From an uncultured Kiloniellales bacterium (GTDB lineage Bacteria; Pseudomonadota; Alphaproteobacteria; Kiloniellales; JAKSDN01): a stretch of DNA of 38,758 bases. The DNA lies in NCBI GenBank assembly GCA_947258885.1, contig CAMYKD010000015.1, positions 1 through 38,758 of the forward strand, in the 5' to 3' direction. The notes under the pieces were generated by a model. The model was not told the origin of the DNA. It searched no databases and saw only the letters and a list, made by a program, of their open reading frames with translations. Both the position numbers and the translations under genes were made by a program. Below are positions 1 to 38,758 of the stretch, piece after piece; position 1 is the stretch's first letter; each line of letters starts with the position of its first letter.

Positions 1-1448
1 TGATCCAAGGCAAGACCGGCGAGTGGGAGGTGGTGATCGGGCTCGAAGTGCATGCCCAGGTGATCTCCCAGGCCAAGCTGTTCTCGGGCGCCGCTACCGC
101 CTTCGGCGCCGAGCCGAACACGCAGGTCTCGCTGGTCGACGCGGCCATGCCGGGCATGCTGCCGGTGCTGAACCGCTTCGTGGTCGAGCAGGCGGTCAAG
201 ACCGGCTTGGGGTTGAACGCCCGGATCAACCGGCACTCGGTCTTCGAGCGCAAGAACTTCTTCTACCCCGACCTGCCGCCCGGCTATCAGATCTCGCAGT
301 ATCTGGAGCCTATCGTCGGCGAGGGCAGGGTCGTGCTGGACCTCGCCGACGGCACCACCCGCGAGGTCGGCATCGAGCGCCTGCACATGGAGCAGGACGC
401 CGGCAAGTCGCTGCACGATCAGCACCCGAGCCGGACCTACATCGACCTGAACCGGGCCGGCGTCACGCTGATGGAGATCGTCTCCAGTCCCGACATGCGC
501 TCGCCGGAAGAGGCCGGGGCCTATGTGCGCAAGCTGCGCTCGATCCTGCGCTATCTGGGCACCTGCGACGGCAACATGGAGGAGGGCTCGATGCGCTGCG
601 ACGTGAACGTCTCGGTGTGCCGTCCGGGCGAGCCCTTCGGCACCCGGACCGAGACCAAGAACGTCAACTCGATCCGCTTCGTCATGCAGGCGATCGAAGT
701 CGAGGCCAAGCGCCAGGTCGCCCTGCTCGAGGACGGCGGCCAGGTGGTCCAGGAGACCCGCCTGTTCGACGCCGCCAAGGGCCGCACCCGGGCCATGCGC
801 TCCAAGGAGGAGGCGCACGACTACCGCTATTTCCCGGACCCGGACCTGCTGCCCCTCGAGCTCGACCCAGCCTGGGTCGAGCAGATCAGGGCGAGCCTGC
901 CGGAGCTGCCCGACGCCAAGAAGGCGCGCTTCGTGGCGGACTTCGGCCTGCCCGCCTACGACGCCGGCGTCCTGGTCGCCGAACGCGAGACGGCGGACTT
1001 CTACGAGGCGGTGGTGGGCGGTAAGCGCGACGCCAAGCTGGTGGCCAACTGGGTCACCGGCGAGTACTTCGGCGCTCTCAACAAGTCGGGCCTGGACCTC
1101 GGGGCGGCCCCGGTAGACGCCGGCGGGCTGGGCGGGCTGCTCGACCTGATCGCCGACAAGACGATCTCGGGCCGCATCGCCAAGGAGGTCTTCGATCTCA
1201 TGTGGGAGACCGGCAAAGGCGCCGCCGAGATCGTCGAGGAGAAGGGCCTCGAGCAGATCACGGATACCGGCGCCATCGAGGGCATCCTCGACGATATCAT
1301 CGCCGGGGCCCCGGCCCAGGTCGAACAGTTCAAGTCGGGCAACGAGAAGGTGCTCGGCTGGTTCGTCGGCCAGGCCATGAAAGCGACCCAGGGCAAGGCC
1401 AATCCGGGCCTGGTCAACCAGCTTCTGCGGCAAAAGCTCGGAAGATAA
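1..1448 (+). CDS. gatB: Aspartyl/glutamyl-tRNA amidotransferase subunit B (5' end cut by window)
   Basis: GatB is the kinase/transamidase subunit of GatCAB, which converts Glu-tRNA(Gln) and Asp-tRNA(Asn) to the amidated forms in the cytosol. The frame is already open at base 3 and reads [19 protein letters not shown], the usual GatB N-terminus, so only a few residues are missing; the GTG at base 30 is internal, not the start. About 481 residues are visible, close to the full family length. GatB landmarks are GLEVHAQ, the [18 protein letters not shown] stretch near residue 83, KNVNSIRF, and the C-terminal helical tRNA-binding tail ([11 protein letters not shown]) ending in [11 protein letters not shown]. 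gatC and gatA would be expected upstream but lie outside the window. The assignment is secure. Confidence 0.97.
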
Positions 1449-1513
1449 CCGCGCGCCGGATCGCGGCGTTTCGTTCTCTCAGGGGGGACCCATCCGCTCT
1501 TTGCGCCGGCCCA

Positions 1514-1529
1514 GGCCGGACCGCCGGCC
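1514..1529. terminator. Hairpin downstream of gatB (possible terminator)
   Basis: A perfect inverted repeat, GGCCGG-ACCG-CCGGCC, lies 66 bp after the gatB stop and is followed by AAAA on the plus strand. There is no T-run downstream on the plus strand, so it is at best a weak intrinsic terminator for gatB. The rest of 1449-1693 shows no gene. Confidence 0.3.
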
Positions 1530-1693
1530 GAAAAGGCGACAAGAAATAAGCGGAATATTAACGCCAAGAACCGATACAAGAAATAGACTAGTCTAAAGCG
1601 CTTGGCGCGGCGGAGCGGTCGGCAAGTCGGCGAGGCTTGGTCCTTGCGGCTTTCCGAGCGCACTGGGCCCGACGGAACCGGAGGATATTGGAA

Positions 1694-3031
1694 GTGAACG
1701 AGGCAGCCCGCACCGACGAACGCGACGAGGATCTCATCCGGTGCCTGGAGAAGGTCATCGAAGGGGATCTCACCGCCCGCCCTGTGGGCGACGACCCTCT
1801 GTCCAAGGCCGTCGAACGGCTGATCTCGGTTTGTGCGCAGAACGTCACGTCATCCTTGGACAACGCCGTCGCTCAGTCGATGGGCGCCAACGAGACGGCC
1901 ATCTCGAGCGGCCACATGCTGAGCGCCGCGCGCGACGTGGACGCCCAAGCGCAATCGATGGCCGCGGCCGTCGAGGAGCTGGTGGCGGGGATCAGGGAGA
2001 TAGGGCACAGCAGCGCCAATGCCCTTGGATACATGGAGGGTGTGGAGAAGGCGACCGCCGAAGGGGCCAGGGCCTCGTCGGAGGCGGTCGCCGCCACCGA
2101 GGCGATCGAGGTCGCGGTCACGGAGGCGGCCCAGAAGGCCGGCGGCCTGGCGGAGGCCTCGAGGCAGATCGGCGAGATCGTCACTTCGATCGAAAAGATC
2201 GCCGCGCAGACGAACCTGCTCGCCCTGAACGCCACGATCGAAGCGGCGCGGGCCGGGGATGCCGGAAAGGGCTTTGCGGTGGTGGCCTCCGAGGTCAAGG
2301 GTCTCTCGAAACAGACCGCCGATGCGACCAACGACATTCGCGATCGGATCGAGGCGCTTCGAACCGAGATGTCGTCCATAGTCGCGTCGATGGACAAGGG
2401 CGCCCAGGCCGTGGAATCGGGGCGGCGGGTCATCGAATCCGTGGGAGAGGGGATGCGCGAAATCAATCAGCAGGTCGACAAGGTGAAGGACGGCATGTCC
2501 GAAATCGACTCTGTCCTCTCGCAACAGTCGGAGGCCTCCGGGGAGGTTGCCAGCGGCGTAAGCACCGTCGCCCAAATGACGAAATCCACGGTCGAGCAGA
2601 TAGAGAAGGCGGCGGACGCCATGGACACCACGGTCCAGCGCGTCGGCGAGCAGCTGGCCGAATTGAGCGCCTTTGAACTTCCGGGCAAGATCATTCGCCT
2701 CGCCATGGCCGACCACGTCATCTGGAAGAAGCGCCTGGCGGACATGCTGGTCGGACGCTGCCGCTTGGCGGAGAGCGAGCTGAGCGACCATCATTCGTGC
2801 CGCCTGGGCACGTGGTACTACGGCGCCTCGGCGGCGGACTATCGCGAGCATCGGGCCTTCGGGAGTCTGGAAGAGCCCCACATCCGGGTTCACAGGCACG
2901 GCATCGAAGCCGCGCGCCGGTACAACGCAGGCGACCTGTCCGGCGCCTTGTCCGAGATCGCCGAGGTGGAAGACGCCTCGAAAGACGTGCTTCGGCTGCT
3001 GGAGGAGCTTCAAGAGACGTCGGCGCGCTGA
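1694..3031 (+). CDS. Soluble methyl-accepting chemotaxis protein with C-terminal CZB zinc-binding domain
   Basis: A 445-residue chemoreceptor-type signalling protein. The highly conserved MCP hairpin runs from about residue 159 to 214 (core [19 protein letters not shown]), so it should dock to CheA/CheW. No membrane segment or signal peptide is seen, so it is cytosolic. The last ~100 residues are a chemoreceptor zinc-binding (CZB) domain: His341 in the DHVIWK segment, Cys369 in CRLGTWYYG and His396 in EEPHIRVH are the expected ligands, with another His nearby. CZB domains in other bacteria sense zinc and, through it, hypochlorite or pH. The GTG start at 1694 is chosen because GGAGG lies just upstream; an ATG at 1637 would add 19 unconserved residues. 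No other chemotaxis gene is nearby, so it is an orphan receptor. It is convergent with the next gene, with 9 bp between stops. Confidence 0.93.
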
Positions 3032-3040
3032 CCTACGGTG

Positions 3041-4240
3041 CTATTCGGCGCCGCCGGCCGGCGCCGCTTCGCGCGACACCGACCCGAAGGCGACCGGGAT
3101 GGCCAGGGCTACGGACCCTGTGGCCAGGCCGGCCGTCAGGAGAAAGGCGTAGCGGAGATCGAAACTCCCGACCGCGCCGGCCAGGAGAGCACCCAGGGCG
3201 CCGACGCCGTCCAGCAGCGCAAAGGTAAGGCCCAGCGTCGTGGCCTCGCGCCCGCCGGCAAACTCGACCGCGGCCGCCAGGACCGCCGAGCGAATGCCCA
3301 CCAGGAGCGCGGCGGTCGCGATCAGGGCGGCGATCAGGCTCACCGGGGCGGTGCTGAGCGCGACCGCCAGGGCGGCGACCGCGGCCGCCAGGTTGCCGAC
3401 GATCACGACCCGCTTGCGCCCGGTCAGATCGGATAGATGCCCGACAAAGGGCTGGACCGCGGCGCCGACGAGCAGCATCGAGGAAAACACCAGGCCGGTC
3501 TCGGCGGGCGAGAAGCCGTGGACCCTCTGCAGGAACAACGGCGTCATGCTGAGCAGGGCGAGGAAGGCCATGTTGTAGGCGCTGATCGTCCCGATCATGC
3601 CGAGCCCCGCCGGCCGGCGCCACGCGTCCCACAGGGCCCGAAAATCGGCGCGCGAGATCGCTGCGTGCGGCGAGGCGGGCACCAGTGCGGCGATGCGGAA
3701 GAACGCCAGACCCATGAGGGCGGTCGGGATGACCGAGAGCTGCAGCGTCGTGCGCCAGTCGAAAATCCCGATCAAGAATCCGACGCTCAACGGCGCCAAG
3801 ACCTCGGCCAGGGTGCCGCCCACGGCGTGGAGGCCGAGCGCCCGGGCGCGCCGCCCGGGCATGCCCTCGACGAGCACACCGGTCGCGATGGGGTGCCAGG
3901 CCGCGTCGCCCATGCCCGCCACGGCAAGCAACAAGGCAAGCGTCCAGAACCCCGGGGCGAAGGACGCGACGAAATAGCCGATCGCGACCCACCAGAAGGT
4001 CGCGAGCAAGAGCCGACCCCGGTTGGCCACCCGGTCCGCCAGCACGCCGGCGGGCAGGAAGGCCAGCGCCGCGCCGACGCTGTGGATCGTGATGAGCAGG
4101 CCGAGCTCGGCCGGGTTGAGCGCCAGGGCGGTGGCGATTGCCGGCGTGAGCAGCCAGACCGCGGCCGGCGCCCAGTCGTTGGACAGATGGCCCAAGGAGA
4201 ACCAGGCGAGCAAGGAACTGGACGTGCGTCTTTCGTTCAT
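3041..4240 (-). CDS. MFS transporter, probable drug-type exporter
   Basis: A 399-residue major facilitator with about 12 hydrophobic segments in two halves. The N-half carries the loop motif GVLADRVANRGR between helices 2 and 3 and the C-half has GHLSDLTGRKRV, both classic MFS gate loops. The N-terminus, with its LGHLSNDW motif, resembles the fosmidomycin-resistance (Fsr-like) branch, so export of a small molecule from the cytosol across the inner membrane is likely, but the substrate is unknown. The start at 4240 (MNERRTSS) is preferred over the ATG at 4303, which adds an uncharacteristic 21-residue leader; a GGAGG lies about 16 nt before the chosen start. It is a single gene, convergent with the chemoreceptor and divergent from the aminotransferase at 4435. 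Confidence 0.9.
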   Translation of the reverse strand: MNERRTSSSLLAWFSLGHLSNDWAPAAVWLLTPAIATALALNPAELGLLITIHSVGAALAFLPAGVLADRVANRGRLLLATFWWVAIGYFVASFAPGFWTLALLLAVAGMGDAAWHPIATGVLVEGMPGRRARALGLHAVGGTLAEVLAPLSVGFLIGIFDWRTTLQLSVIPTALMGLAFFRIAALVPASPHAAISRADFRALWDAWRRPAGLGMIGTISAYNMAFLALLSMTPLFLQRVHGFSPAETGLVFSSMLLVGAAVQPFVGHLSDLTGRKRVVIVGNLAAAVAALAVALSTAPVSLIAALIATAALLVGIRSAVLAAAVEFAGGREATTLGLTFALLDGVGALGALLAGAVGSFDLRYAFLLTAGLATGSVALAIPVAFGSVSREAAPAGGAE

Positions 4241-4434
4241 CGCAAGGAAGTCGTCGCCTCCGGAAAACTCGAAAAAGGGTTGGCCAAACCGGCCGCCAAC
4301 CATACGTTTGCCGTGGCACCGTGACCAGCCGTTCCCCGACGACGGTCACAGCGAGTGCGCCGGCAAAGTCCCTGTGTCCACGGTTGACACCAAAGGTATA
4401 AGCTTTCACGTCATCTCTCCGACCGGAGCCCGGC

Positions 4435-5667
4435 ATGACCGACACCGCGACCCTCGACCTGGATTTCGTGCGCCGGCAGTTCCCGAACCTCGGCAACGGC
4501 TGGGCCTACTTCGAGAACGCCGGCGGCTCCTATCTGCCGCAGACCGTGATCAAGCGCATGACGGACTTCATGAGCGAGAGCCAGGTGCAGCCGGCGGCGC
4601 TCAACCCGCTCTCGGCGCTGTCCACGGAACGGCTCGACACCGCCCGTCGGCTCATGGCCCGGATGATCAACGCGGAAACGGACGAGATCGTCGTCGGCCC
4701 TTCGACCACGCTCAACGTCTACGTGCTCGCCCAGGCGCTGCGGCCGCTGTTCCGGCCGGGTGACGAGATCATCGTCACCAACCAGGACCACGAGGCCAAC
4801 AGCGGCGCTTGGCGGCGGCTCGCCGAGTTCGGGATCGAGGTCAGGGAATGGCGGATCGACCCGGCGAGCGGCGAGCTCGACCCGGCGGACCTCGACGGGC
4901 TGCTCTCCGAACGCACTCGGCTCGTCTGCTTTCCCCAGGTGTCCAACATCGTCGGGTCGGTCAACCCCGTGGCGGAGATCACCGCCAAGGCCCAGGCCGC
5001 CGGCGCCATGGTCTGCGTCGATGCGGTGGCCTACGCGGCGCACCGGCTGATGGACGTCAAGGCGCTCGACGTCGATTTCTACCTGTTCAGCCTCTACAAG
5101 CTCTACGGCCCCCACGTCGCGCTGCTCTACGGCAAGCGTGAGCGAATCCAGGAGGCGGCCAACCAGAACCACTTCTTTCACGAAGACAACATCTCCGCCA
5201 AGCTCAACCCCGGCGGCCTGAACTACGAGGCGGTGGCCTCGCTCAGCGGCATCGTCGAGTACTTCGAGGCGGTCTACCAACACCACTTCGCGCAGCCGGA
5301 GAACGATCTGCACGCGCGGCTCGGACGGGTCTTCGGCCTTTTCGCGGAGCAGGAACAACGGCTGTCGGAGCCGTTTCTCGCCTACCTCGCGGATCAGCCC
5401 GGGGTGCGCCTGATCGGCGGCGGGACACCCGGCGACCGTCGCTTGCCGACCTTCTCCTTCGTCGTCGAGGGCCGCCGGCCGGCCGAGGTCGTCGAAGCGC
5501 TGGGCGGCGAGCGGATCGCCATCAACCATGGTCACTTCTACGCTCACCGCTGCGTCGAGGGCCTGGGCATCGACCCGGAGGATGGCCTCGTCCGCGTCTC
5601 CATGGTCCACTACAACACGGGCCACGAGGTCGACCGCCTGATCCGGGCCCTCGATGCGGTGGTTTGA
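4435..5667 (+). CDS. Cysteine desulfurase-like class V aminotransferase (PLP enzyme)
   Basis: A 410-residue fold-type I PLP enzyme of the class V aminotransferase/cysteine desulfurase superfamily. The PLP-binding lysine is Lys222 in FSLYKLYGPH; upstream are TNQDHEAN (ring-stacking His region) and CVDAVAYAAH (Asp pairing with the pyridine nitrogen). It starts YFENAGGSYLP rather than the YLDNAATTP of IscS/NifS, which places it in the looser cysteine desulfurase-like subfamily. The flexible catalytic Cys loop of IscS is not evident, so true desulfurase activity is uncertain; amino-acid lyase or aminotransferase activity is also possible. No suf or isc genes are nearby. A GGAG lies about 10 nt before the ATG. 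A GC-rich hairpin follows the stop. Confidence 0.87.
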   Translation: MTDTATLDLDFVRRQFPNLGNGWAYFENAGGSYLPQTVIKRMTDFMSESQVQPAALNPLSALSTERLDTARRLMARMINAETDEIVVGPSTTLNVYVLAQALRPLFRPGDEIIVTNQDHEANSGAWRRLAEFGIEVREWRIDPASGELDPADLDGLLSERTRLVCFPQVSNIVGSVNPVAEITAKAQAAGAMVCVDAVAYAAHRLMDVKALDVDFYLFSLYKLYGPHVALLYGKRERIQEAANQNHFFHEDNISAKLNPGGLNYEAVASLSGIVEYFEAVYQHHFAQPENDLHARLGRVFGLFAEQEQRLSEPFLAYLADQPGVRLIGGGTPGDRRLPTFSFVVEGRRPAEVVEALGGERIAINHGHFYAHRCVEGLGIDPEDGLVRVSMVHYNTGHEVDRLIRALDAVV

Positions 5668-5682
5668 GCCGCGGTGCGCGAA

Positions 5683-5706
5683 GGGCCCGGGGCTTTGCCC
5701 GGTCCC
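5683..5706 (+). terminator. GC-rich hairpin after the class V aminotransferase
   Basis: GGGcCCGGgGC-TTT-GCCCGGtCCC can fold into a strong stem with one mismatch and one bulge, 15 bp after the stop codon. It lacks a T-run, so rho-independent termination is uncertain. The remaining 5707-5923 shows no gene; the AAAGGGA ribosome site of the next gene is at its end. Confidence 0.35.
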
Positions 5707-5923
5707 GCTCGCAGCCCACAACTGAGCCAGCTGAGGATCCGGCGCGGGAGCACAACGATCTGAGACGAACGGCGGCGCGGGATGTAGTGCCGGAATCCCT
5801 CCCGTAGTAATTGTGGCCGGCTAGAGTCCCTGGTCCTGACAGGCGCAGGTCCGGCTCGACATTTGGGCCAAATTGCCCTAAAATTGTTCTCACCAGGTAG
5901 GCGTAAGAAAAGTAAAAAGGGAC

Positions 5924-7522
5924 ATGACAAGGTCATCGATGGGGATCGCCGCGCTTTGCGCGGCGCTGACGGTCGTGACGGGCGCGAGGGCACAGGAGGT
6001 GCAATGCAGCGCGCAGACCGCCGGTCAGCTTCTCTGCCAGCAGTCGAGGCTCTGCCAGTGTGAATACTTCGCCGGCGGCGCCCTCGACGACGTTTCCGCC
6101 GGGTACCGCTGGGACTGCGGCCTTTTTCGGCCGCGCTGCGAGCCCGAGGCGGCGTCGTCGGCCGAGGAGGTGACGCAGCCGGTCCTCGACAACGAGGGCG
6201 AGCCCCCTCGGATATATGGCCGGGAAACGGCCGAGTCCGCCAAGGCGGCGCTCGAAACCGTCCGCCGGGAGATCATCGATTTCGTGCGCGGGGAAGGCCA
6301 GGACCCCTGGGCCGGGCGGGCCATCGCCTTGGACTTGGTGGCGGCGGAAGGATTGGGCGCGGATCTGGACGATCCCGGCGCCGCAGGACCCTCGGGGCCG
6401 GACGACCCGCCAGCGGTGGTCGCGGCGGATCCCGTGTCGGCCGCCGCGTTCGATCTCGTGGCGGCGGAGGGACTGGACGCGGATCTTGGGATTGCCGGGC
6501 ACCCAGGTCCGAACGAGCCGTCGGTGGCGGTCGCGGCGGTGTCCCGGTGGGGAAAGGCGCTTGTGGAAATGCCGCGCCCCGGACGCCGGATCAGCAAGGC
6601 CCCCGTGCCTCGGCTCGGCGACCGATTTGCGCAGCAGGCCGCGCAGGCCAAGGAAACCCGAATCAGGCTCGAAATGGAGATCGCTGCGTTGCAGGCCTCG
6701 CTGAGAGGGGAGAGGCAACGCATCGCGGCCCTCGAGGACGAGCGCGACGATCTCGATCTCCGCAGGAGTCACTTGTCGCGGCAGTTGGAGGAGATGGGCG
6801 AGATCCAGAAAGCCGGCCTCGACCGCCTGACCGACCACACCCTGCTCGACATCGCGCTCTTCGAAGAGACCGTGGCCATGGCCGGTCTCAACGTTGCCGC
6901 GTTGCTGCCGGGGGATGGGACCAACAGCCCTGAAATCGGGCAGGGCGGCCCCTTCATCCCGGGGGAATTCCTGACCGATTCCGATCCGGTGCAGGCCGCC
7001 GAGACCTCTTTGACCCTGCTCGACGAGCAGGTCGAACGCTGGGAAGGTCTTCAGGAGCTGCTGCGCAGTCTGCCGCTGGCCGCGCCGCTGGAGCAATTCC
7101 GTATCAGCAGTGGTTTCGGCTCCCGGCGAGACCCGGTCAACGGGCGGATGTCCAAGCACCTCGGCCTCGACTTCAAGGCGCCGCTCCTGACCCCCGTGCT
7201 CAGCACGGCGCCCGGAGAGGTGGTTTTTGCCGGTTGGAAGGGGCGCTACGGCCGTTTGATCGAAATCGACCACGGCTACGGCATCCGGACCCGTTACGCC
7301 CACCTGCGCAAGATCCTATTCACGGTGGGGCAGCAGGTCGGTCACCGCGAGATGATCGCCTTGGTCGGCACTTCGGGGCGCAGCACCGGCCCCCACGTCC
7401 ATTACGAGGTGCTGGTCGACGGCAAGCCCCACGATCCGATGAATTTCCTCAAGGCGGGAATCCACGTTTTCAAGGTGGCCGACCGGGAAGACGCCCTGTC
7501 CGGACTGACGCTCTATCCATGA
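5924..7522 (+). CDS. Exported M23 family metallopeptidase with coiled coil
   Basis: A 532-residue envelope protein. Residues 1-23 form a Sec signal peptide ending in GARA. A Cys-rich segment follows (about residues 26-68, seven Cys), then a Pro/Ala-rich linker holding a 40-residue tandem duplication (residues 135-174 and 175-214). Residues ~245-320 are a charged coiled coil, as in EnvC/NlpD-type peptidoglycan hydrolases or their regulators. The C-terminal LytM/M23 domain keeps all expected zinc and catalytic positions: His412 and Asp416 in HLGLD, and His491/His493 in HVH. It should therefore be an active endopeptidase cutting peptidoglycan cross-links in the periplasm. Translation begins at ATG 5924 behind AAAGGGA. 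No FtsEX genes are adjacent. Confidence 0.92.
   Translation: MTRSSMGIAALCAALTVVTGARAQEVQCSAQTAGQLLCQQSRLCQCEYFAGGALDDVSAGYRWDCGLFRPRCEPEAASSAEEVTQPVLDNEGEPPRIYGRETAESAKAALETVRREIIDFVRGEGQDPWAGRAIALDLVAAEGLGADLDDPGAAGPSGPDDPPAVVAADPVSAAAFDLVAAEGLDADLGIAGHPGPNEPSVAVAAVSRWGKALVEMPRPGRRISKAPVPRLGDRFAQQAAQAKETRIRLEMEIAALQASLRGERQRIAALEDERDDLDLRRSHLSRQLEEMGEIQKAGLDRLTDHTLLDIALFEETVAMAGLNVAALLPGDGTNSPEIGQGGPFIPGEFLTDSDPVQAAETSLTLLDEQVERWEGLQELLRSLPLAAPLEQFRISSGFGSRRDPVNGRMSKHLGLDFKAPLLTPVLSTAPGEVVFAGWKGRYGRLIEIDHGYGIRTRYAHLRKILFTVGQQVGHREMIALVGTSGRSTGPHVHYEVLVDGKPHDPMNFLKAGIHVFKVADREDALSGLTLYP
6326..6565 (+). repeat. Two tandem 120-bp units inside the M23 peptidase gene
   Basis: Bases 6326-6445 and 6446-6565 encode two 40-residue units that begin ALDLVAAEGLGADL and AFDLVAAEGLDADL, and both continue with a Gly-Pro-rich stretch of the form GP..P..V.A. 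The second unit diverges in its last third. The unit length is exactly 120 bp, so the duplication is in frame. Confidence 0.85.
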
Positions 7523-7528
7523 CGGAGG

Positions 7529-7551
7529 CCGAAGGCCGGCTTCGGTTCTTT
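7529..7551 (+). terminator. Intrinsic terminator after the M23 peptidase gene
   Basis: CCGAAG-GCCGG-CTTCGG followed by TTCTTT, starting 7 bp after the peptidase stop codon: a six-base-pair stem with a five-base loop and a T-rich tail. It sits in the 70-bp gap to the convergent TauE/SafE gene. Confidence 0.6.
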
Positions 7552-7592
7552 GCCGAGGACGACAGGCGGGCCGCCGATCAACGAAACGGCGA

Positions 7593-8330
7593 TTAGAGTG
7601 CATTGGACAGAGTAAGCGCCGCGCCGGAGGCGAAGAGCAGCCACAGCACGATGATTCGGAACTGCCGGTCGTTGACGCGCCCGTAGCTCCAGACGCCCAA
7701 CCGGGCGCCCAGGAGCGTGCCCGGCAGGCAGACGAGCGTCAGCCATCCCACCTCCTCCGTCAACACGCCCAGCGCCCAGTAGGCGACCAGGGCCCAGAGC
7801 AGTATGGCGAGGTTGAAGGGTTGAAAGACCGCCCGCTGCTCGTCCTTGGTCCAGCCCCTGAGTCCGCACCAGATGGTCGGCAGGGGGCCCGACAGGCCGG
7901 CGGTCCCGCCCAGCACCCCGCCGCCGAAGCCGACGGCGGCGTCCGCGGCCCGGCCGCCCCAGGCGATCACCGGGAAGCTGCGGTTCCACAGCATGAAGCT
8001 GGTGTAGAGCACCAGGAAAGCGCCCACGATGGCGCGGAAGGTCCCGGCATCGACGTAGTCGAGCACGAACGCGCCGACCGGGACGCCCGGCAAGCCGCCC
8101 AGGACGAAGGGCCAAAGACGCGGGATGTTCACGGCACGGCGAACCGTGAAGAACGACTGGGTCTGCGCGATCAGCGAACAGATCACCACGAGCGCCGCCG
8201 CCAGGAGCGGATCGATGACGTGCAGCCAGAAGCCGAGCGCGATGAGCCCGGTTCCGAAACCCGCGAGCCCGGTCACGAAGCCGGCCGCGAGCGCACCCGC
8301 GCCGACGGTCAGGAGGAGAGTTGCCGTCAT
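7593..8330 (-). CDS. TauE/SafE family permease
   Basis: A 245-residue inner-membrane protein with about 8 hydrophobic segments in two repeats. Each half carries the Gly-rich TauE/SafE signature: GFVTGLAGFGTGL near residue 17 and GFGGGVLGGTAGLSGP near residue 135. The family moves sulfur-containing or carboxylate anions (sulfite, sulfoacetate and others); the substrate here cannot be told. The start is the ATG at 8330, which matches the family N-terminus although no good ribosome site is visible. The small membrane protein gene upstream on the same strand (8402-8605) is 71 bp away and may be co-transcribed. Confidence 0.9.
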   Translation of the reverse strand: MTATLLLTVGAGALAAGFVTGLAGFGTGLIALGFWLHVIDPLLAAALVVICSLIAQTQSFFTVRRAVNIPRLWPFVLGGLPGVPVGAFVLDYVDAGTFRAIVGAFLVLYTSFMLWNRSFPVIAWGGRAADAAVGFGGGVLGGTAGLSGPLPTIWCGLRGWTKDEQRAVFQPFNLAILLWALVAYWALGVLTEEVGWLTLVCLPGTLLGARLGVWSYGRVNDRQFRIIVLWLLFASGAALTLSNAL

Positions 8331-8401
8331 GGACGGACCGGCTCAGTCGCGACCGGGAGGAGGGCGCATTGCACGATAACTCCTGCGTTTCGAACCTGGC
8401 T

Positions 8402-8605
8402 TCAGTCGAGCAGGCAGAGAACGGCATAGCAGGTATCGAAGACCCGCGTGAAGACCAGATAGAGCAGGACGTCGAGCGCCAGGCCGAGGCCCAGCACCGG
8501 CAGGCAGAAGAACAGCAGGAAGTAGAGCGCCGCCCAGCGGGTGAAGCGCCGGGGCGGGATGTCGATGCCGTGGATCGGCGCCGGCGTCTTGAACAAGGCG
8601 CGCAT
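8402..8605 (-). CDS. Small hypothetical membrane protein
   Basis: A 67-residue protein with a basic, Pro-containing N-terminus (about 23 residues) followed by one long or two closely packed hydrophobic helices (residues ~24-55). It is not recognised as a member of a named family. Support comes from a protein-like composition, a clear membrane helix and a position on the same strand just upstream of the TauE/SafE gene. The start chosen is the ATG at 8605; the ribosome site is weak. It is divergent from the acyltransferase gene, with only about 30 bp between starts. Confidence 0.55.
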   Translation of the reverse strand: MRALFKTPAPIHGIDIPPRRFTRWAALYFLLFFCLPVLGLGLALDVLLYLVFTRVFDTCYAVLCLLD

Positions 8606-8635
8606 CGCCGCGAGACTACCGAAGGTCGTTTCCGA

Positions 8636-9625
8636 ATGACAGCCGCAATGAGAGACTTCACGAACGGGACCCCTATGGCCTCCGATGCCCTCGAACTGAG
8701 CTGGGACGCCTGCGCCGCGGGCGACTGGGACCGGCATCTCGCCGCCGCCGGGCTGTCCGCCCTGGAGCAGTCCTGGGCCTATGGCGAAGCCCTGGCGGCG
8801 CTCGAAGGCTGCCGGGTGCGCCGGGCCTTGGTCACCCGTGGGGACCGGCCGCTCGCCATGGTCCAGGCCTTCGAGAAGCACCGCTTCCTGCCGCTCGCCG
8901 TCGTGCGCATCCTGCGTGGGCCGCTGTGGCTGGAACCGGGGCTGGCACCCGAGGGGCGGCAGGACGTCCTGCGCCTCGTCAAGCGCGCATTCAGGCTCGC
9001 GCGCCGCGAGCTCCTGATCTGGTCGCCGGAGCTCGCGGCGGGACAGGAGAGCCACGCCCTGATGCGCGGTTGCGGCACCCGGCGGATGGTTACCGGCTAT
9101 TCGACCCTCGTGCTCGACCTCCAACGTCCGGCGGCGGAGTTGCGGGCCGGCCTGCACGGCAAGTGGCGCAACATGCTGGTCGCCGCCGAGGCCTCCGGCC
9201 TCTCGGTGCGGCTCGCGGCCGGCGGCCGGAGCTTCGACTGGTTGGTCGAGCGGGCCGAGGCCTTCCGCCGCCGCCGCGGGTTCATCGGCATGCCTGGCGT
9301 CCTGGTTCAGTCCGTCGCCCGGGCCGTGCCGGACAAGGCGGATGTCATGGTGCTGACCGCCCATGCCGGGCGGGACCGGGTGGCCGGGATCCTGCTCTTC
9401 GCCCACGGCCGGACCGCGACCTATGCGCTGGCCTGGACCGGGGCGGAGGGCCGGCGGCTGCGCGCCCACAACCTGCTGCTCTGGCGGGCCGTCCTGGAGC
9501 TGCGCGAAAGGGGCCTCGGGTGGCTGGATCTGGGTGGCGTCGACGCCGCTGCGGCCCCGGGCGTGGCGCGTTTCAAGCTCGGCCTGGGCGGCCGGCTCCA
9601 CACGCTCGCCGGCACCTTCATTTGA
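8636..9625 (+). CDS. FemAB-like / GNAT-fold acyltransferase
   Basis: About 329 residues. The C-terminal half (from about residue 165) reads as a GNAT/FemAB-type acyltransferase: a central strand GILLFAHGRTATYALAW, then the helix-strand end LLLWRAVLELRERGLGWLDLGG, then GVARFKLGLGG, a motif common in FemAB-like and 'peptidoglycan bridge' acyltransferases. The N-terminal half (LEQSWAYGEAL, then AMVQAFEKH) also fits the FemAB double-GNAT layout. The acyl donor and acceptor are unknown. Three in-frame ATGs are possible (8636, 8648, 8675); 8636 has a weak GAAGG upstream and 8675 would remove 13 unconserved residues. Transcribed alone. Confidence 0.75.
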   Translation: MTAAMRDFTNGTPMASDALELSWDACAAGDWDRHLAAAGLSALEQSWAYGEALAALEGCRVRRALVTRGDRPLAMVQAFEKHRFLPLAVVRILRGPLWLEPGLAPEGRQDVLRLVKRAFRLARRELLIWSPELAAGQESHALMRGCGTRRMVTGYSTLVLDLQRPAAELRAGLHGKWRNMLVAAEASGLSVRLAAGGRSFDWLVERAEAFRRRRGFIGMPGVLVQSVARAVPDKADVMVLTAHAGRDRVAGILLFAHGRTATYALAWTGAEGRRLRAHNLLLWRAVLELRERGLGWLDLGGVDAAAAPGVARFKLGLGGRLHTLAGTFI

Positions 9626-9738
9626 GCGCCGTCTGGCTTGCGGCGGCGAGCCTGCTATGATCGCCCGGGATCGCCCGGGATCGACCGGCCCTCGCGGCCA
9701 CCGACCGACCGCACACGCCGAGCAAGGAGATGCGCCCG

Positions 9739-10434
9739 ATGATCGAACTCTATACCTGGCCCACGCCCAACGGGCACAAGGTCCACATCATGCTGGAGGA
9801 GACCGGCCAGTCCTATAACGTGCACCCGATCGACATCTCGGCCGGGGACCAGTTCGATCCGGAATTCCTGAAGATCAGCCCGAACAACAAGATGCCGGCG
9901 ATCGTCGACCCGGAGGGCCCCGACGGCGAGCCGATCAGCCTGTTCGAAAGCGGCGCCATCCTGATCTATCTGGCCGAGAAGACCGGCCGCTTCCTGCCCG
10001 AGGCGCCGCGGGCGCGCTACGAGACCTTGCAGTGGCTCATGTGGCAGATGGGCGGGCTCGGCCCCATGCTCGGCCAGACGCACCACTTCCGCCAATACGC
10101 TCCGGAACAGATTCCCTACGCCGTCGACCGTTACACAAACGAGGCCCGCCGCCTCTACAACGTGGCCGACCGGCGGCTCGGCGAGACCCGCTTCCTGGCC
10201 GGCGACGACTACACGATCGCGGACATCGCCAGCTTCCCCTGGACCCGCTCCTACGAGCGCCAGGGCATCGACCTCGAGGACTACGCCAACGTCAAGCGCT
10301 GGTTCGACGAGATCGCGGCGCGCCCGGCGGTCCAGCGCGGCGTCGAGGTTCTCGCAGACCGGCGCTCGACCGGCGAAATCGACGAAAAGGCCCGCGAGAT
10401 GCTGTTCGGCGCGACCCAGTACCAGCGGCGCTAG
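9739..10434 (+). CDS. Glutathione S-transferase, YghU/YfcG type
   Basis: A 231-residue cytosolic GST. The N-terminal thioredoxin-like domain has YTWPTPNGHKVHIMLEE, where the TPN triad is the signature of the YfcG/YghU (Nu) class, whose members act as glutathione-dependent disulfide-bond oxidoreductases and organic peroxidases. The cis-Pro site is NKMPAIVD and the GSH-binding ESGAIL follows. The C-terminal helical domain includes FLAGDDYTIADIASFPW. The start at ATG 9739 is fixed by AAGGAG at 9724-9729, nine bases upstream; the ATG at 9730 directly abuts that site and cannot be used well. The next gene, cystathionine beta-lyase, begins 7 bp after the stop, so the two probably form an operon. 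Confidence 0.93.
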   Translation: MIELYTWPTPNGHKVHIMLEETGQSYNVHPIDISAGDQFDPEFLKISPNNKMPAIVDPEGPDGEPISLFESGAILIYLAEKTGRFLPEAPRARYETLQWLMWQMGGLGPMLGQTHHFRQYAPEQIPYAVDRYTNEARRLYNVADRRLGETRFLAGDDYTIADIASFPWTRSYERQGIDLEDYANVKRWFDEIAARPAVQRGVEVLADRRSTGEIDEKAREMLFGATQYQRR

Positions 10435-10441
10435 GCCGGAG

Positions 10442-11590
10442 ATGGCCGACCCTCCGCTCAAGCCGGAAACCCTGGCCGCACAGGCGCTGCACCGGATCGA
10501 TCCGCAGACCGGCGGCCTGGTGCCGCCGATCCAGCCGTCCACGACCTATGCCCGCGACGCCGACTACCGCCTGGTCGTCGAGGGGATGTCCTACAGCCGC
10601 GACGAGAACCCGACCTACGAGGCGGCCGAGGCCGTCCTGGCGGCGCTCGAGGGCGGGCATTCTGCGCGGCTCTTCGCCTCGGGCAAGGCGGCCGCGGCGG
10701 CCGTGCTCCAGGCGCTCCAGCCCGGCGACCACGTGGTCGCGCCCAGGGTCATGTACTGGGGCCTGCGCAACTTCCTGGTCGACTTCGCGGCGACCTGGGG
10801 CCTCGGCCTCGACCTTTTCGACGGGTCCGACCCGAAGGCGCTCGCCGCGGCCGTCGTGCCGGGCCGCACCAAGCTGGTCTGGATCGAGACGCCCTGCAAT
10901 CCGACCTGGGAGGTGATCGATATCGCCGCGGCGGCGGCGGTCGCCCGCGGGGCCGGCGCCCGCCTGGCGGTGGACTCCACCGTGGCGACGCCGGTGCTGA
11001 CCCGGCCGCTGGCGCTGGGCGCCGACTTGGTCATGCACTCCGCGACCAAGTACCTGAACGGCCACGGCGACGTGGTGGCCGGCGCGCTGGTGACCGCGGC
11101 CGAGGACAAGGTTTGGGCGCGCGTCTGCCGCAACCGGTCAGACTACGGGGCGGTGCTCGGGCCCTTCGAGGCCTGGCTGCTGCTGCGCGGCCTGCGCACG
11201 CTCTACCTGCGGGTCCGGCGCGCGAGCGAGAGCGCGCTTGCCGTCGCCCGGCATTTCGAGGGCCTTCCCGAGCGCTGCTCGGTGCTTTACCCGGGCCTGG
11301 AAAGCCACCCGGGGCACGACGCGGCGCGGCGCCAGATGACCGGCGGATTCGGCGGGATGCTCTCCCTGCGGGTTGCCGGCGGGGCGGCCGCGGCTCTCGA
11401 GGCCGCCAAGCGCTGCCGGGTGTTCCAGCGCGCGACCTCGCTGGGCGGCGTCGAGAGCCTGATCGAGCACCGCGCCACGATCGAGGGCCCGGAGAGCCCG
11501 ATTCCCGACGACCTGCTGCGCCTCTCGGTCGGTATCGAGGACCCGGACGACCTGATCGCCGACCTGGAGCAGGCCCTTCGCCCCGGCTGA
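10442..11590 (+). CDS. metC: Cystathionine beta-lyase
   Basis: A 382-residue PLP enzyme of the Cys/Met metabolism family (gamma family), expected to cleave cystathionine to homocysteine, pyruvate and ammonia in methionine synthesis. Lys203 in SATKYLNGHGD is the Schiff-base lysine, followed by the family's GDVVAG. Other family marks are TLAAQALHRIDPQTGG at the N-terminus (the usual phosphate-proximal region), YSRDENPT near residue 40 and VWIETPCNPTWEVIDI near residue 145. The C-terminus, FQRATSLGGVESLIEHR and SIGIEDPDDL-like (SVGIEDPDDLIADLEQAL), is typical. GGAG lies immediately before the ATG. MetB/MetZ or methionine gamma-lyase cannot be fully excluded on motifs alone. Confidence 0.9.
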   Translation: MADPPLKPETLAAQALHRIDPQTGGLVPPIQPSTTYARDADYRLVVEGMSYSRDENPTYEAAEAVLAALEGGHSARLFASGKAAAAAVLQALQPGDHVVAPRVMYWGLRNFLVDFAATWGLGLDLFDGSDPKALAAAVVPGRTKLVWIETPCNPTWEVIDIAAAAAVARGAGARLAVDSTVATPVLTRPLALGADLVMHSATKYLNGHGDVVAGALVTAAEDKVWARVCRNRSDYGAVLGPFEAWLLLRGLRTLYLRVRRASESALAVARHFEGLPERCSVLYPGLESHPGHDAARRQMTGGFGGMLSLRVAGGAAAALEAAKRCRVFQRATSLGGVESLIEHRATIEGPESPIPDDLLRLSVGIEDPDDLIADLEQALRPG

Positions 11591-11699
11591 GGGTGCCGGC
11601 CACTGTTCCATTGTCGACACCGAACCCTTTCTGGGGGCGGCGCGCGGCGGCGTGGGGCGGCCGTTCTGGCCTTTCTGGTGGAGCCGCGGGCGCGTTGCC

Positions 11700-11921
11700 T
11701 CAGACGGCGGCGGCGCGGGGGCGGCCTCGGCTGCGCGCCGGGAACCTCACGACCGGGTTGCCGTTCTGCTCTTGGCGTCCGGCCAGGACATTGAGCTCCT
11801 TGAGGCAGTTCTTCAGGTTGGCGAGCTCGCGCGCGTCGTCCCGGTCATAGACTTCGAAGCAGCTCAGTTTGATTTCCACGAGATCGATCAGGGTCTCCAG
11901 CGAGCGTTCCGTGATGGTCAT
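11700..11921 (-). CDS. Small hypothetical cytosolic protein
   Basis: 73 residues with an acidic helical body (LETLIDLVEIKLSCFEVYD, then ARELANLKNCLKELNVLAG) and a basic Arg/Pro-rich tail. It has no signal peptide or membrane helix and I do not recognise a named family. It is supported by an excellent ribosome site (GCAGGAGG, 6-7 bases before ATG 11921) and by a protein-like sequence distinct from the GC-driven shadow frames. It is convergent with metC; the 109 bp between them hold nothing recognised. Confidence 0.65.
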   Translation of the reverse strand: MTITERSLETLIDLVEIKLSCFEVYDRDDARELANLKNCLKELNVLAGRQEQNGNPVVRFPARSRGRPRAAAV

Positions 11922-12066
11922 TTTCCAGCCTCCTGCTGTCTTGCTCAGGCGTCAGGGTGGCCCGCTCATATTTAAAAAGAAATGAACATTTGAGCCAAAT
12001 GCGACGAGTGTGACGGTCGTTACAGCGCCCTCCCCCGCGGCCTTTCCGAGCCGCGACGGAGCGGCG

Positions 12067-12096
12067 TTGACAGCGCCGCCCCGCGGCGGCTAGAAA
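12067..12096 (+). promoter_or_regulatory. Sigma-70-type promoter for tRNA-Ser
   Basis: TTGACA (12067-12072), an 18-bp spacer and TAGAAA (12091-12096) form a near-consensus housekeeping promoter. The implied transcription start, about 12103, is 30 bases before the tRNA. The rest of 11922-12133 shows no gene. Confidence 0.6.
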
Positions 12097-12133
12097 CGCG
12101 GGCCGCAAACGTCGTGGTGGACGCCGCTCATGC

Positions 12134-12226
12134 GGAGGGGTGGCCGAGTGGCTGAAGGCGGCGGTTTGCTAAACCGTTATACGGCGATAAACCGTATCGG
12201 GGGTTCGAATCCCCCTCCCTCCGCCA
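12134..12226 (+). tRNA. tRNA-Ser, anticodon GCU
   Basis: A 93-nt class II tRNA with encoded CCA. The acceptor arm pairs GGAGGGG with TCCCTCC (the last pair is G-U), the discriminator base is G, and the D arm contains GGCCGAGTGGCTGAAGGC. The anticodon loop is TT-GCT-AA on the stem GCGGT/ACCGT. A long variable arm (ATACGGCGATAAACCGTAT, hairpin-forming) is diagnostic for serine. The T arm is GGGGG-TTCGAAT-CCCCC. It decodes AGC and AGU. Confidence 0.97.
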
Positions 12227-12319
12227 TCCTGCTTCGCGCCAAGGCAGGCGACGCAAGAGCTTGGAGCCCGTTTCGCTCCAGACCTCCCGCACCGCCATCC
12301 GCCTCCGCCAAGGCTTCGG

Positions 12320-12430
12320 CGGGATGTAGCCGTCACGATCCTGGAAGGCGCGAGACCCTGCTTCTTGAGCAGTTTCTTCATCGGCTTTCCAGCGACCTTG
12401 GCGTTTCGCAAGGAATATCGCATCGCCAGA
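12320..12430 (-). pseudogene. Remnant of an IS6-family-like transposase
   Basis: On the minus strand, about 27 codons (12328-12408) read RNAKVAG followed by KPMKKLLKKQGLAPSRIVT. This closely resembles the stretch of IS6-family DDE transposases that leads to the second catalytic aspartate (pattern RR(D/N)AKAA...KLLKK...P..(I/V)VTD). The expected next residues, DKL.SY, are replaced (ATSRRS), and neither the upstream catalytic region nor the downstream RAENSH region is intact. No terminal inverted repeats are seen. I read it as a decayed fragment. The whole stretch 12227-12610 otherwise holds no recognisable gene. Assignment is by recalled family pattern, not alignment. Confidence 0.45.
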
Positions 12431-12610
12431 CGCCACGCGACGTCCCATCCGCCTCGAGCCAATTTACTCCGACAGTGCTCTCGGGCATGCTGCAATGACC
12501 GATCACAGCGGAGATCGGCTGCGGCTTGGGCATTGGGGAACAGGATGAGCCTGTCCGTCGGAGGAGCATCTGCCGAGGCAGCGGCGAGGGAGCGCAGGAG
12601 ACAACCTCGC

Positions 12611-13777
12611 ATGCTGTTCGAGCGCGGCGAATATCTGGATCGTCTCGCCCGTGTAAAGCGCGGTATGACCGAACGGGATATCGATCTGCTGCTCGTCGCC
12701 AGTCCTGCCAATCAGTTCTATCTGACCGGTTATGACGGCTGGTCGTTCTATACGCCGCAGATGGTCGTGGTCGCCCTCGATCAGGAAGAACCGATCTGGT
12801 TCGGCCGTAAGATGGACGCGGTCGGGGCGGAGTTTACGGTCTTCATGGAGTGCGAGCGCATCGTCCCCTACGGCGACAGCTACGTTGCTTCGACGGACAA
12901 GCATCCCATGCAGGCACTCGCAGCCTTGATCCAAGCGCAGGGGTGGTCGCGCGGCCGGATCGGCGTCGAGATGGACGACTACTACTATACCGCGCGTTGG
13001 CACGAGATCCTGACGTCCAGCCTCTGCGAGGCGACCTTTGTCGACGCCTTTCTGCTCGTCAATTGGGTTCGGCTGCGCAAGTCCGACCGTGAGGTCGAGT
13101 ACATGATGCAGGCGGGCAAGATCTCCGAGGCCGCGATGCAGGCTGCATTGGATGCCGCCGAGCCTGGCGTCCGGCAGTGCGACGTGATCGCTGAGCTCAA
13201 CCGGACGACCACGGCCGGCACCCAGGAGTTCGGAGGCACTTTCACGTGCAAGCCGCCGAACGCGATGGTCGGCGAGTACTGTGCGGCGCCGCACCTGAGC
13301 TGGACCGAGGCGCCTCTCGAGCCGGGCGATATGTTCTACATCGAGCAGGGCGGAGTCCGGCACCGCTATCACTCGCCTCTGTCGCGGTGCCTGTACCTCG
13401 GCACGCCCAGCGATCGGATGATCCATGTCTCGCAGGTCATCGTGGAGGGGCTGGACGCCGTCCTCGATACAGTGAAGCCGGGGGTGGTCCTGGAGGAGCT
13501 GGCGGCGGCGTGGAGCAAGGTCATCGCACGTCATGGGATCGAGAAGGATTCGCGCATCGGCTATCCCGTCGGCATCGGTTATCCTCCTACCTGGGGCGAG
13601 TTGACCTGCAGTCTGCGCAAGGGCGACCGGACGGTGCTCGAACCCAACATGACGTTCCATTGCATTCCGGCGATCTGGCTCGACGACTACGGCTTGGTCA
13701 TCAGCGAGTCTTTCGTGGTAACCCAATCGGGCGCGAAGACGTTCGCCGATTTCCCTCGCAAGCTTTTCTCCAAATAG
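12611..13777 (+). CDS. M24 (creatinase/ectoine hydrolase-like) family protein
   Basis: A 388-residue pita-bread-fold protein. The N-terminal creatinase-type domain carries YLDRLARVKRGMTERDIDLL and FYLTGYDGWSFYTPQ, which is very like ectoine hydrolase DoeA/EutD. In the C-terminal domain most positions where metallo-aminopeptidases hold metal ligands are changed: the usual SD(I/V)TR is HSPLSR, the usual GHG(I/V)G is YPVGIGYPP and the EPG region is HCIPAIW; only the last SES retains Glu. This suggests a metal-independent hydrolase of the creatinase/DoeA kind acting on a small C-N substrate rather than a proline dipeptidase. Start at ATG 12611 with CAGGAG 10 nt upstream; an ATG at 12545 is an alternative. 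It is followed after 76 bp by a gamma-glutamyltransferase, suggesting a shared catabolic role. Confidence 0.8.
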   Translation: MLFERGEYLDRLARVKRGMTERDIDLLLVASPANQFYLTGYDGWSFYTPQMVVVALDQEEPIWFGRKMDAVGAEFTVFMECERIVPYGDSYVASTDKHPMQALAALIQAQGWSRGRIGVEMDDYYYTARWHEILTSSLCEATFVDAFLLVNWVRLRKSDREVEYMMQAGKISEAAMQAALDAAEPGVRQCDVIAELNRTTTAGTQEFGGTFTCKPPNAMVGEYCAAPHLSWTEAPLEPGDMFYIEQGGVRHRYHSPLSRCLYLGTPSDRMIHVSQVIVEGLDAVLDTVKPGVVLEELAAAWSKVIARHGIEKDSRIGYPVGIGYPPTWGELTCSLRKGDRTVLEPNMTFHCIPAIWLDDYGLVISESFVVTQSGAKTFADFPRKLFSK

Positions 13778-13853
13778 GGAAGGGATCTCCGTGCGCAGCT
13801 GACGAACGCTGGCTCGAATACAAACTAGAAGAAAGGGCCGGGACCCCTAGGCA

Positions 13854-15443
13854 ATGGCGTTTGCCCATCGACCGCTGGTGATGTCCGACAGGGGCATCGT
13901 CGTCAGCGGACACCACCGAGCTTCCGAGGCTGGAGCAGGCATGCTTCGGCAAGGCGGCAATGCTATGGATGCTGCTGTCGCCGCGGCCGCGACCCTAGCG
14001 GTTGCCATTCCGCACATGAACGGCTTGGGCGGCGACGCCATTGCGCTGTACTACGACGCCGGCGCCGACAAGGTGACCGCGGTCAATGGAAGCGGGCGTG
14101 CGCCAGCCGCCGCGACCGTGGCGCAGTACCGTGGGCTTGGTCACGAGGCGATCCCCCGGCGCGGACCCTTGTCGATGTCTGTTCCGGGAGTTGCGCGCGC
14201 GTGGGAGGATTGCCTTCTCCGCTGGGGCTCGAAGTCGCTGCGCGAGTGCTTGGAACCTGCGATCGAGCTCGCGGAGGAGGGCGTGCCCATCGACCGGGCC
14301 CAGCTCGAGTTCCTCACCGGGCCGGTCTACGCCGAGCTCGCTTCGGATTTCGCGCCGCTCGCGGATTTGTTCGGCGCGCCGGCGGCGACTCGCAGGCTCG
14401 GTACGAGACTCTTCCAGCCGCTGCTCTCGCGAACCCTCCGAGCCTTGGCCGAGGGTGGCGCAGCCTGCTTCTACGAGGGGGCAATCGCCGAGGCGCTGTT
14501 GCGCGACCTGAGGGCCGCCGGAGCGCTGATTTCGGAGCGCGATCTTGCTGGTCATGCCACGGAGTTCGGTGACTCGTTGGCGGTTCCCTACCACGGACGA
14601 ACCGTGCACGCCGCGCCACCCAACTCTCAAGGCCTCGCACTGGTGCTGTTGGCGGGTCTCGACGACGTCACCGCGTCGCGACGCGGCAAGGCGCCTCCGG
14701 CCGAGCTTGGATTGGACGCCGCCTGGTACATGCGCGCGAAGCGATCCGCCTTCGCGCTCCGGGACCGCCATGCCGTGGACCCGGCCCGCGGTCGGCTTCC
14801 GCCCGATCTGCTGAGTCGGGAGTCACTGTCCCGTCTGGCGGGCAGCGAGGTCGTGGCCGACGCGGAGGCCCGGGCCGGCGGCGGCGACACCAGCACTCTG
14901 GTGGTCGTCGACTCCGCCGGTAATGCCGTCAGCTGGGTGCAAAGCCTGTTCGAGGCGTTCGGTAGTGGCATCGTGTCGGAAAGAACCGGCATCGTGCTGC
15001 ACAATAGACTCTGCCTGGAGCAGTTGAACGATGATCCGCGCCGCGGATTGCGTCCCGGCATGCGACCGTTTCACACCTTGTGCCCGTCCCTTGTAGTTGG
15101 CCGGCGGGGCTGCGACATGGCGATCGCGACGCCCGGAGATCATGGCCAACCGCAAACGATCTATCAGGTGCTCCGACATGTCTTTGTGGACGCCGTCCCG
15201 ATCCAGGACGCAATCGAGCGCCCTCGGCTTCGCCACGACCTGGGCGAGGTGGTCATGGTGGAAGATCGCGCGCCCGCAAACTGGACGGACGATTTGCAGG
15301 CCTCCGGTTACAGCATCCGCGATGTGGGTTCCTGGTCTCGTTTGATGGGCGGCGTCAACGCTGTCCACCGTCTGTCCGAGGATGTCTGGAGCGCCGGCGC
15401 CGACCCGCGCCGCTCGAGCTACGCCGTGACGAGAGGACGATGA
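13854..15443 (+). CDS. Gamma-glutamyltransferase family protein
   Basis: A 529-residue Ntn-hydrolase. The large-subunit part has SEAGAGMLRQGGNAMDAAVA and PHMNGLGGDAIALYYD, characteristic of the family. The autocleavage site is GGDTSTLVVVDSAGNAVSW: Thr346 aligns with the nucleophile that becomes the N-terminus of the small subunit, although the usual TTH(Y/L) reads TSTL here. QSLFEAFGSGI follows, in place of the canonical SLN..FGSG. No signal peptide is visible, so unlike E. coli Ggt it may be cytosolic and hydrolyse a gamma-glutamyl or other amide made inside the cell. A second possible start is ATG 13881. Codon choice in this gene and the M24 gene is somewhat less GC-biased than in the flanks. 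Confidence 0.87.
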   Translation: MAFAHRPLVMSDRGIVVSGHHRASEAGAGMLRQGGNAMDAAVAAAATLAVAIPHMNGLGGDAIALYYDAGADKVTAVNGSGRAPAAATVAQYRGLGHEAIPRRGPLSMSVPGVARAWEDCLLRWGSKSLRECLEPAIELAEEGVPIDRAQLEFLTGPVYAELASDFAPLADLFGAPAATRRLGTRLFQPLLSRTLRALAEGGAACFYEGAIAEALLRDLRAAGALISERDLAGHATEFGDSLAVPYHGRTVHAAPPNSQGLALVLLAGLDDVTASRRGKAPPAELGLDAAWYMRAKRSAFALRDRHAVDPARGRLPPDLLSRESLSRLAGSEVVADAEARAGGGDTSTLVVVDSAGNAVSWVQSLFEAFGSGIVSERTGIVLHNRLCLEQLNDDPRRGLRPGMRPFHTLCPSLVVGRRGCDMAIATPGDHGQPQTIYQVLRHVFVDAVPIQDAIERPRLRHDLGEVVMVEDRAPANWTDDLQASGYSIRDVGSWSRLMGGVNAVHRLSEDVWSAGADPRRSSYAVTRGR

Positions 15444-15624
15444 AGGACCTTGTCAGGGAAACTCGGCTTGAGCCGGCGGGGACATTCCATAGCCTCCTGT
15501 GCCTCCCAAAAAACCCGCGCCGGCCGATCCGCGGTGTTGTGGAACGGCGCGGAGGCGCGTAAGTGAGACGCATGCGTCCGGGTCGAACCGGCGCTTCGTC
15601 CCAACCCGTGGAACCGGTCTTGCC

Positions 15625-16998
15625 ATGGATACGCCCGCCCGCACCGCCCTGCAAACGGTCAGCGACTTCACCTTCGCCTTGCGGTTCGAGGAGATCCCGC
15701 CCGCCACCGTCGAGATGGCGACCCTGCTGACGCTCGACACCCTGGGCGTAGCGGCGGCGGCGACGCGGATGCCGGCTGCCGAGATCGCGCGCGACACGGC
15801 GGCGATGCTCTTCGCGGCCGGCGCGGATGCGCCCTCGGCCCGGATGCTGTTCGATACGCGCCGGGTGAGCCCTGCGGGGGCGGCCTACGCCGGCGCGACG
15901 CAGATCGACAATCTCGACGCCCACGACGGCTACCAGCCGGCCAAGGGGCACATCGGCGTCGCGGCCCTGCCCGCCCTCGCGGCCTTCGCCGACACGCTGC
16001 CCGCAGTCTCGGGGCGCGAGGCGCTCGTCTGCATGGTGCTCGGCTACGAGATCGGCGCGCGCGCGGGCGTCGTGCTGCATGCGACCGTCTCGGACTATCA
16101 CACCTCGGGCGCCTGGAACGCCCTAGCCGTCGCGGCCATCGGCGCGCGCCTCAGGGGGCACGATGCCGGCCAGCTCCGCCAGGGGCTCGGCATCGCGGAA
16201 TACCACGGCCCGCGCAGCCAGATGATGCGGGAGATCGACAACCCCTCGATGCTGCACGACGGCTCGGGCTGGGGTGCGCTCGCCGGGGTGACCGCCGCGT
16301 TTCTCGCCGAGCGCGGGTTCACCGGGGCGCCGGCGCTCACGGTCGAGGCGCCGGAGGTCGCGCACCGCTGGGCCGATCTCGGGTCGCGCTGGGAGACGGA
16401 CCAGCAGTTCATCAAGCCCTACCCGATCTGCCGCTGGGCCCATGCGCCGATCGACGCGGCGCTAAGGCTTCGCCGCGCGCATGGCCTGAAGGCGGCCGAT
16501 GTGGCGGCGGTCGAGATCGCCACCTTTCACGAGTCGTCGAGACTCGCCGGGGGCATGCCGGATACCAGCCCCCGGGCCCAGTACAGCCTGCCCTTCCCGG
16601 TCGCGGCGGCGATCGCCCGCGGAAAGGTCGGTCTGGAGGAAGTGACCGGGGACGGGCTCCGTGATCCGGAGATCGCCCGCCTGGTCGCCGCGACCACGGT
16701 CCGCGAGGAGGCGAAGTACAATGCCCGCTTCCCGGACAGGGGCCGTTGGGGCGACGTCACGCTGGTCCTGAAAGACGGACGCCGCCTCGAGTCGGGCGAG
16801 ACCAACGCGCGCGGCGGCGCGGAGGACCCGCTGCCCAGGGCGGAGGTTGTCGCCAAGTTCCACGACTACGCGGCGCCCGTCGTCGGCGAGGCCCGCGCGC
16901 AAGAGATCGAGCAGGCCATCCTCGGCCTCGAACGGCCCGGTGCGGACTTCAAGCGCGCGATCGACTTGTCCCTGCCGAACCGGCCTTCCGAGGCATAG
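15625..16998 (+). CDS. MmgE/PrpD family protein
   Basis: A 457-residue protein of the family that includes 2-methylcitrate dehydratase PrpD and cis-aconitate decarboxylase. Family features are LTLDTLGVAAAAT near residue 35, a long all-helical body, and IDNLDAHDGYQPAKGHIGVAALPALAA near residue 95, a spot where PrpD family proteins have HDD..HPS..... FIKPYPICRWAHAPIDAA near residue 258 corresponds to the conserved KPYP.C..H. The actual dehydratase or decarboxylase substrate cannot be inferred because no propionate genes are adjacent. Start at ATG 15625; the ribosome site is weak (GGAACCGG). The 181-bp gap from the gamma-glutamyltransferase contains no gene. Confidence 0.88.
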   Translation: MDTPARTALQTVSDFTFALRFEEIPPATVEMATLLTLDTLGVAAAATRMPAAEIARDTAAMLFAAGADAPSARMLFDTRRVSPAGAAYAGATQIDNLDAHDGYQPAKGHIGVAALPALAAFADTLPAVSGREALVCMVLGYEIGARAGVVLHATVSDYHTSGAWNALAVAAIGARLRGHDAGQLRQGLGIAEYHGPRSQMMREIDNPSMLHDGSGWGALAGVTAAFLAERGFTGAPALTVEAPEVAHRWADLGSRWETDQQFIKPYPICRWAHAPIDAALRLRRAHGLKAADVAAVEIATFHESSRLAGGMPDTSPRAQYSLPFPVAAAIARGKVGLEEVTGDGLRDPEIARLVAATTVREEAKYNARFPDRGRWGDVTLVLKDGRRLESGETNARGGAEDPLPRAEVVAKFHDYAAPVVGEARAQEIEQAILGLERPGADFKRAIDLSLPNRPSEA

Positions 16999-17137
16999 CC
17001 GGACATCGCGAGCCGGTCGAGGACCGATGTCGTTGGAGGGATAGCCCGCAGGTTTCCCGCAGCGAACACACCCTCGGCAGCAAGCGCGGCGAGATACCAA
17101 ACGGAGTCTCGGCGTTGCATTTGACACGGTCTTGATA

Positions 17138-17153
17138 GTTACCGATCGGTAAC
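17138..17153. promoter_or_regulatory. Perfect 16-bp palindrome, operator-like (site 1)
   Basis: GTTACCGATCGGTAAC is a perfect palindrome lying ~186 bp upstream of the sigma-54 -24 element. A close copy lies at 17232-17247. Its position fits an upstream activator site for the NtrC-type regulator encoded at 27664; that link is inferred. Confidence 0.65.
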
Positions 17154-17174
17154 GTCAGCTTATCGTCTCTGGCC

Positions 17175-17190
17175 GAACAACCGATTGTTC
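17175..17190. promoter_or_regulatory. Inverted repeat GAACAA-N4-TTGTTC
   Basis: A perfect 6+6 inverted repeat (GAACAACCGATTGTTC) between the two GTTACCG palindromes. A related motif, CTGTT-CCAC-AACAG, lies at 17299-17312 immediately upstream of the -24 element. It may be the site of a second regulator. Confidence 0.4.
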
Positions 17191-17231
17191 TCACTTCGTA
17201 TTTCGGCATTGGCGCGCTGATACGGCGGGTG

Positions 17232-17247
17232 GTTACCGTTCGGTGAC
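17232..17247. promoter_or_regulatory. Near-perfect palindrome, operator-like (site 2)
   Basis: GTTACCGTTCGGTGAC matches site 1 in 13 of 16 positions and keeps the GTTACCG and CGGT arms. It starts 94 bp after site 1, close to nine helical turns, so both would face the same side of the DNA. It lies ~92 bp upstream of the -24 element. Confidence 0.6.
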
Positions 17248-17298
17248 GCATTTCCCGCAGATGTTGCCAGCCGCGGCGCGGCGCTTCTGTGTAACCAA

Positions 17299-17312
17299 CT
17301 GTTCCACAACAG
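17299..17312. promoter_or_regulatory. Inverted repeat CTGTT-N4-AACAG beside the -24 element
   Basis: CTGTTCCACAACAG ends 11 bp before the -24 element of the sigma-54 promoter. It shares the TGTTC/AACA core with 17175-17190. A protein bound here would touch the promoter directly. Confidence 0.35.
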
Positions 17313-17323
17313 ATCTCTTTCTC

Positions 17324-17340
17324 TGGCACGAAATATGCTT
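17324..17340 (+). promoter_or_regulatory. Sigma-54 (RpoN) -24/-12 promoter
   Basis: TGGCACG-AAAT-ATGCTT: the -24 element is identical to consensus TGGCACG, the invariant GG (17325-17326) and GC (17337-17338) are separated by exactly 10 bp, and only one base of TTGC differs (ATGC). The predicted start is near 17350, giving a ~195-nt leader before the dodecaheme cytochrome gene. A sigma-54 activator with an intact GAFTGA motif is encoded 10 kb downstream in the same module. Confidence 0.8.
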
Positions 17341-17351
17341 AAGAACAGGTA

Positions 17352-17399
17352 GTGGGGCGGAAGGCTGTCCATCGGCCAGCACCCTTGGGCAGGCCCCAC
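17352..17399 (+). promoter_or_regulatory. Stem-loop in the 5' leader of the cytochrome operon
   Basis: GTGGGGC (17352-17358) pairs with GCCCCAC (17393-17399) and closes a 34-nt internal region that can fold further (GCTG/CAGC). It would sit at the very 5' end of the sigma-54 transcript and could protect the mRNA from decay. I do not recognise a riboswitch class. The wider gap 16999-17545 has no convincing gene. Confidence 0.4.
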
Positions 17400-17545
17400 G
17401 ATCGAGGGATGACAACGGCCAGGGGGTCTCTGAAATCCAATCGCTAGGCGCGGACCAAGTTTCCCCAGAGGAGGCCGGGATCGTGACCCAAGGCCGGACA
17501 AACGGCCAGAAGACCAAACGCTAAACAGGGAAGCGAACACGGGGT

Positions 17546-19078
17546 GTGAAAATTAGCTTTTCTTTCGGTTGGAGTGGACTTGCCATCGCATCGGTCGCCT
17601 TGATCGCGGTCTTGGCGGGTTCGTATGCGGGGGCTGAATACTACACCTCGCGAAGCTCCTTCTGCGGCGGCGTTTGCCACGTCATGGAGGAGCAGTACCA
17701 GGCCTGGAAAAAGTCGGGGCACCATGCGCCGAAGGTCGAAGCGGAGAAGCAGGCCAGCTGTATCGATTGCCACTTCCTTCCCGGCGGGCATGCGTCGTTC
17801 AAGGGAAAGATGGAGGGGATCAGGCATCTCGCCGCGTACCTCTACGACCCTGACTTGCACCTGCCGATCCGCCCCGTGGTCGAGGACGGCGCCTGCCTTC
17901 GGTCGGGTTGCCACGCGATAGAGAAATTCCAGGACGAGGAGGTCGAGTACGGCGAGAAAAGCACCTTCAAGCACAAGGCGCACTTCGAGAAGGAGACCCT
18001 GAAGGGCCAGAAGCTTTTCTGCGACACCTGCCATGTCAAGCATTCGGCGGAAAAGCACTTCGAGACCCCGAAGGGTGTTTGCTTCACCTGCCATTTGAGG
18101 CCGGCGGATCCCCAAGAGGATGCCCCGATCGCCGATCAGCCGAAGCTGGTTCAGGCCAGTCTCGATCCGGGCGCGACGGAAGGCCTCAACAGCAATGGCG
18201 CCAACAACGGCGTCAAATATGGAGCGACCGTCGGTTTCAACGAGGGGGCCAACAAATGCGCCCTCTGCCACAAGATTCCGACCAAGTCCCTGCAACAACA
18301 ACTCTCCGCCGACGACGAGAGCAAGAAACCCATCACCCACGAGACCCTCGAAAAGGCCAAGGTGCCGTGCGAGAGCTGCCATCGGCACCAAGTCGCGGCC
18401 TCGGACCGGATCAAGACGGACGAGTGCCTCAATTGTCACAGTGCCTCAAAGGAGCTGTCTTCGAAGGGCCGCGACGGGAAACTGATGCACGACGAGCACG
18501 TGGCCGGGCGACGGGCCGACTGCGTCGAGTGCCATCAGCCGTCTCAACACGGCGCCAAGAAGGACTATCTGGACGGCGTCCGCACCGCTTGCGCGGAGTG
18601 CCACGACGATCAGCATCGCTTCCAGAACATGCTGCTGGCGGGCGCTAGGGTGAGCGAAAACGTTTCGCCGACCCCCGCCCTCATGGATGCCGTCACGACC
18701 AACTGCGCCGGCTGTCATACCAAGCCCAAACACAGCAAGGGTCAATTGGTGAAGACCGGTTCCGGCGAGACCTGTGTGAAATGCCATACGCCGGAACACG
18801 ACAAGATGCTCGACGACTGGAAGGACGTGCTCGAAAGAGAGGTCGGGTTCGTCAAGGAAACGGAAACCGAAGCCCTCGAGGCGCTGGCCGCGGTGGAGGG
18901 CAAGCTTGATGCCGCGAAGCTGGAAGAGGCCAGCGAGATGATCGCCACGGGCCAGGAGCTTCTGAACATCGTTCAAGTCGGCAACGGCGTCCACAACAAG
19001 AAGTACTCGATCATGATTCTGGATGAAGCGATCACGAACTTCGAAGACACGATCGATTTATTGGACAGCGAGAACTGA
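17546..19078 (+). CDS. Membrane-anchored dodecaheme cytochrome c
   Basis: 510 residues. One N-terminal hydrophobic segment (residues ~8-28) has no clear cleavage site and likely anchors a periplasmic multiheme domain, as in NapC/NrfH-type quinol dehydrogenases. I count 12 heme-binding motifs: one CX3CH (Cys40-His45, CGGVCH, followed by VM), CIDCH, one CX4CH (CLRSGCH), then CDTCH, CFTCH, CALCH, CESCH, CLNCH, CVECH, CAECH, CAGCH and CVKCH. The last ~90 residues are heme-free and helical, with GNGVHNKKYSIMILDEA, reminiscent of the C-terminal helices of NrfA/Hao-like cytochromes. It is the first gene of the sigma-54-controlled operon, 71 bp before the Fe-S subunit. The probable role is to carry electrons between the quinone pool and the Fe-S/Mo enzyme, since no NrfD-like subunit is encoded. 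Start is GTG 17546. Confidence 0.88.
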   Translation: MKISFSFGWSGLAIASVALIAVLAGSYAGAEYYTSRSSFCGGVCHVMEEQYQAWKKSGHHAPKVEAEKQASCIDCHFLPGGHASFKGKMEGIRHLAAYLYDPDLHLPIRPVVEDGACLRSGCHAIEKFQDEEVEYGEKSTFKHKAHFEKETLKGQKLFCDTCHVKHSAEKHFETPKGVCFTCHLRPADPQEDAPIADQPKLVQASLDPGATEGLNSNGANNGVKYGATVGFNEGANKCALCHKIPTKSLQQQLSADDESKKPITHETLEKAKVPCESCHRHQVAASDRIKTDECLNCHSASKELSSKGRDGKLMHDEHVAGRRADCVECHQPSQHGAKKDYLDGVRTACAECHDDQHRFQNMLLAGARVSENVSPTPALMDAVTTNCAGCHTKPKHSKGQLVKTGSGETCVKCHTPEHDKMLDDWKDVLEREVGFVKETETEALEALAAVEGKLDAAKLEEASEMIATGQELLNIVQVGNGVHNKKYSIMILDEAITNFEDTIDLLDSEN

Positions 19079-19149
19079 ATAAAGAGAAAACATTTGCCTT
19101 TTCGATCAACGCACTATCGAGCGCTAGGAAATGAAAGGGAGAATTGGAC

Positions 19150-20007
19150 ATGACTGAAATGACGAAGTCGACGATCGGACGGCGCCAAGTGCTCAAAGGC
19201 GCCGGCGTGGTGGCCGCCGGGACGGCGGCCCTCGCGACGCCGGCCAAGCAGGCCGAGGCGGCCAAGAAGGCGCCGCGGTGGGCCATGGTCATGGACCTGC
19301 GCCGCTGTATCGGCTGCAGTGCCTGCACGGTGGCCTGCAAGGCGGAAAACAACGTCTCTCTCGGCCGGTACAGAACCGTCATCCAGCGCAAGATGATCGG
19401 GACCTTCCCCCATGTGAAGAAGATCAATCTTCCGCTGATGTGCAATCACTGCACGAGCAACAAAGACGACCCGAACTCCGAGGTTCCGCCCTGTGTGAAG
19501 ATCTGCCCGGAGTATCCGGGCGAGCGGCAGACCTACGTAACGCCGGAAGGCAAGAAGATCCGCTATCGCGGCGGGGCGACCTACAGGCGACCCGACGGGT
19601 TGATCCTAATCGACGCCGAAAAATGCATCGGCTGCGGCAAGTGCATCGACGGCTGTCCCTACGGTGTCCGCTCCTTCGACCCCTTCACCAAGGCCGGCAA
19701 GAAGCCCGAGAAGCAGGCCGTGGACAAGTGCGACTTCTGCAAGCACAGGATCGACAACGGTGTCGAGCCAGCCTGTGTCAACACTTGCCTGGGGCGGGCG
19801 CGGATCTTCGGTGATCTCAACGATCCGACGAGCATGGTCTCGCAGCTGGTCGCGGAGCACAATCTCGAAGACAGTGTCCTGCGTCCAGAAGAAAAGACGA
19901 ATCCGCACGTGTTCTACATCGATCCGGACAACCTGCTGAAGACGGCCTACACGAAGCAGCGGGAAAAAGGCAATTTGGAGCACTACGTTGACACGCTGGA
20001 TGGCTAA
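19150..20007 (+). CDS. Tat-exported four-cluster ferredoxin subunit (DmsB/TtrB/PsrB type)
   Basis: A 285-residue electron-transfer subunit. A twin-arginine signal (GRRQVLKGAGVVAAG) ends near residue 35. Four Cys groups follow, as in DmsB/TtrB/NrfC: CIGCSACTVACKAEN, CNHC with a later CVKICPE after a 14-residue insert, CIGCGKCIDGCPYGVRSF, and CDFCKHRIDNG with CVNTC. All sixteen ligand positions for four [4Fe-4S] clusters appear present. It should pass electrons between the molybdopterin subunit and the anchored cytochrome in the periplasm. ATG 19150 is chosen because AGGGAG sits 8 nt upstream; the TTG at 19144 is too close. The next gene, the catalytic subunit, starts 31 bp after its stop. Confidence 0.92.
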   Translation: MTEMTKSTIGRRQVLKGAGVVAAGTAALATPAKQAEAAKKAPRWAMVMDLRRCIGCSACTVACKAENNVSLGRYRTVIQRKMIGTFPHVKKINLPLMCNHCTSNKDDPNSEVPPCVKICPEYPGERQTYVTPEGKKIRYRGGATYRRPDGLILIDAEKCIGCGKCIDGCPYGVRSFDPFTKAGKKPEKQAVDKCDFCKHRIDNGVEPACVNTCLGRARIFGDLNDPTSMVSQLVAEHNLEDSVLRPEEKTNPHVFYIDPDNLLKTAYTKQREKGNLEHYVDTLDG

Positions 20008-20038
20008 GGCCCCATCAGGACATAGGAGGACATTCGAA

Positions 20039-22579
20039 ATGAAGAGCCTTAACAGACGTAACTTCATGAGCCTGTCTGCGGCCAGTGGTGCTGTCCTCGC
20101 GGCCGGGGCCGTCGATAGCCGGCCCGCTTTGGCAGGAAGCGTCACCTTCGCCAAGGGGGGTAAGGATTTCTCGCCCATCACGGGCAAGGAAAGGACAGCG
20201 ATCCCGACCGCCTGTTGGCAATGCGTGACCCGCGATGCCATGATCGGATTCGTCGAGGACGGACGCCTCGTCAAGCTCGAGGGGCATCCCGATTCGATCC
20301 GGACCAACGGCGTGATCTGCGCCAAGGGCCAGGCGGGCGTCAACCAGGTCTACTTCCCGGACCGCATCCTCTATCCCTTGCGGCGAGTCGGCAAGCGCGG
20401 CGAGCACAAGTGGAAGAGGGTCAGCTGGGACGAGGCCCTGGATGAGATCGCGGGGCGCTTGAAACCGCTCCTCGATGCCGGCACGCCCGAGAAGTTCATG
20501 TACCAGTACGGTCGCAACAAGGCCAGCCAGGCGAAAGTCAGCTACGACTTCCTGCACGCCTTCGGGACCAAGACCATCGGCAACCACACGTCCATCTGCG
20601 AAGGCGGCAAGTGGACCAGCCAGGAGCTCATGTGGGGCGGCCACTACGACAACTGGGACTTCGACAAGACCGACTTCGTGCTGATCTTCGGTAGCAACCT
20701 ACTGAACACCCATACCAATCACATTCCGGTCTCTCAGAAGCTCATCGAGGCCCATGTGGGCCGCAAAGTGCCGGTCTATGCGTTCGACGTGCGGCTGACC
20801 AACACCGCGGCCCATGCCGACGAGTGGATTCCCATCAATGTCGGCAAGGACGGCCTGGTGGCGTTGGCCATGGTGAACGTCATCATGAACGAGGGTCTCT
20901 ACCGGAAGGACCTCTTCAAGTTCATGAAGGTCACTGCGGACCGCAAGGCTTCGGTGGACGACAAGATCGCCGCCGTCAAGGAACGGGTGGCCAAGTTCAC
21001 GCCGGAGTTCGCCGAGAAGGAGAGCATGGTGCCGGCCGACAAGATCCGCGATTTGGCCCGGGGGTTCGCCAAGGCGAAATCGGGTGTCGTGGTCAGCTAT
21101 CGCGGCACCATCGCACACCAGAACGGCGCCGATCAGGAACGGGCCATGATGCTGCTGGCGGCCGTCACCGGCAACGTCAACAGCCCCGGCGGTCGCTGCC
21201 AGGGGGTCGGTGCGGGTTGGAAGGCTCCGTCGTCCAAGGTCGGTCAGAAGACCGGCGGCAAGCTCCGTGGTCTGGACGTCAACGACGGCTTTCCCGGCCA
21301 GGTGGCCTACCCGACTCACCACGTCAGCAACCAAGTGCTGAAGATGATCAAGGACGGCAGCAACGGCCGCCCGGACGTATACATGTGGTCCTGTTACAAC
21401 CCGGTCTACGTCAACGGCGAGGTCAACGAGAACCGCGAGATCATGAAGGACGAGAGCCTGATGCCCTTCCTGGTGAGCGTGAACATCGTCTACGACGAGT
21501 CCTCGTCGCTCGCCGACATCATCCTGCCCGACGTCACATATCTGGAGCGGTGGGACTGGGAGGACATGGTCTCGCCGGTCCAGGTGGCCGAGCATTACTT
21601 CCGCCAACCCCTCATCAAGCCTCTCGGCGAATCGCGGGATATCGCCGACATGTGGGTCGGTTTGGCGAAACGGCTTGGCATCGAGCTGGCCTGGAAGGAC
21701 AAGAAGGACTTCGTTCGCCAGTCCTGCGAGATGACCCCGGGCGTGAAGGAGGCCGGTGGCTTCGAGTACATGAAGAAGCACGGAATCTGGCACGACAAGA
21801 ACGCCAGGCCGGACTACCTCGCCTTCGAGACCAAGATCCCGGCCTCCGCCCTCCAGGCGGATGGCGTGATCTTCGACGAGGCCTCCGGCGTCTACTGGAA
21901 CTGGCACAAGTCCAAGGCCAAGAACGAGGCCGAGGCCAAGTCGGTCGGCTACCAGAACACGCCGAGTTCCTACAAGGGCTACGTGGGCCAAGAGGTCGAC
22001 GGCGAGGTCTATCGCGGCTTCAAGCCGGACAAGGTCAACAAGTCCGGTTTCCTCGAGTTCTACTCCGAGCTCATGAAGGCCAAGGGGATGCCGGTCTTCC
22101 CGACCTATACGCCGATCCCCGAGCACGCGGTCATGGCCAAGGACGAGCTCCATCTCACCACCTACAAGGTTGCCGTGCATACGCACTCGCGGACGTCTCA
22201 CTGCAAATGGTTGTCCGAGATCTATCACGACAATCCGGGATGGATGAATCCGAAGACCGCGGCAGAGCGCGGACTCAAGGACGGTGACGAGATCCGGGTG
22301 CACAACAAGCTCGGCGAGATCACCACGAACGTCCACGTGACCGAGGGAATCATCCCTGGCGTCATCGCCATTTCCTACCATGTGGGTCGCGAACATTCGG
22401 GCCGTTACGGCTCGGGCAATCGGTCCCCGATTCCGGGTGTCGCCGACGATCCGGATTTCAAGAACAAGTGGTGGGACAAGCACGGGGTTCATCCGAATAC
22501 CATCATTGCCAGCTCGCCGGATCAGATCAGCGGCCAGCAGAGGTGGATGGATAGCGTGGTGCGAGTCGAGAAGGCCTGA
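20039..22579 (+). CDS. Periplasmic molybdopterin oxidoreductase, DMSO reductase family, catalytic subunit
   Basis: 846 residues. The Tat signal is LNRRNFMSL with a hydrophobic core to about residue 33. The N-terminal cluster segment is CWQCVTRD...ICAKG: Cys59, Cys62 and Cys94 are in register for the FS0 [4Fe-4S] cluster, but the third position is Asp66 instead of Cys. Cys187 in GNHTSICEGGKW is at the place of the Mo/W ligand in PsrA/ArrA-type enzymes. Further family motifs are VSWDEALDEIAGRL, NLLNTHTNHIP, VVSYRGTIAHQNG, ADIILPDVTYLERWDWE and the C-terminal molybdopterin-dinucleotide domain (GDEIRVHNKLGEI). It sits with its Fe-S partner, a multiheme cytochrome and a TorD-like chaperone. The reaction is unknown: reduction or oxidation of an oxyanion (sulfur, selenium, arsenic) is plausible. 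AGGAGG precedes the ATG. Confidence 0.92.
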   Translation: MKSLNRRNFMSLSAASGAVLAAGAVDSRPALAGSVTFAKGGKDFSPITGKERTAIPTACWQCVTRDAMIGFVEDGRLVKLEGHPDSIRTNGVICAKGQAGVNQVYFPDRILYPLRRVGKRGEHKWKRVSWDEALDEIAGRLKPLLDAGTPEKFMYQYGRNKASQAKVSYDFLHAFGTKTIGNHTSICEGGKWTSQELMWGGHYDNWDFDKTDFVLIFGSNLLNTHTNHIPVSQKLIEAHVGRKVPVYAFDVRLTNTAAHADEWIPINVGKDGLVALAMVNVIMNEGLYRKDLFKFMKVTADRKASVDDKIAAVKERVAKFTPEFAEKESMVPADKIRDLARGFAKAKSGVVVSYRGTIAHQNGADQERAMMLLAAVTGNVNSPGGRCQGVGAGWKAPSSKVGQKTGGKLRGLDVNDGFPGQVAYPTHHVSNQVLKMIKDGSNGRPDVYMWSCYNPVYVNGEVNENREIMKDESLMPFLVSVNIVYDESSSLADIILPDVTYLERWDWEDMVSPVQVAEHYFRQPLIKPLGESRDIADMWVGLAKRLGIELAWKDKKDFVRQSCEMTPGVKEAGGFEYMKKHGIWHDKNARPDYLAFETKIPASALQADGVIFDEASGVYWNWHKSKAKNEAEAKSVGYQNTPSSYKGYVGQEVDGEVYRGFKPDKVNKSGFLEFYSELMKAKGMPVFPTYTPIPEHAVMAKDELHLTTYKVAVHTHSRTSHCKWLSEIYHDNPGWMNPKTAAERGLKDGDEIRVHNKLGEITTNVHVTEGIIPGVIAISYHVGREHSGRYGSGNRSPIPGVADDPDFKNKWWDKHGVHPNTIIASSPDQISGQQRWMDSVVRVEKA

Positions 22580-22615
22580 GCCAAGAGGGAAAACCACACG
22601 AAAGGAGGATGAAGC

Positions 22616-23299
22616 ATGGCAAACGCCCGGAAGGACATGGCTGAGACGGCTTCTTCACGGAGCCACGTGTACGGCCTCCTGGCCGCGATCTTCCGGGCCG
22701 AGCCCTCCGCCGCATTTCTGGCACAGATGAAGTCATCCGAGTTCTCGAATGTTCTCAAGTCGCTGGACATCTCACTGGGCGACGACTTCCAAGACACTCC
22801 CTGTGACCAACTTGCCGAGGGCCTGGCCGTTGAATTTACGAGATTGTTCATCGGACCGGGCCCTCACATTTCCCCCCACGAATCCATGAACATCGAATTC
22901 GAGAACCCGATGGAGGCGACCCTGTGGGGCCCGCAAACCGTAAAGGTGAAGAAGTTCATCGAGGCCGCCGGACTGGAATACGGCGACTCTTTCGACGGCA
23001 TGCCCGACCACGTGAGCGCCGAGCTGGAGTTCATGCAGCGGCTTGCCACGAAGGAAGCGGAAGCTTGGGAAGAGCCGAACGAGGAGTTCGCCACGAACAT
23101 CCTGAAAATCGAGGAGCGGTTTCTCGACGAACATCTTTCCCGCTGGATCTCTCGATTTTGCGACAAGGTCATCGCGACCTCCGAGGGTCCCTTCTACCGG
23201 GAATTCGCGGAAGTAACGAAAGGCTTCCTCGAATACGAGGGCGAGAGCCTGCAAGCCTTCAACGCGAGTGCAGGCAACGGAAAAGGTGATTCCGGTTGA
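22616..23299 (+). CDS. TorD/DmsD family molybdoenzyme chaperone
   Basis: A 227-residue, cytosolic all-helical protein. Typical of the TorD/NarJ family are SRSHVYGLLAAIFRAEPS at the N-terminus, EFTRLFIGPGPHISPHESM near residue 74 (the family's E(Y/F)..LF.GP....P.ES motif), and GMPDHVSAELEFMQRL (the family's PDH...EL.FM) in the middle. Such proteins bind the Tat signal of the Mo subunit and hold it for cofactor insertion before export. It lies 36 bp after the catalytic subunit with a near-perfect AAGGAGG ribosome site, so it is co-transcribed and most likely dedicated to it. Confidence 0.93.
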   Translation: MANARKDMAETASSRSHVYGLLAAIFRAEPSAAFLAQMKSSEFSNVLKSLDISLGDDFQDTPCDQLAEGLAVEFTRLFIGPGPHISPHESMNIEFENPMEATLWGPQTVKVKKFIEAAGLEYGDSFDGMPDHVSAELEFMQRLATKEAEAWEEPNEEFATNILKIEERFLDEHLSRWISRFCDKVIATSEGPFYREFAEVTKGFLEYEGESLQAFNASAGNGKGDSG

Positions 23300-23345
23300 C
23301 CGAGGTCGAGAGGCCTCTGCGCGCATGTAACCTGGGAGATGTCAG

Positions 23346-23981
23346 ATGAAACCATCGCTATGGCTTGCACTCCTCTTCTCGGCGATCCTGGTGACCACGG
23401 GCACATACGCGCAGGATGAACCGAACCCCTTGATAGGAAGCCATCTTTATCGCTCCTACTGCTTCGTCTGCCATGGGGTGGACGGCGGGAGCGGCGGGCC
23501 CATTGCAAGAAACCTCAACCTTGAACCGGCCGATCTTTCCTCCGAGCGATACCAGAAGACAAAAGTAGAGAACCTGGCCACGCTGATCGGGGGCTACCGC
23601 AGGCGGGAAGAGTCGGGCATGCCGAACTGGAGCATGGTGCTGACCCGGGCGGACCTGCTCGATATCGCGGCATACATTACCGTCATGACCCAGAAAGATC
23701 TCAGGTTCAGAGGGGACACGCGACGCGGACGGGCTATTTTCAAAAGGGCCTGTGCAGCTTGCCATGGCACGATTGGCGAGGGAAAAGGCCTTCTTGCACA
23801 CCAGATTGGCGTCTCCATGATGGATTTCACGAAATCCGAAAATATGAAGAAGCTAAGCGATGAGGATCTTATAGTCTTCGTCCGGGACGGTAGCGGAGAT
23901 TACATGCCGTCTTGGAAAGGGATCCTCAGCGACAGCGAAATTGCCGATGTCGCCTCCTACGTCCGCATGTTGGCGAGATAG
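23346..23981 (+). CDS. Periplasmic diheme cytochrome c
   Basis: 211 residues with a Sec signal peptide (residues 1-22, ending TYA-QD). There are two class I cytochrome c domains: heme 1 CFVCH (Cys39-His43), with Met92 in SGMPNW as likely axial ligand; heme 2 CAACH (Cys136-His140), with Met187 in DYMPSWKG. The tandem design resembles cytochrome c4-like or c-type electron shuttles. It is encoded 46 bp after the chaperone gene, in the same operon. It may accept electrons from, or donate them to, the Mo/Fe-S/12-heme complex on the way to a terminal oxidase or reductase. The GGGAG ribosome site is 9 nt before the ATG. Confidence 0.9.
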   Translation: MKPSLWLALLFSAILVTTGTYAQDEPNPLIGSHLYRSYCFVCHGVDGGSGGPIARNLNLEPADLSSERYQKTKVENLATLIGGYRRREESGMPNWSMVLTRADLLDIAAYITVMTQKDLRFRGDTRRGRAIFKRACAACHGTIGEGKGLLAHQIGVSMMDFTKSENMKKLSDEDLIVFVRDGSGDYMPSWKGILSDSEIADVASYVRMLAR

Positions 23982-24073
23982 CGACACCTGGGCTTGTTTG
24001 GGGAGTCGGGCGGTCTTGTTGCGTTGACGCCCGTGTGAGGTAGAATCCTCGTCCCTAGGGAGAACGGGCGGCC

Positions 24074-24493
24074 ATGCGCCAAAGCAACCAGCGGTGCCTA
24101 GCGGTGACGGCGCAGTGTCTCGGCGCCGCCCTGTTGGTCGCGCTGCTCTCCTTCTGCTCCCCCGCGGCGCAGACCATCGCGCCGGAGGACCTCGCGGACT
24201 ATCTCGAAAAGGGCAAGGCCGGAAAGACCTTCAACCTGGTTGATCTGCGTCCGGACGAGGCCTTTTCCGACCTGCACCTGCCGGGTGCGATCAACATCCC
24301 ATACGAACGCCTGGCCGCGGATCGACTGCTTTTTCTCGATGGTCTGCCGGTCATTTTCTACGACGAGGCCGAACTCGACGTCGGCCGTCTGAAGAAAGCG
24401 GTCGGCGCAAGGCTGCCTCGAAACGTGGTGGTTCTCGAAGGAGGCTTCCGCGGTTGGCTGGCGGCCCGTCTCCCGGTCACCGGGGGCACATAG
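24074..24493 (+). CDS. Exported rhodanese-like protein without the catalytic cysteine
   Basis: 139 residues. An N-terminal hydrophobic stretch (residues ~15-32, ending CSPAAQ) is a signal peptide, possibly of a lipoprotein although LSFC is a poor lipobox. The rest is a single rhodanese domain: FNLVDLRPDEAFSDLHLPGAINIPYERL matches the strand-helix region with DLR and H(L)PGAINIP, and VVVLEGGFRGWLAARLPV is the usual C-terminal GG...W. The active-site loop, normally a C....R loop after V(I/V)(F/Y)Y, reads VIFYDEAELDVGR, so the sulfur-accepting Cys is missing. Persulfide transfer is therefore unlikely; a binding or regulatory role is more plausible. It is 92 bp after the diheme cytochrome. Confidence 0.82.
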   Translation: MRQSNQRCLAVTAQCLGAALLVALLSFCSPAAQTIAPEDLADYLEKGKAGKTFNLVDLRPDEAFSDLHLPGAINIPYERLAADRLLFLDGLPVIFYDEAELDVGRLKKAVGARLPRNVVVLEGGFRGWLAARLPVTGGT

Positions 24494-24686
24494 CCGGCGT
24501 CCCGAGCCTCGAACCAGCAGCTGAACACCGCCGGAAAGCGAGTCTGGCCCGACACCGGGACAGGAACGGCTGCGGACCCTGTGGGCAAACCTTCTTCCCG
24601 GAAGAAAATGCGGATACGAATTGCTTCCTGTGCCAGAATGACTGGGGGGATCGGAGAGGAATGGTCGGCGATACTGGAGGAAAAAG

Positions 24687-24950
24687 ATGCGGGTGGTGGT
24701 CGTGGTCACCGCGTTGCTGGTTGTCATCGCGGGCGCCTGGTGGTGGGCCAGCGTTCCGCGCACACCCAAGGAGCTTTACGAAGCGCGGTGCTCGGCCTGC
24801 CATGCGCTTGCCGACCTCTCGCGGCGCCGGCCCGAGGAGATGGTCGCGATCATCGATACCATGCGCCATCGCAATGGCGCGGCCTCGGTGATCGGCGAGA
24901 CGGAGGCGCAGGAAATCATCGGGTACTTGAAAAGCTTGAAAGACCCCTGA
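24687..24950 (+). CDS. Small membrane-anchored monoheme cytochrome c
   Basis: 87 residues. Residues 3-21 are strongly hydrophobic and form an uncleaved anchor or signal. One heme motif, CSACH (Cys35-His39), is followed by the short helix typical of minimal class I cytochromes (AQEIIGYLKSLKDP). It resembles the small heme domains that dock to larger electron-transfer complexes. TGGAGG, 9 nt before the ATG, is a strong ribosome site. The 193-bp gap after the rhodanese gene carries no other gene. It closes the structural part of the module; the sensor genes begin 327 bp downstream. Confidence 0.85.
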   Translation: MRVVVVVTALLVVIAGAWWWASVPRTPKELYEARCSACHALADLSRRRPEEMVAIIDTMRHRNGAASVIGETEAQEIIGYLKSLKDP

Positions 24951-24994
24951 GCGCTCGAGCCCGCGGATCTATCCGCCCCGCAACGAATGAGGTT

Positions 24995-25010
24995 CGGACC
25001 TGACGGTCCG
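24995..25010. terminator. Hairpin after the small cytochrome gene
   Basis: CGGACC-TGAC-GGTCCG is a perfect 6-bp stem with a 4-base loop, 44 bp after the cytochrome stop. There is no T-run, so it is only a possible terminator or processing site at the operon end. Confidence 0.35.
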
Positions 25011-25172
25011 GGCATCGCACCGGTTTGCCGCAGTATGCTGTCGCGGCGACGGCGGCAGGGGGAGCGCGCGCCTCGCGATGGATTGCAGGATCGTTCCCCG
25101 ACTGCGGGCAAAGGTGCTATAGTACACTACAAAAAGGCCGATCGGGTCAGTGCCCGCCACCTGCGTGCTCGC

Positions 25173-25188
25173 CCGATCGATCGATCGG
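25173..25188. promoter_or_regulatory. 16-bp palindrome upstream of the sensor operon
   Basis: CCGATCGATCGATCGG is a perfect palindrome 15 bp before a sigma-54-like element. It shares the CCGATCGG core arms with the operator-like palindrome at 17138 but with different spacing. A single CCGATCGG also lies at 25138-25145. Rest of 24951-25277: no gene. Confidence 0.35.
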
Positions 25189-25203
25189 ACCCTGGTCCGC
25201 TGG

Positions 25204-25218
25204 TGGCTGCTGGCTTGC
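25204..25218 (+). promoter_or_regulatory. Sigma-54-like promoter of the sensor operon
   Basis: TGGC (25204-25207) and TTGC (25215-25218) are both intact, with the invariant GG and GC exactly 10 bp apart; the ACG of the -24 element is not conserved (TGC). The implied start is near 25230, 48 bases before the binding-protein gene. If real, it would make the sensor genes positively autoregulated. Confidence 0.35.
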
Positions 25219-25277
25219 GCGACGGTACACTCGACAGGGCGTAGCCGGCGTTGCCTTGACCCCGGGTGGAGGCTCGC

Positions 25278-26177
25278 ATGATTCGCGCCATCCTCCAGGT
25301 GCTCGTACTCGCCGTGGCGTTCGGTTCCGCGCTGGCGGCCGAACCGACCGCTGTGCGGTTCGGATTGACGGCGGTCGTGGTGCGGGAGAACCTGCAGCTC
25401 TACGACCGCTGGTCCGCCTATCTGAGCAAGCATATCGGCCGCCCTGTCCATTTCGTTCAGGCGCGGTCCTATCGCGAGATCATGGGTCTCCTGGAAGTGG
25501 GCGGGCTCGATTTTGGCTGGATCTGCGGCTATCCCTTCGTGCAAAAGCGCGATCCGGAATTTCTCGAACTCCTCGCCGTTCCGGTCTTCGAGGGGGCGCC
25601 GCTCTACCGCTCCTATATCATCGTGCCCCGCGACAGCCCCTTTGCCGCCCTGGCCGATCTGGAAGGCCGGGTGTTCGCTTTGTCCGACCCGGACTCCAAC
25701 TCCGGCTATCTGGTGCCACAGGCGATGCTGGCCCGGATGGGGCACAGGCCGGACGACTTCTTCCGGCTCAGTTTCTTTACCTACAGCCATGCCGAAACGA
25801 TCGAAGCGGTGGCCGAAGGACTGGCCGACGGCGGCGCAGTCGATTCCTATGTTTGGGAATATCTGAACAGGACCCAGCCGGACCTGACCGCGCGAACCCG
25901 GATCATCGTGCGCTCCGAGACGTTCGGATTCCCGCCGCTCGTGTCCCGCCTGGGGATCGATCCGGAGCTGCGCGGCGGCATGGCCGCGGCGCTGGTCGGC
26001 ATGACCGCGGAGCCCGAGGGGCGCGAACTGCTTGCCGCGTTCGCGCTGGACCGTTTCGGCACGTTCCCGGAGAGCCTCTTCGACTCGATTCGCCAGACCG
26101 CGGACAGCCTGCGTCAGGTGCCGCTGGTCGCGCCGCCGCCGGACCGGACCGTCCGCATCATAGGGGACTCCGAATGA
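25278..26177 (+). CDS. PhnD-like periplasmic substrate-binding protein (sensor component)
   Basis: 299 residues with a Sec signal peptide (residues 1-20, ending ALAA). The body is a phosphonate-type (PhnD/AioX-like) binding fold: VRFGLTAVVVRENLQLYDRWSAYLS, then VHFVQARSYREIMGLLEVGGLDFGWICGYPF, then VFALSDPDSNSGYLVPQAML. The only cysteine in the whole protein is Cys83 (WICGYPF), at the ligand-cleft strand. No ABC permease or ATPase genes are nearby; instead it overlaps by 4 bp (ATGA) with a histidine kinase, so it is almost certainly a periplasmic ligand detector for that kinase, as AioX is for AioS. GGAGG lies 5 nt before ATG 25278, which fixes the start. The ligand is not known. Confidence 0.87.
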   Translation: MIRAILQVLVLAVAFGSALAAEPTAVRFGLTAVVVRENLQLYDRWSAYLSKHIGRPVHFVQARSYREIMGLLEVGGLDFGWICGYPFVQKRDPEFLELLAVPVFEGAPLYRSYIIVPRDSPFAALADLEGRVFALSDPDSNSGYLVPQAMLARMGHRPDDFFRLSFFTYSHAETIEAVAEGLADGGAVDSYVWEYLNRTQPDLTARTRIIVRSETFGFPPLVSRLGIDPELRGGMAAALVGMTAEPEGRELLAAFALDRFGTFPESLFDSIRQTADSLRQVPLVAPPPDRTVRIIGDSE

Positions 26178-27667
26178 GCTGGTACCGGCCACGGTCCTGG
26201 AGCTTGTCGGTCAAGATTCCCGTCACTCACAGCGTGATGATCGTCGGGGTGGCGCTCACCATAGGCGTCGTGGTCGTGGCTCAGGCCTGGGTGCAGTTCC
26301 GCGAGGAGCTGGAGGAGAAGGCGCTTCTTCTGGCCCGCGACGTTGCCACCGCCGCCCCCGGGGCGATCCTGCGGAACGACTACTGGACCCTTTACAATAC
26401 GCTCAGGCAAACGGCGTCGCACATGCCGGCCCGGATCGGGGAGCCGCGCCTCCTGTCCGGCATGGTGCTCGATACGGACGGCCAGGTGCTCGCGCACATC
26501 GACCCGATGAACCATCCCCTCGGCCTCGCCCTGGACCCGGTGGACGAAGCCGAGCGGCGCCTGCTCGATGACGCCTTGCGAACCGTGACGCCGAGCATCG
26601 TCACGGGCAGCAGCGGCGGCAGCGACTTCATCGAAGGCGTGGTTCCCATAACCTTCGACCAGAAGCGTCTCGGGGTGGTCCGCATTCGCGTGTCGATGGC
26701 CGAGCTGGAGGGGCAGATTTGGCGGGCGGGTTTCACCGTCCTGGTTCTGACCCTGGGCCTGGCCGCGGCGGGCAGCCTTCTGGGGGCGCTGATCTCGTCG
26801 CGCATGGTGGGCCGGCTGAAGGCCTTGGCCGAGGGCATGGAAACGGTCGGCCGCGGCGAGGTTTCGCAGGTTCGCCCGCTCGCCGCCACCAATCGCGACG
26901 AAATCGGCCAGTTGGTCGCGAGGTTCAACGAGATGGCGGCGGAGCTGGCGGAGAAGAAGCGGCTGGAGGAGAAGCTCGCCCTGAGCGAGAAGCTGGCGAG
27001 CCTGGGTCAGATCGTTGCGGGCGTCGCCCATGAGGTCAACAATCCCCTGGGAGGAATGCTCAACTGCATCAACACGTTGAAGACGCATCCGGACGATCCC
27101 GCGCTGCTGCGGCGCTACTTGCCGCTCTTGGAGAAGGGGCTCCACCGCATCGGTGCGACCGTTCAAGGGCTCTTGGTCGAGTTGCAGAACGAAGGCGAGC
27201 CGGCGCCCTGCGACCTCGCCTGTCTTTCGGACCTGAGGGAGCTGGTCGCCGCCGAGATCGGCGACCGGAAGATTGTACTCCGCTGGGACAACGGTGTGCC
27301 CGGCAAGACCTGCCTCGGCTGTTCTTGCCCCAACCTCCAGCAGGTCCTCCTGAACCTCATGAACAACAGCATTAGGGCCATGCCGGACGGCGGAACCCTG
27401 GACTTCCGCTCGTGCCGCGAGAACGATTCCCTGGTGATGGAGGTGGAAGACAGCGGGGTCGGCATCCCCAAGGAACACAGGCGGCACCTGTTCGATCCGT
27501 TCTTCACCAGCCGGCCCAACGGGACCGGACTGGGACTGTGGGTGACCTACCAGCTGGTCCAGAGAATGCATGGGACCATCCAGGTGGAAAGCGAGCCCGG
27601 GCAGGGCAGCCTGTTCCGCGTGCGCCTGCCGCTCGACGGCGACGCGGCGAAGGAGACGACCCGGTGA
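26174..27667 (+). CDS. Membrane sensor histidine kinase
   Basis: 497 residues. TM1 is at ~16-38, then a periplasmic sensor region (~39-183), TM2 at ~184-206, HAMP ~207-260, and a dimerisation/phosphoacceptor helix with His286 in GVAHEVNNPLGG. The HATPase_c domain has the N box NLMNNS (394-399), G1 DSGVGIP (426-432), DPFFTS and G2 GTGLGL. This NtrB-like (HEVNNPL) type normally phosphorylates NtrC-family regulators. Unusual is a group of cysteines between the two catalytic parts: Cys346, Cys350, and Cys380/383/385 (CLGCSC), plus Cys298 and Cys414. The start codon overlaps the stop of the binding-protein gene, and its stop overlaps the GTG of the response regulator, so all three are translationally coupled. 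Confidence 0.93.
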   Translation: MSWYRPRSWSLSVKIPVTHSVMIVGVALTIGVVVVAQAWVQFREELEEKALLLARDVATAAPGAILRNDYWTLYNTLRQTASHMPARIGEPRLLSGMVLDTDGQVLAHIDPMNHPLGLALDPVDEAERRLLDDALRTVTPSIVTGSSGGSDFIEGVVPITFDQKRLGVVRIRVSMAELEGQIWRAGFTVLVLTLGLAAAGSLLGALISSRMVGRLKALAEGMETVGRGEVSQVRPLAATNRDEIGQLVARFNEMAAELAEKKRLEEKLALSEKLASLGQIVAGVAHEVNNPLGGMLNCINTLKTHPDDPALLRRYLPLLEKGLHRIGATVQGLLVELQNEGEPAPCDLACLSDLRELVAAEIGDRKIVLRWDNGVPGKTCLGCSCPNLQQVLLNLMNNSIRAMPDGGTLDFRSCRENDSLVMEVEDSGVGIPKEHRRHLFDPFFTSRPNGTGLGLWVTYQLVQRMHGTIQVESEPGQGSLFRVRLPLDGDAAKETTR

Positions 27668-29040
27668 CGACGGCCGGTGAATCGGCCCCCGGCGCGCCAC
27701 GGGTTCTGTTGGTCGAAGACGACGAGATCATGCGCCTGTCGCTGGACGACCGGTTGCGCATGGAGGGGATCCCGGCCACCAGCGTCTCCGACCTGGCGGG
27801 GGCGCGGCGCGAATTGGCGAAGGGTGGTCTCGACCTCGTGGTGACCGACGTCCGGTTGCCCGACGGATCCGGCCGGACCTTGTTCGAGGAGGTCTGCCGG
27901 CAACACCCGGGGACGCCGGTGATTCTCATAACCGCCTATGTCTCGGTGCCCCAGGCCGTGGCGCTGATCAAGGCCGGCGCCGTCGACTATCTAACGAAGC
28001 CGTTCGACATCGAGGCGTTCATAAGCCTGGTCAAGCGGACGCTCTCGAGGGTTTCCGACGCCCATCAGGCGGAACTCACGGATATGGATGGCATGAAATT
28101 CCGGGCCGGCAGCGGCGCGCTCGGAAAGAGCCCTGCCATGCGCCGGATCGAAGACGTGGTCGCACGGCTGCGCGATGTCGACAGCTCGGTGCTCCTGACC
28201 GGCGAATCGGGCGTCGGCAAGGAAGTGGTCGCCCGTCTGGTCCACCACAACAGCCGCCGCGCCGGCGGACCCTTCGTCGCGATCAACTGCGCCGCCATTC
28301 CCGGCGAACTCGTGGAGAGCGAGCTCTTCGGCCACGAACGCGGGGCCTTCACGGGCGCCGACCACCGCCGTATCGGCCGGTTCGAACTGGCCGAAGGGGG
28401 TACCCTGTTCCTGGACGAGATCGCGGAAATTCCACCGGAGGTCCAGGTCAAGCTGCTGCGGGTCCTCCAGGAACGAAAAATCGAGCGGGTCGGCGGGGCC
28501 GTCCCCATAGCCCTCGACGTGCGCGTGATCGCGGCCACCCAGGTCGATCTCGACGAGGCGATGCGAAACGGCCGCTTCCGGTCCGATCTCTATTGGCGGC
28601 TGAACGTCATTCACGTCGCCATCCCGCCGTTGCGGGAGCGCAGCGAGGACATCGTCTTTCTGTCGCGGAAGTTCGTCGCGGAGCACGCGCGCGCGATGGA
28701 AAAGCAGGTGACGGGACTTTCGAGGCAGGCCGAGGCGCGCCTGCTGGACATGCCCTTCCCGGGCAATGTCCGGGAGCTGAAGAACCTCTTGGAACGGGCT
28801 GTCGCCCTCTGCGCCGGTCCCCAGCTCCAGGAGCATGATCTCTTTGTCCTGGAGTTGGAGGAGGCCGAGGTCGGGGCAGGGCCGCCCTCCCTCAAGGAGG
28901 CCGTGGCGACGACCGAACGCGCGGCCATCCGCTCTGCGCTCACGCGATCGGATTGGTCGATCACCAAAGCCGCCGAGGCCCTGGCGATTTCCCGCAAGAA
29001 TCTGTGGGAAAAGATGAAGCGCTACGGTATCGAGCGGTGA
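27664..29040 (+). CDS. NtrC-family sigma-54-dependent response regulator
   Basis: 458 residues. The receiver domain (residues ~13-125) has the acidic pair EDD at 18-20, phospho-acceptor Asp62 (VVTDVRLPDG) and Lys112 (LTKPFD). The AAA+ central domain has Walker A GESGVGKE (180-187), the sigma-54-contacting loop GAFTGA (227-232), Walker B GGTLFLDE (245-252) and the R-finger region, all intact. A Fis-type helix-turn-helix (~415-456, ITKAAEALAISRKNLWEKMKRYGI) ends the protein. It should bind palindromic upstream sites and drive the sigma-54 promoter at 17324 after phosphorylation by the kinase. GTG 27664 overlaps the kinase stop codon (GTGA). The layout parallels AioR/ArxR. Confidence 0.95.
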   Translation: MTTAGESAPGAPRVLLVEDDEIMRLSLDDRLRMEGIPATSVSDLAGARRELAKGGLDLVVTDVRLPDGSGRTLFEEVCRQHPGTPVILITAYVSVPQAVALIKAGAVDYLTKPFDIEAFISLVKRTLSRVSDAHQAELTDMDGMKFRAGSGALGKSPAMRRIEDVVARLRDVDSSVLLTGESGVGKEVVARLVHHNSRRAGGPFVAINCAAIPGELVESELFGHERGAFTGADHRRIGRFELAEGGTLFLDEIAEIPPEVQVKLLRVLQERKIERVGGAVPIALDVRVIAATQVDLDEAMRNGRFRSDLYWRLNVIHVAIPPLRERSEDIVFLSRKFVAEHARAMEKQVTGLSRQAEARLLDMPFPGNVRELKNLLERAVALCAGPQLQEHDLFVLELEEAEVGAGPPSLKEAVATTERAAIRSALTRSDWSITKAAEALAISRKNLWEKMKRYGIER

Positions 29041-29096
29041 AATCCGGCGTCTTTATTCGTTAACGATCCCTGGTCTCGAGCCCCCCTCCGTTTTGC

Positions 29097-29116
29097 CGCC
29101 GGCGATCCAGCCGGCG
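29097..29116. terminator. Hairpin between the regulator gene and the hdr operon
   Basis: CGCCGGC-GATCCA-GCCGGCG is a perfect 7-bp stem, 57 bp after the regulator stop and 7 bp before the FNR-type box. No T-run follows, so termination is uncertain. Confidence 0.35.
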
Positions 29117-29123
29117 ACAGCAA

Positions 29124-29137
29124 TTGACCTATGTCAA
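29124..29137. promoter_or_regulatory. FNR/FixK-type (CRP-FNR family) binding site
   Basis: TTGAC-CTAT-GTCAA is a perfect dyad that matches the FNR/FixK/Dnr consensus TTGA(T/C)-N4-(A/G)TCAA. A possible -10 element, TGATAC (29163-29168), lies at roughly the class II spacing, which would put the start near 29172-29175. It suggests that the hdr-met-kor operon is switched on at low oxygen or by nitric oxide. The remaining 29041-29341 contains no gene. Confidence 0.65.
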
Positions 29138-29341
29138 AGACACGGTCGGCCTTTTGGTGGTCTGATACAGGCTGTCCGTAACGGGGAAGCGAGAGGCGCT
29201 CATGGCCGTGGTATTTTTTGGTGCCGCGCGGAGCGCTCGCTGGGCAATGGCGTGTCCAGGGGCTTTGGCCGCCTGGCGCGAACCCCGACCGCGGGGCACG
29301 CTTCCTTCATCGAATTCCCTCGCCAACGGCTGAGCCGGCGC

Positions 29342-32300
29342 ATGACCGGCGACGGCCAGAGTGGGGACGCCAAGGCCGTCGGGGCGGTTCTCGTGCTGGG
29401 CGGCGGGATCGCCGGCATGCAGGCGTCGCTGGATCTCGCCAACGGCGGCTACAAGGTTCACCTGGTCGAGAAGAAGTCGGCGATCGGCGGCCACATGGCC
29501 AAGCTCGACAAGACCTTCCCGACCAACGACTGCGCCATGTGCACGATCTCGCCGCGCCTGGTCGAGGTCGGGCGCCACCCCAACATCGAGCTTCTCCCCG
29601 ACAGCGAGCTCCTTGGCCTAGAAGGCCGGGCCGGGGACTTCACCGCCACCGTCCGCACCCGGCCGCGCTATATCGATCTCGACAGGTGCAACGGCTGCGG
29701 CAAGTGCGCCGAGGTTTGCCCGGAGCGGCTGTCCAATCCCTTCGACGAGGGACTGGGCGAACGGCGGGCCGCCTACAAGCTATACCCCCAGGCGACCCCC
29801 GACGCCTTTGCCATCGAAAAGCGCGGCGTCGCGCCCTGCCGCGATGCCTGTCCCGCCGGCCAGCGTGCCCAGGGCTATATCTCGCTCCTGCGCGAGGGGC
29901 GCATCGACGAGGCCTACCGGGCGATCAAGGAGGACAATCCCTTCCCCGGCATCTGCGGCCGCATCTGCGACCACCGCTGCGAGACCGCGTGCAGCCGGGG
30001 CAAGGTCGACGAGCCGGTCAATATCCACGGCCTCAAGCGATTCATCGCCGACGCGTTCTATGCGGGACCGCGCGTCAAGCCCGAGCCGGCGCCCCGCCGC
30101 TACGACGAGCGCGTCGCCATCATCGGCGCGGGCCCCTGCGGGCTGACGGTGGCCCAGGACCTCTGCCTCGAGGGCTATCCGGTTACGGTCTTCGAGGCGC
30201 TGCCGGTCGCCGGCGGCATGCTGCGGTTCGGCGTTCCCGACTTTCGGCTGCCCGCCGCCATCGTCGACCGCGAGGTCCGGGACATCGTCGATCTCGGCGT
30301 CGACCTCAGGCTCGGCGCGCCGGTCGAGAGCCTCGACGACCTGCTCGACGAGGGCTACGCCGCGGTGCTCATGGCCGTCGGCGCCCATGAGGGGATCCGC
30401 CTGCCGATTCCCGGCGGCGATCTCGACGGAATTCTCATCAACACCCGGTTCCTGCGCGACGTGCGGCTGGCGGAGCTCGGCGCCGAGGGCGCGCGGGATC
30501 CGCGGCCGGACATCGAGGGCAAGCGCGTCCTGGTGGTCGGCGGCGGGGACGTCGCTGTCGACGTCGCGCGAACGGCCGTTAGGCTCGGCGCCCGCGACGT
30601 GCAGATGGCGGTGCGCGGTAGCGGCGGCAAGATGCCGGCGAAGGAGTCCGAGATCGCGCGGGCGCGCGAAGAGGGCATCCGGATGCACGTCGGCCTGAAC
30701 TTCCTCCGCGTCGTCGACGACGGAAACGGGCGCGCGGCCGGCCTCGAGTGCCAGCGCGTAGAGCGCTTCGAGACCGACGAGACCGGACGTGCGGTGCCCC
30801 TGACCGCGCCGGGCTCCGAGCACGTCCTGGCCGCCGACGTGATCGTCTTCTCCGTCGGCCAGCGGGTCGGTCTGGCTTTCATCCCGGACGACGCCGGCGT
30901 GGGCGTCACGCCCGCACGGACCATCGCCGTCGATCCCGACACCTTTATGACGGATCGTCCCGGTATCTTCGCGGCCGGCGACAGCATCAGCGGCACCGCC
31001 TTCGTCATCGAGGCCGTGGCCGGCGGCCACAGTGTCGCCAAGGCAATCCACCGTCATCTGCGGGGCGAGACCATGAAGACGGCCCGGCCCGCCGGGCCGC
31101 CGGTCGCGGAGCTCTCGCAACAGGAGATCGACACCCGCCTTCTCAAGGGCGAGATCGACTACGCGCCCCGCACGCCGATGCCCGAGATCACGGTCGCCGG
31201 CCGCGCGGGCAATTTCACGGAAATCGAGCTCGGCTACAGCGAGCAAGAGGCCATGGCCGAGGCCGAGCGCTGCCTCTCCTGCGGCATCTGTTCGGAGTGC
31301 CTGACCTGCGTCCAGGCTTGCGGTGTCGACGCCATCGACCACGAGATGGAGGAGTCGACGCGCCGGATTCACGTGGGCGCCGCCATTCTCGCCCCCGGCT
31401 TCGAACCGTACCGCGCGGAGCTGTCCGAGGAATTCGGCCTGGGCCGCTATCCGAACGTCGTCACCTCGCTGCAGTTCGAGCGGCTGCTGAGCGCGTCGGG
31501 GCCGACCAACGGACAGGTGAAACGCCCCTCGGACGATCGCACGCCGAGGAAGATCGCGTTTCTGCAATGCGTCGGCTCGCGCGACCAGACGCACGATTAC
31601 TGTTCGGCGGTCTGCTGCATGTACGGGGCCAAGCAGGCCATCATGGCCATCGAGCACGAGCCCGAGACGCAGGCCCAGGTGTTCATGATGGACGTACGCG
31701 CCTTCAGCAAGGGCTACGAGGCCTATTACCGGCGCGCCCGCGACAAATACGGCATCGAGTATACGCGCTGCCGCATCTCGTCCCTCAAGGAGGATCCCGC
31801 GACCGGTGACCTGATCGTGAAGTATGTCGACCGTGCGGCGCCCACAGAATCCGGGGTCCACGAAGTGGCCTTCGACATGGTCGTGCTCTCCGTCGGCATG
31901 GAGGTCTCCGAGGGCGTGCGCGAACTCGGCCGCAAGCTGGGGCTCGAGCTCGACGATCACGGCTTCTGCCGGACCGTGCAGTTCGACCCGGTGCACACCA
32001 GCCGGCCCGGCGTCTACGCGGTGGGTCCCTTCCGCGAGCCCAAGGACATCGCGGAATCCTTGATCGAGGCCAGCGCGGCGGCGGCCTCCGCCGAAGGGAT
32101 GCTGGTCGGCGGCCGCGGCACCCTGACGCGCGCTCCCGCCTATGCGGCGGAGCGCGATGTCGCCGAGGAGGACCCCAGGATCGCGGTCTTCGTGTGCCAC
32201 TGCGGCACCAACATCGGCGGCGTCGTCGACGTCCCGGGCGTCGCTTGCTACGCGCGCTCGCTGCCCGGCGTCGTCGAGGCGGAGGAGAGCCTTTACGCCT

Positions 32301-33943
32301 GCTCCAAGGACAGCATCGAACACATAACCGAACGGGTGAAGGAGCTGAACGCGAACCGGGTCGTGATCGCCGCCTGTACGCCCTTGACGCACGAGCCCCT
32401 GTTCCAGGACAGCATCCGCGCCGCCGGGCTCAATCCCTACCTCTTCGAGATGGCGAACATCCGCAATCAGTGCTCCTGGGTGCACGGTCGCGATCCGGCG
32501 GTAACGGAAAAGGCCAAGGCGCTGGTGCGCATGTCGGCGGCCCGCGCGACCCAACTCGCGCCGCTCGAGACGGACAAGGTGCGCATGGGGCGCGCCGCCC
32601 TGGTGGTCGGCGGCGGCGCGGCCGGGATGACGGCGGCGCTCGAGCTCGCGGCCCAGAACTTCCCGGTACATCTGGTCGAGAAGAGCGACGCGCTCGGCGG
32701 CAACCTGCGCCGACTGCACTTCGGCATCGACGAGAGCGGGACCTCCACGAGCCTGCCGCTGGGCGCCGACGGCCGATATCTCGGCCCGCAGGACTTCCTC
32801 CGGCGGCTCCTCGGCGAGATCGAAACCAATCCACTGATCGCGGTCCACCTCGGGACCGAGGTGAGCGGCACCGCCGGTTTCGTGGGCAATTTCACCTCCA
32901 CCCTTCGGCCGACCGACCCCGACGACCCGCCGTTCGAGGTGAGCCACGGGGTGTCGATCCTCGCGACCGGCGGCGTCGAGTACCGCGGCGACGAGTACGG
33001 CTACGGCGCCAGCCCGCGCGTCGTCACCCAGCAGGAATTCGAGGCGCGGCTCGTGGGGCAGGGGGACGCGGGCGCCGAGGAGGCCGCGCTGCCCGGGTCC
33101 GTGGTAATGATCCAATGCGTCGGTCCGGCGGAACGGTACTGCGCCCGCGTCTGCTGCACCTCGGCGCTGAAGAACGCACTCATGCTGAAGCGCCTCGACC
33201 CCGAAACCCGGGTCACGATCCTCTATCGCGACATCCGCGTCTACGGGTTCAAGGAGCGTCTCTACACCGCGGCGCGCGAAAGCGGCGTGCTCTTCGTCCG
33301 CTACGACGAGACCCGCAAGCCCGAGGTCCGCGTCGCCGAGGACGACGGCGTCGAAGTCACGGTCTGGGAGGACGTGCTCGGCCGCGACCTCGTGCTGCGG
33401 CCCGACCTCCTGGTGCTCAGCACGCCGGTCGTGCCCTCGGCGGCGGCGCAGGAGCTGGGGCGCCGGCTCAGGTTGCCGACCGACGCCGACGGCTTCTTCC
33501 TCGAGGCGCACATCAAGCTGCGGCCGGTGGATTTCCTGTCGGAAGGCGTGTTCATGGCCGGCATGGCCCATTATCCCAAGCTGCTCGACGAGGCGATCGT
33601 GCACGCCAAGGCGGCGGCGGCCCGGGCGGCGGCGCTGCTGTCGCAGGATGCGATCACGACGGGCGGCCGTGTCGCGGCCGTCGACCAGGCGCGCTGCGTC
33701 GCCTGCCTCACCTGCCTGCGGACCTGCCCCTACGGCGCGGCCAACATCGCCGCCGACCTGGCCGGGACCGGCGGCATCGCCGGGGCCGCGACCATCGAGA
33801 GCGCCCTCTGCCGGGGCTGCGGCCTCTGTGCCGCGGCCTGCCCGGCCGGGGCCATCGAGCTCAAGCACTACACCGGCGCCCAGGTGATGGCGAAAGTCGA
33901 CGCGCTGTTCGAAGAGACCGCCAGGGAGGAGGTGCCGGCATGA
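29342..33943 (+). CDS. hdrA: HdrA-like flavoprotein with embedded GltD/NfnB-type NAD(P)H module
   Basis: 1533 residues, over twice the methanogen HdrA length. In order: HdrA FAD fold (VLVLGGGIAGMQASLDL, ~17) with PTNDCAMCTISP; a 4Fe-4S motif CNGCGKCAEVCPE (~116); a GltD-like insert starting PCRDACPAGQRAQGY (~165), with a second FAD fold VAIIGAGPCGLTVAQDL (~258), an NAD(P) fold VLVVGGGDVAVDVA (~396) and GIFAAGDSISG (~541); a Cys-rich cluster region CLSCGICSECLTCVQAC (~643); the rest of the first HdrA (FLQCVGSRD, ~737); a second HdrA unit (VCHCGTNIGGVVDVPGV ~950, VVGGGAAGMTAALEL ~1086); and two C-terminal 4Fe-4S motifs (CVACLTCLRTCP, CRGCGLCAAACP). Three flavins and at least four clusters suggest electron bifurcation or confurcation involving NAD(P)H. 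The ribosome site at ATG 29342 is poor; GTG 29252 is an alternative. The stop overlaps mvhD. Confidence 0.9.
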   Translation: MTGDGQSGDAKAVGAVLVLGGGIAGMQASLDLANGGYKVHLVEKKSAIGGHMAKLDKTFPTNDCAMCTISPRLVEVGRHPNIELLPDSELLGLEGRAGDFTATVRTRPRYIDLDRCNGCGKCAEVCPERLSNPFDEGLGERRAAYKLYPQATPDAFAIEKRGVAPCRDACPAGQRAQGYISLLREGRIDEAYRAIKEDNPFPGICGRICDHRCETACSRGKVDEPVNIHGLKRFIADAFYAGPRVKPEPAPRRYDERVAIIGAGPCGLTVAQDLCLEGYPVTVFEALPVAGGMLRFGVPDFRLPAAIVDREVRDIVDLGVDLRLGAPVESLDDLLDEGYAAVLMAVGAHEGIRLPIPGGDLDGILINTRFLRDVRLAELGAEGARDPRPDIEGKRVLVVGGGDVAVDVARTAVRLGARDVQMAVRGSGGKMPAKESEIARAREEGIRMHVGLNFLRVVDDGNGRAAGLECQRVERFETDETGRAVPLTAPGSEHVLAADVIVFSVGQRVGLAFIPDDAGVGVTPARTIAVDPDTFMTDRPGIFAAGDSISGTAFVIEAVAGGHSVAKAIHRHLRGETMKTARPAGPPVAELSQQEIDTRLLKGEIDYAPRTPMPEITVAGRAGNFTEIELGYSEQEAMAEAERCLSCGICSECLTCVQACGVDAIDHEMEESTRRIHVGAAILAPGFEPYRAELSEEFGLGRYPNVVTSLQFERLLSASGPTNGQVKRPSDDRTPRKIAFLQCVGSRDQTHDYCSAVCCMYGAKQAIMAIEHEPETQAQVFMMDVRAFSKGYEAYYRRARDKYGIEYTRCRISSLKEDPATGDLIVKYVDRAAPTESGVHEVAFDMVVLSVGMEVSEGVRELGRKLGLELDDHGFCRTVQFDPVHTSRPGVYAVGPFREPKDIAESLIEASAAAASAEGMLVGGRGTLTRAPAYAAERDVAEEDPRIAVFVCHCGTNIGGVVDVPGVACYARSLPGVVEAEESLYACSKDSIEHITERVKELNANRVVIAACTPLTHEPLFQDSIRAAGLNPYLFEMANIRNQCSWVHGRDPAVTEKAKALVRMSAARATQLAPLETDKVRMGRAALVVGGGAAGMTAALELAAQNFPVHLVEKSDALGGNLRRLHFGIDESGTSTSLPLGADGRYLGPQDFLRRLLGEIETNPLIAVHLGTEVSGTAGFVGNFTSTLRPTDPDDPPFEVSHGVSILATGGVEYRGDEYGYGASPRVVTQQEFEARLVGQGDAGAEEAALPGSVVMIQCVGPAERYCARVCCTSALKNALMLKRLDPETRVTILYRDIRVYGFKERLYTAARESGVLFVRYDETRKPEVRVAEDDGVEVTVWEDVLGRDLVLRPDLLVLSTPVVPSAAAQELGRRLRLPTDADGFFLEAHIKLRPVDFLSEGVFMAGMAHYPKLLDEAIVHAKAAAARAAALLSQDAITTGGRVAAVDQARCVACLTCLRTCPYGAANIAADLAGTGGIAGAATIESALCRGCGLCAAACPAGAIELKHYTGAQVMAKVDALFEETAREEVPA

Positions 33944-34443
33944 CCGCCACCGAGACCCCTTTCGAGCCGAGGATCGTCGCCTTTTGCTGCCGGCACTGCG
34001 CCTATGCGGCGGCGGACCTCGCCGGCACCTCGCGCCTCGCCTACCCGCCGGCGCTGAAGATCGTCGAGCTGCCCTGCACCGGGCGCGTCGATGTCCTCGA
34101 GTTGCTGCGCACCTTCGAGGACGGGGTGGACGGCCTCTTGGTCGCCGGTTGCCTCCCGGGACGTTGCCACTACCTGGCGGGCAACCTCCACGCCAGGCAG
34201 CGGGTGGACTACGCGCGGCGCTGGCTGGAGGACATCGGCCTCGAAGGCGAGCGCCTGCGCATGATCAACCTTTCCGCGGCGATGGGCGCGCAGTTCGCGG
34301 AGCTCGCCACGGAGATGGCCGAGACGATCAAGGACCTGGGCCCCAGCCCTCTCGGAACGCGGCAGACGGCGGGACAAGGCCTGTCGATCGGCTCCACGCC
34401 CTTGCCCGGCGAAGCGGTACACGATCATGGAGACGGACGATGA
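33940..34443 (+). CDS. mvhD: MvhD/FrhD-type hydrogenase iron-sulfur subunit
   Basis: A 167-residue protein of the MvhD family, the small [2Fe-2S] protein that passes electrons between HdrA and its partner enzyme. Family marks are the Cys pair CCRHCAYAAADLAG at the N-terminus, LPCTGRVDVLELLRTFEDG with the invariant PC.GRVD, and GLLVAGCLPGRCHYLAGNLHA with GC..G.CHY..GN; the four cluster cysteines are present. It is fused to nothing here, but its ATG overlaps the hdrA stop (ATGA), and its own stop overlaps the next gene, arguing for equal expression in one complex. GGAGG lies 8-9 nt upstream. No hydrogenase is encoded in the window, so the partner is likely MetV/MetF or a dehydrogenase elsewhere. 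Confidence 0.9.
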   Translation: MTATETPFEPRIVAFCCRHCAYAAADLAGTSRLAYPPALKIVELPCTGRVDVLELLRTFEDGVDGLLVAGCLPGRCHYLAGNLHARQRVDYARRWLEDIGLEGERLRMINLSAAMGAQFAELATEMAETIKDLGPSPLGTRQTAGQGLSIGSTPLPGEAVHDHGDGR

Positions 34444-35126
34444 TCGTCGCGAAACAGAAACCCCTTTCGGAACTCACCGCCATGCTGGACGGCTATCGCA
34501 ACGTGCTTGCCGTGGGCTGCGGCACCTGCGTCACCGTCTGCTTCGCCGGTGGAGTAAAGGAGGTCGGGATCCTCGCCTCGGCGCTGCGGATGGCGCGGCG
34601 GCTTGACGGCGAGCCGATGTCGGTCGCCGAGACCACGGTTCAGCGGCAGTGCGAGGCCGAGTACATCGCGCCGCTCGCCGAGGGACTCGACGAGTTCGAC
34701 GCCGTTCTGTCCCTGGGCTGCGGCGTGGGCGTCCAGACCCTGGCCGAGCGCTTCCCGGGCAAGCGCGTGCTCCCGGCGCTCGACACCGCCTTCATGGGCC
34801 TTCCCACGGAGCAGGGGGTGTGGGAGGAGCGCTGCCAGGGCTGCGGCCACTGCGTCCTCGACATCACCGGCGGCATCTGCCCGGTGAGCCGCTGCGCCAA
34901 GCAACTGATGAACGGCCCCTGCGGGGGCTCGCAGGGCGGCATGTGCGAGGTCGACACCGACACGCCCTGCGCCTGGCAGCTCATCTGGGAGCGCTTGGCC
35001 GGGCAGGGCCTGGCCGACCGCCTCCTGGAGATCCAGCCGCCGCGCGACTGGTCGACCAGCCGCGACGGCGGGCCGCGGCGCATCGTGCGCGACGATCTGC
35101 GCCTGCCCCCGGCAGAGGACGTCTGA
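34440..35126 (+). CDS. metV: MetV, methylene-THF reductase zinc/Fe-S partner subunit
   Basis: 228 residues of the 'methylene-tetrahydrofolate reductase C-terminal domain' family (MetV), the zinc/Fe-S subunit that accompanies MetF in acetogens. It begins with the typical KPLSELTAMLDGYRNVLAVGCGTCVTVCFAGG, followed by VLSLGCGVGVQTLAE. The Cys-rich end, CQGCGHCVLDITGGICP then CAKQLMNGPCGG, is the family hallmark and should bind metal or clusters. It feeds electrons to or from MetF, which is encoded 17 bp downstream. The start is ATG 34440, which overlaps the mvhD stop. E. coli-type MetF enzymes have no such partner, so its presence signals the ferredoxin/Hdr-linked form of the pathway. Confidence 0.9.
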   Translation: MIVAKQKPLSELTAMLDGYRNVLAVGCGTCVTVCFAGGVKEVGILASALRMARRLDGEPMSVAETTVQRQCEAEYIAPLAEGLDEFDAVLSLGCGVGVQTLAERFPGKRVLPALDTAFMGLPTEQGVWEERCQGCGHCVLDITGGICPVSRCAKQLMNGPCGGSQGGMCEVDTDTPCAWQLIWERLAGQGLADRLLEIQPPRDWSTSRDGGPRRIVRDDLRLPPAEDV

Positions 35127-35143
35127 AGGCAGAGGCCCGAACG

Positions 35144-36166
35144 ATGGACCAAATCTCAGCCCCGGCACCGGCGGCGCAGGCCCCCGCCCCGGTTCGAAGG
35201 TTCAAGTCGGGAAGCAACCTCGAACGTATGCTCGCCGCCGGTCATTTCGCGGTCACCGCCGAGATCGGCCCGCCGAAGAGCCATGACGCCGAGGTGATTC
35301 GAAGGAAGGCGGCATTGCTCGAGGGCTGCGTCGACGCCGCCAACATCACCGACAACCAGACGGCGGTCGTGCGGCTCAGCAGCATCGCCAGCGGCGCCAT
35401 CCTGGTCGGACAGGGGCTCGAGCCGGTCGTTCAGATGACCTGCCGCGACCGCAACCGCCTAGCCATGCAGAGCGACCTGCTCGGCGCGGCGGCGCTCGGC
35501 ATCCGCAACGTGCTGTGCCTGACGGGCGATCATCAGTCGCATGGCAACCATCCGGGCGCCAAGAACGTCCACGACATCGACTCGATCCAAATGGTGCGCA
35601 TGGTCAAGGAGATGCGGGACGAAGGCCTGTTCCAGTGCGGCGAGGAGATTTCCGGCGGCGGGCCGCCGCTCTTGATCGGCGCGGCGGCCAACCCCTTCGC
35701 CGACCCCTTCGAGCTGCGGGTGCACCGCCTGGCCAAGAAGGCGGCGGCCGGCGCCGACTTCATCCAGACGCAGCTCGTTTTCGATATGTCCCGGTTCCGC
35801 GAGTACATGAAGCGGGTCGTGGATCTGGGCCTGCACGAGAAAGTCGCGATCCTGGCCGGCGTCGGCCCGCTCAAGAGCGCCGGCATGGCGCGCCACATGC
35901 GCGACAAGGTCCCCGGAATGGTCGTCCCCGACGGCACCGTCGCGCGCATGGAGGCGGCCGTGGACGGCGTCGCCGCGGAGGACAAGCAGGCGCGGCGCGA
36001 GGCCTGGCGCGCCGAAGGGATCCGGATCTGTATCGAGCAGATCCGGGAGCTGCGGGAGATCGAGGGGCTGCGCGGCGTCCACATCATGGCGATCGAGTGG
36101 GAAGAGGCGGTACGGCCCATCGTCGAGGGCGCCGGCCTGTTTCCCCGGCCGGCACCGGAGGTGTGA
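35144..36166 (+). CDS. metF: 5,10-methylenetetrahydrofolate reductase
   Basis: 340 residues, with a TIM-barrel FAD enzyme of the MetF family from about residue 22: LERMLAAGHFAVTAEIGPPK (the catalytic Glu region), CVDAANITDNQ, VQMTCRDRNRLAMQSDLLGAAALGIRNVLCLTGD (with RDRN and TGD, folate- and FAD-contacting), and GADFIQTQLVFD. Residues 1-21 are an Ala/Pro-rich extension. It interconverts methylene-THF and methyl-THF. With MetV and the Hdr proteins beside it, this copy probably trades electrons through MetV and HdrA rather than free NADH, and could run in the methyl-oxidising direction. It precedes the HdrCB fusion by a 1-bp gap. The ribosome site is weak (GGCAGAGG). Confidence 0.92.
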   Translation: MDQISAPAPAAQAPAPVRRFKSGSNLERMLAAGHFAVTAEIGPPKSHDAEVIRRKAALLEGCVDAANITDNQTAVVRLSSIASGAILVGQGLEPVVQMTCRDRNRLAMQSDLLGAAALGIRNVLCLTGDHQSHGNHPGAKNVHDIDSIQMVRMVKEMRDEGLFQCGEEISGGGPPLLIGAAANPFADPFELRVHRLAKKAAAGADFIQTQLVFDMSRFREYMKRVVDLGLHEKVAILAGVGPLKSAGMARHMRDKVPGMVVPDGTVARMEAAVDGVAAEDKQARREAWRAEGIRICIEQIRELREIEGLRGVHIMAIEWEEAVRPIVEGAGLFPRPAPEV

Positions 36167-36167
36167 G

Positions 36168-37568
36168 ATGACGGCGGTGACAATGCCCGTGGCCGAGCCG
36201 CTCGCGGAGGTTGTTCTGCGGACTGCGGGTCAGAACGTCTACCGCTGCTACCAGTGCGTCAAATGCGCCAGCGGCTGCCCGCTCGCCGATGCCTTCGACC
36301 TCACGCCCGATCGCGTGGTGCGGAGCGTTCAGTTCGACGACGCGCAGGTTCTGGAGAGCAAAACGATCTGGCTGTGCGCGTCCTGCCAGACCTGTACGAC
36401 CCGCTGCCCGCAGGAGGTCGACGTCGCGGCCGTCATGGACGCGCTGCGCATGGAGGCCAAACGGCGCGGCGTGACGCCGGCAGTGCCCGAGATCGACGTC
36501 TTCAACCGGTTGTTCCTGCGGCTGGTCGAGGCCTTGGGCCGGCTCTACGAGCTGGGCCTGAGCCTGGCGTTCAACCTGGCCCGGAAAAAACCCTTGCACG
36601 AGCTCGGGCTGGGGCTCGCGCTGTTCAGGCGCGGCAAGCTGAAGCTGCGCCCGCCCTTTGCGCGCTCTCGGCGAAAGGTGGCACCCGTCGCGCAGCGAGG
36701 CGACCGGGCCGTCGGCTTCTTCCCCGGCTGCGCGCTCGATTCGACCGCCGCCGAGTACGGCCGCACGGTGCGCTCGGTCGCCGCCGCCCTCGACCTCGAG
36801 CTGGTCGAGCCGCCGGGCTGGGTCTGCTGCGGCTCGAGCCCCGCGCAGATGTCCGACGCTACGCTGGCCAAGGCGCTGCCCATGGAGACCATCGGCAGCG
36901 TCGAACAGATGGGGTTCGACACGGTGTCGACGCCCTGCAGCAAGTGCTTCGCGCGGCTCAAGTCCGCCGAGCACGCGGTCACCCGGGACGCGGAGACGGC
37001 CGAGATGGTGCAGGAGCGAACGGGCTATGCCTACGAGGGGACGGTGACGGTGCAGCACCTGCTCGATACGCTGGTCGACCACGCCGGCCTCGAGGCCGTC
37101 GCGGCGCGCGTCGAACGCCCGCTCGCCGGCCTCAAGGTCGCCTGCTACTACGGCTGCCTCATCACCCGGCCGGCCAAGCTGACCGGCGCCGAGCATCCCG
37201 AATATCCGACGAAGATGGACGCCCTCATGCGCGCGCTCGGCGCCGAGCCCGTGGACTGGTCCTACAAGACCGAATGCTGCGGCGGCGCGCTGAGCGTCAC
37301 GCAGACGCCGTTGGCGCTAGGCATGTCGCGTAAGGTCCTGGAGAATGCGCGCGACTGCGGGGCCGACGCGGTGGTCGCCATGTGCCCGATGTGCCACATG
37401 AACCTCGATACCCGGCAGCCGCAAATGGCGCTCGACGGCGCGACGCCGATATTCCACGCCACGCAACTCATGGTGCTCGCCTTCGGCCTGGGCGCCAAGG
37501 CGGCGGCGTTGAAGGGAAACGTGGTCGACCCCCGGCCCGTGTTGGAAGAGAGGAAACTCCTGACCTGA
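36168..37568 (+). CDS. hdrCB: HdrC-HdrB fusion subunit
   Basis: 466 residues joining two normally separate heterodisulfide reductase subunits. The N-terminus is HdrC: two 4Fe-4S motifs, CYQCVKCASGCP (~27-38) and CASCQTCTTRCP (~70-81). After a linker of ~100 residues comes HdrB with two complete CCG domains: Cys188-x31-Cys220-Cys221-x35-Cys257-x2-Cys260, and Cys330-x39-Cys370-Cys371-x34-Cys406-x2-Cys409. In methanogens the two CCG sites hold noncubane [4Fe-4S] clusters that split a disulfide. No heterodisulfide is known in this bacterial group, so the site may serve as an electron transfer point to MetV/MetF or act on another thiol or disulfide. The ATG follows the metF stop by one base, so coupling is tight. 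Confidence 0.92.
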   Translation: MTAVTMPVAEPLAEVVLRTAGQNVYRCYQCVKCASGCPLADAFDLTPDRVVRSVQFDDAQVLESKTIWLCASCQTCTTRCPQEVDVAAVMDALRMEAKRRGVTPAVPEIDVFNRLFLRLVEALGRLYELGLSLAFNLARKKPLHELGLGLALFRRGKLKLRPPFARSRRKVAPVAQRGDRAVGFFPGCALDSTAAEYGRTVRSVAAALDLELVEPPGWVCCGSSPAQMSDATLAKALPMETIGSVEQMGFDTVSTPCSKCFARLKSAEHAVTRDAETAEMVQERTGYAYEGTVTVQHLLDTLVDHAGLEAVAARVERPLAGLKVACYYGCLITRPAKLTGAEHPEYPTKMDALMRALGAEPVDWSYKTECCGGALSVTQTPLALGMSRKVLENARDCGADAVVAMCPMCHMNLDTRQPQMALDGATPIFHATQLMVLAFGLGAKAAALKGNVVDPRPVLEERKLLT

Positions 37569-37619
37569 CGAACCGGACCGGCCCGCCGCGACGCGCGTAA
37601 GACAGTCACGGAGCTGAAC

Positions 37620-38744
37620 ATGGGGCTTGAATTTCTCGAAGGAAACGAGGCCGTCGTCCGCGGGGCCCTGCGGGCGAAATGCGATTTCTTCGCCGGCTAC
37701 CCGATCACGCCGTCGTCGACGATCCTGCAAAGCATGCTGGAGCTGCTGCCGCAGGCCGGCGGCATCGGGATTCAGGCCGAGGACGAGATTGCCTCCATCG
37801 GCTTTTGCATCGGGGCGGCCATGGCGGGGCGCAAGGTGCTCACGGCCACGAGCGGCCCGGGCATCAGCCTGTACAGCGAAAACATCGGTCTGGCCATCAT
37901 GGGCGAGACGCCCATGGTGATCGTCAATGTCCAGCGCCAAGGGCCCGCCACCGGTTCCGCGACCAAAGGCGCCGAGGGCGACATTCAGTTCACCCGCTGG
38001 GTCACCTCGGGCGGGCTCCCGGTCATCGTCTTGAGCCCGGCCACGGTTGGCGAGAGCTACGAGCTCGCCTACAGAGCCTTCAATCTCGCCGAGCAGTACC
38101 GGGTGCCGGTCTTCCTGCTGACCAACAAGGAGATCGGCATGACGCGGGAATCCGTCGACCTCGACGCGATCGCGCTGCCCCCGCTCGTCGAGCGCAAGAG
38201 ACCCGACGGCACCCAGGACTACCTGCCGCACGACTTCGAAACGGCAAGCGACGTGCCGGCGTTTTCGGACTTCGGCGGCGATCGGATTGCCCGTTACACG
38301 ACCTCGACCCACGACAAGGGCGCCTACCTCACGGCCAGCCCCGCCGTGATCCAGGAGATGATCGACCACTACACGGCCAAGGTAGACGAGGCCGCCGACG
38401 ACATCGCCCTGGTGCGGGAGGACTGTCAGGACGAGGCGGAGATCCTGGTGCTCAGCTATGGCGTCACCTCCAGATCCGCCGACGTGGCCGTGCGGCAGGC
38501 CCGGGCCAAGGGCGTCAAGGTCTCCGCCCTGGTCCTCCAAACGCTCTATCCGGTTCCCGCGAAGGCGATCGCCCGGGCGATGGCGGGTGTCAGGAAGGTC
38601 ATAGTGCCCGAGATGAATATGGGGCAGTACCGGCTCGAGGTGGAGCGGCTGGCGCCCGCCGGCGTGGAGGTCGTGGGCGTGAACAAGATGGACACGACAC
38701 TCGTCTCCCCCGGGGAGATCCTGGAGCAGGGAGGCCTGTCATGA
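37620..38744 (+). CDS. korA: 2-oxoacid:ferredoxin oxidoreductase, alpha subunit
   Basis: A 374-residue alpha subunit of the 2-oxoglutarate/2-oxoacid:ferredoxin oxidoreductase family. GNEAVVRGALRAKCDFFAGYPITPSS opens the pyrimidine-binding domain (the YPITPSS motif is conserved), then EDEIASIGFCIGAAMAG and TATSGPGISLYSENIGLA. QRQGPATGSATKGAEGD matches the substrate/CoA-contacting loop of KorA. The C-terminal transketolase-like domain ends VPEMNMGQYRLEVERL. It should oxidise a 2-oxoacid with CoA and reduce ferredoxin with the beta subunit, whose gene overlaps its stop. The gamma domain of some PORs is absent, so it is the two-subunit type. The operon position suggests it supplies ferredoxin to the HdrA complex; the 51-bp gap after hdrCB has no promoter that I recognise. 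Confidence 0.92.
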   Translation: MGLEFLEGNEAVVRGALRAKCDFFAGYPITPSSTILQSMLELLPQAGGIGIQAEDEIASIGFCIGAAMAGRKVLTATSGPGISLYSENIGLAIMGETPMVIVNVQRQGPATGSATKGAEGDIQFTRWVTSGGLPVIVLSPATVGESYELAYRAFNLAEQYRVPVFLLTNKEIGMTRESVDLDAIALPPLVERKRPDGTQDYLPHDFETASDVPAFSDFGGDRIARYTTSTHDKGAYLTASPAVIQEMIDHYTAKVDEAADDIALVREDCQDEAEILVLSYGVTSRSADVAVRQARAKGVKVSALVLQTLYPVPAKAIARAMAGVRKVIVPEMNMGQYRLEVERLAPAGVEVVGVNKMDTTLVSPGEILEQGGLS

Positions 38745-38758
38745 GTACGATCGCATAT
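38741..38758 (+). CDS. korB: Start of the beta subunit of the 2-oxoacid:ferredoxin oxidoreductase (cut by window)
   Basis: ATGA overlap with the korA stop and GGGAGG eight to nine bases upstream mark a new gene; only six codons (MSTIAY) are visible. Identification as korB rests on its position after korA, where the beta subunit always follows in this family. Confidence 0.6.

Follow-up and report, generated by a model that had tools for sequence, protein, structure and literature searches.

Gene content and organization of the operon

Seven intact genes, as judged from their translations and from Pfam/NCBIfam scans, run in one direction at this locus in the order hdrA, mvhD, metV, metF, a fused hdrCB, korA, and a fused korB-gamma. 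The window, by which we mean the whole 38,758-nt stretch of DNA analyzed here, comes from a 53.8-kb contig within a 4.9-Mb alphaproteobacterial genome that is 97% complete; it contains six of these genes in full, whereas only 18 bases at the start of the seventh, korB, fall inside it.

29124..29137, + strand: FNR/FixK-type palindrome TTGACCTATGTCAA, a candidate low-oxygen control site; the sole TTGA-N6-TCAA in the window
29342..33943, + strand: hdrA, 1533 aa; Moorella-type, with a GltD insert and two TrxR-like domains
33940..34443, + strand: mvhD, [2Fe-2S] electron-transfer subunit, 167 aa; FlpD PF02662, E 3e-45
34440..35126, + strand: metV, Fe-S subunit of Hdr-type methylene-THF reductase, 228 aa; DUF5981 PF12225, E 1.2e-36
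35144..36166, + strand: metF, flavin methylene-THF reductase catalytic subunit, 340 aa; MTHFR PF02219, E 1e-36
36168..37568, + strand: hdrCB, HdrC-HdrB fusion, 466 aa; HdrC-like N-terminus followed by CCG domains
37620..38744, + strand: korA, alpha subunit of a 2-oxoacid:ferredoxin oxidoreductase, 374 aa; POR_N, E 2e-54
38741..38758, + strand: start of korB, a beta-gamma fusion of 437 aa that reaches beyond the window to contig position 40054

The junctions measure −4, −4, 17, 1, 51, and −4 bp in operon order, with overlap or a spacing of at most 20 bp at five of the six, exactly as a preliminary description of this DNA had counted them for its seven co-directional genes. KorA matches NCBIfam PRK08659 at 405.9 bits, below the cut-off of 411, and KorB carries TPP_enzyme_C (E 8.5e-30) and gamma-type POR (E 3e-16) domains. 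The korB sequence contains a short stretch of N. All six subunits of an Hdr-type methylene-THF reductase (HdrA, HdrB, HdrC, MvhD, MetV, and MetF) are encoded together, and judged by its predicted proteins the operon encodes a Moorella-type Hdr-methylene-THF reductase complex accompanied by its own 2-oxoacid:ferredoxin oxidoreductase.

Both other searched genomes of the genus (G001 and G002) contain the operon genes, and in both a contig break interrupts hdrA. Protein identity to these congeners is 92% to 100%, lower only for MvhD (84% to 86%), and the upstream block has long stretches in common with two congeners at 90% to 94% DNA identity. Six segments compared with a congener (metV, metF, hdrCB, korA, and two parts of hdrA) gave dN/dS values of 0.09 to 0.23 without stops, which answers the earlier concern that the genes might be pseudogenized in relatives. 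Because the congeners share operon genes and upstream block alike, a binning error in one MAG is unlikely, and on the same ground both this explanation and that of pseudogenes were rejected. A chance run of open reading frames was ruled out by the protein families, the dN/dS values, and the conserved gene order.

Features of HdrA and its partner proteins

The HdrA polypeptide has an HdrA-like N-terminus, a GltD/NfnB-like insert (residues ~160–580; residue numbers are those of the ungapped protein), the remainder of a first TrxR-like domain, and then a complete second HdrA. This second part consists of a CxCGxN domain, a second TrxR-like domain, and a C-terminal 2x[4Fe-4S] dicluster ferredoxin domain. 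The Glu/Lys pair of bifurcating HdrA, located by alignment to E356/K409 of the solved M. thermolithotrophicus HdrA (5odc_A), is kept in both TrxR-like domains as E713/K764 and E1234/K1277, and all four residues are invariant in comparison with the proteobacterial genome G181. In HdrCB, two CCG motifs with spacings of C-x31-CC-x35-CxxC and C-x39-CC-x34-CxxC would bind non-cubane [4Fe-4S] clusters, and all 13 cysteines in MetV are invariant in a four-sequence alignment.

In NfnB-type proteins, the arginines of a YRR motif hold the phosphate of NADP. This position of the GltD domain reads VRG or CRG in the window and in each of the six proteobacterial relatives matched, and the 11 matched Chloroflexota have CLE (7) or an RR form (4); the motif expression picked up a portion of the loci only, and unmatched loci are uninformative. 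Loss of YRR hints at the use of NAD(H), but this hint is a weak one since the domain retains GXGXXA (GGGDVA).

Distribution and gene history

The operon is not common in its lineage. Full-length HdrA was matched in 2 of 385 genomes of the class and in 3 of 58 relatives, all of them congeners, and a full-length MetV match (E <= 1e-15) was found only in the window's own genome among 398 genomes of the phylum, counts in which misses are possible because only a few best candidates per genome were scored. The 58 relatives include four same-family genomes, two of which are only 69% to 72% complete. The C-terminal part of MetV alone was matched in 9 other genomes of the phylum at 45% to 47%.

Two short MetV peptide patterns, run against 84,980 species genomes, gave 150 confirmed places, and since the best 80 of these were retained, the distribution describes near relatives only. 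Chloroflexota account for 43 of the best 80 of 150 loci; the remainder are mainly of Desulfobacterota type, along with a few Alpha- and Gammaproteobacteria, two Acidimicrobiaceae, one Myxococcales contig, and one Thermoplasmata archaeon. The preliminary description had taken the genes for an acetogen complex. The type of complex was recognized correctly, but its range extends beyond Moorella-like acetogens, to these 43 Chloroflexota loci and to the published marine Chloroflexi and actinobacterium (PMC5736913, PMC7325909).

The complete core, HdrA[GltD]-MvhD-MetV-MetF-HdrCB, occurs in the proteobacterial loci L024 (G181), L037, L041, L042, L045, and L088 and in many Chloroflexota loci, with further loci cut by contig ends. 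Desulfobacterota loci, as far as their genes are visible, have HdrA-MvhD-MetV-MetF but lack both the GltD insert and an HdrCB next to metF. One of these loci (L109) has a separate GltD-bearing HdrA 5 kb away. The operon is sporadic in Alpha- and Gammaproteobacteria.

In a quick MetV-plus-MetF tree of 76 rows, the proteobacterial and myxobacterial rows fall outside a group of Chloroflexota and Acidimicrobiaceae (SH-aLRT 96), so descent from within the sampled Chloroflexota is unsupported. Alpha- and gammaproteobacterial rows are intermixed (L037, for example, groups with L088 at SH-aLRT 100), and the AU test rejected a single alphaproteobacterial clade (p 0.006), ruling out one inherited alphaproteobacterial trait. 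These results refer to a tree from which L051 and L087, titled Deltaproteobacteria and with partial MetF, are absent, and to an AU test that dropped L103 (partial MetF, very long branch) and omitted from both sides L041, which is labeled as gammaproteobacterial in the tree but recorded as Proteobacteria. Given the mixed rows and the rejected one-clade hypothesis, the operon has most likely been transferred between classes. The possibility of transfer had been raised at the outset, and the gene tree, which does not follow class, agrees with it.

Upstream region and predicted oxygen control

The palindrome TTGACCTATGTCAA lies between an NtrC-type regulator gene, which ends at 29040, and hdrA, about 210 bp before the hdrA start codon, and it is identical in sequence and in distance to hdrA in G001 and G002. 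It agrees with the TTGA/TCAA arms, not the whole, of the alphaproteobacterial FnrN/FixK consensus, given as TTGANCNNGATCAANG in PMC4999443. The box was spotted by eye before statistical testing, in which shuffles produced the strict form TTGAC-N4-GTCAA in 0 of 100 cases and the loose form TTGA-N6-TCAA in 12 of 100. Within 400 bp upstream of hdrA, the loose form is present at 4 of 8 loci (the window, G181, L042, and L088) versus 0.04 expected under a first-order Markov model, and absent from L037, L045, L041, and L087, the hdrA starts of several relatives being approximate in this comparison. None of 14 upstream stretches from Chloroflexota and Acidimicrobiaceae has it. The G181 box could instead serve the divergent por genes of that genome.

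A two-component system is also found directly upstream of the operon. The next cluster upstream encodes a NapC-type multihaem cytochrome, an Fe-S protein, a molybdoenzyme, a TorD/NarJ-like chaperone, a cytochrome c, and a rhodanese, which together look like a system for low-oxygen respiration. The preliminary description had placed the operon beside aerobic-type genes; this is right for the genome, which has COX1-type oxidases, but the direct neighbor is the NapC-type cytochrome and molybdoenzyme cluster, with the possible FNR/FixK box in between. Through the predicted box, an FNR/FixK-type regulator probably raises transcription of the operon at low oxygen.

Candidate methyl supply and metabolic context of the carriers

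Acetyl-CoA synthase (ACS; CdhC/AcsB) was found in none of the 11 proteobacterial carriers searched (G000, which is the window's genome, G001, G002, G181, and G797–G803), and acetogenesis is therefore unlikely in them; the carriers are mostly metagenome assemblies, in which an absence of ACS or of MTTB can be a gap. The enzyme is present in the four other carriers searched (G804–G807: Myxococcales, two Chloroflexota, and Acidimicrobiaceae). A COX1 oxidase occurs in 14 of the 15 carriers and FTHFS in 10 of 15.

Candidates for the methyl-THF-producing methyltransferases whose presence elsewhere in the genome had been suggested as a check were indeed found. The window's genome has six MTTB methyltransferase genes, one of which, on contig C61, adjoins a corrinoid protein. 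Contig C58 carries a KorAB pair and a cluster whose products are a corrinoid protein, a DUF1638 protein, a Virulence_fact protein, a protein distantly similar to MTHFR (E 3e-4, short of the Pfam cut-off), a pterin-binding methyltransferase, and an activator of RACo type. By domain, the genome holds a complete MttB-superfamily demethylation set of MTTB, corrinoid protein, methylcorrinoid:THF methyltransferase, and reductive activator, whose joint action is putative. The surroundings of one MTTB include genes similar to BKACE, carnitine 3-dehydrogenase, and GbdR, each of which scores below its NCBIfam cut-off. At L041, a DAO-FAO_M-GCV_T gene (dimethylglycine-dehydrogenase-like) and an MTTB gene lie one gene past the operon on the opposite strand.

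MTTB was matched in 11 of 15 carriers, with no match in G181, L045, L042, and L047, versus 62 of 289 genomes of the class. Counted per lineage, this becomes 9 of 13 versus 61 of 288 (Fisher p 0.0004), where the background is a single class minus the window's genome and the carriers span other phyla and were hand-picked from the best 80 MetV loci. Among alphaproteobacterial lineages alone the enrichment is not significant (3 of 5, p 0.07). The window's genome has three MTHFR matches, namely the operon MetF, one on C52 (the strongest), and one on C77. Some 2 kb separate the C52 gene from the B12 domain, further on, of a frame that with 1191 aa has the size of MetH, and methionine supply thus looks covered by this MTHFR.

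Ferredoxin-linked oxidoreductases near the core

The window's genome has eight POR_N matches, including one on C31 that has a GltD-like gene nearby. Of the nine proteobacterial loci counted, three (the window genus, G181, and L088) have a KOR/POR gene near the core, versus 0.27 expected (p 0.003), an expectation that assumes randomly placed genes and a count that omits L036, L051, and L087, where KOR/POR had no match. G181 has a PorA-PorB-GltD gene set that runs divergently from the core; in L088, a KorB lies upstream of the core and an aldehyde:ferredoxin oxidoreductase downstream of the core. The 2-oxoacid:ferredoxin oxidoreductases near these three cores are of different kinds. None was seen near the core in the other 6 of the 9 loci, some of which are on short contigs, and KorA/KorB matches lie downstream of the core in four Chloroflexota loci (L048, L065, L069, and L073). 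The earlier pairing of KOR with the complex thus stands for this operon but not as a rule: KOR is outside the shared core and near it only in some lineages.

Proposed mechanism and alternatives

The reading toward which we lean, with modest confidence, is that the Hdr-MetVF complex carries out ferredoxin-driven, confurcating oxidation of methyl-THF with NAD(P)+ at low oxygen, the methyl groups coming from quaternary amines. Methyls of betaine- or carnitine-type compounds would pass through MTTB enzymes to a corrinoid protein and from there, by the pterin-binding methyltransferase, to THF. MetVF would then oxidize methyl-THF to methylene-THF, while KorAB and other POR-type enzymes would produce reduced ferredoxin. 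The HdrA flavins would collect both the electrons from methyl-THF and the low-potential electrons from ferredoxin and pass them jointly to NAD(P)+ by way of the inserted GltD domain. Ferredoxin would in this way pay for an otherwise uphill oxidation, the NAD(P)H would be passed to the respiratory chain, and an FNR/FixK-type regulator would raise operon transcription when oxygen is low. The content, domain composition, conserved cofactor residues, distribution, linkage, and intactness of the genes are observed directly; we infer this methyl route, the direction (methyl-THF oxidation), the ferredoxin/NAD(P)H balance, the cofactor, and the oxygen control.

With the midpoint potentials of methylene-THF (E0’ about −200 mV) and NADH taken from PMC9430772, oxidation of methyl-THF by NAD+ alone is computed to cost about +23 kJ/mol. 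The confurcation sum amounts to +3.9, −2, and −12 kJ/mol for assumed ferredoxin potentials of −420, −450, and −500 mV. At −420 mV, confurcation is unfavorable under standard conditions and needs a more negative ferredoxin. Oxidation by confurcation is the best fit to the MTTB enzymes upstream in the pathway, a ferredoxin source in KOR/POR, a respiratory sink for NAD(P)H, and the ACS that was not found in the proteobacterial carriers.

The same proteins could be read in the reductive direction, with electrons from NADH bifurcated to methylene-THF and ferredoxin, methyl-THF as the product, and the ferredoxin driving KorAB as a 2-oxoacid synthase from CO2 to 2-oxoglutarate or pyruvate. KOR is a reversible enzyme, which is compatible with such a role. 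The Moorella complex with the same genes was proposed to run reductively, and complexes of the Hdr-MTHFR kind are discussed mostly in that direction in PMC9430772, which also describes the Moorella complex as having resisted purification. The reductive reading is nonetheless unlikely: the 11 proteobacterial carriers have no detected ACS to consume methyl-THF, methionine supply is apparently met by another MTHFR, and the window's genome is rich in enzymes expected to make methyl-THF.

Two further readings dispense with ferredoxin as a driving force or with MetVF as the main partner. Methyl-THF electrons could flow via MvhD and HdrCB to the membrane quinone pool with ferredoxin unneeded, as oxidases in the genome would allow; Hdr-MTHFR of S. 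ovata was found in the membrane fraction, and a quinone link was suggested there, albeit in the opposite direction (PMC9430772). We regard this as quite improbable, because HdrA here has a GltD NAD(P)H domain that the S. ovata HdrA, as described, is without, none of the family matches of the seven operon genes is a membrane subunit, and oxidation of methyl-THF by ubiquinone would be downhill and should require no such machine. Alternatively, the locus might be a ferredoxin:NAD(P) balancing module for many POR-type enzymes, as the eight POR_N matches and the recurrent KOR/POR linkage could suggest, with MetVF a minor side branch and the link to KOR the functionally important one. This strikes us as very improbable, given that MetF accompanies MetV across loci and KOR is the dispensable neighbor; the presence of MetV itself proves nothing here, since MetV was the search query.

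Returning to confurcating oxidation of methyl-THF, betaine-demethylating bacteria must oxidize this compound, which is uphill with NAD+. If a confurcating complex does so in oxygen-respiring Proteobacteria, electron confurcation gains a new physiology for a complex thought typical of strict anaerobes, the operon would be an alternative to the single-subunit MetF2, and the reversibility of the Moorella-type complex could be tested in hosts that probably run it oxidatively.

Comparison with known systems

The complex encoded here resembles Moorella thermoacetica HdrABC-MvhD-MetVF in its subunits, the GltD insert, and two TrxR-like domains each with an E/K pair. Moorella HdrA (162.8 kDa), whose layout was compared with ours by its description in PMC9430772 and not by alignment, likewise has the insert and an E/K pair in both TrxR-like domains, and it showed an NADH:benzyl viologen activity of 190 U/mg (PMC9430772). 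Unlike in Moorella, HdrC and HdrB are fused, the order is hdrA-mvhD-metVF-hdrCB, KOR genes are part of the operon, an FNR-type box is predicted upstream, and the host has oxidases and no detected ACS. The fusion of hdrC with hdrB is shared with the hdrABC-mvhD-metVF cluster of the marine Chloroflexi DscP3, and the gene order with that of the Hakuba actinobacterium, but both of those clusters were assigned to the Wood-Ljungdahl pathway (PMC5736913, PMC7325909), for which no ACS was found here.

An inserted GltD is also a feature of archaeal Type III HdrA, proposed to use NADH instead of ferredoxin at that site (PMC12054007). The archaeal proteins are described with GXGXXG, whereas HdrA here has GGGDVA (GXGXXA), with VRG in place of the NfnB-type YRR. 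On the methyl side, the closest likeness is to MtgBCD-MetF2 betaine demethylation in Ruegeria pomeroyi, which involves MTTB-family enzymes, RamA/RACo, and DUF1638, and in which single-subunit MetF2 is thought to oxidize methyl-THF (PMC12478193). The genome studied here differs in having an Hdr-MetVF complex as well.

The titles and abstract openings listed in literature searches, which are weak evidence of absence, yielded no naming of an Hdr-MetVF complex in Alpha- or Gammaproteobacteria and no association of such a complex with an operonic KOR, an MTTB link, or an FNR-type box. It is tempting, if still rather speculative, to see in this operon an acetogen's bifurcating reductase reversed in oxygen-respiring Proteobacteria into a low-oxygen, ferredoxin-powered methyl-THF dehydrogenase with its own KOR, an oxygen-switched alternative to MetF2 for betaine-type osmolytes. 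The kind of complex is already known, having been described from Moorella, Sporomusa, marine Chloroflexi, and an actinobacterium (PMC9430772, PMC5736913, PMC7325909); what appears new is its setting, in oxidase-bearing Alpha- and Gammaproteobacteria without detected ACS, and its wiring.

Genes upstream of the hdr operon

Two blocks precede hdrA in the window:
17546-24493, putative respiratory molybdoenzyme cluster
25025-29040, two-component system of a sensor kinase and a response regulator, both AtoSC/NtrC-like

The first block encodes a NapC/NirT-type multihaem cytochrome, a DsrO/TtrB-like Fe-S protein and a PhsA-like molybdoenzyme, together with a TorD/NarJ-like chaperone, a cytochrome c and a rhodanese. 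The two-component pair, which ends 300 bp 5' of hdrA and lies within an upstream block common to both congeners carrying the operon, may control the hdr operon or, alternatively, the molybdoenzyme genes.

Related loci in this and other genomes

Four loci lie in the window's genome (contigs C31 and C58) or in G181, another proteobacterial carrier of the complete Hdr core:
L222:3789-8319 (C31), 2-oxoacid:ferredoxin oxidoreductase (POR) gene near a GltD/ferredoxin-like gene
L024:15745-19670 (G181), the same pairing
L024:4017-6205 (G181), PQQ-type alcohol dehydrogenase (PF01011, E 2e-66) and small CxxCH protein
L221:14489-15416 (C58), DUF1638 and Virulence_fact genes

The GltD-like genes of both POR loci keep a YRR motif, and the paired genes perhaps form a 2-oxoacid:NAD(P) oxidoreductase; PorB was checked in G181 only. 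The dehydrogenase and the small protein, whose haem motif was recognized by eye, are located near the Hdr core of G181 and possibly serve in alcohol oxidation. MTTB, the proposed methyl-THF source, had no match in the searched genome of G181.

Relatives of MetV at 45-47%, matching its C-terminal part only (L015-L023), occur in 9 genomes from one other family of the same class, all but one in a single genus.

The DUF1638 and Virulence_fact genes belong to a corrinoid C1 cluster, and DUF1638 is tied to corrinoid recharging in PMC12478193.
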